Made by a program: the position numbers and the translations under genes. Under the pieces are notes generated by a model. It saw only the letters and a list, made by a program, of their open reading frames with translations. It was not told the origin of the DNA and did no database searches. From Chitinibacter bivalviorum (GTDB taxonomy: Bacteria; Pseudomonadota; Gammaproteobacteria; Burkholderiales; Chitinibacteraceae): a stretch of 64,000 nt of DNA. Of this stretch, positions 1-64,000 are shown piece after piece (position 1 is the stretch's first letter; every line of letters starts with the position of its first letter). The stretch spans positions 3,286,001-3,350,000 of the forward strand of contig NZ_CP058627.1 of assembly GCF_013403565.1 (NCBI RefSeq), written 5' to 3'.

Positions 1-594
1 GCCGTTGAGGCGGTTGAATTTGTCCAAAAGGATACGGGCATCCAGCTCAAACTTGAACTGATGCCGTGGAATAGAGCGTACAAACTCGCCGAGCAAGGGC
101 AGGGCGGTGTGATCGGCTTGTCCTACACACCAGAGCGCGCGGGAATATTTGATTACTCAAAGGCGATTTATGATAGTGGTACCAATTTGGTGCAGCTGAA
201 AAAAAGCTCATTTGCGGTGAAGTCTCTCGCTGAGTTATCGGGCAAGAAAATTGGCGCTTTGATCGGCGTGAGTTACGGAATCGAGATTGATCAAGCGGCC
301 AAAAATGGGGTCTTTGAAATGGTAAGAGACACCTCGCATACGGCAAGGCTGAAAAACCTATTAGCAGGACGGATTGATGCGGCGCTACTGGCCAATGCCG
401 TAACTGATCTTCCGCCTCTGCTGGTGGCCGACCCAGAGCTAAAAGTGCACGCTGACGAGTTTGTCGTGCTGCCCAAGCCTTTAGCGGCCGATCCGATTCA
501 TGTGGCCTTTCGCAAGGGCAGTGTCGATAGCTCCACACGAAGCAAACTCTACCAATCATTTGAAAAATGGGCGCGGCAACGCTCCGCTCATTAA
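1..594 (+). CDS. Periplasmic solute-binding protein, family 3 type (5' end outside window)
   Basis: The reading frame is open from base 1, so the start codon and signal peptide lie upstream of the window. The visible 197 residues look like the C-terminal two thirds of a small bacterial extracellular solute-binding protein (amino-acid ABC transporter type): a PWNRAYKLAEQGQ segment, then a GIFDYSKAIYDSG segment typical of the ligand-cleft hinge, then a second lobe beginning LAELSGKKIGALIGVSYG. Such proteins bind a small solute in the periplasm and hand it to a membrane permease, but no permease or ATPase gene is adjacent, so this may be an orphan receptor. Another protein of the same fold lies at 929-1651 on the opposite strand. 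Family assignment is fairly secure; the ligand is unknown. Confidence 0.8.
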   Translation, partial: AVEAVEFVQKDTGIQLKLELMPWNRAYKLAEQGQGGVIGLSYTPERAGIFDYSKAIYDSGTNLVQLKKSSFAVKSLAELSGKKIGALIGVSYGIEIDQAAKNGVFEMVRDTSHTARLKNLLAGRIDAALLANAVTDLPPLLVADPELKVHADEFVVLPKPLAADPIHVAFRKGSVDSSTRSKLYQSFEKWARQRSAH

Positions 595-708
595 TGAACT
601 TGGCCGCTCTGTGCGTGCGGTGCTAAATCGGCCGCTCGCAAAAGATCGAAATGCGCGATAATCCCGCCATTGGCAAGTGTGCTTGCTGCCCTTTTTGTGG
701 AGTTGCGT

Positions 709-924
709 ATGAGTGAGCCAATCAGCGAGCAAAGATTAACCGAGTTGGAAATTCGTCTGGCCTTGCAGGATGATTTATTGGACGAACTCAATCAAATCAT
801 CTCGCGTCAGCAATTACAAATTGATCAGCTGGGTGCGGCATTGCACGCATTGCAGCAAAATCAGGCTACGCCCGATCAGCAGACCCCGCGCAGTTTGTTT
901 GATGAGATTCCGCCGCATTACTAA
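709..924 (+). CDS. slyX: SlyX family protein
   Basis: A 71-residue acidic, coiled-coil-forming protein. The pattern of an ERLTELEIRLALQDDLLDELN-type heptad stretch followed by a C-terminal PRSLFDEIPPHY tail is the hallmark of SlyX. The biochemical role of SlyX is not established. The ATG at 709 is chosen over an upstream in-frame ATG at 670 because GGAG sits just before it and because the family begins at this MSE. No operon partner is obvious: the downstream gene is convergent and its stop is only 4 bp away. Confidence 0.88.
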   Translation: MSEPISEQRLTELEIRLALQDDLLDELNQIISRQQLQIDQLGAALHALQQNQATPDQQTPRSLFDEIPPHY

Positions 925-928
925 TCCG

Positions 929-1651
929 CTATTTATCGTTTGGGAGATAGCGCTCTTTGATGCGGCGATAGGTGCCATTGGCTTTGATTTGCGCAAGCCC
1001 CTGATTAAATTGATCGCGCAACTTGGCGTCATTAAATAGCACTTTGTACTCGGTAGGCGGAAAGATAGCGTGAAAAGAGAGTGGTTGTTTGGTATCAAAT
1101 TTATCGGCAATTTGCGGATTGAGATATTCAAAAATAAGCCGATCGGCAATTACGACATCAGTGCGTTGGCTATAGAGCAATTTATTTTGTGTTAATTGAT
1201 CTGGATATTCTTGGTAAGTGGCTAGATTGATCGCCAGCGCATATTGCGGCCCCAGTGAGATCCGTGCATTTTGAAACGCCGAAACGGTGTGTCCCGCCAA
1301 GTCTTCGACGTGCTGGATGTTAAATTGCCGGCTTTTTAAGGTGATGGCGTAGTTTTGATAACTAATGTGTGACTCAGACCAATAGCCCGTCGCGCCCGAG
1401 TTTTCATTGACCGTTGTGACGGCATCGAGTGCTTTGATTTTGGCTGAATAAAGTGCTCTTGCGGGGGGCAGAAAAGAAAACTTGACGTCGATGCCGCGCG
1501 CTTGAAATGCGGCGCGAACAATATCGAGCTCATAGCCGCTGGCTGTTTCGGGGATGACATAAGGTGGCAGTACATAGCCCGTACCAATCGTGACGACTTT
1601 TTGTGCCCAACACGGCATGGCAAGGAGCAGGGCTAGCAGGAATCGAATCAT
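929..1651 (-). CDS. Periplasmic solute-binding protein, family 3 type
   Basis: A 240-residue protein with a clear Sec signal peptide (MIRFLLALLLAMPCWA, cleavage after AQ expected) and a compact two-lobe periplasmic binding fold: a VTIGTGYVLPPYVIPETASGYELDIVR-type N-terminal segment, a lobe hinge near SESHISYQNYAITL and a C-terminal GLAQIKANGTYRRIKERY helix. These are features of the PBPb/amino-acid-binding family. No transporter genes are adjacent, so it may be an orphan binding protein or environmental sensor partner. It is convergent with slyX, with 4 bp between the stops. The ligand cannot be predicted. Confidence 0.82.
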   Translation of the reverse strand: MIRFLLALLLAMPCWAQKVVTIGTGYVLPPYVIPETASGYELDIVRAAFQARGIDVKFSFLPPARALYSAKIKALDAVTTVNENSGATGYWSESHISYQNYAITLKSRQFNIQHVEDLAGHTVSAFQNARISLGPQYALAINLATYQEYPDQLTQNKLLYSQRTDVVIADRLIFEYLNPQIADKFDTKQPLSFHAIFPPTEYKVLFNDAKLRDQFNQGLAQIKANGTYRRIKERYLPNDK

Positions 1652-1823
1652 TGGTCTCTCCGTCTCTGCTGTTAATTAAAGTTGATGCCGCAGCGAAAAC
1701 CAAAGTTTTTGCTGCAACTGCCATAAGAGTTTGACCATTGACCTGTCTAAAGTGTTGGTCGAGATATTGTTTTATATCGTTTTACGCTAGCAAGAAGAAA
1801 AGCCTTGTTAGCGAGGTGGTGTG

Positions 1824-2267
1824 ATGAAGTTATTGATATGTTTGTTTTTGCTGGCGATGCCAGCGGTGGCTAGTGCGGCAGAAACCGCAGCAATTGAATC
1901 AGCTCCGGTTCTGTCTCAAACTGAAAAATCGATTTTTCAATTCTTGGATGACTGGGCTTTAGCTTGGCATAACCAGGCTTTAAATGCCTATCTCGGGTTT
2001 TATGCCAAAGATTTCACGCCAGAAAATGGGTTGTCTTTGGCGCAATGGCGCGCCCAGCGTCAGCAACGTTTGCTGGCGGCGAACTTTGTGCAGATTCAAA
2101 TGATTGCACCCCAAATCACGCGGCTACATGGTGAAAATGCGACGGTGCAATTTGTGCAGAAATATCGCTCAAATCAGCTACAGGATCAGACGCTGAAAAC
2201 CTTGCAGCTAATTCGTGAGCAAGGACGGTGGAAAATCCTGCGCGAATCAACTGCACCGATTTCATAA
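1824..2267 (+). CDS. Secreted NTF2/SnoaL-like domain protein
   Basis: A 147-residue protein with a signal peptide (MKLLICLFLLAMPAVASA) and one NTF2-like cone-shaped domain: the helix IFQFLDDWALAWHNQALNAYLGFYAKDF followed by strands ending in TLQLIREQGRWKILRES. This arrangement matches the Cds6/L,D-transpeptidase-associated NTF2-like family, which in other proteobacteria is periplasmic and often lies in multidomain envelope proteins. Here it stands alone. The ATG at 1824 is preferred to the GTG at 1821 because GAGG at 1813-1816 is then 7 bases upstream. Function in the envelope is inferred, not shown. Confidence 0.7.
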   Translation: MKLLICLFLLAMPAVASAAETAAIESAPVLSQTEKSIFQFLDDWALAWHNQALNAYLGFYAKDFTPENGLSLAQWRAQRQQRLLAANFVQIQMIAPQITRLHGENATVQFVQKYRSNQLQDQTLKTLQLIREQGRWKILRESTAPIS

Positions 2268-2292
2268 TCGCAGATCTTGCTTGGGGGCAATC

Positions 2293-3039
2293 ATGGGGCC
2301 GAAGAAGCAATTGCGCGGGCAGATCGAGCAGCTGTTGGTAGCGTTGACGCAATTGCGTACTCGTTTATTGGCGGGCGCCACCCGTGATCCAGAAACTTTG
2401 CATGATTTTCGCGTGGCATTGCGCGGCCTGCGTACCCTATTACCGCTGCTGCTGAGCAAGTCTGATCTGCTCAATGCCGCCATTAAGGCGGGCTGGCGTG
2501 AGTTGGCGCAGCTCAGTGGCCCGGCTCGCGATGCGGAAGTGATGTTGGCGGCGCTGCCGTCGCAGCATCCGGCCGCGAGGCGGCTTCGGGCACAAAAACG
2601 CATGGCTTATCAGCAATTGATCCGGCGCTTGCAGCAAGTTCATTGGCCGGTTTTGCACGCCGCCACTGTCGTACAGCTCGAACGACAATTGCGCTCGCGC
2701 GCCGTTTTGCACGCCAGAATCAAACGCAGGACCCAGCGTTTGACGCATCAGGTGCGCCAGTTGATGGTCGCGCCTGCGACGCCACAGCAATGGCATCAAT
2801 TGCGCATCGCGATTAAGCGGCTACGCTATTTGATCGAATATACGCAGCACTGGCAGCCGCGTGCGTTGCTGGCCATATTTTTGCCGCTCAAGCAAGCACA
2901 AAGTGTCTTGGGTGAGATGCATGATCTTGATGTGCGGTGCGCAGCGGGGCTGGTATTGCCCGATGATGAAATGCTGCGGCTCACCTTACAACAGCAGGCG
3001 TTGCAGGCCCTGGCGCAGCTTGCGTTGCCGCGCGAGTAA
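2293..3039 (+). CDS. CHAD domain-containing protein
   Basis: A 248-residue, strongly basic, Gln/Leu/Arg-rich helical protein. Two repeats of the CHAD signature are visible: LHDFRVALRGLRTLLPLL near residues 36-53 and WHQLRIAIKRLRYLIEY near residues 166-182, each providing the conserved His and Arg/Lys residues. CHAD domains bind inorganic polyphosphate and often sit beside polyphosphate-metabolism genes, which are not seen here. A GGGGG run at 2283-2287 precedes the ATG at 2293. It follows the NTF2-like gene by 25 bp and may be co-transcribed with it. Confidence 0.85.
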   Translation: MGPKKQLRGQIEQLLVALTQLRTRLLAGATRDPETLHDFRVALRGLRTLLPLLLSKSDLLNAAIKAGWRELAQLSGPARDAEVMLAALPSQHPAARRLRAQKRMAYQQLIRRLQQVHWPVLHAATVVQLERQLRSRAVLHARIKRRTQRLTHQVRQLMVAPATPQQWHQLRIAIKRLRYLIEYTQHWQPRALLAIFLPLKQAQSVLGEMHDLDVRCAAGLVLPDDEMLRLTLQQQALQALAQLALPRE

Positions 3040-3129
3040 TGTTGTCGCACCGCGTTTGCGCCAATGCCGCTCGTGTAATCAGTTAAAATGCCGACGCTTA
3101 GCCTTAGTTAATTAGAAATCGGAATCCAC

Positions 3130-4362
3130 ATGTCAAAACAAACTCAATCGATCTGCATCGTGGGTGGCGGGCCCGCAGGGCTGATGGCTGCTGAAGTGCT
3201 GGCCCAAGCGGGGCTGCAGGTTGAGGTTTTTGACGCGATGCCATCGGTGGGGCGCAAATTTTTACTCGCGGGGGTTGGCGGGATGAATATCACGCATTCA
3301 GAGCCGCCCGAGCCTTTTTTGAGTCGCTATGGTGCGGCCGCCGCGCAGCTTAAACCCATGCTCGATGAATTCGGAGGCGATGCCTTACGCGACTGGGTAC
3401 ATGGCTTGGGGATACAAACTTTTGTCGGTTCATCAGGGCGGGTGTTTCCCACCGAAATGAAGGCAGCGCCCTTGCTGCGTGCTTGGCTGGTACGACTGAA
3501 AGCGGCTGGGGTTAAATTTCATCCGCGCCATCGTTGGCTGGGTTGGAACGCCGCAGGCGAGCTGCAATTTGCCACGCCTGATGGCGAAATAACGCGCCAG
3601 TTTGATGCGACCTTGCTTGCCTTGGGTGGCGCCAGCTGGGCGAAGCTGGGCTCAGACGGCAAGTGGCTACCCGTGCTGGCGGCCAAAGGCGTGAACATTG
3701 CTCCCTTGCAAGCCGCCAATTGTGGTTTTGATGTGAATTGGTCGCCCTTTCTGGCTAAAAAATTCGCCGGTACGCCGCTCAAAGCCGTGGCGGCGAGTGC
3801 CTCGATGGATGAGCGCAAGAAAGTGGGCGAGTTTGTGATAACTGAAGGCGGTGTGGAAGGTAGCTTGGTGTATGCCATTTCCAGTGCGCTGCGCGAGCAA
3901 ATTAATCTGCACGGCTCGACGACGCTTTGGCTGGATTTACTGCCGCAAAAACCTGCCGCTGAAGTGCATAGCGCCTTGATGCAGCCGCGCGGTGCGGATT
4001 CAATGGCAAATCATTTGCGACGCAAGCTCAAAATCGAAGGCATTAAAGCTGCGCTTTTGCACGAAATACTGTCAAAAGAGCAATTTATGCAGCCCGATGT
4101 GCTGGCTGCTGCCATTAAATCCTTGCCGATTAAATTGCTGGCACCACGCCCGATTGACGAGGCGATCAGCACTGCGGGCGGCGTTAAATGGGATGCTGTT
4201 GATCAGGCCTTGATGCTGAAAGCCGCGCCGGGGGTGTTTGTTGCCGGCGAAATGCTCGATTGGGAAGCGCCCACGGGCGGCTATCTACTGACGGCTTGCT
4301 TCGCGACGGGCCGCCACGCCGCGCACGGCATATTGGCGCATTTGCAGCACACTGCCGCATAG
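3130..4362 (+). CDS. BaiN/HI0933-type FAD flavoprotein (TIGR03862-like)
   Basis: A 410-residue flavoprotein with an N-terminal dinucleotide-binding motif (IVGGGPAGLMAAEVLAQAG, residues 10-28) followed by the family-specific VGRKFLLAGVGGMNITHS segment, and a C-terminal GVFVAGEMLDWEAPTGGYLLTACFATG FAD-contact motif. These define the HI0933/YhiN/BaiN group of NAD(P)/FAD-dependent oxidoreductases. The substrate in most bacteria is unknown; BaiN itself is a bile-acid dehydroxylation enzyme but this copy is chromosomal housekeeping-like. The last 78 bp overlap the 3' end of the convergent transporter gene at 4285-5250. Confidence 0.9.
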   Translation: MSKQTQSICIVGGGPAGLMAAEVLAQAGLQVEVFDAMPSVGRKFLLAGVGGMNITHSEPPEPFLSRYGAAAAQLKPMLDEFGGDALRDWVHGLGIQTFVGSSGRVFPTEMKAAPLLRAWLVRLKAAGVKFHPRHRWLGWNAAGELQFATPDGEITRQFDATLLALGGASWAKLGSDGKWLPVLAAKGVNIAPLQAANCGFDVNWSPFLAKKFAGTPLKAVAASASMDERKKVGEFVITEGGVEGSLVYAISSALREQINLHGSTTLWLDLLPQKPAAEVHSALMQPRGADSMANHLRRKLKIEGIKAALLHEILSKEQFMQPDVLAAAIKSLPIKLLAPRPIDEAISTAGGVKWDAVDQALMLKAAPGVFVAGEMLDWEAPTGGYLLTACFATGRHAAHGILAHLQHTAA

Positions 4363-5250
4363 GCCTTCCCAGACCCCCGTTAGACCCAACACTGCCACAA
4401 GCATCAGGCCTGCGCCAATGAGGGCGGACGAACTCATTTGTTCGCCTAGTATCCCTACGCCATACAGTGCGCCAAATAGTGGCTCTAGCCCCAACAGTAT
4501 TGCAACACGAGTCGGGGCGAGTCGGCTGGCCGCCCAGTTTTGCGCAAAAAATGCAAAAAGGGTGCAGAACATAATCAGGTAAATCAGCTTGACCCAAAAA
4601 TCAGGAGCATTAGGTAATTGCAATTGATGGATAGGTATAGCCACCAAAGCGATTGCTAGCATGCTCATGCCGACAATACCCGTCTGTATGGTGCTTAGCC
4701 CCAAGGCTGGCGCAGGGTGGGCTAGGGTGAGCTTTCGGGTCAGCGTGACGACCACGGCACGTAAAATGGCAGCGCCAAAAATCAGGACATCGCCTCGATT
4801 AAGCTGTGCTTTTTGTGCAGCAAAACCACTAAGCAAAGCTGCACCGAGCAGGGCCAAGGCGAGCCAATACCAAGTTCGCGGCTCAGGCTTTTGCCCGAGC
4901 AGCAGCCATTGCGCCAGCGGTGTCAGCGGCAGACACAAACTAATCAAAAAAGCCGCATTGCTCGCGCTGGTTTGCGTTACGCCATAGGTCTCGCAAACGA
5001 AAATTGCGGCAATCAGCAGGCCAAGTGGTGTACCGGTACGGATTGAGTTTGCTTGTTCTGGGCGTGAATAGCGCAAAAAACGTGGCAAAAGCAGGGCAAA
5101 AGTGATTAAAAATCGCAATGCTAAAAATCCAAGCACCGGATAAAACAGCAATGCGCTTTTGCTGACGCCATAGCTGCTCCCCCACACCATCGCTACCGCC
5201 AACAGCATCAGTTGGGCCAGCCATAGATCTCCCTTTGTTAAGTTTTTCAT
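4285..5250 (-). CDS. DMT-superfamily transporter (EamA domains)
   Basis: A 321-residue membrane protein with about ten hydrophobic segments arranged as two EamA repeats (first repeat from MLLAVAMVWGSSYGVSKSALL; second from LIFGAAILRAVVVTLTRKL). EamA proteins export metabolites or amino acids. The 3' end runs 78 bp antisense into the flavoprotein gene; the last roughly 25 residues after GLTGVWEGL are not membrane-like and may be a read-through tail. The gene is divergent from a LysR regulator at 5339, a classic regulator/efflux pairing, with an inverted repeat between them at 5305-5320. Confidence 0.85.
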   Translation of the reverse strand: MKNLTKGDLWLAQLMLLAVAMVWGSSYGVSKSALLFYPVLGFLALRFLITFALLLPRFLRYSRPEQANSIRTGTPLGLLIAAIFVCETYGVTQTSASNAAFLISLCLPLTPLAQWLLLGQKPEPRTWYWLALALLGAALLSGFAAQKAQLNRGDVLIFGAAILRAVVVTLTRKLTLAHPAPALGLSTIQTGIVGMSMLAIALVAIPIHQLQLPNAPDFWVKLIYLIMFCTLFAFFAQNWAASRLAPTRVAILLGLEPLFGALYGVGILGEQMSSSALIGAGLMLVAVLGLTGVWEGLCGSVLQMRQYAVRGVAARREASRQ

Positions 5251-5304
5251 TATGTCGATGTATTTGACCTAAAACTGGGATTATCAATTGTTGTGCTTTG
5301 CGTG

Positions 5305-5320
5305 ATAATCCGTAGATTAT
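5305..5320. promoter_or_regulatory. Inverted repeat in the divergent transporter/LysR intergenic region
   Basis: ATAATC-CGTA-GATTAT is a perfect 6-bp inverted repeat in the 88-bp gap between the EamA transporter gene and the divergent LysR gene. LysR proteins commonly bind imperfect dyads with an A/T-rich half-site in exactly this position. It is a plausible operator controlling both genes; binding is inferred. Confidence 0.4.
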
Positions 5321-5338
5321 GCAAAACACTCATGCGCT

Positions 5339-6280
5339 ATGAGCACAAATCAATTGATTGCTTTATTGCCCGATATGGCTGTATTTGTTCGGGTCGTGGA
5401 ATGCGGTAGTTTTTCGGCGGCAGCCAAAGAGCTGGGGCTGAGTGCCTCGGCGGTGAGTCGGCAAATTGCCCGATTGGAGCGCGCGCTGTCTGTACGGCTA
5501 CTGGAGCGCAGTACCCGCAGTTTGCGCCTTAGCGATGCCGGACAAGCTGCCTTGACTCGCTGTCAGAGCATGTTGGCGGCGGCGCAAGAAGCGATGCAGG
5601 TCTCCGAGCAATATATTGCCAGCCCGCAAGGCCGAGTCAGGTTGGCCGTGCCGCGCGGTTTTGCGCGAGCGGTGTTGCAGAGCCTGATCACGCCTTTTTT
5701 GCAGCAAAATACCGGCATCGAGCTGCAACTGGTCGTGACAGATCGGCTGATTGATCCGCTCGAAGATGAAATCGACCTCGTGATCCGCATTGGCGATCAA
5801 CCGCCACCAGGTTTAATTGGTTTGCCATTAATGCAAATCGAGCAAGTATTAGCCGCCAGCCCCGCGTATCTGGCGCAGCACGGCGTGCCGCAGTCACCGC
5901 AAGACTTGCTCGAGCATGCGTGTATTTGTCTCGGTGAATCACCGATAGATCATCGCTGGCGCTTGAGCCGCGGCAAAGAGGAGGCGACGGTCTCTATCGC
6001 AGGGCCGCTGCGCGTTAATCATAGCGAGATGCGTTTGCAGGCCTCACTCGATGGCATTGGCATCGCCAGCCTGCCCGACTTTACCGCCCGCAGTGCGCTC
6101 GCCGCAGGGCGATTGCAAAGGGTTTTGTCGGATTGGCGTTTGGGGACTTCATACGCAGGCACCGCCTATTTGCTGTATCCTGCGCACCGCTATTTGCCAC
6201 CCAAACTTCGTTGCGTCATTGATGCATTGGTCGCACACTGTCGGGGCCAACAGCTTCATGATCAATACGCCTGTGAATAG
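5339..6280 (+). CDS. LysR-family transcriptional regulator
   Basis: A 313-residue regulator with the LysR N-terminal winged helix-turn-helix (DMAVFVRVVECGSFSAAAKELGLSASAVSRQIARLE, residues 12-46) and a C-terminal effector-binding domain (RVRLAVPRGFARAVLQSLITPFLQ onwards). It belongs to the DsdC/PtxR-like group that typically controls a divergent gene, here the EamA transporter. It is followed after 9 bp by a small gene of unknown function, possibly co-transcribed. Confidence 0.92.
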   Translation: MSTNQLIALLPDMAVFVRVVECGSFSAAAKELGLSASAVSRQIARLERALSVRLLERSTRSLRLSDAGQAALTRCQSMLAAAQEAMQVSEQYIASPQGRVRLAVPRGFARAVLQSLITPFLQQNTGIELQLVVTDRLIDPLEDEIDLVIRIGDQPPPGLIGLPLMQIEQVLAASPAYLAQHGVPQSPQDLLEHACICLGESPIDHRWRLSRGKEEATVSIAGPLRVNHSEMRLQASLDGIGIASLPDFTARSALAAGRLQRVLSDWRLGTSYAGTAYLLYPAHRYLPPKLRCVIDALVAHCRGQQLHDQYACE

Positions 6281-6289
6281 GATTTTGCT

Positions 6290-6643
6290 GTGCCACTCGC
6301 CACCCAATTACGCCAAGACATTGCCGACACTGAGGCACTAATCCGATCGCTAGACCCGCGAACGAGCCAGTTTATTGTGATGCAAGGCGACAAAGCATTT
6401 CAATTTGAAATGGTCAATCGCAAGCCGCAAAGTGCCAAAGTGGTGGCGCTCGCTTTGGCCACGCGCTTTACCGACGTCGACGCACAGATGGTCGCAAGGG
6501 CGCTGCTCCAACCCGCAGGTGAACCCGCCCGTGCAGTGCCATTGTTGGCTGCTTTAAAGATGCAATTGACCAAGCAGCAAGCAACGCTGAATCGCCTGGA
6601 GCAGGCAATTAGCGTGATCCAATGGATGCCACGCAAAGAGTAA
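6290..6643 (+). CDS. Hypothetical protein
   Basis: A 117-residue soluble protein I do not recognise. It is helical in character, with a QGDKAFQFEMVNRKPQSAKVVALALATRF middle part and an amphipathic C-terminal helix (LAALKMQLTKQQATLNRLEQAISVI). There is no signal peptide or membrane segment. It starts 9 bp after the LysR stop, so it may be translationally linked. The codon use matches the surrounding chromosomal genes. Confidence 0.6.
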   Translation: MPLATQLRQDIADTEALIRSLDPRTSQFIVMQGDKAFQFEMVNRKPQSAKVVALALATRFTDVDAQMVARALLQPAGEPARAVPLLAALKMQLTKQQATLNRLEQAISVIQWMPRKE

Positions 6644-6690
6644 ATTGCAGCGCTCGTCGGCAATGTTAGGGCGCTAAATCGAAATAAACA

Positions 6691-6719
6691 TTGACAATTG
6701 TCTGCTCTCCCTATATAGT
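6691..6719 (+). promoter_or_regulatory. Sigma-70 promoter of the tRNA-fMet genes
   Basis: A perfect -35 box TTGACA (6691-6696) is separated by 17 bases from TATAGT (6714-6719), 12 bases before the mature 5' end of the first tRNA. The GC-rich GCGCCCCT-like discriminator region after the -10 box is typical of stringently controlled stable-RNA promoters. Confidence 0.8.
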
Positions 6720-6731
6720 TCGCCCCTCTGT

Positions 6732-6807
6732 CGCGGGATGGAGCAGTTGGCAGCTCGTCGGGCTCATAACCCGAAGGTCACAGGTTCGAGTCCTGTTCCC
6801 GCAACCA
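6732..6807 (+). tRNA. tRNA-fMet (CAT), copy 1
   Basis: A complete 76-nt initiator tRNA with encoded CCA. The anticodon loop is CTCATAA, the anticodon stem has the three initiator-specific G:C pairs (GGG/CCC), and the acceptor stem begins with C opposite A (C1:A72 mismatch), the recognition mark for formylation. The T-arm is ACAGG-TTCGAGT-CCTGT. It is identical to the second copy 108 bp downstream. Confidence 0.95.
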
Positions 6808-6915
6808 AATACTTAAGCCAAAAACTCTTCGAAAACTGGGTGTTACTTCTGTGACAATCTGTGCCCAAATCGAAGATTTTTTGCTCAGTCCGATAGGGCT
6901 GAAAGCCAGTACAGA

Positions 6916-6991
6916 CGCGGGATGGAGCAGTTGGCAGCTCGTCGGGCTCATAACCCGAAGGTCACAGGTTCGAGTCCTGTTCCCGCAACCA
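6916..6991 (+). tRNA. tRNA-fMet (CAT), copy 2; attachment site host
   Basis: A second complete 76-nt initiator tRNA identical to copy 1, with the same C1:A72 mismatch and GGG/CCC anticodon stem. Its 3' 45 nt (from the anticodon loop at 6947) are repeated with two changes at 52096-52140, showing that this copy is the integration site of the island that follows. The spacer between the two tRNA copies already contains one TGTGCCCA motif (6860-6867). Confidence 0.95.
6947..6991 (+). other. attL: left attachment site of the genomic island
   Basis: This 45-nt stretch, from the anticodon loop to CCA, is the left copy of a direct repeat whose right copy is at 52096-52140. Forty-three of 45 positions are identical. 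Integration inside the 3' half of a tRNA with regeneration of the gene is the usual mode of tyrosine integrases, and an integrase gene lies 1.1 kb inside. Confidence 0.85.
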
Positions 6992-7001
6992 AAAATAAAA
7001 A

Positions 7002-7030
7002 AACCTAGGTCTCAAGCCTAGGTTTTTTTT
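7002..7030 (+). terminator. Rho-independent terminator after tRNA-fMet
   Basis: An AACCTAGG/CCTAGGTT stem with a TCTCAAG-type loop followed by a run of eight T residues. It is perfectly placed to end the tRNA transcript and is duplicated at about 52150-52180 in the second copy of this region. Confidence 0.85.
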
Positions 7031-7050
7031 CGTCTCGGATTTTTGCAATT

Positions 7051-7284
7051 TGGGCACAGAACCCGTCTGTGCCCATTTTTGTGCCCATCCTGTGCCCAAC
7101 TGATTTTTCACTGGCAGTAAAAAACACCCGTTTTGACCTTCGCCGATTTTTAAGAAAATGTGCCCAATTTTTATGGCCTTGACCTTCGGGCATTGTGCCC
7201 AAATTGCACGACTTTCAACATGACCTTCGCTTTTTTTCGGGGGCTTGTGCCCATGGTGGATTTTTTGGGCACAGGATGGGCACA
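7051..7284. repeat. Nine TGTGCCCA / TGGGCACA motifs (probable integrase arm sites)
   Basis: The octamer occurs in either orientation at 7051, 7068, 7080, 7091, 7159, 7194, 7246, 7266 and 7277. Four lie within 48 bp next to attL, followed by spaced single sites and a final close pair. Clusters of short repeats flanking the core of an attachment site are the usual arm-type binding sites for the integrase N-terminal domain. The same nine sites recur in the right-hand copy (about 52200-52440). There is no gene in this 400-bp stretch. Confidence 0.6.
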
Positions 7285-7361
7285 GAAATCTATCTCGTCT
7301 TTTGAGCTTAATTGATCCAAATTGCTGTTATTGCTGATCGCAAAAGCGAGGAAAAACAAGG

Positions 7362-7396
7362 CCTCGCAGTGAACGTCTGATTTTTCAACTGCGAGG
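7362..7396 (-). terminator. Hairpin terminator of the helix-turn-helix gene
   Basis: CCTCGCAGT/ACTGCGAGG form a perfect 9-bp stem; on the minus strand it is followed by a T-rich CCTTGTTTTT segment. It lies about 45 bp after the stop of the minus-strand regulator gene. Confidence 0.55.
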
Positions 7397-7442
7397 TCTG
7401 ATCGATTTGGCGGTCATTGAAATTTCACTACTGCGATTGCCA

Positions 7443-7673
7443 CTATTCTGTTTTTTCTCTGTTGGGCACTGCTTCGGGAACGTGCTCAAGCAGGTCTGAA
7501 ATCGAACAAGAAAAGTATGTGCAGAGTGCATCAATCACTTCAAGCTCAATTCTTTCCGCAGTCTCATGATAAAGGCGCGTAAGCGTCCCTCGATTTATTC
7601 CAGTATCACGGGCTAGGTCACTTATTTTTATCCTGCGTTCACCCATGATCTTTGATAGATGGCACTTAACCAC
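7443..7673 (-). CDS. XRE-type helix-turn-helix regulator (element repressor)
   Basis: A 76-residue Cro/CI-like protein. The segment RIKISDLARDTGINRGTLTRLYH (residues 14-36) is a standard helix-turn-helix, followed by IELEVIDALCTYFSCSISDLLEHVP, the usual helix 4-5 of single-domain XRE repressors. An internal ATG at codon 10 (7646) is a possible alternative start. It is divergent from the excisionase-like gene at 7824 across a 150-bp region filled with GATC-containing palindromes, so it probably represses itself and the excisionase/integrase operon. A truncated copy is at 52593-52791. Confidence 0.85.
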   Translation of the reverse strand: MVKCHLSKIMGERRIKISDLARDTGINRGTLTRLYHETAERIELEVIDALCTYFSCSISDLLEHVPEAVPNREKTE

Positions 7674-7684
7674 TTCGACTCCTT

Positions 7685-7797
7685 GAGATCAAAAAGATCT
7701 CCTGTAGATCAAAAAGACTTGTAAAAGATCTTATTTGGCGTATATTGATCTTCAGGAGATCAATATTGCTATTTGGTAGGTAAATTAATCTCCTGAT
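7685..7797. promoter_or_regulatory. Operator cluster between repressor and excisionase genes
   Basis: Four related dyads are visible: GAGATC-AAAAA-GATCTC (7685-7701), AGATCAAAAAGACTT (7706-7720), a half site AAGATCTTA (7725-7733), and a perfect 10-bp inverted repeat with arms ATATTGATCT (7742-7751) and AGATCAATAT (7757-7766), followed by AATCTCCTGATCAT (7787-7800). Repeated half-sites in a divergent intergenic region are the pattern of a phage-like lysogeny switch. The protein bound is inferred to be the neighbouring repressor. Confidence 0.6.
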
Positions 7798-7823
7798 CAT
7801 ACGATTATTCTAGGAGTTATGCC

Positions 7824-8039
7824 ATGAGTACTACTTACCTCACTACCGAAGAACTTGCCGCACGTATTCATTACGATGCGCGCACTATCCGCAATCAATT
7901 GGTTGATAACTGCCTTATTGAGGGCCGTCACTACATCAAACCATTCGGTCGTCGCAAATTCCTGTTCATTTGGGAGGCCATTGAAAATGACATGCTGACC
8001 AAACAAGAAGACACCATTGCAATGCCTCTGGCAAATTGA
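7824..8039 (+). CDS. Excisionase/AlpA-like DNA-binding protein
   Basis: A 71-residue winged-helix protein. TYLTTEELAARIHYDARTIRNQLVDNCLIEGRHYIKPFGRRKFLFIWEAIENDM follows the MerR/AlpA-type excisionase layout: helix-turn-helix, then a wing containing GRRKFLF. It sits 13 bp upstream of the integrase, in the same orientation. This is the usual place for a recombination directionality factor, and the operator cluster lies in front of it. It may act as excisionase and/or activator of int. Confidence 0.75.
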   Translation: MSTTYLTTEELAARIHYDARTIRNQLVDNCLIEGRHYIKPFGRRKFLFIWEAIENDMLTKQEDTIAMPLAN

Positions 8040-8051
8040 GGGGTGCTAAAA

Positions 8052-9305
8052 ATGGGAGCCATTCGAGCAAGGAAAGAAACGGGGCTTTTATTTATTGATT
8101 TTCGCTGGGAGGGGAAGCGCTGCAGGGAGCAAACGAATCTGCGTGACAATGCAACAAACCGCAGAAAGCTAGAAAAAATGCTGCAGCAAATTGAATCTGA
8201 GATTAAGTTGGGCCGCTTTGACTATGCCCGCTTTTTTCCAGAGTCAAAAAGTGCTGAGAATTCTGTTTTTAACACATCACCAATTAAATCGATTGGAACT
8301 GCGCTAAACACGACCACAGAGGATGGTGCGGAGCAAAAAGGTCCACTCTTTAGCGTCTTTATTGAGGAGTGGTTAGTTGAAAGCCAAATCACCTGGCGAC
8401 GATCACATCAAGTGAATATTCGCGGCATGATTGATAAGTACTATTTGCCAGCATTTGGAACAGTTGGGGTCGGCAACATCACTCGCGCTGATTTGCTCAA
8501 ATTCCGGTCGTCTCTCGCCAAAGTTTCGGGCCGGAATGGGAACATTACTTTATCTGCTAACCGTATCAACAAGATCATGGATCCGTTACGTCGGATTTTT
8601 GAGGAAGCCGCCGACCGTTATGACTTTACCACGCCTTTTGTGCGGATCAAACCGCTCAAGGTGCCACGCTCTGATGTTCAGCCTTTTACGCTGGCTGAGG
8701 TGCGGCTGATTATTGATTCGGTACGACCTGATTTTAAGAACTACTACACGGTGCGTTTTTTTAGCGGAATGCGTACGGGTGAGATCGATGGCTTGAAGTG
8801 GAAATACGTCGATTTCGAACGACGCGTGATTATGGTGCGCGAAACGATTGTGGCTGGTGAGGAGGATTACACCAAAACCGATTCGTCGCAACGTGATATC
8901 GCAATGTGCGGTCCGGTTTTTGACGCGTTAGAAAATCAATATCGCGCCACAGGGGCCATGTCGGAATACGTGTTCTGCAATTTGCAGGGCTTGCCCGTTG
9001 ATCACAACAATATCACCAAGCGAGTTTGGTATCCCTTACTTTCCCACCTTGGGCTAGAGAAACGCCGTCCCTATCAATCGCGGCATACCGCCGCAACGCT
9101 GTGGCTGGCTGCCGGTGAAGCACCAGAATGGATCGCACGTCAGATGGGGCATGCCAATACCGAAATGCTGTTCAAGGTGTATTCGCGCTATGTGCCGAAT
9201 CTGACCCGTCGTGATGGATCGGCATTTGAGCGTTTGCTGCTGCAAGGGCAATCCAGTTTACCCAGCCAAGTTATCGAGGCAATCAAGCAGGAGGTGCAAG
9301 CATGA
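8052..9305 (+). CDS. int: Tyrosine-type site-specific integrase
   Basis: A 417-residue integrase. The N-terminal 65 residues (MGAIRARKETGLLFIDFRWEGKRCREQT) match the DUF3596-type arm-binding domain, a SAM-like core-binding domain follows (FIEEWLVESQITWRRSHQVNIRGM), and the catalytic domain shows FFSGMRTGEIDGLKW (Arg I), SRHTAATLWL (His-x-x-Arg region), MGHANTEMLFKVYSRY (nucleophile Tyr). The ATG at 8052 is chosen because GAGGGG (8038-8043) is then 8 bases upstream; a GTG at 8043 is the alternative. It should catalyse integration at the tRNA-fMet site. The next gene overlaps its stop by ATGA. Confidence 0.93.
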   Translation: MGAIRARKETGLLFIDFRWEGKRCREQTNLRDNATNRRKLEKMLQQIESEIKLGRFDYARFFPESKSAENSVFNTSPIKSIGTALNTTTEDGAEQKGPLFSVFIEEWLVESQITWRRSHQVNIRGMIDKYYLPAFGTVGVGNITRADLLKFRSSLAKVSGRNGNITLSANRINKIMDPLRRIFEEAADRYDFTTPFVRIKPLKVPRSDVQPFTLAEVRLIIDSVRPDFKNYYTVRFFSGMRTGEIDGLKWKYVDFERRVIMVRETIVAGEEDYTKTDSSQRDIAMCGPVFDALENQYRATGAMSEYVFCNLQGLPVDHNNITKRVWYPLLSHLGLEKRRPYQSRHTAATLWLAAGEAPEWIARQMGHANTEMLFKVYSRYVPNLTRRDGSAFERLLLQGQSSLPSQVIEAIKQEVQA

Positions 9306-9433
9306 GCGAGCACATCTATTTTGCCGAATCAGGCTTGCCCAAATTACGCCCTGATTATGCCGCAGCGCACACCATCAGTGTCGTACAGCGCTTGGTATTG
9401 CCATCAAATCACCCGACAGCAGTAAAGGAGTAA
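9302..9433 (+). CDS. Short hypothetical protein (43 aa) overlapping int
   Basis: A 43-codon frame starts at the ATG that overlaps the integrase stop (ATGA) and ends 4 bp before the next start codon. The protein starts MSEHIYFAESGLPKLRPDYAA and ends VLPSNHPTAVKE. The tight junctions on both sides (4-bp overlap, then GGAG at 9427-9430 serving the next gene) argue for a translated linker gene of the int operon. No family is recognised. Confidence 0.55.
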   Translation: MSEHIYFAESGLPKLRPDYAAAHTISVVQRLVLPSNHPTAVKE

Positions 9434-9437
9434 AGTC

Positions 9438-10430
9438 ATGACCCATACTTCAATCCTTGAACAAGCCGAATTAGGCAAACTGTATGGCCTGCATCGAATC
9501 AAAGGCTATTACCGACTCACAGGTATATTGGCTCATTTAGATAACTACGGCCAGCCGTGGTGGCAAATCAGGCTTTCTGATTGTACTGGCACCTTGGTCG
9601 TTGAATATCGTCCCAGCGAATTAAGCTCGTCCAGTGCCAATGATTCACCAGCAGCCTTGCCGTGGGGAATTCGTCATGGCGGCCTAGTGCAGCTTGAGGC
9701 CAAAGTAGGGCAGCAGGATGCCGGTTACTTTACGGGGCGAGTAGTGTGGCTTCAGCCAGTGCTTGAAGTTCGCGTTCAGCCTATTTTGGCGAGATTACCG
9801 ATTCTCTCTACTTTGCCACGCAGCCATTGTCCTCGCACTGAATTACTCGATCGATTAGTTCATCAAGTGCGAACACTCAAAAGTGATTGCTTAAAACGTT
9901 TTGTCAGTATGGTCTTGGAGCAATCGCATGTCGCAGTCGGCTTTCTCTCTGTGCCAGCCAGCTATCGGCATCATCATGCCTATGCTGGGGGATTATTGGC
10001 TCATTCGCTTGAAATGATGGCAACCCTGGCTGTCTTGCCAGCGTTGAATGATCAAGAGCGTGAAGTCGCCATGGTAGCTGGGCTATTGCATGATCTGGGT
10101 AAGGCTTGGACATTAAGTGCCGAAGGTGAGCTCACCGAACTGGGTTACCTCGTCGCACATGAACACCTCACGCTGGAATTATGTGGACCCGCACTAGTTT
10201 GGCTTGATCAACATGCGCCTGAACTGGCTTTGGTTCTGCGGCATATCTGGTGCAATTTAACGCCTAGTACCCGATTTAATGCTCAGCCTGTTCTGCCCTT
10301 GGTGCATGCAGTGCAAATGGCCGATCAATTGAGCGCCGATCAAGACCACAAACGATACTGGCCAAAGCGCTTCAAATTGACGACGGTAGCCAACGCCGAT
10401 GTTGAAGTATTCGGTACATTACACGGCTAA
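9438..10430 (+). CDS. OB-fold plus HD-domain protein, YhaM-like putative 3'-5' exonuclease
   Basis: A 330-residue protein in two parts. Residues about 20-115 look like an OB-fold nucleic-acid-binding domain (RLTGILAHLDNYGQPWWQIRLSDCTGTL). Residues about 140-310 are an HD metal-hydrolase domain: HHHAYAGGLLAHSLEM gives the first His ligands and AGLLHDLGKAW the HD pair, followed by VAHEHLT and ADQLSADQ. The same order is found in YhaM/CBF1 3'-5' exoribonucleases; relatives in integrative elements are often annotated as TraI-domain proteins. It is the last gene of the int operon; GGAG at 9427-9430 supports the start. Confidence 0.72.
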   Translation: MTHTSILEQAELGKLYGLHRIKGYYRLTGILAHLDNYGQPWWQIRLSDCTGTLVVEYRPSELSSSSANDSPAALPWGIRHGGLVQLEAKVGQQDAGYFTGRVVWLQPVLEVRVQPILARLPILSTLPRSHCPRTELLDRLVHQVRTLKSDCLKRFVSMVLEQSHVAVGFLSVPASYRHHHAYAGGLLAHSLEMMATLAVLPALNDQEREVAMVAGLLHDLGKAWTLSAEGELTELGYLVAHEHLTLELCGPALVWLDQHAPELALVLRHIWCNLTPSTRFNAQPVLPLVHAVQMADQLSADQDHKRYWPKRFKLTTVANADVEVFGTLHG

Positions 10431-10458
10431 AGAAAAGATCTGAGATCGAACACCATCA

Positions 10459-10480
10459 ACGGCGCACAATAGTGCGCCGT
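10459..10480 (+). terminator. Perfect inverted repeat after the int operon
   Basis: ACGGCGCAC-AATA-GTGCGCCGT is a perfect 9-bp stem with a 4-nt loop, 29 bp after the stop of the HD-domain gene. The following ATCAATTT lacks a strong T run, so termination is likely but not certain. Confidence 0.5.
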
Positions 10481-10574
10481 ATCAATTTAGTGGGAATATC
10501 GATAATAATTTCCATCGTAATCGAGTGACCGCAAACCTGTGTTTAGTAGACTTGATTCAAGTATGCGCTGAAGT

Positions 10575-10880
10575 TCAGGTTATCGGCCAAAGCGGACAGT
10601 TTGCCTCTTTGTCGACGACCAAAATCAGTGGGCCACTACAGAGATTATCCACGGCATCAAAACCATAGCGGGTGTCGACCAGCAGCTTGGTGGCGATGAC
10701 GGCATTGTTGTACGCAATCAGATCCTGATCGTATTTGGCTTTGGCCTGGTTATAGCTGGCGACGGATTGCTGGTATTGCTGCTGCGCCTGATTGTAGGTG
10801 GCCAGATTGGATTGGTAGCTTTGCCCATTACCCAGCTTGGAGGCGTGCGCCAGCCATTTGCAATTAATGGGTATGCCCAT
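10575..10880 (-). pseudogene. Detached fragment of an RHS protein
   Basis: A 101-codon open frame whose middle repeats part of the RHS gene downstream: 10640-10823 matches 12852-13035, encoding the YNQAQQQYQQSVASYNQAK coiled stretch and the DTRYGFDAV motif. Sequence on both sides is unrelated to RHS and the frame has no signal peptide, so this is a non-functional leftover, probably from recombination or decay of a second RHS gene. The rest of 10481-11132 holds no recognisable gene; a perfect GGGCGATTA/TAATCGCCC hairpin lies around 11018-11044. Confidence 0.7.
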
Positions 10881-11132
10881 GAAAGCCTTTTTATTAAAGG
10901 GCTGTGAGGGTATACCCTGAAATAAAATCTGAGATTTTTAAAGAACGATGCTCAGCGCCGAGCTTCACAGGCTCAGCGCTAGGCTACAAACAGACGGGGC
11001 TTTATGCGGCAATGAACAGGGCGATTACGCTGCGCTAATCGCCCCTACCGTGCTCAACTTACCGCATTGTGGGGGCGGAAATCGCAAGGGGGCTGCGAGC
11101 AGTTCACATGCGCAAATCAAGATTTTCACATC

Positions 11133-11477
11133 CTACTTGGCTAGTTGAATTATAAAATCAAACAAATCGCCTTCAAATTCAAGATCCCCTGAGTCTATGT
11201 GCATGTGTGTGGTGTCGGATATTTTCCCTGAAAAAACATTATAAATTGAAGAGGCCAAAATCTCTATTGCATTGGCTGACAAATAAATATTGTTGCTCCA
11301 ATTGTCATTGTCAAGCCTGGACGTCTTTGCTGGGTGTAAATTAATCCTGCAGTTAACCCCGGTTATTTCTATTGCAATTTTTAATTGCAGTCTTTTTGCA
11401 AAATCAAGCAATTCATCTTTTGTGCCGAATATGATAAAGCTCAAGAATTCATCTTGGTTGTCAATGTGTACCTGCAT
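11133..11477 (-). CDS. Candidate immunity protein for the RHS toxin
   Basis: A 114-residue acidic protein (MQVHIDNQDEFLSFIIFGTKDELLDFAKRLQ start; DLFDFIIQLAK end) with alternating strands and helices and no signal peptide. Its ATG lies 1 nt after the TAG stop of the RHS gene, with AAAAGG about 10 nt upstream; a GTG at 11489 would overlap the RHS gene. Position immediately downstream of a polymorphic toxin C-terminus is the standard place for the cognate immunity gene. The family was not identified. Confidence 0.65.
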   Translation of the reverse strand: MQVHIDNQDEFLSFIIFGTKDELLDFAKRLQLKIAIEITGVNCRINLHPAKTSRLDNDNWSNNIYLSANAIEILASSIYNVFSGKISDTTHMHIDSGDLEFEGDLFDFIIQLAK

Positions 11478-11478
11478 T

Positions 11479-14400
11479 CTAATAATCACCTTTTATGATG
11501 GTTGATGGATTAATTGCAATGTGAGGGTCTGCCAATAATGAATTTTTACCTTGCACTACACTATTAATTTGAGTTTGCAGGTTTAAGTGCGGGCCGAGTT
11601 CCTGTACATGTTTATTGCTTGGGTTAATATCAAATCCAGCGCGCAAAGTGATGCTATTTCCTTTTTCATCAGTAAAAGAATTAATCATTTGTACCCCAGT
11701 TGGTTTGTTGATTGTTCTTATGCTGCCTAGGCCCAAAAAGTTAGCCGCTGCGTCTAAAGCTTCTGAAACACTAATTCCTTCTGTACGGCCTTTTAACGAA
11801 TTTGCTATTGATCCCAGGCGGCTTGCAACATTTGCCAAGCCCGAACTAAATTGCCCGCTGGGGCCAAGAGCATCCATCTGTTCGCCAAACCCAGGGGCTT
11901 TGGATATTTTAGAGGGGCTAACGCCCAAACTCATCATATCCATGAGCGCTCCACTTGAAACACTGCGACCGGCTATCTTAGCGCCTTCATTTTCTGGGCC
12001 ATTACCTTCAGGCTGCCGCCCATCCGGATCAACAAATTTAAACGGATTATTGTTCGCGTACGCGTAGCGGTTAAAGCTGTGGATTGGATTTGATACGTTC
12101 CAGTCTACCGGGTCGATGGCGGCGAAGCGGCCCAGCAGCGGGTCGTACCAGCGGGCGCCGAAGTAGGTGAGGCCAATTGCTTCCTCGTGCGGTTTGCCGG
12201 TGAACCATTGCTGGTTTTTGCTCGGGCTGCCGTCGGTGGCTTTGTCACCGAATGGTTTATAGCTGGCTCGCCAGAGCAGGCTGCCGCTGGCATCGGTCGC
12301 CGCAATCGGGCTGCCTACTGCGTCGTTGTGGTAGTAGGTGGTCGTGCCGTTGCTGTCGGCGTCGACCAGTTTCTGTCGCCCCAGATACAGGTGATTGCTG
12401 CTCGCGCCGGTACTCAGGTCTTTGTCGAAATACAGCAGGCCGTCGAGGCCGGTGAATTCGAGTTTGTTTTGCCCATTGCCGACGCTCAATACGCGCGTGC
12501 CTGCGCCGTCGTAGGTATAGGCGATCTGGCTGGCGCTGCCTTTGTTCACCCAGCGCAGATTGCCAGCGGCATCGTATTGGTAAGTCTGCCCATCACCCCG
12601 GCTGCTGAGGTTGCCCCAGCCGTCATACGTCAATGAATAGCTTTTGTTCCCCGTGACCGTTTTGAGTTTTTGATTGGGCTCGTAGCCGTATTCAAGACGG
12701 TAGTCGCCAAAGCTTTGCTTGGTGATGTTGCCATTGCCGTCATAATAAATGTCTCCCTTGCCCCAGGGGCCGTCAGAGACCAGCAAACGATCAACTTCAT
12801 CGTAGCTATTGCTGCGATCCCAGTTCGGGTAAACGCTGTCTGTCACGGTGATGAGATTACCCACGGCATCAAAACCATAGCGGGTGTCGACCAGCACCCT
12901 GGCGGCGATGACGGCATTGTTGTACGCAATCAGATCCTGATCGTATTTGGCCTTGGCCTGGTTATAGCTGGCGACGGATTGCTGGTATTGCTGCTGCGCC
13001 TGGTTGTAGGCGGCCAGATTGGATTGGTAGCTTTGATACTGCTGATTATAAGTCGCGACTTGGCTACGGTATGTGTTCCAGGCTGTCGCTTTGGGCTGCC
13101 AATCGGCCAGGCATGGGTTTAATTTTGTCGTCGTCCATGTCGATAGCGCACTTTGATACTGCTCTGGACGCACATATTGGGTCGACAGCGGCGGGGGATA
13201 AATCGCCCGGCAGCCAGCTTGCCCATCACTCCAGAAGGTTCCGCGTTGATTCCAGCTTGTTGTACAGGAGGCCATTTGGCTTTGCCAAGTTGCATAGGCA
13301 GCTTTATAACGGTCGCTTGCGCCACTTAAGCCATTAAAATCGCTGAGCAAAGGTTCCCGATAGAGTGCTCTGCAGGCGGTGTCGGCACTCATTGTGGCGC
13401 CCGGCTCGGCATATCCTGGTTGCGCCGGGGCCGTGGGGGCTACAGGCGGTGATTGTGTAAACGGCGCTGGCGGCGTGGGTGATACCGGTGCCTGTGGTAT
13501 TTGGGAATTGGCTGGCACCAATTTCTGCAAAGTTGGCCAACCACGCACACCAAAATCGAATTGGTTGATGCGGCCATTCGCATTGCGATATTCAAGAACT
13601 TGGTGACGAGGATTGTATTTCAGTCCCGTGACATAAGAGCCTAATCCTGTGGGACGGCCAAATGCATCGGGATATAGATCGATTTTTTGCCCTGTGGGAT
13701 AAGTAATCGAAGCTCTTTGATCGTTTGCATCGTAGGCATACTGCAGGGTATAGCTATTACCTGCTGCAGTCAGAGTCTCGTTGCTCAGATTATTATTGGC
13801 ATCATAGGCCCATGCGCGGTTGATCGTGTTCGTTTTCTGCGCAATCAGATTGGCATTTTCATCGTAGCTAAGACAAGCAGTCTCCATAGATTGGTCAGCT
13901 ACAGAGATTGTTTTAACCTTATTATTACCATCATAAGTGTATGACGTTGCGGGCAACTGATTCACCTGCTTAATCACAACATTACCCGCAAGATCATTAA
14001 CAAATGTTGTTGTGCCCAGCTCAGGATCAGTTCTTTGCACTAAATAATGCTTGCTGTCGTAGACCCAAGTCCGTGACACATTGTTTTGCGTGACTTTGCG
14101 GACTTTGCCCAGCAAATCGCGTTCAATGACGGCTGTTTCGCTCACTAAAGCCGGAGAAACTCGGATCAATTCTTTTTTGTCTGGATTACCAATAGCACGA
14201 TACTGGAAGGTGGTTTTTACACCGCGTTCTTCAATCTCGGTTACCTCGCTACCAGAATAAGAGTATGAGCGCGAGGTGCCATCAGCATGGACAATTTTTG
14301 TGATTCTTCCAAGCGTGTCATAGCTGAAGGTATCGCCCTGATTCGGTGTACCTGGATAACTTTCGTAAGTTTTTCGCCCCAAGCTATCAATGATGCTTGT

Positions 14401-16617
14401 CGTGGCGAAGCCGTTGAGTATTTTTTGGTTACTCCGTCCAAAACCATCCCAGCTTTCGTATTGAGTCATGCTTCCACGAGTAGCGGTGCGAGAGGTGGGC
14501 GACCATTGAATATTGGTTGGATTACCCGACGGCGGTGTAACTGTGACCACCCGATCCATATTGTCATAACGATATACAGTAACATTGCCACGGGGATTTT
14601 TTACCGAAGTAATATTGCCAAAATCATCAACCGTCCGATTGATTGTTGCGTTCGATACATTGGCTAAACAAGACAAGGTTTCTTGCCCTGTTGCCACCTG
14701 CTTAGTCTCAATCAATGGAACGCCTCGATAGTAATTATCGAAGGTCGTAACAAGCCCTCGTGGATCCTTTACTGACCGCAGTTCACCATTCGGGAAGTTA
14801 TCAAATTCAGTGACAACCCCATTCTTGTTTTCAAGCAGCAGGTTGCCATAAATATCAAATGATCTCGCGATAGCCGATACTGCGGGCTGACCTACATCGG
14901 CACTGATCGTCTCTGATTGAATTCGATCCAATCGCCACGCAGACGGCGGCATATAGTAGGCATAGGTAGTATTTCGACTAACACCGTCCCCTGTTGTGGT
15001 AACTGACACAGGCCGGGCATATACATCGAAAGTGCTTTGTTCAGTGTACTGAGCTCCCTGACGATTAATCGTCACACGATCTTGGAGTGGAATGTTGACT
15101 TGTTGTCCAATGCAGCTAAGTCCCTCATTGGTTTCTAAAGAAATAAAATGATGCCCAAAGCTGCTAATCTTCAAGGGTGACCAAGCAAACTCAGTCGACT
15201 GTGTCAAACGGCCTTGACTATCAAGTATCTCGCTCTTTTTTTGTAAGCCAATTTTCCATCGGTCAGTAGTACAAGAAACGACATCATCCGCATTCATGTA
15301 ACTTGTAACTTCAGTTGAGCCATCAGGGCGCAAAACTTTGCGGACATCCAGTGGCGTGGTCGCACTGCGGTTGATAAACAGATTGGCGGCAGGTGCAAAC
15401 GTGCTATACACCCAGACTCCGCCATCGGAAGTCGTTTTCTTCCAGACTGCAGCCTGTGACACCAATGCATTACCAACAATGGCGTTCTTAATAATACCTT
15501 TGCACTGTTCCTTGTCGGCGGGTGATGCATCAACTCGCAAGCAGGCGGGACTATTCAAATTAGCAAAGGCATTTAAATCATATGGCTGCCAACCATATTC
15601 ATAATTAATAACCCCCCCTTGTGGGGTTGTAATTCGATTAGGCAATCCAACAAACATGTCCAATGGTTTTAAAGCAGGTATCCGCTCAGCCTGATAAAAA
15701 CCAATTTTCCAGCTTGATCCATCAGGGTTAGTAATCAGCACATCAGGTTCGTTAATTACCAGCAGATCAGTTGATGAATTGCCGGAAAATTGCCATATTC
15801 GCTCACCAGCTCTGATATTGATCAGATTCCCGCCCGAATAGCCGAGTTGAACAACGCGCCCATCTGTCGCCGTAATTTTTGCAATCTTTCCGGATAGATA
15901 TTCCAGACTCAGACTTTCAGTATTCGGCCCTTTAATCTGACTGGGGGAGAAAAATAAAACGCTAGAGTCAGTTTTACCGTACTCTGCGCAGGTATTAATA
16001 TTGCCAATCTGGCATTGAGTGAAGTAATTAGGCAGATAGTCGGTTTTGTACAACTTCCCCGCATGTTTTTGATCTAGCCGATATGTCAGACCTGCAGGAG
16101 ATTCGAGGACTGCTGAATTAGGCCCAGAGCATGTTAATTTCCATTGATTTATCGAAATGAAGGATTGAAACGTCCAGTCTTTTGCATGAAGCTCAAAAGT
16201 CGATCCATCTGGCATTTCGAGAACAGGGAGTAAACTATCGTATTGATAAATCCCTTCTGTGCGAGCGTGCTGTGCTGGAATGCCACATAAATTCTCATTC
16301 TGACCATTGATCCGGACCCGGGGTACAAAAACCCCGCGTGATTCTGCTGCACCCTGCCGATAGTTCCACGAGAGCCCAATAGGGAGCTTGCCATTACCTG
16401 ACCATGAAAGAATTGGGATATTAATGCGCATCGATCCACTGAAGGGATCGATTTGCTCAAAGTGAGCATCTGGCGCTTCATTGCGTTTTATGGGGAGATT
16501 GTCCTCTAAATTGATATTTTTGAGAGGAAGTCCAGCTCCGCTTACAACTGCCTCCCCATGAGCGATATTCAAAAAGAAGCTAAGTACGCAGAATAAAACT
16601 GATTTAGACACAATCAA
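11479..16617 (-). CDS. RHS-repeat polymorphic toxin
   Basis: A 1712-residue protein. It begins with a hydrophobic signal peptide (KSVLFCVLSFFLNIAHG), then a SpvB/TcdB-like beta region, then many YD repeats (for example YAYDANDQRASITYPTGQ, GFDAVGNLITVTDS), an unusual Tyr/Asn/Gln-rich coiled insert around residues 1190-1260, the RHS core YFGARWYDPLLGRFAAIDPVDW, and a variable tail of about 150 residues after PDGRQPEGNG. The tail (ends GPHLNLQTQ, ADPHIAINPST) is the predicted toxin; it resembles the type-24 polymorphic toxin style but this is a weak call. The start is TTG 16617 or GTG 16611, without a strong ribosome site. Such proteins act in contact-dependent competition. Confidence 0.9.
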   Translation of the reverse strand: MIVSKSVLFCVLSFFLNIAHGEAVVSGAGLPLKNINLEDNLPIKRNEAPDAHFEQIDPFSGSMRINIPILSWSGNGKLPIGLSWNYRQGAAESRGVFVPRVRINGQNENLCGIPAQHARTEGIYQYDSLLPVLEMPDGSTFELHAKDWTFQSFISINQWKLTCSGPNSAVLESPAGLTYRLDQKHAGKLYKTDYLPNYFTQCQIGNINTCAEYGKTDSSVLFFSPSQIKGPNTESLSLEYLSGKIAKITATDGRVVQLGYSGGNLINIRAGERIWQFSGNSSTDLLVINEPDVLITNPDGSSWKIGFYQAERIPALKPLDMFVGLPNRITTPQGGVINYEYGWQPYDLNAFANLNSPACLRVDASPADKEQCKGIIKNAIVGNALVSQAAVWKKTTSDGGVWVYSTFAPAANLFINRSATTPLDVRKVLRPDGSTEVTSYMNADDVVSCTTDRWKIGLQKKSEILDSQGRLTQSTEFAWSPLKISSFGHHFISLETNEGLSCIGQQVNIPLQDRVTINRQGAQYTEQSTFDVYARPVSVTTTGDGVSRNTTYAYYMPPSAWRLDRIQSETISADVGQPAVSAIARSFDIYGNLLLENKNGVVTEFDNFPNGELRSVKDPRGLVTTFDNYYRGVPLIETKQVATGQETLSCLANVSNATINRTVDDFGNITSVKNPRGNVTVYRYDNMDRVVTVTPPSGNPTNIQWSPTSRTATRGSMTQYESWDGFGRSNQKILNGFATTSIIDSLGRKTYESYPGTPNQGDTFSYDTLGRITKIVHADGTSRSYSYSGSEVTEIEERGVKTTFQYRAIGNPDKKELIRVSPALVSETAVIERDLLGKVRKVTQNNVSRTWVYDSKHYLVQRTDPELGTTTFVNDLAGNVVIKQVNQLPATSYTYDGNNKVKTISVADQSMETACLSYDENANLIAQKTNTINRAWAYDANNNLSNETLTAAGNSYTLQYAYDANDQRASITYPTGQKIDLYPDAFGRPTGLGSYVTGLKYNPRHQVLEYRNANGRINQFDFGVRGWPTLQKLVPANSQIPQAPVSPTPPAPFTQSPPVAPTAPAQPGYAEPGATMSADTACRALYREPLLSDFNGLSGASDRYKAAYATWQSQMASCTTSWNQRGTFWSDGQAGCRAIYPPPLSTQYVRPEQYQSALSTWTTTKLNPCLADWQPKATAWNTYRSQVATYNQQYQSYQSNLAAYNQAQQQYQQSVASYNQAKAKYDQDLIAYNNAVIAARVLVDTRYGFDAVGNLITVTDSVYPNWDRSNSYDEVDRLLVSDGPWGKGDIYYDGNGNITKQSFGDYRLEYGYEPNQKLKTVTGNKSYSLTYDGWGNLSSRGDGQTYQYDAAGNLRWVNKGSASQIAYTYDGAGTRVLSVGNGQNKLEFTGLDGLLYFDKDLSTGASSNHLYLGRQKLVDADSNGTTTYYHNDAVGSPIAATDASGSLLWRASYKPFGDKATDGSPSKNQQWFTGKPHEEAIGLTYFGARWYDPLLGRFAAIDPVDWNVSNPIHSFNRYAYANNNPFKFVDPDGRQPEGNGPENEGAKIAGRSVSSGALMDMMSLGVSPSKISKAPGFGEQMDALGPSGQFSSGLANVASRLGSIANSLKGRTEGISVSEALDAAANFLGLGSIRTINKPTGVQMINSFTDEKGNSITLRAGFDINPSNKHVQELGPHLNLQTQINSVVQGKNSLLADPHIAINPSTIIKGDY
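12852..13035 (-). repeat. RHS coiled segment duplicated at 10640-10823
   Basis: This 184-bp internal part of the RHS gene (YQSNLAAYNQAQQQYQQ through DTRYGFDAVGNL) is found again about 2.2 kb away, in the same orientation, with a few substitutions. Homologous exchange between the two copies would delete the toxin tail and immunity gene. Confidence 0.8.
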
Positions 16618-16752
16618 TACCAGAGTGACGGAACTAGAAAAATGCGACTATATCAGTTGTAACAAAATTCTTACAGCGCATTGCTGCCGTCAACAAATCT
16701 CAAGTAGTAAATTCTGACTGGTCTAGATACGGCAACCAATTCAAGATATCTG

Positions 16753-16830
16753 GACTGTCCGCTTAGGCCGATGTGTCGATGCCGATGCGTCAAAAACGAA
16801 AGGCCGCAATCTATCAGGTTGCGGCCTTCA
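16753..16830. repeat. Imperfect flanking repeat, right copy at 21824-21904; contains operon terminator
   Basis: The stretch CCGCTTAGGCCGATG.. through the hairpin AAGGCCGCAA(16800-16809)/TTGCGGCCTT(16819-16828) resembles 21824-21904 (similar lead-in of roughly 75% identity, identical hairpin arms). On the minus strand this copy is followed by TTTCGTTTTTG, making it a good rho-independent terminator for the operon ending at 16942. The matching copy lies beyond the other end of that operon. Confidence 0.6.
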
Positions 16831-16941
16831 TCTTTGCGGCGCCAGAACTTGGCTACTCGGCCCTTACGGACAATCGATATAACGTAGGGCAATGTTGGAA
16901 TAAACAGAATTTTTGACAAACATCTGCCGCGACTTCATAAG

Positions 16942-18678
16942 CTAATCTGCTTGCCAGCGATATTCAAATGCATCTGATTCCATCACCAGAGCATCCCGTT
17001 TTTCTTTGCCTCCTGGAATGTTCGGCATCATCATCAATTGCATCTGAATGGCGTTGGTAATGCCACTCAGGCAAGTTTTGGTTTTGATCCAGTTCACCGG
17101 GCTGAATACCTTGCCTCCAGGCTGCGGCTCATTGGCGGCGGCCTCTAATGCGAAGTTCAACGCTGTAGCTGCCACCGTCACAGTCCATTCGGCGATGCCT
17201 TTCTCTTGCGCCAGCTGCCAAGCGCGATCAGGTGCTGGCACACGATCCACATGCTTGCTCGCTACCGCAAAGCACATAGACACTGCATATAGGTGGTGGA
17301 AGGGTGCATAGGCGCGCATTGCTAGAAGCGTCTCATTGAAGCCGTGTGGGTTGTTCTTGCTCCATCCGGATTCTACTAATGTCATCCAATCCTGAAGAGC
17401 TGCAATGCGTTCCGGCGTATAGTCGCGCTTGAAAAGCTGTTCGAAATACTTGTCGAAAATCTTGGTCTCACTGTATGAGATGTTGGGTCTTTGTGAATGC
17501 CAAGCCATCAGGCGCTTGCCCAAATTTCCCAAGTCCACCACCCGCGCAGAATTCTTTGCTGCGAAGGGCTGTTCTCCGCGTTTGGTCAAGAATTGTCCAT
17601 CTGAGTAGCGCTGCTCAAAGGATTTTTTCAGCGCCAATACACGTTTGTCATTGCTTCGCAAGTCGCGTGGTTTAACAGTGGACTGTGAGTTGGTCGAGAT
17701 ACTGATGCGGTCAGCACGATCATGCTGCGGAATTTCGTAGAAACGGAACATCACGAATGTGTCGTCGAGGAGCTTGACCTTCTCGCTACATGACAGGATG
17801 GTGGTTAGCGACTGGCAGCCATTGACTACACTCAAACCTTGCAACTGTAGCTGATCTCCTTGCAATGCCATGTGAGAACAAATTGCCGTGATTCCGTTGT
17901 GAAAGAAGAAAAAGTCACGATGCTTGTCACCATAGATGGTGGACTTGATTTGCTTATTCACACTGTTGGACAAACCCAGCGACTGCCGCACGTTTTTCTG
18001 GAAGAGCGCTCCGTCCTTTATGCCAGGAAAAGCCAGACAGTCTTTCAAGGGTATCGCTGCGACTATCACCGCCGTGCCTGCCATGTCCATGCTCATGTAC
18101 TTACCCGGCATCAACGTCAGCTCGTGCTTGAGGAAGGGATTCTCCTTTTCCAGAGCCAATTCATAACGGCGCTGCAACTCTTCGGTGTTTACCAACGTCA
18201 GCGTGGCGGGTAGGTCGTCCGATGCTGCTAATTCATTCTGGAAAATGGACAGATCATGCCGTGCCGCATCGGTCAACTCTCCGGTGGTGATGAGCTCGAA
18301 ATGTATGTCGTATCCATCATCCAGAGCTATGGACAAGTCTGTCAGTCGTTGTTTCAGCCGGGTGTTGGCGTTCTCTTGCAAGCTAGCCAGGTCCTTGAGC
18401 TGCACCCAAGATGATAAAACCTCTCGCAACGGAGCCGCATCCACTGGCTGTGTGGTGATGAACTTGCCTTGTACGACGTATACCGCCTGCGAGTCGTCAT
18501 CAATCACGATGGCATCGATCTGCTTGTCATCCGCTCCATCTGTAATGCAGTAACGCGCCTGACTAGCATCCTGTCCGTGGATGTTGCGCACATACCAAGC
18601 TACGAAGCGCTGACCATCATTAGGAAAGTGCTGTTGGTAATAGTTCTGCGTAATGTCCTGTTTGATTTTTTCGAACAA
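16942..18678 (-). CDS. AIPR-family abortive-infection protein
   Basis: A 578-residue protein with the AIPR domain signature: QKNVRQSLGLSNSVNKQIKSTI, then FFFFHNGITAICS, then LSVVNGCQSLTTI, then RISISTNSQSTVKPRDLRSND (about residues 225-345). The N-terminal 110 residues contain DDKQIDAIVID...VYVVQGKF, which fits a PD-(D/E)xK-like nuclease core (D...QxK). AIPR proteins are linked to abortive phage resistance. It is the last gene of a three-gene operon after a Cap4-like nuclease and a Rad50-like ATPase; gaps are 72 and 53 bp. Function as effector is inferred. Confidence 0.85.
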   Translation of the reverse strand: MFEKIKQDITQNYYQQHFPNDGQRFVAWYVRNIHGQDASQARYCITDGADDKQIDAIVIDDDSQAVYVVQGKFITTQPVDAAPLREVLSSWVQLKDLASLQENANTRLKQRLTDLSIALDDGYDIHFELITTGELTDAARHDLSIFQNELAASDDLPATLTLVNTEELQRRYELALEKENPFLKHELTLMPGKYMSMDMAGTAVIVAAIPLKDCLAFPGIKDGALFQKNVRQSLGLSNSVNKQIKSTIYGDKHRDFFFFHNGITAICSHMALQGDQLQLQGLSVVNGCQSLTTILSCSEKVKLLDDTFVMFRFYEIPQHDRADRISISTNSQSTVKPRDLRSNDKRVLALKKSFEQRYSDGQFLTKRGEQPFAAKNSARVVDLGNLGKRLMAWHSQRPNISYSETKIFDKYFEQLFKRDYTPERIAALQDWMTLVESGWSKNNPHGFNETLLAMRAYAPFHHLYAVSMCFAVASKHVDRVPAPDRAWQLAQEKGIAEWTVTVAATALNFALEAAANEPQPGGKVFSPVNWIKTKTCLSGITNAIQMQLMMMPNIPGGKEKRDALVMESDAFEYRWQAD

Positions 18679-18750
18679 AATATGTTCCCTCTTTATGTCG
18701 AGTCTGAATCTTGTAGTGGCACACTGAATTTGGCTACTGCAAGCTCGGCC

Positions 18751-20508
18751 TCATATAGTTGAAGATGACGAGGCAATAGAATCATCGAAGCTGAGCAAAG
18801 CTCGGCATTCAGCGTATTTTGTGTCGCATAGAATCTTCTTTTCATCCAGCTCAATAACGTGTGCCGCATTCTTGTAACTCTGGATTTCGCTACGGTTCAT
18901 GGCACACAAAATTAGTTGTGCGTTTGAAGGCACCGTATCCATCAGGAATTTAAGAATCCTCTCGTAGTTAAAATCAGCCTGTTCTTGCTGATTTGGAGTA
19001 TCGATTACAACAGCCGAAAAAGCTTCATTCTCTGCTCTGTGCGCCTGCTGGATCACGGACATGTAGTACGCCAAGATACCACGGGTACTTTCTGCTGCTC
19101 CGCCGCTTCCGTAGAGTTTCTTGTAATCAAGAGGCGACTTGACTGGTGACAAATTAATGCCTTGAGCCTTCAACTCATCGATATACCTGAATAAAGTGTC
19201 TTTGAAAGTTGCATCAAGCTCTTTCCGTTCTTCCTTAGTCAGTAATTTCTTCTGCTCTGCTTTCAATTTTTTATTGGTGGATTGTATGGTTCGAATCAGA
19301 GCCGTTTTGGTTTCCATCGTCCGTTGCACATGCTTCTGGACTGCACGCGAAGCAATGCTTTCTAAGATTGATGATTTGGTAGTTATCGCCTCTGTATCAG
19401 TTATTTCAGAGGGCTCAAGCGAATTGTATTTGTTGGTGATAGCCTCAATTTCAGTACGCACACTCTCAAGCCGTACCTGATTTTTGGCCAGTTTAGAGCC
19501 CTGACGCTCAATCTTTTCACTGAGCTTCATCACTTGGCTGTCTGCCTCATCCTTATCCGCGAGTATGGAAGCCCTTACTGGTGACGAGTTGTCGTGCATA
19601 GTGCCGCAAAGAGGGCAAAGAAGAACCTCACCTTCAACGCATTCGACAGAGAAGGCATAATCCTTTTCAAGTTCAGCAGATGCTAGCCTTGCCAGATCAA
19701 GCTGTCCCTGCAAATAAAGGCGTTCCGTTTGGATTTCGGCAATCGTCCCAAGTAGTTCTTCTTGCTTAGCTTGAAGTTTGGCGATGTCTTCAGTGACTTC
19801 GGCAGCAAGGGTGTCGAATTCCCCCTTTGATAGGGCTACGGTTTTGCTCGATGTCGGCAGATACGTTTTGACTACCTCAATCGCAGCCTCAATTTTCTTG
19901 ACCTCGACCTCTGCCGTTTTTTTCTCGACGTTCCGAGCTGCAATCTGCTCTTCGAACGTAAAAAATTCGGGCAGCAAATATCCTGTGTGATATTCGATGA
20001 TGGTCTTTTGCCATTTGGAATATTGCTCAAGATTGCTGAAGCCATTCCATGCTTGAGACCAACTGCGCTGCTGATCGATGTAGAAAGGCAGGAAGTAAAA
20101 CGCTGGAGGAGGAGTCTCTAGTTTGGTTGCATCGTTCCTGTTTGGTAACAGGGCCTCGAAACCAACGATTTCAGCAAAAGCCTCAGAGTACGCGCCAGTA
20201 ATCTTGGGGAATTTCTCCCATTGGCCATTCGGACGGCGGAGAAACATTATGTTCCCGTATCGTCCAGCCTGATAGGTCTCATTGCCAACACTGAAATCAA
20301 CTAAGCAGCGAACATCAAATGATGTCCACGTGATATCCAGCACCGGTTCTCCACCCAAAGTCCAGAACAGCAGCTTGGCTAAAGTCGACTTTCCAAAGCT
20401 ATTATCGTCCGCCGTTATCAGGTTGAAGCGGGGTTTGAACTCGAACTGATTTCCGGACTTTAGGGTATCTGACGCTACTACTAGTTGTTTGAATGCTAAG
20501 TTTTTCAT
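18751..20508 (-). CDS. Rad50/RecN-like ABC ATPase of a defence operon
   Basis: A 585-residue SMC-type ATPase. Near the N-terminus FNLITADDNSFGKSTLAKLLFW is a P-loop with GKST but a relaxed leader. Two long coiled-coil arms flank a zinc-hook-like CPLCG at about residue 297. Near the C-terminus YGSGGAAESTRGILAYYM takes the ABC-signature place, and AVVIDTPNQQEQADFNYERI supplies a Walker B/D-loop, followed by NAQLILCAMN. It lacks a second hook CxxC. The layout fits the ABC-three-component (ABC-3C) style ATPases of biological conflict systems. Together with the nuclease upstream it is likely a phage-sensing motor. Confidence 0.8.
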   Translation of the reverse strand: MKNLAFKQLVVASDTLKSGNQFEFKPRFNLITADDNSFGKSTLAKLLFWTLGGEPVLDITWTSFDVRCLVDFSVGNETYQAGRYGNIMFLRRPNGQWEKFPKITGAYSEAFAEIVGFEALLPNRNDATKLETPPPAFYFLPFYIDQQRSWSQAWNGFSNLEQYSKWQKTIIEYHTGYLLPEFFTFEEQIAARNVEKKTAEVEVKKIEAAIEVVKTYLPTSSKTVALSKGEFDTLAAEVTEDIAKLQAKQEELLGTIAEIQTERLYLQGQLDLARLASAELEKDYAFSVECVEGEVLLCPLCGTMHDNSSPVRASILADKDEADSQVMKLSEKIERQGSKLAKNQVRLESVRTEIEAITNKYNSLEPSEITDTEAITTKSSILESIASRAVQKHVQRTMETKTALIRTIQSTNKKLKAEQKKLLTKEERKELDATFKDTLFRYIDELKAQGINLSPVKSPLDYKKLYGSGGAAESTRGILAYYMSVIQQAHRAENEAFSAVVIDTPNQQEQADFNYERILKFLMDTVPSNAQLILCAMNRSEIQSYKNAAHVIELDEKKILCDTKYAECRALLSFDDSIASSSSTI

Positions 20509-20561
20509 GCTGCTTTGTCCTGAGATTTCTGATTAGCAGTTTATAGTTATCGATGGTGGGC

Positions 20562-21674
20562 TCATTTTTCATGGCATTTGCTCAACAGCTCGTAGATGAT
20601 AGCGGCCTGGATTGACTCCAAATTTGCAAAATTCTTTTGGGTCGACTCGGGCAAAGAGGCTAAGGCTTGCACCATAAACTCTTTCACTCCTTGATCTTCA
20701 AATGATTCAAAGTTGCGTTCCACCGCATCTTTGACTGCTTGCTGGTTGTCAATGGCAATCAAGGTGCGCTCCAGCCGCACTACATTGTGGTAACGCTCAA
20801 AAGCTCTGCGAACCTGAATCCGCTTGTTTGATTTCAATTCAAAATCGTTAAGGATGTCGTCTAAGTCCTGTGAGAAGGCATCAATACCCTTGCTTTCTGT
20901 GTATGACGAAATAACCCGCTCTACGTCGCTGTGGGTGGTTCCTTTGTTCTTTACAAGGTCATTCCACTCTGTAAAGTCAAATGCCACAGATCCCTTGCGA
21001 TGCAAGTCGTCAATTAGCACGCGATAAATCGTAGAGGCGTTGCACTTGGTTCCAGGAGCTGTCACATCGACAAGTTTGGAAATTCGGCCAATAGCTACAT
21101 CCTGAAAGCCGGAGGCTGGCAGATCAGGCGTAATGAACCTTAAGGTTTTTGGAATGGGGTATATGCCAAGTTCCTTGTTGATCGCAGTTTGGATGTCATT
21201 CAGGCAGTCATTGTGCAGATCACCAATCGAAATGATCGAGAGCTTAAGGCCGTCCGTTTTAGTAGCCAGATTGAAGCCACAGGTTGCAACTAGATCGAGT
21301 GACTTCAACTTGTCTACAAAGGGCTTTTCACGAATCCCTTGGAGCATTTTCCCGAGAATTGAGTTTGTAACTTTCTTAGCGGTCGCCTTAGGGAGCGAAG
21401 TCAGTTTCTTCTTGCTCCAAGGAGGAGTGCCTACATTTTTGATTTGATTGAATTCAAATTGTGCAACAGATTCATCGGTCGAAGTCGCCAAGACCACGTC
21501 TTCATGTAGCTCGATAAAGACAACATAATCGTTAGAATTTTCGTGAGCCCCAAGAATCCGACACAGTGCCCAATGGTACTGGTATTCGTACTTCTCGAAT
21601 GTTTGCGCACCTGCCGTTTCTCGCTGAGCAGTGGCAAGAGGGTTGCTTCTCGGCGATTCCTTTGTTGTATCCAA
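20562..21674 (-). CDS. Cap4/DUF4297-like dsDNA endonuclease
   Basis: A 370-residue protein. Its N-terminal domain (residues 15-100) has RETAGAQTFEKYEYQYHWALCRIL, then VVFIELHEDVVLATST and FEFNQIKNV, which is the DUF4297/Cap4 restriction-endonuclease-like core with E...ExQxK-type catalytic residues. The C-terminal half (from about 220) is helical and reminiscent of ABC-3C C-terminal adaptor domains (RVLIDDLHRKG, ERVISSYTESKG, RTLIAIDNQQ). It is the first gene of the operon. Cap4-type nucleases degrade DNA when activated by a signal or partner; here the partner is likely the adjacent ATPase. Confidence 0.75.
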   Translation of the reverse strand: MDTTKESPRSNPLATAQRETAGAQTFEKYEYQYHWALCRILGAHENSNDYVVFIELHEDVVLATSTDESVAQFEFNQIKNVGTPPWSKKKLTSLPKATAKKVTNSILGKMLQGIREKPFVDKLKSLDLVATCGFNLATKTDGLKLSIISIGDLHNDCLNDIQTAINKELGIYPIPKTLRFITPDLPASGFQDVAIGRISKLVDVTAPGTKCNASTIYRVLIDDLHRKGSVAFDFTEWNDLVKNKGTTHSDVERVISSYTESKGIDAFSQDLDDILNDFELKSNKRIQVRRAFERYHNVVRLERTLIAIDNQQAVKDAVERNFESFEDQGVKEFMVQALASLPESTQKNFANLESIQAAIIYELLSKCHEK

Positions 21675-21823
21675 CTACGCCCCCTATTTTTACTTGGAGT
21701 TTCTCACTGATTTAATTCTTCCATTAATCTGTCAACATTATACGGTCTATAATTTATTTTTTGATTGAAATCACAACTGCTGATGTCAGTATTTTCGTGT
21801 TGACTGGGTGTTTCGCATTGCAG

Positions 21824-21904
21824 TCGTTGACTGACCGCTAAGGCCGACCTGTTGATGCCAAAGCTACAATAATGAAAGGCCGCAAACCATCAGGTTGCGG
21901 CCTT
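21824..21904. repeat. Imperfect flanking repeat, right copy
   Basis: Matches 16753-16830: similar GACCGCTAAGGCCGACCTG lead-in and identical hairpin arms AAGGCCGCAA (21876-21885) and TTGCGGCCTT (21895-21904). It lies about 150 bp upstream of the first gene of the Cap4-ATPase-AIPR operon. The remainder of 21675-22151 has no gene I can support; short open frames there only read through this repeat. Confidence 0.6.
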
Positions 21905-22151
21905 AAGTATTTGTATGGCTTACTTGTGCTGCTCGACCAAAGCAGATTTCTGTCATATTGAGAACCAATATCTGGTTTAAACAGAAAATCGGGCATTATT
22001 GCATCCGATTCTGGATTAACCGCCTCGCTGCTGTAGTTGATGCTGTAGTCGGAAATACAGGGGGACGTTTGCAAGTTCAGGAGCAGTTATAACCCACTAA
22101 GCGGGCAAAGTACCGCAGGTACGTTTGATCAAATGCCCACCGAGGAAATTT

Positions 22152-22577
22152 ATGGATCCTGCATCTATGATTTTGGCATTTATGCTTAAAAATCCCCAAG
22201 CAACTACAGCCCTAGTTGAAGAATATAATCGACCAGTTTCAGTAGACACTGCGCAATTAAAATCTAGTATGGCAGATTTCGCGATGGAGACGCTTGCTTG
22301 TTATCACAAATCAGCAAAATTCAGAGGTGTAGATATACTTGGCTCACCGTGGAACCAGCAAGCGAAATTTGGCGCTGACAGTTCAGTGGTCATCAGAATT
22401 CATTTACAAGGATTCACGGGGACAGAATATCAAATGATTGTTGCTGCCATGGCCAAAGACAGCAGCTACCGAACTTTTGTTTTACAAGAAAATACTATTG
22501 TTCCTTACAACAAAAAATGTTCCCTCGAACGCTGGATGACCTCAGAGTCCTCCCTTGCTACTAATTCACAAGATTAA
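22152..22577 (+). CDS. Hypothetical protein
   Basis: A 141-residue soluble protein I do not recognise, with an alpha/beta pattern (FAMETLACYHKSAKFRGVDIL, then SVVIRIHLQGFTGTEYQMIVAAMA). The start ATG at 22152 follows GAGGAAATTT. It stands alone between the defence operon (divergent) and the nuclease gene (convergent). A phage or island cargo gene is the best guess. Confidence 0.6.
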   Translation: MDPASMILAFMLKNPQATTALVEEYNRPVSVDTAQLKSSMADFAMETLACYHKSAKFRGVDILGSPWNQQAKFGADSSVVIRIHLQGFTGTEYQMIVAAMAKDSSYRTFVLQENTIVPYNKKCSLERWMTSESSLATNSQD

Positions 22578-22625
22578 CAAAACTCAAATTATGTAACACC
22601 CTTGTGGTTCATCAGCCACCAATTA

Positions 22626-23471
22626 TCATTGCTCGTAGCCGGGCAAGAAATGAATACCTGTACGCTCAACTAAGGCCTCGTAGCTAATCATGCCACTCAA
22701 TTTCGCATCGTTTTTGTTCTCGACCCAGTAAGCCCACGATTTCCCTGCCGTTGGATCGTAAACCAGCTTATACAGCGCACTCGGCACCCAGACTTTTTCC
22801 ATTGCTGGATCCGCAGAACGATGCCCCTCAAAGTACGGCCCTGTAATCACATACACATCACCTTTTGCGCGCATCACATATTTCCGTACCGCTTTTTCAA
22901 CCGACTTTGCCCAGACCCCACGGTTATTCTCAGGGGCTTGCGGCACCATATTCGCTAGTGAGAAGCTTTGCGCCATGGCTTCTGGGGTAGGCATATCTGC
23001 AGCTGGTGCCATATGACCACGGTCGTAGCCCGACCCTTTATAGTCTTCGAGCGTTGCACGCTCCGCAAACGGTAAACGTGCTTCAGCGTAGAACCGATTG
23101 GTACGTTGTTCATCCTGCGCATCTTGCAGACTGGCACGACTTAATCGTTCAGCCACGAAGAGCGGCGTTCGTGTTAGTCCTGAGTGATAGACTGCAAAGC
23201 CAGACATGCACAGTGCTCTGGGCTGCCATTGCTGAGCGTTCGTGACGGTCGGTGGCGTATTGTTATAAAAGAATTGCGGGCATTCCTTAAATGCACCGGA
23301 ATCAGCACGTGTGGAATTGGTGCTTGCTGGATTGGGGTTCAGATTCGGTATTGCCTGCTGAAGTTGAGTGATTGAACTTAGCAATTGTTGGGTGATGTGA
23401 CGACCTTCTGCATTGAAATGAAGGAAGCTGGCAGTCGCTAATGCGACAGAGATAACGAGAGGGAATTTCAT
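22626..23471 (-). CDS. Secreted DNA/RNA non-specific endonuclease (NucA family)
   Basis: A 281-residue protein with a signal peptide (MKFPLVISVALATASFL). It carries the beta-beta-alpha-metal nuclease motif DYKGSGYDRGHMAPAADM around residue 145, in which the His of DRGH is the general base, followed by SLANMVPQAPENNRGVWAK supplying the metal-binding Asn. The C-terminal WVPSALYKLVYDP is typical. It degrades nucleic acid outside the cytoplasm. The 48-bp gap to the convergent hypothetical gene holds nothing clear. Confidence 0.9.
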   Translation of the reverse strand: MKFPLVISVALATASFLHFNAEGRHITQQLLSSITQLQQAIPNLNPNPASTNSTRADSGAFKECPQFFYNNTPPTVTNAQQWQPRALCMSGFAVYHSGLTRTPLFVAERLSRASLQDAQDEQRTNRFYAEARLPFAERATLEDYKGSGYDRGHMAPAADMPTPEAMAQSFSLANMVPQAPENNRGVWAKSVEKAVRKYVMRAKGDVYVITGPYFEGHRSADPAMEKVWVPSALYKLVYDPTAGKSWAYWVENKNDAKLSGMISYEALVERTGIHFLPGYEQ

Positions 23472-23562
23472 ACTGAGTCTTTAAGGTTTGGCTGTGCAGA
23501 GTGTTTCATATTGTGTTGCTACAAATGCAATGGCAAATCAGGTCATGTTCGGCGTTATTGCA

Positions 23563-24828
23563 TTATTTGGCTATCGGAATATCTGTCCATCTTGTGGTCC
23601 AAAACGGTGACAGACTATTTTGCTTCATTTTCCAAGCATGGTTAGCGCCAGCGCTGGCGAGATGAATGCTGCCTCGACCCCAGCGCCGATTAATCTCATC
23701 CATGGTGGCATTAAGTTCAGCTCGTTTAATAGGATCAGCAGTTTGCAAAAACAGATGTCCTTGGATTGCCGTATTGGGTTGAAGGTCACTGAGCATTACA
23801 CCTGCTTTGGCATAGCTAAAGCCAGGTCGGTAAATGCGTGCCAACATCCATAAGGCCACTTGGGTTAGCTTTAAAGTGTCATCACTCGGTTGTGACAAAG
23901 GCAGCATCACGTGCCGACTGTATTGCGGGTCTTGCGGTCGAAATGGATTGGTGCGAATAAAGATACTCAAGCTGGCGGCTACCGACTTTTGCATTCTTAG
24001 CTTTTCAGCGGCTCGGGCGATATAGGTACTAATTGCTTCGGCCAATTGTTGCTCGGTATAGATCGGCTGACCAAATGAGCGGGAGCATAAGATTTGCTGC
24101 TTATCTGGCTGCATTTCTTCGATCTGAATGCAGGGATGGCCATTCAGTTCTTCTACGGTACGTTGTAGTACCACGCTATAGCGCGCACGAATCTGCTCTG
24201 AATTGGCTTGGGCTAAATCAGCGGCACTGTAGATCCCTTGCTGATTTAACCTTTGCGAGAGTTTACGCCCTACACCCCAAACTTCGCCGACTTCGATTTC
24301 TCGCATAATTTGTAATTGCTGCGCAGGGCTGAACTTGGCCCATTCGCAGACGCCAGCAAAGCCAGGGCGTTTTTTTGCGATGTGGTTGGCCAGTTTGGCG
24401 AGCGTTTTGGTCGGCGCAATGCCGACGCAGACGGGTAAACCCGTCCACTGCATCACGGTTTGTTTGAGGGTTTGACCGAGTTCAGTGTGATCTCCGCCGA
24501 TGCCATTCAAACCCAAGAAACATTCATCGATTGAATACACTTCCTGATGTGGGCTAAAAGTACCGAGCACCCGCATCACGCGATTACTCATATCGGCATA
24601 CAAGGCATAGTTGCTGCTGTAGGCAATCAAGCCTGTTTCTTTGGCAAACTCGCGCAATTGATGCCAAGGTGTGCCCATCTTGACGCCCAGTGCTTTAGCT
24701 TCAGCCGAGCGTGAAATCACACAGCCATCATTATTCGATAGCACGACCATGGGTTTGCCTTCTAGCTTGGGTTCGAACACCCGCTGGCAACTCACATAGA
24801 AGTTGTTTACATCAATCAGCGCAATCAT
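23563..24828 (-). CDS. umuC: Y-family DNA polymerase V catalytic subunit
   Basis: A 421-residue translesion polymerase. The N-terminus [20 protein letters not shown] holds the first catalytic Asp, [18 protein letters not shown] the steric region and [10 protein letters not shown] the second catalytic Asp-Glu pair; a helix-hairpin-helix ([18 protein letters not shown]) and a little-finger domain follow. The start ATG overlaps the umuD stop (ATGA). Together with UmuD' it forms pol V, which copies damaged DNA. UmuDC pairs are common on plasmids and islands. Confidence 0.93.
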
Positions 24829-25274
24829 TTCGGGCGCACAATCCACGCAATCACTACACCCCATACCGCCAGCTCTTGCTCATCACCGAGCACAATCGGC
24901 GGGTAGTCGGGATTTTCTGCCACCAAAGCTAAATGTTTGCCGCGCTGAAATAAGCGCTTCACGGTAAAGTCGCCATCGATCGCCGCCACCACAATGTCAT
25001 TGTGTTTGGCTTGAATCGCCCGATCCACCACCAAGGTTGCCCCATTGGGAATGGTACGCTCCGAAAGATGGCTGACCATACTGTCGCCCGATACCGTGAA
25101 GTAAAACGTCGCATCGGGATGTTCAATCAAGTGCTGGTTGAGATCGACCCGATCTTCAACCCAATCGGCCGCCGGGGAGGGAAACCCTGCTGGTACAGAT
25201 TCACCGATCCATGGCAGGTAATGTGCCATTGGATTGGGATCTGCTGGAAATGGCCCCTGCAAAAAACTCGTCAT
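24825..25274 (-). CDS. umuD: UmuD-like SOS protease subunit
   Basis: A 149-residue LexA/UmuD-fold protein. The self-cleavage site is visible as AGFPSPAAD (Ala-Gly instead of Cys-Gly), the catalytic Ser is in VSGDSMVSH and the Lys in FTVKRL. Length and order match UmuD. Its stop overlaps the umuC start by 4 bp. A palindromic SOS-like box lies 38 bp upstream. Confidence 0.93.
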
Positions 25275-25311
25275 CGCAGTATCCTTATCTGAACTGGAAT
25301 CAGACCATTAT

Positions 25312-25325
25312 AGAACGATCGTTCT
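25312..25325. promoter_or_regulatory. Palindrome between umuD and the SRAP gene (possible LexA box)
   Basis: AGAACGATCGTTCT is a perfect 14-bp palindrome lying between the divergent umuD and SRAP starts. It fits GAAC-N4-GTTC, the Bacillus-type LexA box, rather than the CTGT-N8-ACAG box of most beta- and gamma-proteobacteria. Two SOS-related genes flank it, so control by a LexA-like repressor is likely, but the binding protein is not identified. Confidence 0.6.
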
Positions 25326-25334
25326 CTTTTTGCG

Positions 25335-25994
25335 ATGTGTGTTAATTATTTATCCATCCCGAAGCAAACTCTGTTGGCTCGCTTTGAAGCAGCGCCACCA
25401 GATGAGGACTGGCCTGCTGAAGTGTGGCAAGACTATCAAGCCCCCATCTTGGTCGCGGGCGATATTGCACGCCAAGCCATTGTTGCCAATTATGGCTTCT
25501 TACCGCAATGCAAACTACCCAAGGGCACGCGCTACAGCACGATGAATGCGCGCGCAGAAACGATTGGCGAATTGAAAAGCTATCGCGGCGCATGGCACAG
25601 CAGCCAACTGTGTTTAGTGCCGATGCTGGGTTTTTTCGAGCCTTGCTACGAGTCAGGTAAAGCAGTACGCCATCAAATCAGCCTCGCCAGCGGAGAACCC
25701 TTTGCGGTGGCCGGTATTTGGCGCTCGTGGGAAGAAGAAAACGGCCAACGGAGTCACTCGTTCACGCAAATCACCATCAATGCTGACAATCACCCGCTGA
25801 TGAAGCGAATGCACAAACCCAACGATGAAAAACGGGGCTTAGTCATCATCCCTGAGCGTGACTACGATGCTTGGTTGGATTGCACAAATACAGAGCTTGC
25901 ACGTGCTTTTCTCAACCATCTGCCTGCAGATCAAATGCAAACCACCGCAAAGCCGATTCAACGTAATCGACCTGAAATAGGGGGGCTGTTTTAA
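25335..25994 (+). CDS. SOS-response-associated peptidase (SRAP/YedK/HMCES)
   Basis: A 219-residue SRAP protein. It begins MCVNY; after removal of Met the Cys2 is the residue that forms a covalent adduct with abasic DNA. YSTMNARAETIGE, LVPMLGFFEP (catalytic Glu) and MHKPNDEKRGLVI (active-site His) complete the family motifs. These proteins protect abasic sites in single-stranded DNA. It is divergent from umuDC with the palindrome between, consistent with SOS control. GGCC-rich gap to the next gene (25995-26199) shows nothing clear. Confidence 0.93.
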   Translation: MCVNYLSIPKQTLLARFEAAPPDEDWPAEVWQDYQAPILVAGDIARQAIVANYGFLPQCKLPKGTRYSTMNARAETIGELKSYRGAWHSSQLCLVPMLGFFEPCYESGKAVRHQISLASGEPFAVAGIWRSWEEENGQRSHSFTQITINADNHPLMKRMHKPNDEKRGLVIIPERDYDAWLDCTNTELARAFLNHLPADQMQTTAKPIQRNRPEIGGLF

Positions 25995-26199
25995 AGAATC
26001 GCATAACGATTGTGTTTCAAGTAGTGCTTTTTGCTGCGGTGAAACAAGGCCGAACTTTTGATCAAGTGACACGAAGCTCTAGTGGAATGTACATGGATAC
26101 AGGAAAAATGTGCCTTGATCGTTGTATGGCAACGAGTAAATCAAACCATACATAGCGGGTTCAATACAAAATAACTAATCAGTATTAGGCAAATGGTAT

Positions 26200-26622
26200 A
26201 TGAGCGAACTAAATAAACTAAAGGCTGCAGGCTTTGTAAAAGCTGGTGAATGGGTGCGAGATAGCCATGGAAAACTCAAAGCTAGTTTCAGTATGCATGG
26301 TGAGCATGTCAGGGCTCTTTATGCATTTGTAATTGATGAAAAGGTTATGTATGTCGGAAAAACATCTCGTGAACTGAATGAACGGATGGCAAATTATCGA
26401 AATGCAGAAGGACGACTTAATAGTACGCAAGTGACTAACGTGCGGAACAGTGCCAGAATTGCCGATGCGTTGGCCGCGTGTAAACGCGTGGAAATATACG
26501 TTTTTGCTGCTCCTGATATGAGTTATGGTGGTTTTGTGTTGGATCTAGCCGCAGGGCTTGAAGATAACATAGTGAAAACACTTAATCCTGACTGGAATGG
26601 GAGACGTACTATTAATCAGTAG
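26200..26622 (+). CDS. GIY-YIG nuclease-fold protein
   Basis: A 140-residue protein with the GIY-YIG core in a relaxed form: LYAFVIDEKVMYVGKTSRELNERMANY (about residues 46-72) gives the first strands, the Tyr and the catalytic Arg; a C-terminal LAAGLEDNIVKTLNPDWNGR supplies the Glu and NxxxWN-like end found in nucleases of this class. It is the first of four closely spaced genes (HIT, HNH, DnaQ-like exonuclease) and probably part of one operon. Confidence 0.8.
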   Translation: MSELNKLKAAGFVKAGEWVRDSHGKLKASFSMHGEHVRALYAFVIDEKVMYVGKTSRELNERMANYRNAEGRLNSTQVTNVRNSARIADALAACKRVEIYVFAAPDMSYGGFVLDLAAGLEDNIVKTLNPDWNGRRTINQ

Positions 26623-26653
26623 CGGTATAAAACCAATAATCTATAGGACAAAA

Positions 26654-27034
26654 ATGAGCTGTCCATTTTGTACAATCCCAAACGAGCGCATCATAGAACG
26701 CAATGATTCGGGCTATGTTATTCGTGATGGCTTTCCGGTATCTCCAGGTCATACGCTGATTATTTCGCACCGACACATTGGTTCGTTTTTCGAACTAAGC
26801 CGACAAGAGCGCGATGATTTACTCGAACTACTCGACAAGGCTAAATTGGTGCTGGATCAAGATTTCAAACCAAACGCATACAATATTGGAATCAATGATG
26901 GTTCTGCTGCAGGGCAAACAGTGCCGCATTTGCATATTCATTTAATACCGCGTTTCGATGGTGATATGGCCGATCCACGCGGTGGAGTGCGGTATGTAAT
27001 TCCAGAAAAAGCAGATTACTGGACGGCTCGATGA
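26654..27034 (+). CDS. HIT-family nucleotide hydrolase/transferase
   Basis: A 126-residue HIT protein. CxxC-type MSCPFCTIPNE starts the protein, and QTVPHLHIHLIPR is the HxHxH-x-x histidine triad. GHTLIISHRHIGSFFELS is also characteristic. HIT proteins act on nucleotide phosphoramidates or dinucleoside polyphosphates. The start at 26654 fits the family. The next gene starts in its stop codon (ATGA), so the two are translationally coupled; a HIT next to an HNH nuclease suggests a shared role. Confidence 0.92.
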   Translation: MSCPFCTIPNERIIERNDSGYVIRDGFPVSPGHTLIISHRHIGSFFELSRQERDDLLELLDKAKLVLDQDFKPNAYNIGINDGSAAGQTVPHLHIHLIPRFDGDMADPRGGVRYVIPEKADYWTAR

Positions 27035-28089
27035 CAGCCATTCCAACGGCTCAGCAGCAACTAGACTTTATCGCCAAAATCCAGCGCTTATTTGCTGAGG
27101 GTGAATTCTCGGCAACCTACAAGTACGCGCTATTGATCGCGCTGACTGAGATTGCGGTTGAAAGTGATGTCCAAGATGGGCGCGAACTGCTCGTATCAAA
27201 CCGACAGATAGCGGATAAATTTATCGAGCTGTACTGGAAGCAAACTGTGCAATATGTTTCAGGCTTGCCAGAAACGAAGCCTGGCATTCTTGTCCAGAAT
27301 CACGGCACACAAGCGGCGATTGTAAATGCCATTTTAAGTTTCAAAAAAAGCTATTCTCTAAGTACTAGTCCGCTGAGGGCAGCCAAAGATCACAACGAAT
27401 ATCGTGAGTTACAAGGACGGGTTGCCATTGTAGTTTCTGCGCAGCCGCTTAATTTCTTGCAGAACTACGGGGGTGTAAATCACTCGTTCATTTATGCACG
27501 TCAAAAAGGGCAGATCATGCTGCTACCTGGCGTTGTGTATTGCCTGCGGACGTTCCAAGGACTAATTCAACAACTAGCACGTGCCCGCTGGGTCGAATAT
27601 ATTAAAGGTCATAAAGATAACCAAGCAATTGTGGGTCAAGCCGGTGATCTTGAATCATTTATGTTCGAATCCGCACGAACCAATTTAACCACGCTGGGCA
27701 GACTACTAAAAAAACTCGATGGGCATCATTGCTTCTATTGCGGTGAGACGATGCAAAGTAATGACGTTGATCACTTCATTCCCTTTTCAGCTTATCCAAG
27801 GGATCTTGGCGATAATTTTGTGCTCGCCCATGCCAGCTGCAACCGGAGTAAATCCGACAATCTAGCTTCAATTCAACATCTAGAAAACTGGCTCAACCGC
27901 AAACAAAAGAAACAAGATGCTTTGCAAGAAATTTCTCATGAGGCCGGTATTGTTTTTGATGCGCAGGCGAGTAAATCAATTGCCCACTGGGCTTATTCAT
28001 TAGCACTTCAAGCAGATGGCTCTGCTTGGGTCAAAAGCAAAGATTTTGTCCCCATTTCCCAAAATTACATCTTAGCTCTAGCACATTGA
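27031..28089 (+). CDS. HNH endonuclease
   Basis: A 352-residue protein. Its C-terminal third contains HHCFYCGETMQSNDVDHFIPFSAYPRDLGDNFVLAHASCNRSKSDNLAS: two CxxC/CNxxK zinc or structural sites around the catalytic DH and the Asn, the HNH signature. The N-terminal 200 residues are helical and unfamiliar. Overlap with the HIT gene (4 bp) and a 10-bp gap to the exonuclease gene suggest an operon. Confidence 0.85.
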   Translation: MTAIPTAQQQLDFIAKIQRLFAEGEFSATYKYALLIALTEIAVESDVQDGRELLVSNRQIADKFIELYWKQTVQYVSGLPETKPGILVQNHGTQAAIVNAILSFKKSYSLSTSPLRAAKDHNEYRELQGRVAIVVSAQPLNFLQNYGGVNHSFIYARQKGQIMLLPGVVYCLRTFQGLIQQLARARWVEYIKGHKDNQAIVGQAGDLESFMFESARTNLTTLGRLLKKLDGHHCFYCGETMQSNDVDHFIPFSAYPRDLGDNFVLAHASCNRSKSDNLASIQHLENWLNRKQKKQDALQEISHEAGIVFDAQASKSIAHWAYSLALQADGSAWVKSKDFVPISQNYILALAH

Positions 28090-28099
28090 GCACATCACT

Positions 28100-28708
28100 A
28101 TGAATAACAAATATGCGGTGCTAGATTTTGAAACAACGGGCCTAAGTCCGAATATGGGCGCTCGGGTAACCGAAGTCGCCGTGGTGATTTTACACAACGG
28201 ACAAGTCATCGACAGATACCAGAGCTTGATAAATGCAGGTGTACGGATTCCAACCGAAATTACCCAGATAACCGGTATTACCAATGCTATGGTCAAAAGT
28301 GCTCCACCGGTGGCACAGGTGATGCGGGAAGTTCATGCTCGAACTTCAGATGCCGTTTTTGTTGCGCACAATGCGTCATTCGATATGAAATTTTTGCAAT
28401 TTGAAGGATCAAGGTTAGGCCTACAATTTCCGAGTAGCGCATGCTGTACCTTATTGCTGGCTCGACGATTGTATCCGCATATGCCGAATCATAAACTTGC
28501 CACACTAGCAGCAGAACTTAACATTTCTTCGGGTGGTGCTTATCACCGTGCACTAGTTGATACCGAAGTTACCGCAAATTTATTTATGCGAATAATTGAG
28601 GATTTAAGGCACAGAGCTGCTGGCAAAGTAATAACAACAGCCTTGTTGCAACGACTACAAAAAGCTAAGGCAGCCGATATTAATACTCTGCTGCAAAGGC
28701 ATTGTTAG
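28100..28708 (+). CDS. DnaQ-like 3'-5' exonuclease (DEDDh)
   Basis: A 202-residue exonuclease. The first motif AVLDFETTGLSPNMGARVTEVAVV has the Asp-Glu pair, FVAHNASFDMKFLQFE the third Asp, and YHRALVDTEVTANLFMRI the histidine and last Asp. This is the DEDDh pattern of epsilon-like proofreading/exonuclease proteins. It lies 10 bp after the HNH gene; its last 29 bp overlap the end of the convergent helicase gene. Confidence 0.9.
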   Translation: MNNKYAVLDFETTGLSPNMGARVTEVAVVILHNGQVIDRYQSLINAGVRIPTEITQITGITNAMVKSAPPVAQVMREVHARTSDAVFVAHNASFDMKFLQFEGSRLGLQFPSSACCTLLLARRLYPHMPNHKLATLAAELNISSGGAYHRALVDTEVTANLFMRIIEDLRHRAAGKVITTALLQRLQKAKAADINTLLQRHC

Positions 28709-31700
28709 GCGTTGGGATCTCAAGCTTATTCGAACTTCCTACGATGCGAGGTACAACGACCGCCCATTGATCCATTTTGCAACTGGCTTGATATTCTTCC
28801 TTTTGAGCCAGCTTATCCATCACGACAATGGCATTCACTTCGGCAAAATCACATTCTTGCTGAAGACTAAATTTCTGGGCTGTGCGACCAACAACTTGTT
28901 CAAATTGATCAAGAAACTCATATCGACCATCAACTAGCTGCCGAACAGCAAGTCGATCACCATATTTCAACGCAGCTATTTGTTGGTGAATATCATGTGT
29001 AGAAGGTTTTCTACCGGCATATCCCAAATCAATTTCTCGTAAGGACAACGAGTGGTAGCGCATATTGAGTTGTGGATCAATTTTATACTCCCGTGCTTCT
29101 CGCATCATGCAAGTAGTGCGGTCTAGCAGTTTGCTGAATAAATGCTTTTTATCTGCGAATTCACACAGAGTCAGCGTTTGTTGGGCACGGGTCATGCCTA
29201 CATAGTAGAGCCGTCTTTCATCTTCAGTTTCTTTATTCCAACCACCATCGAGTACAACAACATGCTTGAACTCGAGTCCTTTGGCTGAATGTACCGTTCC
29301 TAAATAGAGCCCCGAATTACTGCGCTTTGTTTCTCGTGCATAGTCATAGAGCCAATCAACCAGCATCTCAATCGAGAGTTGGCAGTCGCCAAACTCAGCA
29401 GTCAGTTGTTCGCTCGCTTTCGTAAAGTAATCTATCCAATCTGGCTCAGTGCATCGCTCAAGCATGATGCGGAACGCATCTGTAATAGTGATTTCTTTTT
29501 GCTGTAGCTGGCGAACAGCATCAAGGGCCCGCACAAAATCTTGTTGGCGAGTAATTGGAATTTGGCGTTCTTTATCCGCCGCCATAATGTACGGAATATG
29601 GTTTTGCTCGCTCCATGCTTGAAATGGCAATAGATAATGATTGGTTCTAGCAAGGATTGCGCAATCGCTCCAGTTGCTACCTTCTTCGAGTTGAATTAAA
29701 CGACGCAATTCCGAGATCGCTGCTTGGCATTGAATATTTCCATGCTCTCGATCGTGCCCCGAAATACGCAAGCGAAGTACCTGGCCGCGCCTTTCGCCAT
29801 CAATCTCTTGCCAGCGTCCTCCAAGAAGATCCGCTGCGCGATTGTCATCAATCCGAATCGGATGCTCACTCTTAAGGCGTCCTTCGTTTGCGACAATCAC
29901 TGAGTTCGCAGCGTCAATGATGTTTCTTGTCGAGCGATAGTTTTCAACGAGGAACCGCTGCTCTGCCTGATAATCATTGCAGAACTGTTCAATGTATAAA
30001 TTACTAGTTTCGCGCCAAGAATATACGTTCTGATCGTCGTCTCCAACGGCCAAAATGGTTAGCTTGCCATCTTCTGATGATAACCGGCCAGCTAATGCAG
30101 AAACGAGGCGATACTGCCAATCGTCAATATCCTGATATTCATCGACCATGATATAGCGATAGCCTTCGAGTAGTTTATCGCGAAGCTCATCCTCGCCCTC
30201 TGCATTGAGTTTGCCCTCTAAAAGCAAAACAGCGTTGTGGAGTACCTGCTCAATTTCAGTCTCGGCAACGTCATTTCGCCCCCCGAAACTGATGCCCATC
30301 AGGCGCATCGCCATCGCGTGATAAGTCAAAACAGTGAGGCCAAAAGCATCGCTTCCAACGAGGGCGTACAAGCGTTTGCGAATCTCATTCGCAGCATGTC
30401 TATTGAAGGTAAGTACAATAATGCTACTAGCTGGAATGCGTTTGACTCTAAGCAGAAAGGCTACGCGATGAACGATCACCCTAGTCTTTCCTGAGCCAGG
30501 ACCTGCCAACACGAGGCGGTTAGTGTCATTCTCGTCAGTCACAATTGGATGTTGCGAGCGGCTCAATGGATCGACGATTTTTCTAAACGAAGACTCGCTG
30601 GTCGCTAACTCGAGAATCTCTTTCTTATGGCCAAAATAGCGTTTGATGAAGTCACGCTTGGGTAAGGTGAAATAGTCCATGACTAATTTGATTGCATCGG
30701 CCATTTCCTTGATTGCGACTTCGGCATATTCGCGCATCACATGGACTTGAACACGCTTTTCTGAGTAGTGCTCTTCCAGTGGTTGATAATCATCCTTCTG
30801 GTAGCGACGAAGTTGTTCATCATTGATTTTGATCGTCATGGCTCGACGCATGACTGTCATGCCGTGATTCAGGACAAGTACGTCTTCGTGGTGCAAATAC
30901 AGCAATACATGTTGAATGGCCGCGATACGTTTTTCAGGACGAGTTAGAGTTGATAGCTCAAGATCAAGCGTGATCACATCTACCAATTCACCAAGCGTGG
31001 TTTCAACGAGTTTGTCGCTCCCTTTCGTACCTGCAGGCAACTTACCAAGCAAAAATTCAAGTATTTTTTGAGCTATGACACGGCGTTTCTCCGCCATTTC
31101 TTCGATGTCCGACCAAGTTCTGTTCTTGCCCTTTATGCAAATCTTGAGCTGATCGCGACTGTGTTGACGGATGTCGAAACTACCTCGATGACGACCTTCC
31201 TCATCGGTATCTTGAGATAACGTTTGAAGTAACTGAGATACTTGCAGCGGTAGAACTTGCCGCTGTAAAACGGCACTTAGTTTTGTCGTTAATGCCGGAA
31301 GATTAATATCTTGCCATTCACCTTGATCTGCATCCGTTGCCCATTCTCGAAGCTCGGCAAATAACGCCACCTCAAGGGAAATTGAATTTTTCAACCTACT
31401 GTCCGATGCTCCTGCAATCCCCACCCTCAAGTACAGCGTGATTTGGGTGTCGTTGATCAATAAGCCCATATTTTCTAGCTGGCGCAAAATAGCGGTGACT
31501 TCATCCTGAGTCAAACCTGTATGCAGCATCAACTGATCTGTACTAACACGATCATCCGCTTTTGCGTCATACAGTATTGAGAGAATTGAGGTGTATTCTT
31601 GCTTTCTACGTTCGGGTAATTCTGCTGACTTCAGGGTTGCAATAGCTTCTTCTACGGTTTGGTGTTTTAGCTTTGCAGGAAAAACTTGGGTGTTATTTTC

Positions 31701-33866
31701 ATTACGCTGAAGAAAGTGAGCGCGTTCTAGCCACGCTACCGCAGTTGCTACTTTTGTTTCTGCATCGCGATCATCCGCTTCAAAGCTGGTATGAACGTAT
31801 TGATCATTCAATATCTCCCCCGCTGTGATAATGAGCTGACCATCATGACGGCGTTTCGCCGCATTTCGCAGTTTTTTTAGTATCTGCTCGATATCATTTT
31901 TAGTTAGCCGAGAGCGCTCGCTTAAGCGAAATTGGGTCTCAATGTCAGACGGGTCATAAAGCAGCACACAACGTGCGTGCTCTTGATCTCTACCCGCCCG
32001 TCCTGCTTCCTGTAAGTAATTTTCCAATGAGCCAGGAATTTCTGCATGAATGACAATACGAATATCCGATTTATCAACCCCCATGCCGAAAGCATTGGTT
32101 GCGACAATGACACGTAACTCACCTTGAATAAATTCATCTTGGATATCTTTTTTTAGCTGAGGAGGAATGCCCGCATGAAAATGCTGGCATGCCCAACTTT
32201 GTTTCTTCAAAAACTCAGCCAGCTCCTCTGCAGACTTCCTGCTCGCAACAAATACGACCGCTCCACCTTTTGTGTGTTCGAGTTCTGCCTTGAGTAATTG
32301 GTGTGTTCGATGCCATTTTTCGCCCTTGCTGCTTGGCATCACTTCGAAGTCGAGATTAGTACGTTCGTGGCCACCTTTGAAAGGTGTTAATTCAACATTA
32401 AGTTCACGTTTGAAATGCTCATTGATGTCATCCAGTACTTCTAGCTTGGCTGTGGCAGTAAAGCAGCCGATCGGTGAAATCGGATGTGTACCACTGAAAT
32501 CGCGAATAAAACGGGATGCATACAGATAATCTGGCCTGAAATCATTCCCCCATTTAGACAGACAGTGAGCCTCATCAAAAATCCAAGCATTGATCTGGCG
32601 ATGCTCGATCGCACTGCGAAATGCTTTGTTTCGGAACTGCTCAGGGGAAACAAGCAGAATACCGACATCACCCATCTGAATTTTTTCAAGCGTATCTGCA
32701 CGTTCAGGCATTGTGAGCATGCCATTGAGCGTAGCTGCACTTTGAATATTATTCGCCACCATGCCATCCACTTGATCCTTCATTAAGGATTGCAGCGGGG
32801 AAATGATTACTGTTAAACCGCCATTACGATGGAAGCGGTTTAATGCCGGGATTTGATAGCAAAGTGATTTGCCTCCACCCGTAGGAAGAATGGCCAGAAC
32901 ATGTTCACCTCTCATCCCTGCCAAGACGATGTCTCGTTGCAAACTTTCGCCGGTTTGATTTTTTGGTACAGGACGAAATGAGTCATAGCCAAAGTATCGC
33001 TTCAATTCATGCTCTGGATTGTGCGTCGTACTGCAGTATTGGCACTTGGGGTCACCACAGGGTTTATCACGCAGATCTATAAGCAGGGCGGTGACTTCAG
33101 GGAATTGATAGCGGACCCACGGCGCCAAGACGGAGTTGCCACCAGATACTCGCAACCATGCAATCGAGTATGCAATAGGCCAATACATTGCTGGATTACT
33201 TAGATCATCGTTTACTAGTCTTGATAACCGTTGTCGGCAGACTTTTAAATCTCGAGCCAAAGTAGGGTCGTTTTCACGTAAGAGTTCCGGAATCATTGCT
33301 CTTAACTCATCAAGATCGGGTGCTTTCTGATGTGTTTGCGAGAGCATGTAATTACCTAATCCGGGCCCTGGTTGAGCTGCAATTAAGGCATGGTAAACAC
33401 GTAACTCTTCCTTGGAAATTTCATTTAGCTTTTCAAATGCCTGGCGCTGATCATTAAACAAAGTCAACGTTGCATGGCAATCAGCAAGGGGTGAGTTAAT
33501 ACTGTCTCGAATGAGTTTGTAATTCTTGATGAGGCGATGATAGGGGTTTTGTGGGAAGGCTAAGGGTGATAGTCGCAGAGTATCAATTACCGGTAGATTC
33601 AATAACGCCAGTTCGGGGGCTATGGCCCTCAAAATGGGTAAATCATGTTCAAGTATATTGTGTCCCATCACAAAGCTAGCACCAACCGAAAGTCGATCCA
33701 ACTCTTGCAATGCAGCGGCGAGATTTTTTGCGGAAACCTTCAGTTCCAAGGACTCATTAATGTCCGGGCGCAAAGCTCCAATTTTGATGATTTTATCTGG
33801 TGCGTTATTTATGCCTGGTATGACCTCCAGATCAAAGATCAGTGCTTTAGGGTTTGGAACTGACAT
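28680..33866 (-). CDS. Exonuclease-RecQ-UvrD fusion helicase
   Basis: A 1728-residue protein. Residues 1-170: DEDD-like exonuclease (ALIFDLEVIPG; HNILEHDLPIL; LADCHATLTL). Residues about 310-720: RecQ helicase (PTGGGKSLCYQIPA with Lys333; FDEAHCLSKWGNDFRP; EAGRAGRDQE). Residues about 1110-1600: UvrD/PcrA-type superfamily 1 helicase (LAGPGSGKTRVIV with Lys1127; VDEYQDIDDWQYRLV; GTVHSAKGLEFKHVV; YVGMTRAQQTL). The ATG at 33866 is preferred because the exonuclease begins just after it; longer starts up to 33926 exist and no strong ribosome site decides. Two motor classes on one chain is unusual. Convergent with the exonuclease gene. Confidence 0.9.
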   Translation of the reverse strand: MSVPNPKALIFDLEVIPGINNAPDKIIKIGALRPDINESLELKVSAKNLAAALQELDRLSVGASFVMGHNILEHDLPILRAIAPELALLNLPVIDTLRLSPLAFPQNPYHRLIKNYKLIRDSINSPLADCHATLTLFNDQRQAFEKLNEISKEELRVYHALIAAQPGPGLGNYMLSQTHQKAPDLDELRAMIPELLRENDPTLARDLKVCRQRLSRLVNDDLSNPAMYWPIAYSIAWLRVSGGNSVLAPWVRYQFPEVTALLIDLRDKPCGDPKCQYCSTTHNPEHELKRYFGYDSFRPVPKNQTGESLQRDIVLAGMRGEHVLAILPTGGGKSLCYQIPALNRFHRNGGLTVIISPLQSLMKDQVDGMVANNIQSAATLNGMLTMPERADTLEKIQMGDVGILLVSPEQFRNKAFRSAIEHRQINAWIFDEAHCLSKWGNDFRPDYLYASRFIRDFSGTHPISPIGCFTATAKLEVLDDINEHFKRELNVELTPFKGGHERTNLDFEVMPSSKGEKWHRTHQLLKAELEHTKGGAVVFVASRKSAEELAEFLKKQSWACQHFHAGIPPQLKKDIQDEFIQGELRVIVATNAFGMGVDKSDIRIVIHAEIPGSLENYLQEAGRAGRDQEHARCVLLYDPSDIETQFRLSERSRLTKNDIEQILKKLRNAAKRRHDGQLIITAGEILNDQYVHTSFEADDRDAETKVATAVAWLERAHFLQRNENNTQVFPAKLKHQTVEEAIATLKSAELPERRKQEYTSILSILYDAKADDRVSTDQLMLHTGLTQDEVTAILRQLENMGLLINDTQITLYLRVGIAGASDSRLKNSISLEVALFAELREWATDADQGEWQDINLPALTTKLSAVLQRQVLPLQVSQLLQTLSQDTDEEGRHRGSFDIRQHSRDQLKICIKGKNRTWSDIEEMAEKRRVIAQKILEFLLGKLPAGTKGSDKLVETTLGELVDVITLDLELSTLTRPEKRIAAIQHVLLYLHHEDVLVLNHGMTVMRRAMTIKINDEQLRRYQKDDYQPLEEHYSEKRVQVHVMREYAEVAIKEMADAIKLVMDYFTLPKRDFIKRYFGHKKEILELATSESSFRKIVDPLSRSQHPIVTDENDTNRLVLAGPGSGKTRVIVHRVAFLLRVKRIPASSIIVLTFNRHAANEIRKRLYALVGSDAFGLTVLTYHAMAMRLMGISFGGRNDVAETEIEQVLHNAVLLLEGKLNAEGEDELRDKLLEGYRYIMVDEYQDIDDWQYRLVSALAGRLSSEDGKLTILAVGDDDQNVYSWRETSNLYIEQFCNDYQAEQRFLVENYRSTRNIIDAANSVIVANEGRLKSEHPIRIDDNRAADLLGGRWQEIDGERRGQVLRLRISGHDREHGNIQCQAAISELRRLIQLEEGSNWSDCAILARTNHYLLPFQAWSEQNHIPYIMAADKERQIPITRQQDFVRALDAVRQLQQKEITITDAFRIMLERCTEPDWIDYFTKASEQLTAEFGDCQLSIEMLVDWLYDYARETKRSNSGLYLGTVHSAKGLEFKHVVVLDGGWNKETEDERRLYYVGMTRAQQTLTLCEFADKKHLFSKLLDRTTCMMREAREYKIDPQLNMRYHSLSLREIDLGYAGRKPSTHDIHQQIAALKYGDRLAVRQLVDGRYEFLDQFEQVVGRTAQKFSLQQECDFAEVNAIVVMDKLAQKEEYQASCKMDQWAVVVPRIVGSSNKLEIPTPNNAFAAEY

Positions 33867-34156
33867 TAAGCGATTAACTTCGTAGGAGTAGCCAATGCTT
33901 AATTTTGCACCAAACATTACAAACAAAAAACGTTTACTTGCCGTAAGTGATGGTTATTTTACAGATTGGGATTCTAAGAGAGTTACTCATGCATTATCGC
34001 CCAGGGCTTTGGTCTGACCATAAAGCCCTCTCAGCATCCGAGCCCCAGACATTTGTGAATACGTTGACAAAAAGTGGCTCGACATATCTTTCATTATTAT
34101 TACGACTAGTGTTGAGCTAAAATCTGTGTACTTAGCTTTTCACTCCCAACTTTTCT

Positions 34157-35014
34157 ATGCGTATCAAACTTAAATCTATCCCCGTAGTTGTAAGCTTGTT
34201 CATCTTATCTGCTTGTGCAATCCAACAGAGCGGAAAAAACATTCGAATTCAGGCTGATTCCGCCGCTATATTTGGGACTGAGGTTGCAAAATTTAATACT
34301 GCTGACGGCGGCCAAGGGGTAATACGGAAAGACCTAGATAATCGTTACTCAATGAAAATTGGCAATTTTCAAGTGGTTAGCTTGGGTTCTGCGCGAAAAG
34401 TAAAACTAATACAGCAGAAGATTATTGGTCAGCGAACTGTCTTGCTGATAGAAGCTGAAGATACGAAATGCAGTTACAGCTATCAACTTTTCGCTATAGC
34501 GGGAAGTAGTGTGGAGAATTGGTCGATCGGTAACTGCTCAGATAAACCATTGATTTCAGGTAATGATGAAGAAATGATTTATTCATTTCCAGCCGGGAGC
34601 AGTAAAAATCCGCGATTGATACGCTATACCTATCGAGATGAACAGTTGTTTAAAGCAATTATTGATTTGGCGCCAGAAGTAACACCACCTGTAAAAGTAA
34701 CACCGCAACCGGGAGGAGCAACACCAGCGACTAAAGCTAAGAGTAGTGGCCAACCTAACAATCAACGGGAGCCTTCAGTACCTACATTGACCCCCGCGCA
34801 AACTATCAAGGCGACACCAGTTAGTAATGTAACGGTAACAACTAAATCAAGCTCAAGGCCAAATGTAACGCTCACTCCTCCAACAACGCCACCAAATCCA
34901 ACTGGCACTTATGGCAATAAAAATGCGCCCGTGCCAACTAGGAAGCCAATTGTATTTTCTGAAAGTGAAGAAAAACCTGTTCGTCGTATTGATCTGACCA
35001 AAGACAGTAAATAA
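34157..35014 (+). CDS. Putative lipoprotein with Thr/Pro-rich tail
   Basis: A 285-residue protein. SLFILSACAIQQ is a lipobox (cleavage before Cys about residue 20). Residues 20-170 form a globular domain of unknown family with a KCSYSYQLFAIAG-type strand. Residues 175-260 are rich in Thr, Pro and Ser (for example TPQPGGATPATKAKSS), as in envelope linkers. The stop overlaps the next start (TAATG), so it heads an operon with two membrane proteins. Nothing links it to a known pathway. Confidence 0.75.
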   Translation: MRIKLKSIPVVVSLFILSACAIQQSGKNIRIQADSAAIFGTEVAKFNTADGGQGVIRKDLDNRYSMKIGNFQVVSLGSARKVKLIQQKIIGQRTVLLIEAEDTKCSYSYQLFAIAGSSVENWSIGNCSDKPLISGNDEEMIYSFPAGSSKNPRLIRYTYRDEQLFKAIIDLAPEVTPPVKVTPQPGGATPATKAKSSGQPNNQREPSVPTLTPAQTIKATPVSNVTVTTKSSSRPNVTLTPPTTPPNPTGTYGNKNAPVPTRKPIVFSESEEKPVRRIDLTKDSK

Positions 35015-36921
35015 TGAAAATACAACAGCTTACACCGCTACCCCGAATATTGTTTTTAATTGGCCTGACTATTACTTACCTGATGTTTGAGCTTGGGTTT
35101 AATGCCAGATTATTAGATCTTGTGGGAGGGGACGCAACTTTAGAAAATATCGAAAATATCGAACTTTATGGACGCTTCTTATCTGGTTGCGCTGCAGCCT
35201 TATTTGTATTTGGAGCTTTGTATTCCGAGTTACTCAAGCAGCAAACTCTTGACGCTCAAAATCCACGACATAGAGACTTAGAGCTTTTGACCCAGGTAAT
35301 GTCTGCATTACTTGCGAGCTTTGTGCTTTTGTTTTTTGCTAAACATAACGACTGGTTCGCGATGTGGCTATTCTTGCCACTACTCATATTTATCTATTAC
35401 CTCTTTTCGCTCAAAGACAAGTACCTACTTGTTTTGGTACTACTTTTTTCACCTTTTTGTGTTGCTGCAATTCGCAATAACTGGTCAGTTAACTGGCTTT
35501 TAGTTCCATCTTCATTGTTACTCGCATATTGCTTCGATCAAAAGAAACGATTTACTTGTCCCCCTTTGATAGGCCTAGCGGTCTTTTCAACGGTGATCAC
35601 GGCGTTCTTTGCGTTACAGATCTTGGTCGAGCAAGTGGTCAATACGCAGAGTGCTGAGCAGCGGAGATTAGCTTTACAAACGGTTTTAATCCAGCAAGGC
35701 CTAGTCAAAGGAGAGGTTGAGCTTGCTGCCTTGAACAACGATTCAACTATTTTTAGCCAAGCAGAAGGTAAAGCATTCCTTGCGCTATTTCCGTTCATGG
35801 CAATGACAGTAGATCAACTAGAGAAGAAAATTGACGCAGTAAAACAGCAGATGATCGAAGATCGAGTAAAAGAAAAGCTGGGCTCTCCCAAAGTCGTCTA
35901 TAGCAGTCAGTATCTAGTAGCTATGGGCGAAATTGAAAAAAAATGGCAGCTATATCAAAAAGGTAAGGCTTGGTTTGATCTTAATGCTGAAGCAAAGAAG
36001 CAAGCTGAGCCACGCTGGAATGAGTACCGGGAGAAATTAAGGAAAAATCACAACTGGGAGCCAGAAGCGATTCCTCAGCGCTATAAATCCCGTGTGGCTA
36101 CATCACTAAATAAAGATTTACCCACATTTTTGCCTAGTTGGGATCCCTCTAGCCGAGCTATGTTTAATCTGGCAATTGCACAAGAAATTGAAAATCAAAT
36201 CCGCTCACCAAATGGGATAGACATTCAAGGTGAGCGAGTGAAGCCAGGTTTGTCCTTTGAGGGTTTTGTCGCTTTGAAGTCTAGTCAAAGGGGGTTGCGT
36301 GAGAAGCTGATGTTGCCTGAGAGTATCCAGGTACGAAGTGACTACAAAGATGAAAAAGATTTCACCACAAACTACTATTTTCCGCTTGTAAAAAAAATTA
36401 CGAAAGATGAAGTAGCCAAATACCAATCTCCAACGGCTCAATTCGAATTTCAAGCTCAGTATTATGAGGTTGGGCAGCAAGCTATTCGAAAAACTGTAGT
36501 CCCCGCGCTCGCTCTTTTCTTCTCTCTGATGGGGGCAATCGCACATTTTGCCAAGCTGATTATGTTGCTGAGCAAACCATTAACTGAACGGATTGCATTG
36601 TTGGTAGGAAAAATGAATAAATCCGGCAACACATACCAGGTTGCTCCCACCTTATCTTTTATGGTGTGGAGTGGCGTGATTATTTCATTTTGGATCGTGT
36701 TACAAGGACAAAATAATCAAATTACTGGCAGTCGACTGTATGTAAGTCTGGAGCAGCAAAGTATCGGAGCAGACCCTAGTCATTTTATGAAGTTTAAAAC
36801 AAATGCGCTTCACGTAATTGCGGTGGGGCAAGCCCGAGGGTATCCATTGTTTGAAGCTGTACGCCAGCATATTTTATTTGGCTTGCCCTATGGCTATACG
36901 AAACCAAAAATCAATGATTGA
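35014..36921 (+). CDS. Large membrane protein of unknown function
   Basis: A 635-residue protein. About seven membrane segments lie in residues 10-220 (for example FVLLFFAKHN, LPLLIFIYYLFSL, YLLVLVLLFSPFCV), then a soluble, Lys-rich central region (about 220-480), then two more membrane spans (ALALFFSLMGAIAHFAKLI and FMVWSGVIISFWIVL). The gene starts inside the stop of the lipoprotein gene and is followed by a third membrane-anchored protein. I do not recognise the family. Confidence 0.75.
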   Translation: MKIQQLTPLPRILFLIGLTITYLMFELGFNARLLDLVGGDATLENIENIELYGRFLSGCAAALFVFGALYSELLKQQTLDAQNPRHRDLELLTQVMSALLASFVLLFFAKHNDWFAMWLFLPLLIFIYYLFSLKDKYLLVLVLLFSPFCVAAIRNNWSVNWLLVPSSLLLAYCFDQKKRFTCPPLIGLAVFSTVITAFFALQILVEQVVNTQSAEQRRLALQTVLIQQGLVKGEVELAALNNDSTIFSQAEGKAFLALFPFMAMTVDQLEKKIDAVKQQMIEDRVKEKLGSPKVVYSSQYLVAMGEIEKKWQLYQKGKAWFDLNAEAKKQAEPRWNEYREKLRKNHNWEPEAIPQRYKSRVATSLNKDLPTFLPSWDPSSRAMFNLAIAQEIENQIRSPNGIDIQGERVKPGLSFEGFVALKSSQRGLREKLMLPESIQVRSDYKDEKDFTTNYYFPLVKKITKDEVAKYQSPTAQFEFQAQYYEVGQQAIRKTVVPALALFFSLMGAIAHFAKLIMLLSKPLTERIALLVGKMNKSGNTYQVAPTLSFMVWSGVIISFWIVLQGQNNQITGSRLYVSLEQQSIGADPSHFMKFKTNALHVIAVGQARGYPLFEAVRQHILFGLPYGYTKPKIND

Positions 36922-36931
36922 TCGCTGAGAT

Positions 36932-37624
36932 TTGAATACACAGCTCAATAAGTTAAATAGTGAGTACTTGATGCGTGTTTTTGTCCTTTGTGTTTTTTAC
37001 GCTGTCTTTGGCTTTATATATGTGCTTTCTCCATATTGGATGATGATCCAAGTTGGCTCTGCCATTCAAAATAAAGATGCTGAGGCAGTCATTAAGCACG
37101 TCAATCTAGCTGCGCTAGGGCAGCAACTAGCTAAATTTCAGCAATCCTTGCTTGCCGTACAAGACAAGGTTAGAGCTCAGGTTAAGCGAAACAACCCAAA
37201 CATGAACGATGAACAGATCAACCAACTGGTTAACGGTCATTTTTCAATTAATGCAGGTTCGATCGATGCACGTGCTGTTAGTAAAAAACTAGTTCCTGAA
37301 CTTAACAATGTACAGTTGGATAAAATCTCAACAGTTCAGACGAATAACAATTGGTTAGAAAACATAAATCTTAACTTTTCACTGTTACCTCTCGGGCTAA
37401 CTTTACCGCTTACCCCAGAAAAATTGATCAATGCCTTGATTGCACAGCAGGAGCGGGGAAGCTCGGAGGGGCTTTCTTTGTTGGGGTTACTGTTACGCTG
37501 TGAGTACATCGATAGCCAACATATGAAAGTAAAGTTGTTCAGTCGAGCGGGGGTAGATTCTGGTTTGGTGTTAGTACGTGAAGGATGGTTTGAGTGGAAA
37601 ATCAATCGCATTGTTATTTGGTAG
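36932..37624 (+). CDS. DUF2939-like membrane-anchored protein
   Basis: A 230-residue protein with one N-terminal anchor (VFVLCVFYAVFGFIYVLSPYW) and the DUF2939-type segment MIQVGSAIQNKDAEAVIKHVNLAALGQQLAKF. The longest frame starts with TTG at 36932; an ATG at 36971 removes 13 residues and is an equally good start. It follows the large membrane protein by 10 bp. DUF2939 proteins are membrane-associated and of unknown function. Confidence 0.7.
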   Translation: MNTQLNKLNSEYLMRVFVLCVFYAVFGFIYVLSPYWMMIQVGSAIQNKDAEAVIKHVNLAALGQQLAKFQQSLLAVQDKVRAQVKRNNPNMNDEQINQLVNGHFSINAGSIDARAVSKKLVPELNNVQLDKISTVQTNNNWLENINLNFSLLPLGLTLPLTPEKLINALIAQQERGSSEGLSLLGLLLRCEYIDSQHMKVKLFSRAGVDSGLVLVREGWFEWKINRIVIW

Positions 37625-37714
37625 CCGCTGATATATCAATCGGTCTTTTTGTGTAGATGCTATATTGAAGTGTTGGCTCGGTTTAAATCTCATGCATTTT
37701 CTGAATGTAATAAT

Positions 37715-37957
37715 ATGAATCTTGATGAGCTTCGCGCGCGAGTTCCTCTGCATTGTGATAGCTTGGGAAAGCCACATTTCATCTCACTCAATGATGTGCC
37801 AGAGCCATGGCGCAGCCAATTTCAAAATGCAATTCGTGGGTCTGCTTGTCCATGTATCCAAGGATTTTCAAGCTGTGCTTTCGCTGCAGATTGGATCGAT
37901 TGGTTAAGTGGTAATTGGCGAGACAAAAGTTCCTATCCGATTGGTCTCGATGATTAA
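37715..37957 (+). CDS. Hypothetical protein (80 aa)
   Basis: An 80-residue protein. It begins MNLDELRARVPLHCDSLG and has a compact, Trp-rich C-terminal part (ACPCIQGFSSCAFAADWIDWLSGNW) with an unusual CxCx8C pattern. The upstream frame could start earlier, but the ATG at 37715 is followed by normal codon use. I do not recognise it. Confidence 0.5.
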   Translation: MNLDELRARVPLHCDSLGKPHFISLNDVPEPWRSQFQNAIRGSACPCIQGFSSCAFAADWIDWLSGNWRDKSSYPIGLDD

Positions 37958-37975
37958 ATTGATAGAGTTAACATC

Positions 37976-38242
37976 ATGACGACATCAACCGAACGTACCC
38001 TTGCTACACTCAGTGCGATACAGTTGCTTCATGACATCAAATCAAACGCTGATGTACCTGAAGAGCTTCGAAAGCGTGCCGAACAAGTGCTAAGGCATTT
38101 TCCCAAGCCCATGGATCTTGTCTCTCTAGCCAGTTTTTGCGATCGTTACCCCTTGGGGCCGCACTTGTTTTGTGCAAATGACCCGTCAACACCTTTATTA
38201 GGGCAGTTGCTCACTCAAATGAGTAAGTATGACTTCAAGTAA
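37976..38242 (+). CDS. BPSL0761-family protein
   Basis: An 88-residue protein whose N-terminal part (MTTSTERTLATLSAIQLLHDIKSNADVPEELRKRAEQVLRHFP) matches the small BPSL0761 family seen in beta-proteobacterial islands. The role is not known. It begins 18 bp after the previous stop, so the two are probably co-transcribed. Confidence 0.7.
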   Translation: MTTSTERTLATLSAIQLLHDIKSNADVPEELRKRAEQVLRHFPKPMDLVSLASFCDRYPLGPHLFCANDPSTPLLGQLLTQMSKYDFK

Positions 38243-38353
38243 ATGCACATGACGCAAGTGGATAAGTAGCGCAATGCTAATTAGTGGCTGCTTTATGGCC
38301 ATAATAAGTAAAAAACACGCGTTGTTTTTGCCCCATTATTCAGAGGTAACCAC

Positions 38354-38755
38354 ATGTCAATTACGATCGATTATTTGAATTGCTCGGTAGCTGAGAAAAT
38401 TTCAGAGATTAGGGCTGGACTTAGTGCTGATGAGGTGGATAACTTAATAAGCCAGTTTCAACTCGATCCGATCGATCTTGCTAGTATGCTTGGCCTGAAC
38501 TCACGTGCTTTGCTGAAAGTAGTTAAGCGCAAAAGCAAGCTGGATCCAGACATTAGCGAGCGTTTGCTGCGTCTGGTTCGGGTTGGCCAGCACACTTCTG
38601 AAATTTTTGGCGATTCAGTTTCTGCTGGGCGCTGGCTCACGCACCCTCATACATCGCTTGATCAGGCGACGCCGCTTTCAATGCTTGATACTGCCTATGG
38701 TGAGCAGTTAGTAGAGCGAGTTCTGTGCTCCATTGAACATGGGCTTCCGATTTGA
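38354..38755 (+). CDS. Xre/MbcA/ParS-type antitoxin (orphan)
   Basis: A 133-residue protein. LDPIDLASMLGLNSRALLKVVKRKSKLDPDISERLLRLVRVG is an Xre-like helix-turn-helix, and EIFGDSVSAGRWLTHPHTSLDQATPLSMLDTAYGEQLVERVLCSIEHG is the ParS/MbcA (DUF2384) toxin-binding domain. Normally the next gene is a RES-domain toxin; here the next 115 bp hold nothing and the following gene is on the other strand, so the antitoxin is orphan or the toxin is lost. Confidence 0.85.
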   Translation: MSITIDYLNCSVAEKISEIRAGLSADEVDNLISQFQLDPIDLASMLGLNSRALLKVVKRKSKLDPDISERLLRLVRVGQHTSEIFGDSVSAGRWLTHPHTSLDQATPLSMLDTAYGEQLVERVLCSIEHGLPI

Positions 38756-38874
38756 AAAATACATATGGCGAACCTAGCCAGCTAGTATCTTCGCCCACAG
38801 CAAATAGCAGTTATAAGGCCGTAGAATGCTTTTTGTTAAGAATAACATCTGCTAAACCACCTACATCACTCCAG

Positions 38875-39153
38875 CTACTCAATCTGTTTTAGTTCTTCAA
38901 TTGAAATTTGCATCAACTGCTCTGGTGATAAATGCGGGTGCTTAAGTGAATAAGCTTTGAGCATTAGCGTTAACGGCTGTACCTGCATTTGCTCTGCTAA
39001 GCCCTCAATCATCGCCAAAGTTGGATTTTTCAAGCCGCGTTCCAGTTGTGAGATGTAAACCCTCGAGCAAACATCTTGTAGGTCTTCTTGACTCATCTTT
39101 TTTGCTTTCCGAATGGATTTCAAGGCCATCGCAAATGCAGCTGTTGTATCCAC
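38875..39153 (-). CDS. XRE-family transcriptional regulator
   Basis: A 92-residue regulator. SIRKAKKMSQEDLQDVCSRVYISQLERGLKNPTLAMIEGLAEQMQVQPLTL is a complete XRE helix-turn-helix domain. A perfect 10-bp inverted repeat (39193-39221) sits 40 bp upstream of its start, between it and a divergent hypothetical gene. It most likely represses both. Confidence 0.85.
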   Translation of the reverse strand: MDTTAAFAMALKSIRKAKKMSQEDLQDVCSRVYISQLERGLKNPTLAMIEGLAEQMQVQPLTLMLKAYSLKHPHLSPEQLMQISIEELKQIE

Positions 39154-39192
39154 AGATCATCTCCAAAAATGAACTGTGATATAGCCATTGCG

Positions 39193-39221
39193 TAAACTAT
39201 AGTACCACATGCTATAGTTTA
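39193..39221. promoter_or_regulatory. Operator-like inverted repeat
   Basis: TAAACTATAG (39193-39202) and CTATAGTTTA (39212-39221) form a perfect 10-bp dyad with a 9-nt spacer. It lies between the XRE gene (minus strand) and the hypothetical gene starting at 39238 (plus strand), overlapping the expected promoter of each. Confidence 0.65.
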
Positions 39222-39237
39222 CATTTTGGTGCAACTC

Positions 39238-39660
39238 ATGTTTTTAGTAAGAGAAGTAAATTATTGCCCGCTAGGGACCTCTGTCGCTGGCAGTGATAGT
39301 CGTTGCTTTACCTCTGTAGAGCTAATCGCGAAGTTCCCTTTTTTTCTAGTAACCATACCTGATGAAAAAAATCAGACTAATAAGCTGATTCGTACACAGC
39401 TTATTTCGCAGGTGTCTGATGTCGTTGAACTTTTGTCCGATTTGAAATTATGTGCTGTCGACGCTGAAATTATGTTCTTGATTCATGATTCTCAACAAAC
39501 AGAGAGAGTATGGAATTTTCAGATTGTCGAATCAATTTGGGAAACAAATTTTTTAGGAGTTGGTTATTTCAAAATCCAATTCTTCAATGGTGACTATTTC
39601 GTATGGCCGCAGAATGGACGTGAAGAGAAAATTTCTCCTCTCTGGAAGAAACTCTGCTAG
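39238..39660 (+). CDS. Hypothetical protein
   Basis: A protein of about 140 residues with no recognised family; FFLVTIPDEKNQTNKLIRTQLISQVSDVVELLS and a C-terminal FKIQFFNGDYFVWPQNGREEK are the clearest parts. The ATG at 39238 is used; TTG/GTG frames just upstream overlap the operator and are less likely. It is divergent from the XRE repressor and probably its target. Confidence 0.55.
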   Translation: MFLVREVNYCPLGTSVAGSDSRCFTSVELIAKFPFFLVTIPDEKNQTNKLIRTQLISQVSDVVELLSDLKLCAVDAEIMFLIHDSQQTERVWNFQIVESIWETNFLGVGYFKIQFFNGDYFVWPQNGREEKISPLWKKLC

Positions 39661-39724
39661 GAGTATTTTTTAATCATAGGAAGTAAAGTTAGATATTAAT
39701 ATTGGGCTACTGCTAGGGAGATTT

Positions 39725-40699
39725 ATGAAAATTAAATTTACAGTATTATTTTCGGCGCTCATATATTCGCACGTATTAGTTGCAGCAACACCTGATGAGG
39801 CATTGATTGCTTTTACGGCCACGCTACCAAGCTCAAAACGCGCGATGACTAAAAATAAAATCGCGACCGAAACGTTGGTCAAAGGAATCTATGCCATTTG
39901 GACTCGACCAGATGATGAACGTGATGTCATTTTGGTGAACGAAAATGCGACGATTTTTAGCCCTACTCTGGGTAAGAATTGGCTCTATACCCGCAGCGGT
40001 GCACCCGCTATCGAAAATCCAGATGAACTGCGCAATGCTTTACGCGCCAATATTCGCTTTGATGAGCTGGTTGAGAAAAAGATCGGTGCCGGCCAACGCA
40101 AAGTAGTGTATTTCGGTGCTTATGACTGCCCATGGTGCAAAGTGTTCCAAGGTCAGCTCAAAACGGCCAAAGGCTTGAATACCACCACTTACTTGGTGCC
40201 AAGCAGTCTCGACGTGATGGATCCTAGCCCAACAAGCCGACAGATCGTGCGATCACTCTGGTGTGATGCGCGCGGTTGGAATAATTGGGATGCGTTTATG
40301 CAAACTCGACAGCCTAGTTTGCTACAGCAACCATCTCCGACATGCTCTCCACTTAAAACCGCCGCACAAGCTCACATTCTGATGGGCATGACGGCAACTG
40401 CGTTTACTTTCCCGCGCTTAGTTGATGATACGGGCTGGGATGGCAACTTGACGCTCAAACCTGCCCCCACTGCAGCCGAGTGGGCCAAAGTGATGGGAGC
40501 AAATTCTCAATCTGTCGCTAAAGGCAGCGTTTTCACGCAACAAGCTGATTTAAGTAATTGGGGTAAAACGCCATCTACGTCGCAATCGGGATCGAGTACT
40601 TATCAGATCGGCGAAGGTGCAGGCCAAGAGTCGAAAGCAGATGGCGAGATGCTTAATCTCGGCGGCATCAAGATCAAATTACCATCGATCAAATACTAG
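39725..40699 (+). CDS. Periplasmic thioredoxin-fold protein (DsbC/PilT-associated style)
   Basis: A 324-residue secreted protein (signal peptide MKIKFTVLFSALIYSHVLVAA). FGAYDCPWCKVFQGQLK holds a CPWC thioredoxin-like active site at about residue 138. The preceding region (DERDVILVNENATIFSPTLG) and the longer tail (GKTPSTSQSGSSTYQIGEG) are typical of DsbC/G-like or conjugative-element thioredoxin proteins. It probably acts in disulfide handling in the periplasm. The start is unambiguous; GGGAG precedes it. Confidence 0.75.
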   Translation: MKIKFTVLFSALIYSHVLVAATPDEALIAFTATLPSSKRAMTKNKIATETLVKGIYAIWTRPDDERDVILVNENATIFSPTLGKNWLYTRSGAPAIENPDELRNALRANIRFDELVEKKIGAGQRKVVYFGAYDCPWCKVFQGQLKTAKGLNTTTYLVPSSLDVMDPSPTSRQIVRSLWCDARGWNNWDAFMQTRQPSLLQQPSPTCSPLKTAAQAHILMGMTATAFTFPRLVDDTGWDGNLTLKPAPTAAEWAKVMGANSQSVAKGSVFTQQADLSNWGKTPSTSQSGSSTYQIGEGAGQESKADGEMLNLGGIKIKLPSIKY

Positions 40700-40707
40700 G
40701 AACAACC

Positions 40708-41142
40708 ATGCTTTTAACCACTAAACAAATGGGCATCATTGCTGTTTCAGCGTGCGTGTTACTCAGCGCGTGTCAAAGCCAGCCCAAAAGTGTAAGCACC
40801 AACTGGCTTACCACCGTAAATATCAACAATCGCCCCACTCAAGCTAATTTGACCTTTGTGCAAACTGGCAATACCGTCGTCGCCAAGGTCACAGAGGGTA
40901 ACAACACCAATTATTGGGTGCAGATCGTCGGTGAAATGAATGGCAATGTTCTGACCGGTAAATACATGGATCATCGCTCTGACCATGGCCGCTGCAACTC
41001 GCTACTCACCTTTGATAAAGCCGCAACAGGTTATTACTGGGGATCGGTTCGTCTGGTGTTTGATGGCAATAAATTCACTGGTAAGCGGAGCAACTGTGAA
41101 GGTGCGCTCGACACAAGCTGGAATGGAGTGTTGGCTAAGTAG
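40708..41142 (+). CDS. Putative lipoprotein
   Basis: A 144-residue protein with a lipobox VLLSACQS near residue 22 and a small beta-rich domain (NYWVQIVGEMNGNVLTGKYMDHRSDHG). It starts 8 bp after the thioredoxin-fold gene, so the two are probably co-expressed at the envelope. No family was recognised. Confidence 0.7.
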   Translation: MLLTTKQMGIIAVSACVLLSACQSQPKSVSTNWLTTVNINNRPTQANLTFVQTGNTVVAKVTEGNNTNYWVQIVGEMNGNVLTGKYMDHRSDHGRCNSLLTFDKAATGYYWGSVRLVFDGNKFTGKRSNCEGALDTSWNGVLAK

Positions 41143-41221
41143 TTGCAGCACAGAGGCCGGACCAACTTCGCGCGCTTGTAGTAGGATCTAAAGTCATGAT
41201 CACTGTCTGAAAGGCCGACTG

Positions 41222-41710
41222 ATGCGCGTATTTGTCGATACTGAATTTACTGATTTCGTGCAAATCGATCTGATCAGTATTGCGCTGGTGAGTGAAGATG
41301 GTCGGGAGTTCTATGCCGAGCGCAATGACTATCGCGCAGAAGATTGCAGCGACTTTGTACGGGAAGCGGTACTACCGTTGCTTGGGCGCATTGAAGGCGC
41401 TACATGTAATCGAACTGAGCTCACGCAACGGCTTCGGGCTTGGTTTGAAGAACTCCCTGAGCCGGCCACGCTGATGTTCGATTACTTTGCGGATTGGGAA
41501 CTGCTGGCCGATGCTTTTTTAGGGGATGAATATGATCAGCCCCCTAAAAACGTTGGCGAGAAGCAGATGCTCACCAGTGAATTCATTGGCAATCCGATTT
41601 TTCAGCGGGCACTCTACAATTCATTCACACCTGAATGGCCAGCCCATCATGCACTTGTTGATGCGCGTGCATTTCGACATGCATTTGTTGCTCTGCTGCA
41701 AGCTAGCTAA
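41222..41710 (+). CDS. 3'-5' exoribonuclease (Rv2179c-like)
   Basis: A 162-residue DEDD exonuclease. MRVFVDTEFTDFVQIDLISIAL gives the Asp-Glu pair; LMFDYFADWELLADAF the third acid; AHHALVDARAFRHAF the His and last Asp. The match is to the Rv2179c-like exoribonuclease family. It stands alone on this strand. It may be cargo of the island. Confidence 0.85.
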   Translation: MRVFVDTEFTDFVQIDLISIALVSEDGREFYAERNDYRAEDCSDFVREAVLPLLGRIEGATCNRTELTQRLRAWFEELPEPATLMFDYFADWELLADAFLGDEYDQPPKNVGEKQMLTSEFIGNPIFQRALYNSFTPEWPAHHALVDARAFRHAFVALLQAS

Positions 41711-41765
41711 GTGTTTATGCCTTATAAATGTTAAGAAACCAAATCATCTTCGAGGGGGAGCCGAA

Positions 41766-42482
41766 TCATGCGGTAAACAATCCACTAGAATTGAATGAAA
41801 TTATTTTGCCAAAAATATTTTTATTTTCCCCCGGTATTTTTGATTTTACCTCAATATAACTTACGGTTATTAATCTATTTGTGCTCAATGCGCGCATCAA
41901 ATCAGGATATTGCTCCGGCTGGTACATTAATTTAATTCCATTCGTACCCGGGGTTTTTCCAGATATTACGAAGCTATCAAACTTGACCTCGTCAACTTGA
42001 ACTTCAGCGATTGTCTGTTCATTGCTTTCTACTTCAAGTTCTCGCCGCGCGAGCTTTGAAATAGGTATTTCTTTTCCATCTACCCGAGTCAATTTTTCTG
42101 GGGTGCTAGCACCCATTCTAAGTTCCATCATAATTTTTGCCGCGTGAAGTTCTTCATTTGATAGCGGTGGAATCTCTTTGTTATTAATCAAGCTTTCGTA
42201 TAACCGGTCTGAGTTCCCAATAGTTCTAATAATTCCATCATGGATAAGATCGGATATCTCTGAATTTGTTCCTGTCGCTCCTAGTGAAAGCTTGATAAAC
42301 ATTTTCTCATCTTTTATTAATATTTCAGTATTGATTATTTTGAAGATTGATTTAATGCTCCTTGCCACCGCATCGGCTTCTCTTTTTGCTTTTTCTGGGC
42401 TAAAGACAATTTCACCGCAGTCATTCTCTTTGACAGGAACATTTAGCTCATAGATTTGACAGTTGGCAGTATGGTTTTTCAT
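41766..42482 (-). CDS. Hypothetical protein
   Basis: A 238-residue soluble protein (MKNHTANCQIYELNVPVKEND start) whose family I do not recognise. It is rich in Lys, Glu and Ile, with a GTNGIKLMYQPEQYPDLMRALS segment and no membrane parts. GAGAG lies before the ATG at 42482; a longer frame to 42524 is possible. It is convergent with the exoribonuclease and its upstream region faces the palindrome array at 42696. Confidence 0.6.
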   Translation of the reverse strand: MKNHTANCQIYELNVPVKENDCGEIVFSPEKAKREADAVARSIKSIFKIINTEILIKDEKMFIKLSLGATGTNSEISDLIHDGIIRTIGNSDRLYESLINNKEIPPLSNEELHAAKIMMELRMGASTPEKLTRVDGKEIPISKLARRELEVESNEQTIAEVQVDEVKFDSFVISGKTPGTNGIKLMYQPEQYPDLMRALSTNRLITVSYIEVKSKIPGENKNIFGKIISFNSSGLFTA

Positions 42483-42695
42483 ATAGTAACTCTCATATTT
42501 AATCATCTGAAAAAAGCATATCACCTCTGTACTGAAAATGCATTTTCCTGGCCTGTATTAACGCCGTACATGCATTTAGATAAATTGAAATCTAGAGTTT
42601 TGTTGTGATATTTGGATGAAGTGAAGTGTACAAGCTCAAATTTATGTACTGATTGAATATTGTAATGATCTATCAAGTCGTGTTTTGCCCATAGT

Positions 42696-43170
42696 AGTTT
42701 ATACGTATAAATCGGGTGCGGTGGCTGGGTCAGTTTATACGTATAAATCGGGCATGATGGCTGGTCAGTTTATACGTGTAAATCGGGGTCGATGGCTGAG
42801 TCAGTTTATACGTATAAATCGGGCGCGGTGGCTGGTCAGTTTATACGTGTAAATCGGGGTCGGTGGCTGAGTCAGTTTATACGTATAAATCGGGCGCGGT
42901 GGCTGGTCAGTTTATACGTGTAAATCGGGGTCGATGGCTGGTCAGTTTATACGTGTAAATCGGGGTCGATGGCTGGTCAGTTTATACGTGTAAATCGGGG
43001 TCGATGGCTGTTCAGTTTATACGTGTAAATCGGGGTCGATGGCTGAATCAGTTTATACGTATAAATCGGGGTCGATGGCTGAGTCAGTTTATACGTGTAA
43101 ATCGGGGTTGGTGGCTGGTCAGTTTATACGTATAAATCAGGGGGCCGCAGTTGAGTCAGTTTATACGAAA
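42696..43170 (+). repeat. Tandem array of 13 palindrome-bearing 35-36 bp units
   Basis: Thirteen complete units plus a degenerate fourteenth begin with AGTTTATACG and are 35 or 36 bp long. The core is the perfect palindrome TTTATACGTATAAA in units 1, 2, 4, 6, 11 and 13 and the one-base variant TTTATACGTGTAAA in units 3, 5, 7, 8, 9, 10 and 12. The spacer (ATCGGGG-like, then GGTGGCTG or GATGGCTG, then GTC) is also conserved, so this is a tandem amplification and not a CRISPR array, whose spacers differ. The last unit decays into TTTATACGAAAAAA. It ends 120 bp before an XRE regulator gene. Regulator-binding iterons are the most likely meaning. Confidence 0.9.
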
Positions 43171-43214
43171 AAACCACGTTCGACGTGCAGTGTATAGATT
43201 CTGACTCGGTGCAG

Positions 43215-43252
43215 ATTAAATGCTGTATTTATGCTCATTTACAGCATTTAAT
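43215..43252. promoter_or_regulatory. Perfect 13-bp inverted repeat before the regulator gene
   Basis: ATTAAATGCTGTA (43215-43227) and TACAGCATTTAAT (43240-43252) form a perfect 13-bp dyad with a 12-nt loop, 38 bp before the start codon at 43290. It differs from the array palindrome, so it could be a second operator or an RNA hairpin in the leader. Confidence 0.6.
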
Positions 43253-43289
43253 AAAGTCGCGATTATGGCTGCACACAAACGGAGGACAT

Positions 43290-44591
43290 ATGAAAAAAGG
43301 CCGGCCATCATTCAAGCTAGATACTCAGTACTTACGCAGACTTCGCAAAGAACGACAGCTCACCCAGAGCGCAATGTCTAAAGCTATTTCCTCTCACTAT
43401 CCTAGCTGGGGTTGTAATGGTCAAAGTTCAGAGGAAACGATGACCGCCGACTATCAGCGTATTGAAGCAAAAGGACGCACAAGCCCGCAGGTTGCAGAGG
43501 TAATTGCAAAAGTATTGGATGTTCCAATTGCATTTCTTCAAGGAGAAGTACTTCCTGATTCTGCTGAATACCTTAAGAAAATTACACTATTGCTTAATGA
43601 TCAGATTGCCACGGGAGAAAACAAAAAACTAATGTTGGCGTATTCAGAATTTGAGAAGGCAAACGCAGGAAAAGGGCTTGAGCGCTTAGCCGAAGACATC
43701 AGTAAGCGCATAGAAGTTGTACAACTTGGCCGGAACCCTTCTGAGCTTGCGGATCTCATTGAATATACAGGGTTAAGCAAAACTGAAATTCTTATGCCTG
43801 CAAATTGTGATGGGCATTGGTTTGTAACGACAACCTTTCGAGAAAGTTATCGTGTTGACATTCTGCAAAGTACGGTGGGTATTTGGGGTTATATTTGCGA
43901 TCGCTTTAAAGAGTTTCCCCGCCTGCCAACTTCAGACGAAAGTGTTCGAATTTGGCGCGACGGATTTTGGTACCGAATTGAAATATATTTTCCATTATGC
44001 CATAGCCCCGCACGCATTGATTTTGTTCGTTGTGAGGCGAATGAACATGGTGTTCGATGGTGTAAACCGATGCAGCGAGATGAGCTGTCCATCTTATCCC
44101 TGTTAAAGGATTGGTCATTCCATTCCTTTAATTTCAGCACTCTCTTTGATGGGGCTCCTACACCACAGACAGTTGAGCAATTGCGATTCAAAATAATCGA
44201 ATTTGAAAATGGTAGCTATGGCGACGTTATCGATACTCAATATGTCGCTGTAGATTTAGATGAGTTCCGTATCCATCAGGATCGTAATAAAAATCGTGGA
44301 CACAGTCACCGTCTGCTTACTGAATGGCTACTCTATGAGCTGAAGAACAAGCTGTATCCGATTTTGATAACGTATCCGTCTGAATATTGGTCGGTTTCAG
44401 GGGGCGAGCATATTGAAATTTTCCTTAAACCATCATACGCGGATCGACACATTGGTATTGGAATCCGTTATCGGATCCAATTAGTAGAAGAACTTCCATC
44501 AGGAAAAAATGAGTCTGCTCCATGGCGTTATGTAGATATCGAGCGAGCAAAGAAAACAATTGAATCTTGGCTAATCTCTTCGCGAAATTAG
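43290..44591 (+). CDS. XRE-type regulator with unknown C-terminal domain
   Basis: A 433-residue protein. Residues 1-90 hold a helix-turn-helix (YLRRLRKERQLTQSAMSKAISSHYPSWG; then TMTADYQRIEAKGRTSPQVAEVIAKVLDVPIAFLQGE), interrupted by an extra loop. The remaining 340 residues are a domain I do not recognise, with DGHWFVTTTFRESYRVDILQ and IWRDGFWYRIEIYFPLCHSP. The start follows GGAGG at 43281-43285. Location after 13 palindromic repeats suggests autogenous control. A 27-residue peptide gene follows 99 bp later. Confidence 0.8.
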   Translation: MKKGRPSFKLDTQYLRRLRKERQLTQSAMSKAISSHYPSWGCNGQSSEETMTADYQRIEAKGRTSPQVAEVIAKVLDVPIAFLQGEVLPDSAEYLKKITLLLNDQIATGENKKLMLAYSEFEKANAGKGLERLAEDISKRIEVVQLGRNPSELADLIEYTGLSKTEILMPANCDGHWFVTTTFRESYRVDILQSTVGIWGYICDRFKEFPRLPTSDESVRIWRDGFWYRIEIYFPLCHSPARIDFVRCEANEHGVRWCKPMQRDELSILSLLKDWSFHSFNFSTLFDGAPTPQTVEQLRFKIIEFENGSYGDVIDTQYVAVDLDEFRIHQDRNKNRGHSHRLLTEWLLYELKNKLYPILITYPSEYWSVSGGEHIEIFLKPSYADRHIGIGIRYRIQLVEELPSGKNESAPWRYVDIERAKKTIESWLISSRN

Positions 44592-44621
44592 TGACCTAGA
44601 TTTTTTTCGATTAATTAATTC

Positions 44622-44655
44622 GATTGTGTTGGGGAGGGCTCGGACTGACACAATC
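44622..44655 (+). promoter_or_regulatory. Stem-loop between regulator and peptide gene
   Basis: GATTGTGT (44622-44629) can pair with ACACAATC (44648-44655) around an 18-nt loop containing GGGGAGGGC. It lies 36 bp before the peptide start and could be an attenuator or part of the promoter region. Confidence 0.35.
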
Positions 44656-44690
44656 AGCCGATATGCCGAGTCAAACTTAGGAGAAATATC

Positions 44691-44774
44691 ATGACATTAC
44701 ACTTAGAAAATGGGCCAAGTACTACTGGCAAACCCTCTGGTGGTGGTCGTGGCAATAACCCGCCACGGAAATAA
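44691..44774 (+). CDS. Micro-peptide, 27 aa, Gly/Pro-rich basic tail
   Basis: A 27-codon gene beginning MTLHLENGPSTTGKP and ending SGGGRGNNPPRK, then TAA. AGGAG (44679-44683) is placed well before the ATG, which supports translation. It has no cysteine, no signal peptide and no membrane segment; half of it is Gly/Pro/Asn. A strong hairpin follows the stop. The pairing of an XRE-family regulator with a tiny peptide recalls peptide-regulator systems, but no such role is shown. Confidence 0.6.
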   Translation: MTLHLENGPSTTGKPSGGGRGNNPPRK

Positions 44775-44790
44775 AAAGGCTATTAAACGA

Positions 44791-44806
44791 GGAGGGTATG
44801 CCCTCC
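44791..44806 (+). terminator. Hairpin after the micro-peptide gene
   Basis: GGAGGG-TATG-CCCTCC is a perfect 6-bp GC stem with a 4-nt loop, 16 bp after the peptide stop. There is no T run, so it may be a processing or stability hairpin rather than a classical terminator. From here to 45504 (about 700 bp) I see no secure gene; a 14-bp direct repeat AATCTTCGGTGCCA occurs twice (near 44959 and 45147). Confidence 0.4.
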
Positions 44807-45504
44807 CCGCACATCGAGAAAAACGACTAAAAATTTGTAACGTCTCAATTGCGTATTCTTAGTCATTTAGCAATTCTAAATTAACCAATATCACCACAAG
44901 CAACTATGCATTTATCCAGCACTTGAAGAGTACAGCACCCGCCCCTGTGCCAACTCTCAATCTTCGGTGCCATGGGAGACTGGTAAGGGAATTGAGCGGG
45001 TTCTCAATCCGCCGCTGTCAAACTTCGATAAATCGGTCAAAGTTGCCAATTGTGTGCGTGGAGGATAGCAGCAAGCAATCCGCCTTGACGTAAGTAATGC
45101 GTAATGCAAGAATCCGTAATTTAAGCTTGGGCAATAAGATGTAAAAAATCTTCGGTGCCAAAGTTGTCAGTGTACCTGATCGCATCTGTGTGTGACTAAT
45201 CGGATGCTTTTACGCATCCAAAATTGGATTGCACTATTGCCTCCGCCAAAAATGAAGGGCGACTATTGCAACTCAGGAAGATCTATAAAATGGAAGCGTG
45301 AAGGTATCGTCGGTAATCTCTGGTCAATAAATTCAGCTGGGAAGCTGGTCGCTGAAGAAATAAATCAGAATGCGCAGTGCTTTTCAAAGACTAAAGATAA
45401 ATGCAAAAAAGAATATGATGATAGTGATATTTAGAGTGAATAGTTAGACTATTTCATTGCAATGCTAACTTGTATTACATCTTTAATTAAGCTCAGGAAA
45501 TGAC

Positions 45505-46218
45505 ATGATCGAAATGCTATCAATTTGTGTGAATTTTCTTCTAAGAACCATCAAACCTAAGCCGGAATATTCAAACATTCCCAATGAAATCCCACTAAAA
45601 ATTTGCCACACAAACTCAAAAGTACATTACAGCTATATAGAATCAATACGTTCTAGCAACAATGGAAAAATTATTTCAGGCGGAGGGACTAAGTACGCAA
45701 CATACAACCAGAAACAATATACCTTTCTTGCAAATAATCCATATAATGAAAAAATATCGTATTACGCTAAAGTTGCACTATTTGAAGATAAGGAACAAGG
45801 TATTGTTGACAACTATTTTTATATCAACATTGAAGATGTTCAGCCAGGGCATACGCTATCTGAAAAATTAGATATTCATCGCGCCCAAGAAAATTATTAT
45901 TTGATCGAGTTGGTGATAAAAAATTCACGTGGAGAAATAATTAGCCATAAGCAAGACTTGGATTGGAACTTCTGTCACGAAGCGCTCTATAATATGACTC
46001 AAAAAGAGTATGACAACATAAAATCAACAATGAAATTTGTTAAGTCTATTTCGGTGGTTGTGCTGGCTGTTGCACTGTTGTGCCTTATTTTGCCAGTGGT
46101 TTCAATTCTCCATCTTATCATGCCATGGTTTGTTTTTTGGCCGCTTTTATTTATTGGGGCTTATTTGATGTATTTTATGGTTATGGATAAGGTTTTTGCT
46201 CGCAATAATATAAAATAG
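45505..46218 (+). CDS. Membrane protein of unknown function
   Basis: A 237-residue protein. Residues 1-180 are soluble (KVHYSYIESIRSSNNGKIISGGGTKYATYNQ; YFYINIEDVQPGHTLSEKL), followed by two adjacent membrane spans (VVVLAVALLCLILPVVSIL and LLFIGAYLMYFMVM). AGGAAATGAC precedes the ATG. The low-GC codon use differs from the flanking arms. The next 337 bp (46219-46555) hold no gene. Confidence 0.6.
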   Translation: MIEMLSICVNFLLRTIKPKPEYSNIPNEIPLKICHTNSKVHYSYIESIRSSNNGKIISGGGTKYATYNQKQYTFLANNPYNEKISYYAKVALFEDKEQGIVDNYFYINIEDVQPGHTLSEKLDIHRAQENYYLIELVIKNSRGEIISHKQDLDWNFCHEALYNMTQKEYDNIKSTMKFVKSISVVVLAVALLCLILPVVSILHLIMPWFVFWPLLFIGAYLMYFMVMDKVFARNNIK

Positions 46219-46555
46219 TTTTGTTTTTGTGTTTATGTTAATTAATTATTAAATGTAAATGGTTGAGACATTTTCGACTGTGATCTCGAGGCGATCAACA
46301 GTATAAATAATCAAAGACTAGATTGAACGTTTTTTTGAGTGGCTAGCATAACCCCCTATGTAAACTATTCAGAATCCTCCTGCACGTAAGGTATGCAATA
46401 TTTAGCGTTTAGAAATTGAAAGGTGGTCTTCCTCTCAAAAATTGAAATCAGCATTCACGGTAATTACTCCTAGACGTCTAGCTTTGTCCTAAAACGGAAT
46501 GGGATACCATTACAACAGAAAGTTAACAGTTGGCGCTTAGTTTGGGACTTAGAAA

Positions 46556-49500
46556 TCAGTCGATCTTCAATTCAACCTTCAAGGCCCAAAGTGCCAATAT
46601 GTGATGCATTTCAGTCTGGCTTAACTGCCTTGATGTGACTTTCTGCTGGGTGGTAGTGTGAAATTGTCCAAGTCCATTTTTTTTATGAAGTTTATCTCGA
46701 AGCTTGTATGCGCGCCGGTAATTGGTAAAGGAGGTTGCTTCGCTAGATTCAGTTGTTGCCGATCGCTTATGGTATTGTGTTTTTATAGTCCATACAGTTT
46801 TATGAGCTCCGATCGCGTGCAGAAACACTTCCCATAATCTGCAATCTTCAGGCTTTGATAAGTGTAAGCCTGTATTTCTAGGTCGATAATTATCCCTCCA
46901 AATTTGAAGTATTGTTTTGGCGGAATCTGGTTCTCGCGCGAAATAGGCATTGATTTGATCGCATAAGGCGTTATAGAAATTATTGTCTAGGTAGCCATGC
47001 GTTTGTGCCGTACCGAATCGTAAATAACCAGTGTCTGCTACCAATTTGTTATATGCCAATTGCAATTGCGATGCTTGCCGATTGGGCAACCCAAAATGTA
47101 TTGAAATCTCTTCTATCGAAATTCCTTTAATCATTCCTTCTATCGCGAGTTGCAATAATTTTAGGCTGAAAATCCCGGGGTGCTGCCTTGGCGGTAAGGT
47201 TGGTAGTACATGGTTGTGTAGTACCAACTCTTGCTTGGCAACACCTTGTCGTTTTAAAGCTGATTGAATTAACTCCGATGTAAATAAATGCGGCTGATCT
47301 TTGGTGCGGCCACGGCGCATCTTGATGGCACCGACAGTTAAACCTGTCCATTGTGCTAACTGGCGATCGCTAGGGCACGTCAATGCGCATTTTTGGCTGT
47401 GGAGTGAGAATGCCAAATCTAGGCTATGTGTATAAGCGCCGAAGGTAGTATCAAGGTGCGCATGCCCAAGGTGTGTGCTGATTGCATGCAGCAGCCGGCG
47501 AGAAGAGTATGTTGGACCAAGCCATTGGCGTTCAAGCGCCCCCGCCTGACCAGGAAACCATGCGCTTAATTGGTTATGGTTTTCCAAATGATGCGTAGTA
47601 CTCACATATATGGCCGCACTCGCAAAGGTGTGTCGCGCATGGTGAATACGACAGGCCGGATTACCTGTTGCAATTTTGAGTGCTTGTAACAGTCGTTGTG
47701 AAAGACGAAAACGTGAGATACGTTCTTCGTGATTATCACTCTTACAAAAAATAGGTACATCCTTATGCCCATGAAACCGTGCATTTAATGTAGTTAGACG
47801 CAGTTTTAATATTTCTAGCTCATCTTCCGTCATCGTCCAACATGGCAACTGTCGGAATCCAGAGCTGGATTTAGGACGCCCCCATTTATTTTGCCGTACA
47901 TAAACTGTCGGCAATTGATCGATAAACACAAGGTCTCGCAGAGTTAATCTGAAACACTCTCCAATCCGCAGGCCGAACCGGAATATCAAAATTAACGCCA
48001 GAGTTTGCAATTCAGCCTCTTCAATTTCCGCATGAACATCTGTTCGAAGTAGGCTTTTTGCATTTTGGTATTCTTGTACCGTAATGATTTGTGCATGAAC
48101 AAGCGAAGTGCTGCCTGCAAACGCCGGATCTAGCTTTTCGAAGTCAACAATCGCAGCATCAAAATGCGTGATCAAATAATCGTGAAAATAGCGTATGCGT
48201 GTGCCAAGCCTGCCTCTGCCTTCGGTATTTTTGCTGTAATTCAGTGCTTGCAAATACGTGTCAGCAAAGTCCTCGCTTTCAAGATCGGCAAAATCATCGT
48301 TCCAAGCAAGTTCAAGCAGTGGATTGCCGACTGTGAATACATAATCGTAAACCGTGCTGGCCGCAAAATAGTGCCCATGAGATTTCTTTTTAAGGACACT
48401 TTTAGCATAGTGAGCGAGTAGGTGCAGTACCGAGCAAATGCCAAGCTCTGACCAAGCGTCTATTAATTGATCAATTGCTTTTGCTGTATTGGTACGATTT
48501 ACTGTGCCTTGGGAGCCCGCATGCAGATGTTGGGAAGTATCTACACCAACAAAGGCTCGAACTATTTTCTGTAAATCACTTAAAGCTTTCTTCTGAATCT
48601 TGAAATCGGTATTGAGCTTGTGCTGAGCTGGGAATGCTCGAGGCGCATCATCCTCAAGGTCTTTTAGTTGTTCACTTCGTTGATCACTTAAGATTCGTAT
48701 TAGATTGTTTTTAGGGATGGCCCAAGTTTTTATTTCGTCACAAGCATAACTTGCGAGGACGCCCGGTAAATTGTGACGTTGCCAAGCACGCATGGCGGTC
48801 TCAATGGCAGTCAGATATTGAGTTCGCTTTTGATCGCGCCATTGTGTTACAAGGTCGAATTGTTCTCCGAGTATGTCGCTTAGACTTGTGTGAATTTCTC
48901 TTATGGGCGGAATTTCGGTTTTACGGCCATAAATCTCAGTTAGTAATAGGATCGACAACATCCCAGGCCACCAACGAAATTGGCGCTTCTGCTTATCCTG
49001 CCATTCAAGCCAGCAGTGTTGTCTGAAGTGCGTCAGTCCATGCTGAGTTACCGCCTCAAGCGCTGCAAATAAGTGGTTTTTATTCGTAATCCCTGTCTCG
49101 ATGCTCAAAGCCAAGATGGCCCAAGCCGATAGCTCTGGGAGTCGCATTAAGCTAGGTTCTGCTGGGAAATTTCTAGTAAATTCAGCTCTGAGCCATTCCG
49201 CACGCTGCACCCAAATCAAATGATCATATGCCACTGAAGATGGTTCAGAAGAAAGACCATCCAAAACAAAACCGCTATGATATTTACCTGCTGACTTGAT
49301 TCTCAGATAACGTTTTAACACATTTAGTGTCTGTATTTTACTTTGCGTGCTAGTGTCGGGGTGCGTGAGAATCGCATTTTGGACTTCCTGTTGCAAGGAC
49401 TTATTTTCCAGTAATTCCTTCCATGAGCGCTCCCTCAATACTGAATTAATCAAGGGTTTTACCTGGTTTAAGGTAAGGGTGGCTTCGGGGGAAATAATGC

Positions 49501-51868
49501 GTGGTATAGGCCCCGATCGTAGTTCTGCACGAGAATAAGCAGTGGGTATTTTTTTCTTATTTATTACCCTAATTCCAGGGTGTGGGTAAAAGCCTAATTC
49601 AGTTAACCATGCGTCAACGGCCACATCCCACTGCTCGATAATATTATTTGGGGGACATGACATGCTGCTAGACCACGGTTGCTGCCCCGCTTGAATATGG
49701 CCTGCCGCACCAGAAACCCATTCTCCTGGCAATCCTTTGTCTCTAAGAGCACTAATAAACCAGTGCCTTGGTAGGTTACTTGGCCAAAGTCCTGTTTTTC
49801 CTAGCCATCCAATCACTTCTGCGGTTCCCAATTTTTTGAGATCACGACCAAGTTGCATCGGTAGTAAGAAGAAATAATTAACCTTGCCTGATAGCAGAGG
49901 CAGTGAGTCCATGCGCCCAATCTCTCCCGCAAGTGACACATCGATATAAGCCAACCTTTGCGCTAACCCGCGTAAATGTTGGGAATACAACTGCATCTGT
50001 TTTTGCACTATTGGACTTAGGCGCACCAACCTGGCTTGATGGCCTTCATCAATCACTTTGTCTCGAATGATGGACCACCCGGAATCATCAAGCGTAGATA
50101 AGGTAAAACTGAATTGATCCGCGGCTCGATGACCCGTAGCGCATTGCAACATCCATGCGGTGTAGCAAGCCATATGCGCGTGAGCTAGAACTAGTTCGGA
50201 ATAGTCACACGGCAAAGGCAGCTCATCGATTGCACGCATGCGGATGAGTTGCTCGGATAAAACTTGAGTATGCTTGCTTGGAGAGAGAAATAACCGGCTA
50301 CCGAAGCGGTCTGGTCGAGTACAAATGGGGATAATTTCTAACCCGAGTTTAAGTAACTGCGCTGAATATCGCGCGACTAGTTCATTACTCGGTATTGAGT
50401 AATAGTAATAGCCTACGGTTGGTGCAAATTGAACCGTATTGACAACGAGACTAGCCAGTAACTCGTCACCATGCTCACGTACTTCCGCATCAAAGAGAAT
50501 TCTTCGAAGTCTGGCATAGGTCGCTCGAAGTGCCGGCGAAGTTTCGCGCAATGATTTTAGCCAGAGGCTCATTGCTGCTTCAGCTTCGTTTGGAGAATTG
50601 AGATGTAATGTTTCTGCTAGGCTCTTTGTGTCCAAGTCAGTTATTTCTAGCAGCATGCTGTACATCAACGTGGGTACAGGGAGAATTAACCAATCGTGCT
50701 GCAGCTCAAACTCAGCTTTTTGAACTGAGGTTGGCGTAAAACGCCCTGGGAAATCTGGAAATCCTCGCCCCCAGTGCCCATCCCTGAGGTTAATTTGTAG
50801 TCCAGGCAAATGATCCCACTCCGTGACAAAACGGGTCTGTAGTAATTCGTTTAGATCTACAGAGCAGGAAAGCGTGATTAAAGCTAATAAAGCTCCCGTC
50901 CGATGCTCGGGGAGAATCTCTGTTTTCAGTCCCTGAATGATGCAATTCAGGTCATATTCATTCAGAGATTCCCATGCCCAAGGAAGGTAATTATTTTCTC
51001 GGGCCGTACGATAGCGAGCTTCGCGTAATCGAGCATATTGACCAAAGGTGCCGAGCTCAGATGGCGCTTCTTCCGGTTCTTCGACAATGAGTTCAATGCG
51101 TGGCTCGTCAATGTCGAGATCTTTGGGGGGAAGATAGACAGCTCGCGTAATCGGATTTTGTATGTTTAAACGAGAACGGGCGGTGCCTTTATGAGGCAAA
51201 TCCGATCGTTGGATGGGTACCTTTTGCAGGATAGGCTCAAATGCTGTAAATCCAGCAAACGAGCCATGTAATAACTTGAGCCCTTTTATGCAGTGATTCA
51301 GTGGATGTTGCGGATCTGCGGCGTCTTCAATAAGAATGGCTAATTGTTCGGATGGCGCTGTCGTAAATTTCCAATCACAATCGTAACTTCCTTTTAGAAG
51401 CCTCCTGATCCCTGCGCAGACTTCCAAAATCGCATTAGGTATGCGCTCAAATTTATTGGTACACCAAATAAATACCGCAGCCTGTAAAAAGCGTGCGATT
51501 TGTAACTGTTCCGGAGAATAAGGGGTGCTAGTGACAGTCCAGGTTGTTATTAAAGGACGATCTTTGACTCTGTGCTTTATCGATGTTGAATATGTTCTAG
51601 GAATTAATTTGGGATAAGTAGTACTAAGTTGTTTCAAGCGAAGTAGCGCATTAATTGCACTTCTGTGTGCATTGGACAGATGTGCTTCAGTCCATTGGGA
51701 TGTCTTGAAAATAGCAGAAAGAGCTCCGACGGTCTCATGGAGTTGATCAATATCTTCCTTTAGTCCAAGAACTGACTTAACCAATTCAGCTATAGATTCT
51801 GCGTCTTGTGGGGATACCGTGTTCAATTCAACAACAAACTTGTTTAGATCTGGTAGGTCTTGATCCAC
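46556..51868 (-). CDS. Giant protein with two tyrosine-recombinase-like domains
   Basis: A 1770-residue protein, several times the usual integrase length. Domain B (about 1280-1490) is a good tyrosine recombinase: GLRIGE with Arg1301, IHHARH with His1409/Arg1412, HLGHAHLDTT with His1469, and Tyr1479 in GAYTHS. Domain A (about 565-735) echoes it with ATGHRAAD (Arg581), NLPRHWF (Arg701) and AAGH (His724), but lacks the first His of HxxR (Asn698) and has no Tyr about 10 residues after His724. The N-terminal 500 and C-terminal 280 residues match nothing I know; a helix-turn-helix-like IEEISIHFGLPNRQASQLQLAY lies near 1590. It lies next to attR, in the island, opposite the canonical integrase. Confidence 0.75.
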   Translation of the reverse strand: MDQDLPDLNKFVVELNTVSPQDAESIAELVKSVLGLKEDIDQLHETVGALSAIFKTSQWTEAHLSNAHRSAINALLRLKQLSTTYPKLIPRTYSTSIKHRVKDRPLITTWTVTSTPYSPEQLQIARFLQAAVFIWCTNKFERIPNAILEVCAGIRRLLKGSYDCDWKFTTAPSEQLAILIEDAADPQHPLNHCIKGLKLLHGSFAGFTAFEPILQKVPIQRSDLPHKGTARSRLNIQNPITRAVYLPPKDLDIDEPRIELIVEEPEEAPSELGTFGQYARLREARYRTARENNYLPWAWESLNEYDLNCIIQGLKTEILPEHRTGALLALITLSCSVDLNELLQTRFVTEWDHLPGLQINLRDGHWGRGFPDFPGRFTPTSVQKAEFELQHDWLILPVPTLMYSMLLEITDLDTKSLAETLHLNSPNEAEAAMSLWLKSLRETSPALRATYARLRRILFDAEVREHGDELLASLVVNTVQFAPTVGYYYYSIPSNELVARYSAQLLKLGLEIIPICTRPDRFGSRLFLSPSKHTQVLSEQLIRMRAIDELPLPCDYSELVLAHAHMACYTAWMLQCATGHRAADQFSFTLSTLDDSGWSIIRDKVIDEGHQARLVRLSPIVQKQMQLYSQHLRGLAQRLAYIDVSLAGEIGRMDSLPLLSGKVNYFFLLPMQLGRDLKKLGTAEVIGWLGKTGLWPSNLPRHWFISALRDKGLPGEWVSGAAGHIQAGQQPWSSSMSCPPNNIIEQWDVAVDAWLTELGFYPHPGIRVINKKKIPTAYSRAELRSGPIPRIISPEATLTLNQVKPLINSVLRERSWKELLENKSLQQEVQNAILTHPDTSTQSKIQTLNVLKRYLRIKSAGKYHSGFVLDGLSSEPSSVAYDHLIWVQRAEWLRAEFTRNFPAEPSLMRLPELSAWAILALSIETGITNKNHLFAALEAVTQHGLTHFRQHCWLEWQDKQKRQFRWWPGMLSILLLTEIYGRKTEIPPIREIHTSLSDILGEQFDLVTQWRDQKRTQYLTAIETAMRAWQRHNLPGVLASYACDEIKTWAIPKNNLIRILSDQRSEQLKDLEDDAPRAFPAQHKLNTDFKIQKKALSDLQKIVRAFVGVDTSQHLHAGSQGTVNRTNTAKAIDQLIDAWSELGICSVLHLLAHYAKSVLKKKSHGHYFAASTVYDYVFTVGNPLLELAWNDDFADLESEDFADTYLQALNYSKNTEGRGRLGTRIRYFHDYLITHFDAAIVDFEKLDPAFAGSTSLVHAQIITVQEYQNAKSLLRTDVHAEIEEAELQTLALILIFRFGLRIGECFRLTLRDLVFIDQLPTVYVRQNKWGRPKSSSGFRQLPCWTMTEDELEILKLRLTTLNARFHGHKDVPIFCKSDNHEERISRFRLSQRLLQALKIATGNPACRIHHARHTFASAAIYVSTTHHLENHNQLSAWFPGQAGALERQWLGPTYSSRRLLHAISTHLGHAHLDTTFGAYTHSLDLAFSLHSQKCALTCPSDRQLAQWTGLTVGAIKMRRGRTKDQPHLFTSELIQSALKRQGVAKQELVLHNHVLPTLPPRQHPGIFSLKLLQLAIEGMIKGISIEEISIHFGLPNRQASQLQLAYNKLVADTGYLRFGTAQTHGYLDNNFYNALCDQINAYFAREPDSAKTILQIWRDNYRPRNTGLHLSKPEDCRLWEVFLHAIGAHKTVWTIKTQYHKRSATTESSEATSFTNYRRAYKLRDKLHKKNGLGQFHTTTQQKVTSRQLSQTEMHHILALWALKVELKID

Positions 51869-52095
51869 GGCAGCCCCTAGCTATGCTGAAATTTAACCCG
51901 ACGGTCGGATATTTGTAAGCATATCAGATAATCAAAAAGGTAACATTTTTTGGTGGGTGAAAAATTCGCGTACGAATGTTCTTTTGATTTTGTTGCCTCA
52001 TTGTTGTATATTTTTCTATAAAAACAATGGTATAGATATGTTTGATTTTTACGGACATACATTTATGTCACATAAGATGTCTCAAAAATTTCAGT

Positions 52096-52140
52096 CTCAT
52101 AACCCGAAGGTCATAGGTTCGAGTCCTATTCCCGCAACCA
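52096..52140 (+). other. attR: displaced 3' half of tRNA-fMet
   Basis: Forty-five nt from the anticodon loop CTCATAA to CCA, identical to 6947-6991 except for two changes: C to T in the 5' strand of the T-stem and G to A in the 3' strand. The two changes are paired, so the T-stem stays intact as ATAGG/CCTAT. There is no 5' tRNA half upstream, so this is a fragment left by integration. Confidence 0.85.
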
Positions 52141-52791
52141 AAAATGAAAAAACCTAGGTCTCAAGCCTAGGTTTTTTTTCGTCTCGGATTTTTGCAATTT
52201 GGGCACAGAACCCGTCTGTGCCCATTTTTGTGCCCATCCTGTGCCCAACTGATTTTTCACTGGCAGTAAAAAACCCCCATTTTGACCTTCGCCGATTTTT
52301 AAGAAAATGTGCCCAATTTTTTATGGCATTGATCTTCGGGTGTTGTGCCCAAATTGCACGACTTTCAACATGACCTTCGCTTTTTTTTGGGGACTTGTGC
52401 CCATAGTGAATTTTTTGGGCACAGGATGGGCACAGAAATTTATGTCTTCTTTGGCGCTAAATTGATGCAAATTGCTCTTGTTGCTGATTGCTAAAGTGAA
52501 GAAAAACAGGGCCTCGCAGTGAACCTCTGATTTTTCAGCAGCGAGGCCTGATCAATTATGCGGTCACTGAACTTTCACAACAGCGATTACCACTATTCTG
52601 TTTTTTCGCTATTGGGCACAGCTTCGGGAACGTGCTCAAGCAGATCCGAAATCGAACAAGAAAAGTATGTGCATAGCGCATCAATCACTTCGAGCTCAAT
52701 TCTTTCCGCTGTCTCATGATATAGGCGCGTAAGCGTCCCTCGATTTATTCCAGTATCACGAGCTAGGTCACTTATTTTTATCCTGCGTTCA
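52141..52791. repeat. Long direct repeat, copy 2 (left end of an older element)
   Basis: Nearly identical to 6992-7641: the same terminator (52152-52180), nine TGTGCCCA/TGGGCACA sites (about 52200-52440), the same spacing of blocks and the start of the same repressor gene. It ends abruptly at 52791 inside that gene. Confidence 0.85.
52593..52791 (-). pseudogene. Truncated copy of the element repressor
   Basis: From ERRIKISDLARDTGINRG onwards the frame is almost the same as the protein at 7443-7673 (ends PNSEKTE instead of PNREKTE). The first 10-12 codons are replaced at 52791 by unrelated sequence, so the native start and operator are missing. A chimeric open frame continues to 52853 but has no family-like N-terminus. 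Confidence 0.75.
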
Positions 52792-52955
52792 TGTTCGCGC
52801 CGATTGAAATTTGACCCACGGGGGGGGCAATAATTTGGACACACCCAAATCATTGTTATACCAGCTCTTGAACCAACCGGGAAACTGTACCGGGTTAGCG
52901 GACAGCATCACAATGACGCCGCGGCCGCCGAGCTCGCCGAGGAGCTAGATATTCA
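52792..52955. mobile_element. Possible insertion-sequence remnant
   Basis: GTTCGCGCCGATTGAAATTT followed by GACCCAC, then a run of G, resembles the ends of IS21-type elements, but there is no transposase. The following GCGGCCGCCGAGCTCGCC-rich segment differs sharply in composition from both sides. This patch marks where the repeat copy is cut. Family assignment is weak. Confidence 0.3.
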
Positions 52956-53933
52956 TTACCCTTCAGTTTCTGCTGGCGCATCTTTCGGCAAATACTGAGG
53001 TAAGTAATCTTTCATCATCCGCAACATAACTTCGGCTTGTGTTTTGTCCCGCCGGCGCTTCTCTTCCGGCCGCGTGTGTTGTGTTGCCATCCACAGTTTG
53101 AATTTGTAGAAATCATACGGGTAAATGGTCGGCATCAATGCCATTTCCCCGCGCACACTCACAACCACCGTTTCCAATCTCGGCGATGACAACAACGACT
53201 CAGCACGCTTTGCCGGGACTGGCCACAAATCATCCTCATCATCACTAAATGCGAAGGGGTGTGGCTCGCCATCTCGCGACGCGGCCCTGATGAAATCCAC
53301 CTGGAATGCTTTATTATTGGTCGCGGTGTAGCCGCCACTATCTAGTTCATCCACCTGGAAGCTACTGTCCATTTTTTTGAGTAGCCGGATCATTGATCGC
53401 TCTTGAGTCCGGTTGAGGTGGGTAAAGAACTGCAGCCGTTTGCCGTTATGCCACAGCAAGTCCACATCTTGCGTTGCCAGTGCACCGGCATTGTCAATTC
53501 GCACCCCGGCGGCTGTTTCGTAGGCGTACAAGGCGAAAGTGCCCACAATCGTGAAGAACCCCATCAATCCCTGCTCAGCCAGCATATTCAACAGATCGAT
53601 CACGATTTGTGGTGTGTGGCCGACGTAGAGTGCCCGATTCAATCTCTGGTGTTTTAGAACGGTTTCTTTGAGCGATGAAACGCGATCGCTCGTAAATGTT
53701 TTACGTTCGACGAATGAATGATAGATCGCCTCTGTTTCTTCTGTTCTACGCCCAAGACTTTTCTGCGCACTACTCACATTGGCTCTGATCAGGTATTCCA
53801 CGCCACCAACTTCGCGCCAAAACATGCTACCCCGCACTTCTTTCGCGGCTTTTTTTGCCTCATACAAGGCCAGAAATGCAGTTTTCGCATCGGAATACTG
53901 CCTCAGGGCGTCATCGTTCAGCTCGGTTAGCAT
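52956..53933 (-). CDS. NTP_transf_8 (GSU2403-type) nucleotidyltransferase-fold protein
   Basis: A 325-residue protein. Residues 110-260 follow the NTP_transf_8 nucleotidyltransferase fold: FFTIVGTFALYAYETAAGVRI, then LATQDVDLLWHNGKRL with the D-x-D-like DVD, then KAFQVDFIRA. Residues 1-110 are helical with a SSLKETVLKHQRLNRALYVGHTPQIV stretch. Related nucleotidyltransferase proteins occur as toxin or defence components. It is isolated here with no clear partner and lies between the island repeats and the chromosome. The 350 bp after its start (53934-54287) hold only the terminator at 54246-54280. Confidence 0.75.
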   Translation of the reverse strand: MLTELNDDALRQYSDAKTAFLALYEAKKAAKEVRGSMFWREVGGVEYLIRANVSSAQKSLGRRTEETEAIYHSFVERKTFTSDRVSSLKETVLKHQRLNRALYVGHTPQIVIDLLNMLAEQGLMGFFTIVGTFALYAYETAAGVRIDNAGALATQDVDLLWHNGKRLQFFTHLNRTQERSMIRLLKKMDSSFQVDELDSGGYTATNNKAFQVDFIRAASRDGEPHPFAFSDDEDDLWPVPAKRAESLLSSPRLETVVVSVRGEMALMPTIYPYDFYKFKLWMATQHTRPEEKRRRDKTQAEVMLRMMKDYLPQYLPKDAPAETEG

Positions 53934-54245
53934 ACATGCATCTCCGGTCGGTTTTCACTGCAAATTTAAGAACACTAATTTTACATTGAAAACATAATAA
54001 ATTCATCGTCTTTCACTGTATCTCATAATTTGTCATTTTCATTGTGAAAACTGACTTTCCCACCGCTAAATTTTTTCCCGACTTAGTCTGCCATATATAG
54101 AGCCATTTCGCACTAATCGGCCAAGCGGCCTTGGAGTTGCGTTGCGCCTCAAGATCTTTTTTCGTTGGATTACGGTCCGCTATGTCTCTATCCCCAATGG
54201 CGATCCAGCGCCAACTTCCACACTAAATTAACAGCGCCCCAAAAA

Positions 54246-54280
54246 AACGCCGCAGGCAATGAGCGCTGCGGCGTTTTTTT
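54246..54280. terminator. Bidirectional rho-independent terminator
   Basis: ACGCCGCAG pairs with CTGCGGCGT around GCAATGAGCG, preceded by a run of A and followed by TTTTTTT. On the minus strand it ends the ABC operon whose last stop is at 54288; on the plus strand it would block read-through from the other side. Confidence 0.8.
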
Positions 54281-54287
54281 ACTCTGT

Positions 54288-55544
54288 TTAGTGGGGGCTC
54301 AAACCATCCGAGAGCGACATGCGATAAGCACGCCACGCGGGGATGGAGCCGATCAGAAAGCCTGCGATGATCGTCGCCGCCATTAGGCCCCATTCATTGG
54401 GCGTAGGCGGGTTGATTGCGATGTTGAGGCTATATACCTCGCGCAGTATCGGCTTGCAGATCAATAGCAGTGAATAAAGCAGGGCAATACCCACGGCAGT
54501 GCCGATGCTGACGAGCAACAATGTTTCGCCCATCACCAGCACAAAAATCTGCCACGCGCGTGCGCCGACTGAGCGTAAGATCGCCATTTCACGCCGACGC
54601 TCATTCAGCCCCGTGAGTAGCGCAGTCAACATCCCCATCAGGCCGATCACCAAGACAAAGCCCGACACAATCAGCAGCGCTTGCTCGGCGATTTTCATCA
54701 ATTGCCATAATTCAGACAAAGCTACGCCCGGCATAATCGCCATCAGCGTTTCATCGTGAAATTGATTCACGGCGCGCTGGTAGCTAAAGAGCGCGGTGCG
54801 CGATTTCAGCCCGACATAAAACGCGGTAATCGTTGCTGGTGGCGGCACGGCGCGCGCTTCATCGGCGGCGAGGACGCCCGAGCTGGATAGCAAGGATGCG
54901 CTGCCAGATTCCCAGCCTTCGTGAATCGCGGTCAGGCCGTCGAGCGAGACGTGTACGGTGTCGTCCACAGGTGTGCCGGTGGGCGCCAGAATGCCGACAA
55001 TGGTAAACGGCTGATCGGCGTGTTCGCTCATCGCGCCTTCGCCGCTGCCATGCGTCAGGACAATCTTTTGCCCCAAGGTGTAACCCATTTTACTCGCCAC
55101 ATGCGCGCCAAGGACGGCGTCGTGGGTTTTCGCAAATGGCGCGCCAGCACTCATTTTAAGCGGTTGATTTTCGCCAAAACGCAGGTATTTGAAGTAATCC
55201 GGCGTGGTGCCGAGCACGGCAAAGCCATGATGGCTGTCGCCCAGCGAGACGGGAATCGTCCACGCTACGCGCCGATCGTGCGCGAGCTTTTGATAGCTAT
55301 CCCAGCCGATATTATTGGTGGCGTTGCCGACGCGAAAGACGCTATATAGCAGCAATTGCACCGAGCCGGTGCGCGCGCCGACGATCAGATCGGTGCCGCT
55401 AACGGTATTGGAAAAACTATTGCGCGCTTCGGTGCGCAGGCGCTCAACGCCGACCAAGAGCAACACCGATAGTGCGACGGTGATAATCGACAAAATCACC
55501 GTCAGGCGGCGGCTAAGCAGGCTATGCAGGGCAATCTTAAACAT
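54288..55544 (-). CDS. ABC transporter permease (FtsX/MacB-like)
   Basis: A 418-residue permease. MFKIALHSLLSRRLTVILSIITVALSVLLLVGVE is the first membrane span; a large periplasmic domain follows (SFSNTVSGTDLIVGARTGSVQLL), then three C-terminal spans in the FtsX fold (LLIVSGFVLVIGLMGMLTALLTGLNERRREMAILRSVGAR and later ALLYSLLLICKPIL). The start overlaps the ATPase gene by 8 bp. It is the last gene of the DUF3299-DUF2796-ATPase-permease operon. Confidence 0.92.
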   Translation of the reverse strand: MFKIALHSLLSRRLTVILSIITVALSVLLLVGVERLRTEARNSFSNTVSGTDLIVGARTGSVQLLLYSVFRVGNATNNIGWDSYQKLAHDRRVAWTIPVSLGDSHHGFAVLGTTPDYFKYLRFGENQPLKMSAGAPFAKTHDAVLGAHVASKMGYTLGQKIVLTHGSGEGAMSEHADQPFTIVGILAPTGTPVDDTVHVSLDGLTAIHEGWESGSASLLSSSGVLAADEARAVPPPATITAFYVGLKSRTALFSYQRAVNQFHDETLMAIMPGVALSELWQLMKIAEQALLIVSGFVLVIGLMGMLTALLTGLNERRREMAILRSVGARAWQIFVLVMGETLLLVSIGTAVGIALLYSLLLICKPILREVYSLNIAINPPTPNEWGLMAATIIAGFLIGSIPAWRAYRMSLSDGLSPH

Positions 55545-56247
55545 AATCAGTCACCCGTGCGGCGTGGTTAATGGCGGGTAAGCTGACGCTGCGATCAAAC
55601 GCGGCGGCCAATTGCGGATCGTGACTGACCATCAGTACGGCCGTGTTGTGCTCTTGGGCGCATTCGAAGAGCAGCTCGATAAACGCACCCCGACGCTCGG
55701 CATCCAGCGCCGAAGTGGGCTCGTCGGCGATCAAAATTTCCGGCGCGCCAATCAAAGCGCGCGCCAAGGCCACGCGCTGTTGCTGGCCGACCGAGAGCTT
55801 GCAGACTGCTTGCTGCGCATAATTGGCCAGATCAAGGCGAGTTAGCAAATGCATTGCTTGCTCTTTGGCCTGATCTCCCCCCGCGCGCGCGCGGCGTTGG
55901 CTAGAAAACTGGCACGGCAGCAAAACATTATCGAGTACCGATAAATAATTGAGCAGATTGAATTGCTGGAACACATAGCCCAAATGGTCGGCGCGAAATT
56001 TATCGCGCGCTGGGCCAGAGAGTTGCGAGAGATCTTGCCCCAAGATTTTGACGCTACCGGCTTGCGGCAAATGGATGCCGGTTAGCAAAGACAGCAGCGT
56101 GCTTTTCCCGCTACCGCTGGGGCCGTGCAGGAATAAATGCTCGCCTTTGGCGAGGCTAAACTCGGGAATATCCAGCGTCGGTGCCGTAGCCCCGCGCCAG
56201 GTAAATTGTAAATTTGCTAGTTCAATTAACACGGGCGGGGCTTCCAA
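55537..56247 (-). CDS. ABC transporter ATP-binding protein
   Basis: A 236-residue ATPase of the LolD/MacB class. Walker A GPSGSGKSTLLSLL (residues 40-53), Q-loop VFQQFNLL, signature LSVGQQQRVALARAL, Walker B ILIADEPTSAL, and a switch His in MVSHD. It partners with the permease that overlaps it by 8 bp. The operon with DUF2796 and DUF3299 points to metal handling, possibly zinc. Confidence 0.95.
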   Translation of the reverse strand: MEAPPVLIELANLQFTWRGATAPTLDIPEFSLAKGEHLFLHGPSGSGKSTLLSLLTGIHLPQAGSVKILGQDLSQLSGPARDKFRADHLGYVFQQFNLLNYLSVLDNVLLPCQFSSQRRARAGGDQAKEQAMHLLTRLDLANYAQQAVCKLSVGQQQRVALARALIGAPEILIADEPTSALDAERRGAFIELLFECAQEHNTAVLMVSHDPQLAAAFDRSVSLPAINHAARVTDYV

Positions 56248-56254
56248 TAACGAC

Positions 56255-56743
56255 TTACTTCAGATTGAGTGTTTGGCCAGATTTCAATTGAGCTTGCTGC
56301 TGGCCTTTATCGGTGGCGATATTGGCTGTGAGCTTTTTGAATTTAGGGAAGGTTTTCCACAGCGCTAGCGCCACGCTGCTCGGCGCTTTGGCACATTCGA
56401 AGCTGTATTCAGCATCAATATCGCTGTGCTCGCCAGCTTTGAACGTCGGCATATTCACAACGGGTGCGGCGGCTTTACATTGCGCAGCAGCGTCGGGTAC
56501 AAACAGCAAAGCGGCGTTGTTAAGCTGCTCGGCGACTGATTTGAGCTTGGCTTTTTCCGCGTCGGTTTTGGGCGCGCGCTCAAAGCCGAGCAGATTGTCT
56601 GCCGGGCTTTCCAGTGTGATCACCAGTTTTTTGCCTTCGATCGCAACGTCGATTTCAGCTGCGCCGTGCACGTGAGCTCCGTGCTCATGTGCAAAAGTAC
56701 TGAGGGGTATAGCGAGTAAAGCTAATGTAATAAAGCGTTTCAT
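56255..56743 (-). CDS. DUF2796 (ZrgA-like) periplasmic protein
   Basis: A 162-residue secreted protein (signal MKRFITLALLAIPLSTFA). The mature N-terminus HEHGAHVHGAAEIDVAIEG is His-rich, as in ZrgA-type DUF2796 proteins of zinc-regulated operons. It lies 7 bp upstream of the ABC ATPase. A role as zinc-binding lipid-free receptor for the transporter is inferred from the family and context. Confidence 0.9.
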   Translation of the reverse strand: MKRFITLALLAIPLSTFAHEHGAHVHGAAEIDVAIEGKKLVITLESPADNLLGFERAPKTDAEKAKLKSVAEQLNNAALLFVPDAAAQCKAAAPVVNMPTFKAGEHSDIDAEYSFECAKAPSSVALALWKTFPKFKKLTANIATDKGQQQAQLKSGQTLNLK

Positions 56744-56769
56744 GATTATACCTACCTTAGTTTTGGGAA

Positions 56770-57426
56770 TTATTTTGCCGCCGCTTTATAAGCGCGCACT
56801 TCATCCGCACTCATCGCATAACCAACGGGCACATCGCTCGCACCATCGGCCAGCGCCAAATTGGCTTTGCTGGCTTTGATATTGAGCTTGCCGGTGATGG
56901 TTACTGGCGCAAATAGATCGCCTTGGTCATAGCCTTTCGGGTATTGCACCACGACCATTTGATTCGGCGGTGGGGCAGGGACGTGAATGCAAGCGCCAAT
57001 CACGGGCACGAGCAGAAACTCGGTGACCTTTTTGCCATTTTGTTTCAGTGGCAATAGGTAGCCATCAAGCTGGATAGTCTGGCCGTTCAGCGCGGTGCTC
57101 ATTTCGCTGGTGCGTTTTTTCTCAAAGGCTTCAATTTCATTAATCAAGGGATTGAGGTCTTTGAAATCTTCTTTGATCAATTTGACGTCATTGGCGGTAA
57201 ATTCGCTGGGCTTGAGCTTGCCGCTATCGACCAAGTTTTTTAGCTCGCGCTGCTGCACGGCGCGCATCAGGCGGGTTTTTTCCTGTTGATTCATCTTGCC
57301 GACTGTCGCGCGTAGGGTCGGCGAGTCGGGCTGTAATTCAGACCATTTCACGGCTTTGGCTTCCGCAGCCCAAAGATTAAATGCCAAACAGCTGGCGCTG
57401 ATGGCGAGCATGATTTTTGCGAACAC
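56770..57426 (-). CDS. DUF3299 exported protein
   Basis: A 218-residue exported protein with signal peptide MLAISASCLAFNLWA. The C-terminal region (QTIQLDGYLLPLKQNGKKVTEFLLVPVIGACIHVPAPPPNQMVVV) is the DUF3299 core, with the conserved Cys in GACIHVP. The GTG at 57426 is chosen because AAGGA is 8 bases upstream; a longer frame to 57492 has no such site. It is the first gene of the metal-linked operon. Confidence 0.88.
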   Translation of the reverse strand: MFAKIMLAISASCLAFNLWAAEAKAVKWSELQPDSPTLRATVGKMNQQEKTRLMRAVQQRELKNLVDSGKLKPSEFTANDVKLIKEDFKDLNPLINEIEAFEKKRTSEMSTALNGQTIQLDGYLLPLKQNGKKVTEFLLVPVIGACIHVPAPPPNQMVVVQYPKGYDQGDLFAPVTITGKLNIKASKANLALADGASDVPVGYAMSADEVRAYKAAAK

Positions 57427-57570
57427 AATCGAAATCCTTGTATTGAGTTTGCTTATTGTAACCAAGTTGCATTTGGAAGTGGGGTTTGTCATCTAAATTT
57501 AATTTGGCATCAAATTGCGCGACTGGTTTTATTTTTTCAACTTGCCCAAGCTTCCCTGCAAGCTGCGAGT

Positions 57571-57607
57571 AGCCCCGAAAATAGGCATGCCTAGCTTTTC
57601 GGGGGCT
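57571..57607 (-). terminator. Hairpin after yaaA
   Basis: AGCCCCGAAAA and TTTTCGGGGGCT form an 11-bp near-perfect stem about 90 bp after the yaaA stop (minus strand). The stem is long, but there is no following T run, so termination is possible rather than certain. Confidence 0.4.
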
Positions 57608-57693
57608 ATCTCGTGGGGGAGTCATCGAATCGTCGTATAGAGAGAGACCGAGAAATAATATCGGGCTATCGGCGCATGTCGATGGGGGCAGAA

Positions 57694-58458
57694 TTAATCT
57701 GCAAGCTGACGGCGGAAAACCCAGCGATTGGGCTCGCTCACGGCCTCATCGAGGCGGTAGCCATCCAGATCAAAACCTTTCAGGTCATTGGCTTGCTGAA
57801 TATGATTTAGTGCGGCGTAGCGCACCATCAGCCCTCGCGCGCGTTTGGCGTAGAAACTGATGATCTTGTATTTCCCGCCTTTGAAGTCTTCAAATACCGG
57901 TGTAATGAGCCGCGCTTTGAGTAGCTTGGGTTTGACCGATTTGAAATATTCGTCGCTGGCCAGATTAACGATCGTTTCACTTTCTAGGCCATTGATCGTA
58001 TCGGTGATCTGCGTGCCCCAGAATTCATACAAATTCTTGCCACGCGGGTTGGCGAGCTTGGTGCCCATTTCAAGGCGATACGGTTGCATCAAATCGAGCG
58101 GGCGCAATAGGCCATACAAGCCAGATAGGATGCGCAAATGTTGGCTCAGATAATTGAGTTGCGCCTGATTCATGCTCGCGGCAGCAAGGCCTTCATACAC
58201 ATCGCCCATAAACGCGAGTACGGCTTGTTTGGCATTGTCGGGCGTGAAGTCGGGCTGCCAGCTGTGATAGCGGCCAACATTGAGTACCGATAGCTCATCC
58301 GAAATATGCATCAGCTCGCCAATTTCGGCGGGCGATTTTTGGCGCAACACCTCGATCAATTGCGCCGAGTGTGCCAGAAAATCGGGTTGGCTAAATTGCG
58401 GGGTATTGGGTGGGGTGGTGTAGTCCAGCGTTTTGGCTGGCGAAATCAGCATTAACAT
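57694..58458 (-). CDS. yaaA: Peroxide stress protein YaaA
   Basis: A 254-residue protein starting MLMLISPAKTLDYTTPPNTPQFSQPDFL and carrying YHSWQPDFTPDNAKQAVLAFMGDVYEGL, RILSGLYGLLRPLDLMQPYRLEMGTKL and NLASDEYFKSV, all standard YaaA motifs. YaaA limits intracellular iron under peroxide stress and binds DNA. The length is as usual. It is a single-gene unit. Confidence 0.96.
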   Translation of the reverse strand: MLMLISPAKTLDYTTPPNTPQFSQPDFLAHSAQLIEVLRQKSPAEIGELMHISDELSVLNVGRYHSWQPDFTPDNAKQAVLAFMGDVYEGLAAASMNQAQLNYLSQHLRILSGLYGLLRPLDLMQPYRLEMGTKLANPRGKNLYEFWGTQITDTINGLESETIVNLASDEYFKSVKPKLLKARLITPVFEDFKGGKYKIISFYAKRARGLMVRYAALNHIQQANDLKGFDLDGYRLDEAVSEPNRWVFRRQLAD

Positions 58459-58627
58459 GGGGCTTGGGGTATTGCTCTGTAAATAACATGAAAACTAGTT
58501 TACAGAGCAATACATCTGGTAGGTAATAAACTAAAAAACGCCCACGCTGCCTGACTTCGCCGCGACGTACTACTGGTACGGATCTTCGGCTTGGTGTTTC
58601 GCGTGGAAATTATTGTCTAGTTACATA

Positions 58628-59245
58628 TTAATTAACATCGATGCCCGCATCGCGTAGGCGCGCGGCGAGTTCCATGGCGGTTTTGACCTGCATTTTTTCC
58701 AAAATCCGCGCGCGATGCACTTCGACCGTTTTCATCGAAATCGACAAATCATCGGCGATTTGCTTATTCAGGCGGCCAGTGAGGATGAGCTTCATCACTT
58801 CGGTTTCACGCGGCGTTAAGCACGCCAGACGCTCGTCCACTGCAGTGCGGTTTTCCCATTCGCTGCGATTGAGTGCGTCCATCGACAGGCAGCCTTCCAC
58901 CAAATCGACAATGTCATTATCCGAAAATGGCTTTTCGATGAAATCCGCTGCGCCTTGTTTGAGCGCCGCCACAGCCATCGGTACATCGCCGTGTCCGGTC
59001 AGGAAAACCACCGGCGGGGTGTAGGCGTGCTCTTGCAATTTGCTAAACAACTCCATCCCGCCCATGCCAGGCATGCGCACATCTAAAATCAGGCAGCCAA
59101 ACGCGTCGGCGTTGTAGGTGGCGAGTAGCTCTTCGGCGCTGGCAAACAGTTGCACCGAATGATTGCGCGTCGAAAACAACCACGACAATGCGTCGCGGAT
59201 CGCGTCATCATCATCAACAATGGCAATGTGGCGGTTAGGGCTCAT
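58628..59245 (-). CDS. FixJ/NarL-type response regulator
   Basis: A 205-residue regulator. The receiver domain has IAIVDDDDAIRD, the phosphoacceptor Asp in CLILDVRMPGMGGMELF and the switch Lys in FIEKPFSDNDIV. The LuxR helix-turn-helix is LTPRETEVMKLILTGRLNKQIADDLSISMKTVEVHRARILEKMQV. The ATG at 59245, preceded by GGAGAG, overlaps the kinase stop by 11 nt, so the pair is translationally coupled. It lies downstream of the kinase and should be its partner. Confidence 0.94.
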   Translation of the reverse strand: MSPNRHIAIVDDDDAIRDALSWLFSTRNHSVQLFASAEELLATYNADAFGCLILDVRMPGMGGMELFSKLQEHAYTPPVVFLTGHGDVPMAVAALKQGAADFIEKPFSDNDIVDLVEGCLSMDALNRSEWENRTAVDERLACLTPRETEVMKLILTGRLNKQIADDLSISMKTVEVHRARILEKMQVKTAMELAARLRDAGIDVN

Positions 59246-61565
59246 AAGCTTCGCTCTCCAAAGATAGCGGTAAGGTAAAGTTAAAACAGCTGCCGCCCTG
59301 TGGATTGGCTTCAACCCAGAGTCGGCCGTGATGGTGTTCGATAATGGAGCGACAAATATTCAGCCCCATGCCCATCCCGCTGCCTTTCGTCGTATAGAAC
59401 GGTTTAAACAATTGTTCCATTTGTTCCGGATTAATGCCAGTGCCACGATCCGCTATTGTCACCGCCAGCATGTCATGCTCGCGTCGCACATTCACATCGA
59501 GCGTGCGCTGGCTCACGGGCGTATCGGCCATGGCTTCAATCGCGTTTTTCATTAGGTTAAATATAACCTGTTCCAGCATCACTGCATCGGCGTAAATCGG
59601 CGGCAATTCGCTAACATCGCTGACGGTGAGTTTGACTTGCGATTTTTTCACTTCGGCATTCAGCAATGTTTGCACGGTTTCGAGCAGATCGGCGATTTCG
59701 CAGCGTTTGCGATGCGGCGCGCGGCGCTGCACAAATTCACGAATCCCGCGAATAATCTGCCCAGCACGCTTGGCTTGCGCCGCCATTTTTTCGATCGCCT
59801 GATCAAGCTGGGCGATATTCGGCTCGGTTTGCGCTAGGACATTGCGGCAGCCCGTGGCGTAGCTGGCAATGGCGGCCAGCGGTTGATTGAGTTCGTGCGC
59901 GAGGCTTGACGCCATTTCCCCCATGCTGATCAGGCGCGTTGTTTGCTGTAGCTGCTCTTTTTGCTGGCGCTCGCGCTCTTGCGCGTTTTTGAGCATCGTA
60001 ATGTCGGTGGCGATTTCCAGCCAAACTTCCGAGCCATCGACCCACACGCTACTGCGGCTTTTCACCTGATACCAATGTTGGTGGAAATCATCAAACCATT
60101 CGCTATCAACGGGCGCCCCTTTATTGCGATGAACAAAAGGAATATTGCAGTAGCGACCGTGTCGATCGGGAATATTAAACGCGCTGTCAAAATGGCGATT
60201 GGACAATAGCAATTCGCCCGTATTGGCATCCGAAACCGATACGGCCGCGTCCAGCCCATTGAGCACCGCGACAAAACGCTCGTGCGAGGCTTGCAGCGCT
60301 TCGCGTTCGCGTTGCAACTCGGTAATGTCATAAATCGCGCTAATCCAACCAGTGTGCACCCCGTCACCATCGATCAGTTTGGCCGCGTACAGGCGCACAT
60401 CAAAACGCTCGCCATTGCTGCGCATAAAGCGCATTTGATAGCCAGTGCTGTCGGCGCGGCCATTCAGAATGGCGCGATAAATCGCCATACATTGCTCGCT
60501 TTCTTCGGGCGGCCAATAGGGCATTGGATGGGATGCACCAAGCAGTTGCTCCTGAGTGCAGCCGACCATTTCGCAAAAAGCACGGTTGACATAAAACAGC
60601 CGTCCCTCCAGATCCATGGCGCGAATGCCGGTGACGAGCGAGTTTTCCATCGACTCGCGCAAGGCTTGCTCTTGGCGCAGTTGCGACTCGGCTTTTTGTC
60701 GTTCGTTGATATGGCGGCGCAGCGCCCAGGTTGAGCCCAGCATCAGCAAGGACAGCCCCGCGACGACGATGGTGAGCGCGGTTTGCCAGTTATTGCGTTT
60801 TTGCTCGTAGATATGTGCGGTCAGCGTCAGCGTATTGGGCGGCCAATCAAGATTAATGCTTTGATTGAGTTTGCCAGCGTCGTGACTGCGTTCGAATTTA
60901 CCGGCAATCAGGCGTTCGTTTTCCCACAAGCTAATCTGGTAGCGTTGCGCAATCCACCACGGTACTTGCTGTTGTAACAAAGTGCGCAAATTGACTTGGG
61001 CAATCAGTACATGGCGGCCGTTGTAGTTGAGCTTGATGGGTACCGCCAGCGCCATAATCGGCGCATCTGGGCGATCCATAATTAGTTTGCTAAAGCTGCT
61101 TTCCAGTTCCGAATCCAAGATCGAATCGCGCAAGGCAATCAATTGCGGGTTGCGTAGATCGGGCTGCCCGGCGACACGGGTATTGGGCGTGTGCCAGCGC
61201 TCCTGGCCGGTTTCATCGAGATACTCCAGCGAAATGATTTCGGGGGAGTCTTGCATCAAGGAGAAAGTACGAGCGGTAAACTCGGCTGAGCCGAGCCCAT
61301 CGGTCGACATGCTGGCTGCGACAGTGCGCAATTGGTGCGTGATATTGTCGACCCGAATTTTGAGCGCTTGCTTTTGCCACAGCAAATCCTGCTCCATGCT
61401 GGTATTGAGCGTGGAGCGCTCGGTATAGGTCGTCATGATCAAAAATGCGGCCAAGACAAGCGTAAACAGGGCGGCAGCAAACGACGGTAAGGTGAGTAGC
61501 CAACGCGTTTTTTGCGGGCTGATGGCCTGACTGGTTTTGAGCTTAAGCACCCACCTTGACCTCAT
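59235..61565 (-). CDS. Membrane PAS sensor histidine kinase
   Basis: A 776-residue hybrid-free kinase. One N-terminal span (LPSFAAALFTLVLAAFLIM), a periplasmic sensor of about 200 residues, a second span (ALTIVVAGLSLLMLGSTWAL), two PAS domains (about 310-430 and 430-540), the HisKA motif SLAHELNQPLAAIASYA and the ATPase boxes FNLMKNAIEAM, DRGTGI and GMGMGLNICRSIIEHHHGRLW. This order is that of DctB/FixL-type kinases. Its start overlaps the dehydrogenase gene by 23 bp, and its partner regulator follows. Confidence 0.94.
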   Translation of the reverse strand: MRSRWVLKLKTSQAISPQKTRWLLTLPSFAAALFTLVLAAFLIMTTYTERSTLNTSMEQDLLWQKQALKIRVDNITHQLRTVAASMSTDGLGSAEFTARTFSLMQDSPEIISLEYLDETGQERWHTPNTRVAGQPDLRNPQLIALRDSILDSELESSFSKLIMDRPDAPIMALAVPIKLNYNGRHVLIAQVNLRTLLQQQVPWWIAQRYQISLWENERLIAGKFERSHDAGKLNQSINLDWPPNTLTLTAHIYEQKRNNWQTALTIVVAGLSLLMLGSTWALRRHINERQKAESQLRQEQALRESMENSLVTGIRAMDLEGRLFYVNRAFCEMVGCTQEQLLGASHPMPYWPPEESEQCMAIYRAILNGRADSTGYQMRFMRSNGERFDVRLYAAKLIDGDGVHTGWISAIYDITELQREREALQASHERFVAVLNGLDAAVSVSDANTGELLLSNRHFDSAFNIPDRHGRYCNIPFVHRNKGAPVDSEWFDDFHQHWYQVKSRSSVWVDGSEVWLEIATDITMLKNAQERERQQKEQLQQTTRLISMGEMASSLAHELNQPLAAIASYATGCRNVLAQTEPNIAQLDQAIEKMAAQAKRAGQIIRGIREFVQRRAPHRKRCEIADLLETVQTLLNAEVKKSQVKLTVSDVSELPPIYADAVMLEQVIFNLMKNAIEAMADTPVSQRTLDVNVRREHDMLAVTIADRGTGINPEQMEQLFKPFYTTKGSGMGMGLNICRSIIEHHHGRLWVEANPQGGSCFNFTLPLSLESEAYEP

Positions 61566-62538
61566 TGATCAGGGGGCGGCCAGCAGCAAAATCGTTGATA
61601 TTCTGGAATGTGGTCATCGCGATATTATTCAGTGCCTCCCCAGTTAGATAGCCTTGATGCGAGGTGATCAGCACATTGGGGAAGGTGGTTAAGCGCGCCA
61701 AAATATCATCTTTTAATACACTGTCGGATAAATCTTCAAAAAATACGCCTTCTTCATGCTCGTACACATCGAGCCCCAGCCCGCCAATTTGACCCGATTT
61801 GAGCGCCGCCAGTGCAGCTTTGGTGTCAATTAAGCCGCCGCGACTAGTGTTGAGGATCACTACCCCGGGTTTCATCGTCGCCAGGGTGCTGGCATTGATC
61901 ATATGGTAAGTGCTTTCAAATAAAGGCGTATGCAGCGACAAAATATCGCTGTTTGCCATGACTTCGGCTTGGCTTAAAAACGTGCAATCCACATCGCAAT
62001 TTTTCGGCGGGTACGGGTCATACGCCAAGACTTTGCAGCCAAACCCGCGCGCAATGCGGGCGGTAGCAAGACCGATTTTGCCTGAGCCTAAAATGCCAAA
62101 GGTTTTGCCATGAATATTGAAGCCTTCAAGCCCTTCAAGCAGGAAATTACCTTCGCGAACGCGGTTGTAAGCGCGGTGCGTTTTGCGGCTGAGCGTGAGT
62201 AATAAAGCAAACACGTGCTCCGCGACCGCTTCAGGTGAGTAGGCGGGTACGCGGGTCACCGGGATATCAAATTCCGCTGCAGCGGCCAGATCAACGCCAT
62301 TAAATCCTGCGCAACGCAGCGCGATGAGTTTTACGCCGAGTTTGGCAAGGCGACAAATTGTTTTGTGATCGAGTTTGTCGTTGACGAAAGGGCAAACAAC
62401 GTCAAAATCTTCGGCCAGCGGCGCGGTGTGCGCCCCAAGCCGTTCTTCAAAAAAGACCAGCTCATGGCCAAATAGCTGATTAGCTGCTTCAAGCGTAGAG
62501 CGATCGAAACGTTTGCTATCAAAAACGGCCACGCGCAT
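61543..62538 (-). CDS. ldhA: D-2-hydroxyacid dehydrogenase, LdhA-like
   Basis: A 331-residue enzyme with the fermentative D-lactate dehydrogenase fold. NAD-binding LGSGKIGLATARIARGFG, catalytic Arg in LNTSRGGLID, Glu in DVYEHEEGVFFED and His in TSHQGYLT are all in place. It reduces pyruvate to D-lactate or acts on a related keto acid. Translation overlap of 23 bp with the kinase suggests a shared transcript and possible metabolic sensing. Confidence 0.92.
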   Translation of the reverse strand: MRVAVFDSKRFDRSTLEAANQLFGHELVFFEERLGAHTAPLAEDFDVVCPFVNDKLDHKTICRLAKLGVKLIALRCAGFNGVDLAAAAEFDIPVTRVPAYSPEAVAEHVFALLLTLSRKTHRAYNRVREGNFLLEGLEGFNIHGKTFGILGSGKIGLATARIARGFGCKVLAYDPYPPKNCDVDCTFLSQAEVMANSDILSLHTPLFESTYHMINASTLATMKPGVVILNTSRGGLIDTKAALAALKSGQIGGLGLDVYEHEEGVFFEDLSDSVLKDDILARLTTFPNVLITSHQGYLTGEALNNIAMTTFQNINDFAAGRPLINEVKVGA

Positions 62539-62543
62539 GGTCT

Positions 62544-62804
62544 TTATCCTTTGAAATTGTGAGTGACTGCGGCATCCAGATCATGCCCTTTGTAATGCAA
62601 GCCAGAGATTTTATCGTCTAGCACCCGGCCGAGTGCTTCAGGGCTGTCTTCTGGATAGCGAATAAAGGCCAAGGCATTGCGACCTGCTTCGCCCGATTCA
62701 ACGCGAATATCCAGAGGCTCTGCTGCGCCAATTTGCTGTGTCAATAGCGCGTGAACGTCGGCGACGCTGGTGTCTGCGGGTAAATTGCTAATGAGTAATT
62801 GCAT
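62544..62804 (-). CDS. Small RRM-like RNA-binding protein
   Basis: An 86-residue protein. LLISNLPADTSVADVHALL and NALAFIRYPEDSPEALGRVL match the RNP-like strands and helices of a single RRM domain. RNA binding is inferred; the target is unknown. It lies 5 bp upstream of the dehydrogenase gene. Confidence 0.75.
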   Translation of the reverse strand: MQLLISNLPADTSVADVHALLTQQIGAAEPLDIRVESGEAGRNALAFIRYPEDSPEALGRVLDDKISGLHYKGHDLDAAVTHNFKG

Positions 62805-62822
62805 GTTCGACTCCGTTTGAAA

Positions 62823-63767
62823 TTAGTGGGAACGTCCTGCTTTACTTCGGCAGGCATCGAGTTGGGATGCCTGATGTTGATTGGCCAGATAGGTCGGCAC
62901 GATGGCTTCGAGTGCCGTCGCTTGCCAGCCTAGGATAGCCGCAAACCCTGTTGGGTCAATGTTATCGACTTTGAGTGAATCTAAATTGTCATGGCTCACA
63001 GGTGGCTTAGGCAGGATGCTCATCGCCGTGGCTTGTAAGCGCGCTGCCCAGTTGGGCAGGCCGATAACGCAGCGTTCATGGCCGCTGACTTGACCGGTGT
63101 ATTTAACCAGCTCGGCCAGAGTATAGACGTGCGGGCCAACCAGACTGAGCGTTTGTCCGATTAGTTCAGTGCGATCGACCGCGACCGCAAACGCCTGCGC
63201 CACATCGCCGACCCAAACCGGTTGAAAGCGCGTTTGCGCGCCGCCAATTGGCACCAAGGGGGCGATTTTGAGCAGGCTGGCAAACAGATTCAGAAAGCTA
63301 TCCTGAGCACCAAACACGACTGAAGGGCGGAAAATCGTCCAGTCCAGACCGCTGGCGCGTACTTTTTCCTCGGCTTGACCTTTGGTGCGCTGATACATGG
63401 ATGGGCCATTGACGTCGGCGCCGAGCGCGCTCATATGCAAATAGCGACGCACTTGATGGGTTTTGCACGCCGCAATGATTTTCTCGGTGAGGAGTATATG
63501 GCTACGCTCAAAGTCAGCTAATGATCCCTGCAATATACCCACCAAGTTGATCACAACATCCTGGCTTTTACACAGCCGATCGAGCACATCTGGCTGGTGA
63601 ATATTGGCATTCACGATCTCGCAGCCTGGCAAAACCAGTAAATCAGTTTTGACGGCCTCGCGATTACGCGTGGGTATTGTAATCCGGTAGCCCAATTGCG
63701 CTAATTTGGCGGCAATTTGTCGGCCGATAAAGCCCGAGCCGCCGATGAGTAAGACTGATTTTGTCAT
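62823..63767 (-). CDS. NDUFA9-like NAD-dependent epimerase (complex I-associated)
   Basis: A 314-residue SDR-fold protein. VLLIGGSGFIGRQIAAKLAQLGYR is the glycine motif; NLVGILQG, YLHMSALGADVNGPSMYQRTKGQAEEKV and WTIFRPSVVFGAQDSFLNLFA complete the extended SDR/NDUFA9 pattern. Family members assist complex I or act on quinone or nucleotide substrates. Its ATG overlaps the upstream gene stop (ATGA). Confidence 0.9.
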   Translation of the reverse strand: MTKSVLLIGGSGFIGRQIAAKLAQLGYRITIPTRNREAVKTDLLVLPGCEIVNANIHQPDVLDRLCKSQDVVINLVGILQGSLADFERSHILLTEKIIAACKTHQVRRYLHMSALGADVNGPSMYQRTKGQAEEKVRASGLDWTIFRPSVVFGAQDSFLNLFASLLKIAPLVPIGGAQTRFQPVWVGDVAQAFAVAVDRTELIGQTLSLVGPHVYTLAELVKYTGQVSGHERCVIGLPNWAARLQATAMSILPKPPVSHDNLDSLKVDNIDPTGFAAILGWQATALEAIVPTYLANQHQASQLDACRSKAGRSH

Positions 63768-64000
63768 TGTTCGCTCACCTCTACATTGGTGCTTCTACCC
63801 GTCACCGCAGGTAAACGCTTCATCAGCTGCGTCGGGCTATTACTGAAATTATGCGCGTAATGCGTTGCATTGGTCAGTACCGCTTTGACGTAATCGCGCG
63901 TTTCATTAAACGGGATGGTTTCAATATAGACCGCAGCCTCCAAATCGCGTTCGCCGCGCCATTTGGCCGCATTGCCGGGGCCCGCGTTGTAGCCGGCCGT
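63764..64000 (-). CDS. Lytic murein transglycosylase, 3' end
   Basis: The window ends inside this gene; its 78 last residues are visible. AGYNAGPGNAAKWRGE is the conserved Slt/MltE-type motif, followed by YIETIPFNETRDYVKAVLTNATHYAHNF, the usual C-terminal helix. The enzyme cleaves peptidoglycan with formation of 1,6-anhydromuramic acid. Its stop overlaps the start of the NDUFA9-like gene by ATGA. Confidence 0.93.
   Translation of the reverse strand, partial: TAGYNAGPGNAAKWRGERDLEAAVYIETIPFNETRDYVKAVLTNATHYAHNFSNSPTQLMKRLPAVTGRSTNVEVSEQ

What the first reader, a model, noticed from the sequence alone, without database searches (positions are those of the whole stretch)
42696..43170. Thirteen tandem TTTATACG(T/C)-palindrome units in front of a regulator gene
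The units are 35-36 bp, carry a 14-bp perfect palindrome or one-base variant, and the two core types appear in a partly alternating order. Spacers are conserved, so CRISPR is excluded. Thirteen binding sites upstream of one gene is far more than a normal operator needs. This could be an iteron-type origin control, a titration array, or a recombination platform. The only other large DNA-acting protein near it is the 1770-residue double recombinase.
Basis: partly seen in the sequence, partly recalled or inferred. Interest (0 to 1): 0.9.

Follow-up and report, generated by a model that had tools for sequence, protein, structure and literature searches.

The report
Lineage-specific tandem palindrome array on island
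A run of thirteen near-identical 35-letter DNA repeats, each carrying a small palindrome, sits between two genes of a likely mobile island; the three relatives of the neighbouring regulator that could be read lack it, so it is probably a recently amplified protein-binding site and not that regulator's standard switch.

Summary
The array is real: 13 copies of TTTATACGT(A/G)TAAA at 42698-43136 plus a degenerate 14th (43160-43173), 35-37 bp apart. The exact core occurs nowhere else in the 3.68-Mb genome. It lies in a 45-kb tRNA-Met island, between an orphan gene (41766-42524, minus) and an XRE-type regulator gene (43290-44591).

The link to the regulator is not supported. In 4 of 4 loci another inverted repeat (window 43216-43251; weak in one locus) starts 73-75 bp before the regulator's start. 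All four also carry a conserved 27-28-residue reading frame after the regulator gene. The array DNA was not found in 42 other genomes of the family or 398 of the order (overlapping sets).

Best reading: a recent tandem amplification of one palindromic protein-binding site, possibly acting locally on the two divergent promoters. A neutral minisatellite is not excluded. CRISPR is excluded; titration of a wider regulon and an iteron origin find no support. The conserved regulator-plus-peptide module is the more interesting by-product.

The parts
42696..43173 (+). tandem array: 13 units of 35-37 bp with core TTTATACGT(A/G)TAAA plus a degenerate 14th core
42698..42711 (.). first perfect 14-bp palindromic core (others: 42734, 42805, 42876, 43052, 43123); one-base variants at 42769, 42840, 42911, 42946, 42981, 43016, 43088
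43160..43173 (+). degenerate 14th core TTTATACGAAAAAA at the right edge
43216..43251 (.). inverted repeat TTAAATGCTGTA-N12-TACAGCATTTAA; an inverted repeat at the same distance from the start is seen in 4 of 4 loci (weak in G653, of other sequence in Thauera); probable autoregulatory operator or promoter element of the regulator (inferred)
   Evidence: inner part unique in own genome
43290..44591 (+). XRE-type helix-turn-helix regulator, 433 aa, C-terminal part without a recognised family
44691..44774 (+). 27-residue reading frame MTLHLENGPSTTGKPSGGGRGNNPPRK with an AGGAG before it, conserved after the regulator gene in 4 of 4 loci; translation inferred
41766..42524 (-). divergent gene on the other side of the array, 252 aa, orphan
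6947..7641 (+). left direct repeat: 3' end of a tRNA-Met plus flank; left end of the island that holds the array (inferred)
52096..52791 (+). right direct repeat, 93% identical to the left one; right end of the island and start of a second island remnant (inferred)

Best explanation
The array is a recent, element-specific tandem amplification of a 35/36-bp unit that carries one dimer-type protein-binding palindrome (TTTATACGT(A/G)TAAA), in the divergent control region between an orphan gene and an XRE regulator gene on a 45-kb tRNA-Met island. Shown: the array, its single occurrence in the genome, its absence from three related regulator loci and from the sampled relatives, near-identity of inner units and degeneration at the right edge. 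Inferred: that the palindrome is a binding site of a homodimeric DNA-binding protein of the element, that copies multiplied by slippage or unequal crossing-over, and that the array acts locally as a multi-site roadblock, insulator or dosage element on one or both divergent promoters. It is not the standard operator of the regulator; the inverted repeat at 43216-43251 most likely is.
For: Array and units. Exact core only in the array among 3.68 Mb; no excess of near-matches elsewhere (28 forward matches at up to 2 mismatches, 14 of them the array, control 28). Exact 14-bp palindromes occur 45 times in 400 kb of the same chromosome, 0.11 per kb, so one in a given 36-bp unit is a chance of about 0.4% (post hoc). 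Array absent from 3 of 3 related regulator loci although an inverted repeat at -73 to -75 is present in 4 of 4. Array DNA in 0 of 42 other family genomes, 0 of 398 other order genomes (overlapping set), no match in phage and plasmid records nor in viral contigs. Inner units nearly identical; units 13 and 14 at the right edge the most divergent.
Against: No binding protein is identified. Core conservation over spacer is weak: 1 of 14 core columns variable against 10 of 23 spacer columns (Fisher P 0.027) becomes 1 of 14 against 6 of 22 (P 0.21) without unit 13, so selection on the core is not shown. The one-base variant breaks the palindrome in 7 of 13 units. A spacing of about 35.5 bp is not a whole number of helical turns, so sites do not lie on one face of the DNA (inference). 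The nearest relative of the regulator, 99% identical (P0001), could not be read at DNA level.
Confidence: 0.42

Rival explanations
1. Neutral minisatellite: a 35/36-bp unit that happened to hold a palindrome multiplied by replication slippage, with no present function.
For: Seen in one genome only; 71-bp dimer period and identical neighbours show copying; core not significantly more conserved than spacer once unit 13 is left out; order of core types not beyond chance.
Against: An exact 14-bp palindrome in the unit is improbable by chance (0.11 per kb). Only one array in the 400-kb sample scores higher.
Confidence: 0.32
2. Extended operator array of the XRE regulator 43290-44591, which would bind each palindrome and set its own dose or that of the divergent gene.
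For: Position upstream of the gene; HTH domain like phage repressors and restriction controllers, which bind palindromes (family knowledge).
Against: Absent from 3 of 3 related loci. Another inverted repeat is present in 4 of 4. The two motifs resemble each other only loosely (by eye).
Confidence: 0.14
3. Iteron or centromere-like site for maintenance of the excised island, as in plasmids whose DNA-binding stability protein binds repeats upstream of its own gene.
For: Repeats confined to one place; element is mobile-looking, with integrase at 8043-9305 and att-like repeats.
Against: No replication initiator, ParA-like ATPase or StbA-like protein recognised beside it by Pfam or PHROGs; array missing where the regulator is on a plasmid (L012); spacing not in helical phase (inference).
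Confidence: 0.06
4. Array transcribed as a structured repeat RNA on the plus strand.
For: Plus strand folds better than shuffles (z -9.2), more so than the minus strand (z -5.25). In 12 of 13 units both stems considered stay paired on the plus strand with G-U allowed; on the minus strand 11 of these 12 have a mismatch.
Against: Tandem palindromes pair with each other in any case; three variable stem positions give about 1 in 8 by chance (my estimate) and one stem was picked after looking; unit 13 breaks it; the 4 single units folded alone do no better than shuffles; promoter-like sites are at chance level; no Rfam family at gathering score.
Confidence: 0.06

Closest known systems
Intergenic minisatellites (VNTR loci) of bacteria (recalled)
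   Same: Head-to-tail copies of one 35-36-bp unit, near-identical inside and degenerate at one edge, lineage-specific in what was sampled.
   Different: Each unit carries a 14-bp palindrome or one-base variant that looks like a dimer binding site.
StbA/stbDR of plasmid R388 (PMC3098194, passages read)
   Same: Repeated short sites around one promoter region of a mobile element; there bound by an element-coded DNA-binding protein.
   Different: stbDRs are two sets of five 9-bp direct repeats two nucleotides apart and also occur in other promoters of the plasmid; here 13 palindromes are 21-23 bp apart, occur nowhere else, and no StbA-like protein was recognised beside them.
Type III antitoxin RNA arrays (ToxI-like; search listing with abstracts, detail recalled)
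   Same: Tandem units of about 36 bp upstream of a gene.
   Different: Downstream gene is a 433-aa XRE protein with no toxin family match; no terminator-like site of the plus strand between array and gene; single units do not fold better than shuffles.
RRNPP regulator-peptide pairs such as PlcR/PapR and ComR/ComS (search listing with abstracts, detail recalled); concerns the neighbouring module, not the array
   Same: XRE-type HTH gene followed directly by a short reading frame.
   Different: C-terminal part is predicted mixed alpha/beta, not an all-helical TPR fold; the short frame shows no secretion signal by eye; the named relatives are a Thauera (Betaproteobacteria) and a Zoogloea, not Firmicutes.

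Membership tests
CRISPR array | repeats separated by unique spacers | tested here: not met
   Spacers are near-identical.
CRISPR array | cas genes nearby | tested here: not met
   None among the proteins scanned with Pfam between 28683 and 51868; PADLOC's 'poss. alt. Cas3' match of 28683-33926 falls on its helicase part.
Operator of the neighbouring XRE regulator | site conserved in front of homologous regulators | tested here: not met
   Array absent in 3 of 3 readable relatives; another inverted repeat present in 4 of 4.
Operator of the neighbouring XRE regulator | regulator binds the site | not testable with these tools
   Needs a binding assay.
Iteron origin / partition centromere | replication initiator or partition protein gene adjacent | tested here: inconclusive
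   No such Pfam or PHROGs match for the three genes in 41769-46215, but the orphan 41766-42524 could not be assigned.
Titration (decoy) array | same motif at other sites in the genome | tested here: not met
   0 exact cores and no excess of matches at up to 2 mismatches outside the array. More degenerate sites were not tested.
Type III toxin-antitoxin | downstream ToxN-like endoribonuclease | tested here: not met
   Downstream gene is an XRE protein; no toxin family match.
Type III toxin-antitoxin | repeat unit folds as a pseudoknot RNA | tested here: inconclusive
   4 single units fold no better than shuffles; pseudoknots are not modelled.
Bacterial minisatellite | tandem copies of one unit, high internal identity, lineage-specific | tested here: met
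Bacterial minisatellite | copy number varies between strains | not tested
   No second strain with the array could be read.
RRNPP pair (neighbouring module) | HTH plus TPR receptor fold | tested here: inconclusive
   HTH clear; the C-terminal part is predicted alpha/beta, but that part was not folded and searched alone.

The most novel reading that the evidence does not exclude
The array and the regulator-peptide unit form one switch of the island: the XRE protein controls itself through the inverted repeat, senses the 27-residue ...PSGGGRGNNPPRK product of the next gene, and in this lineage the amplified palindromes act as a copy-number-tuned element that sets the threshold of the divergent genes. 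That would be a peptide-responsive regulator outside the Firmicutes with a tandem-repeat tuned output.
Probability: 0.06. Interest if true: 0.75.

Novelty: new member of a known kind. Interest (0 to 1): 0.35.

Why it matters
If the palindromes are bound, this is a case of a mobile island changing regulation by multiplying one binding site, testable by deletion and by strain-to-strain copy number. If not, it warns against assigning arrays to the nearest regulator: comparison with relatives separates the recurring inverted repeat from the lineage-specific array. The conserved regulator-plus-short-peptide module next to it is a concrete lead in its own right.

Tried and rejected
Searches that led nowhere: array in viral contigs, plasmid and phage records; regulator in viral contigs and phages and in 99 other genomes drawn as relatives; first scan of genome contigs with the single sequence; giant recombinase in viral contigs; orphan neighbour in plasmids, phages, 398 other order genomes, viral contigs and the protein set, where its one match is the same gene; short peptide in plasmids by tblastn (it misses even the Thauera plasmid copy, so that search is insensitive) and by DNA pattern in viral contigs. 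Literature listings showed no comparable array; only passages of one paper were read. This is no claim that none is in print.

Rejected: CRISPR (spacers conserved); coding repeat (the mix of 35- and 36-bp units shifts the frame); arm sites of the island integrase (array lies about 9 kb from the nearer island end; inference). The class search with the regulator profile also gave three weak matches limited to the HTH part (3 of the 368 other genomes), not counted as relatives. The PDB and viral fold searches gave no match at E 0.001 or better for the whole model (mean pLDDT 82, pTM 0.60); the rows of the second look cluster on the HTH part, residues 8-89, which leaves the C-terminal fold untested. 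The terminator-like and promoter-like sites near the array are at chance frequency.

Limits: only 3 relatives could be read, with 10 kb, 6 kb and 1.5 kb of upstream DNA examined. In one search at most two candidates per genome were scored. The 99%-identical regulator (P0001) lies on contigs that no tool here could fetch. Two further stretches fetched around relatives (L017, L018) were not analysed.

Full report
What is there. Thirteen copies of TTTATACGT(A/G)TAAA start between 42698 and 43123, 35 or 36 bp apart, and a degenerate fourteenth follows at 43160. Six cores are perfect 14-bp palindromes; seven have one change that breaks the symmetry. Spacers are near-identical: TCGGG, a variable stretch of five, TGGCTG, zero to one base, then (G/A/T)TCAG; unit 13 is the exception. 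TRF describes the same array with periods 35 and 71. Window shuffles give 0.2 matches on average against 14 seen. In a 400-kb sample of the same chromosome TRF gives 18 rows of score 50 or more; one scores higher (1623) and the next best has 282, against 702 here.

Where it is. The window lies in a 3.58-Mb contig of a 3.68-Mb genome. The array lies between direct repeats that begin with the 3' part of a tRNA-Met, at 6947 and 52096; these repeats extend over about 695 bp at 93% identity. An integrase gene lies just inside the left end (8043-9305). I read this as a 45-kb genomic island, with the right repeat starting a remnant of a second, related one (inference; no empty site was examined). The array fills about 60% of the 765-bp gap between a minus-strand gene (41766-42524) and the regulator gene (43290-44591). 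The minus-strand gene is an orphan: its only match in a set of 5.8 billion proteins is the same gene, and 398 other genomes of the order have none.

A conserved neighbour. In 4 of 4 loci the regulator gene is followed by a 27- or 28-residue frame with an AGGAG-like site before it: window MTLHLENGPSTTGKPSGGGRGNNPPRK, with the others sharing PSG.GR.NNPPRK. Between window and Zoogloea the last 13 codons differ only at third positions, seven times (read by eye), which points to selection on the peptide. In the three relatives another small frame follows: 67 and 69 residues in Zoogloea and Thauera, and in G653 a GTG-started frame whose first part is alike. It resembles HicA only weakly (Pfam E 0.13, below cut-off, in one of three). 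No such frame is seen by eye in the six-frame translation of that place in the window.

What the array may do. A titration array needs other targets, but the exact core occurs only in the array and near-matches outside it do not exceed the control. No replication or partition gene was recognised among the genes scanned beside it. The plus-strand RNA folds better than shuffles, and the variant stems stay G-U compatible on that strand but not on the other; but tandem palindromes fold in any case, 4 single units do not fold better than shuffles, and three positions prove little. Selection on the core over the spacer is suggested only if unit 13 is counted (P 0.027 with, 0.21 without). The alternation of core types is within chance. 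What remains is a recently amplified palindromic site, with either a local role on the divergent promoters or none.

How widespread. Array DNA was found in this genome only: 0 of 42 other family genomes and 0 of 398 other order genomes (at most two candidates scored in each; the sets overlap). Plasmid and phage records and viral contigs gave nothing. The protein search shows a 99%-identical regulator on three contigs (P0001), but their DNA could not be fetched, so unit number in a second strain is untested.

Verdict. The interpretation as the regulator's operator, an origin or a titration array is not supported by what could be tested; a recombination platform was not tested. I rate the array as a new member of a known kind (tandem repeat with a binding-site-like core), interest 0.35. 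The adjoining regulator-peptide module deserves a look of its own.

Noticed in passing
window 44691-44774; L007 11396-11479; L012 7364-7450; L016 about 1224-1307 (-): A 27-28-residue reading frame ending ...PSG.GR.NNPPRK directly after the XRE regulator gene in 4 of 4 loci, with third-position-only changes in its last 13 codons between window and Zoogloea; possible peptide partner of the regulator.
   Followed up: partly
L007 11532-11735; L012 7515-7724; L016 from about 1150 (-): A small frame (67 and 69 residues in two of three loci) with weak, below-cut-off resemblance to HicA in one follows the peptide in the three relatives but was not seen in the window.
   Followed up: partly
window 46556-51868 (-): 1770-residue protein with a tyrosine-recombinase domain at residues 1289-1418 (Pfam) and what looks by eye like a second, degenerate one in the middle; only partial relatives in plasmid records.
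   Followed up: partly
window 6947-7641 and 52096-52791: About 695-bp direct repeat at 93% identity beginning with the tRNA-Met 3' end: ends of a 45-kb island and probable remnant of a second one; the 5 other genomes of the genus also match parts of this region.
   Followed up: partly
window 28680-33926 (-): 1748-residue protein joining a DEAD/Helicase_C part and a UvrD-type helicase part, with many PADLOC matches to DpdF and GajB models.
   Followed up: no
window 16942-21674 (-): Genes for an AIPR protein, an unassigned 585-aa protein and a Cap4-type nuclease: possible defence cluster.
   Followed up: no
L007 9498-9514 and 11736-11752: 17-bp exact inverted repeat GTTATGCAACAACGCCG around the Zoogloea regulator-peptide module: it may move as a cassette.
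   Followed up: no
   Followed up: no
window 42534-42547: Another perfect 14-bp palindrome, GAAAATGCATTTTC, just before the start of the orphan gene on the other side of the array.
   Followed up: no
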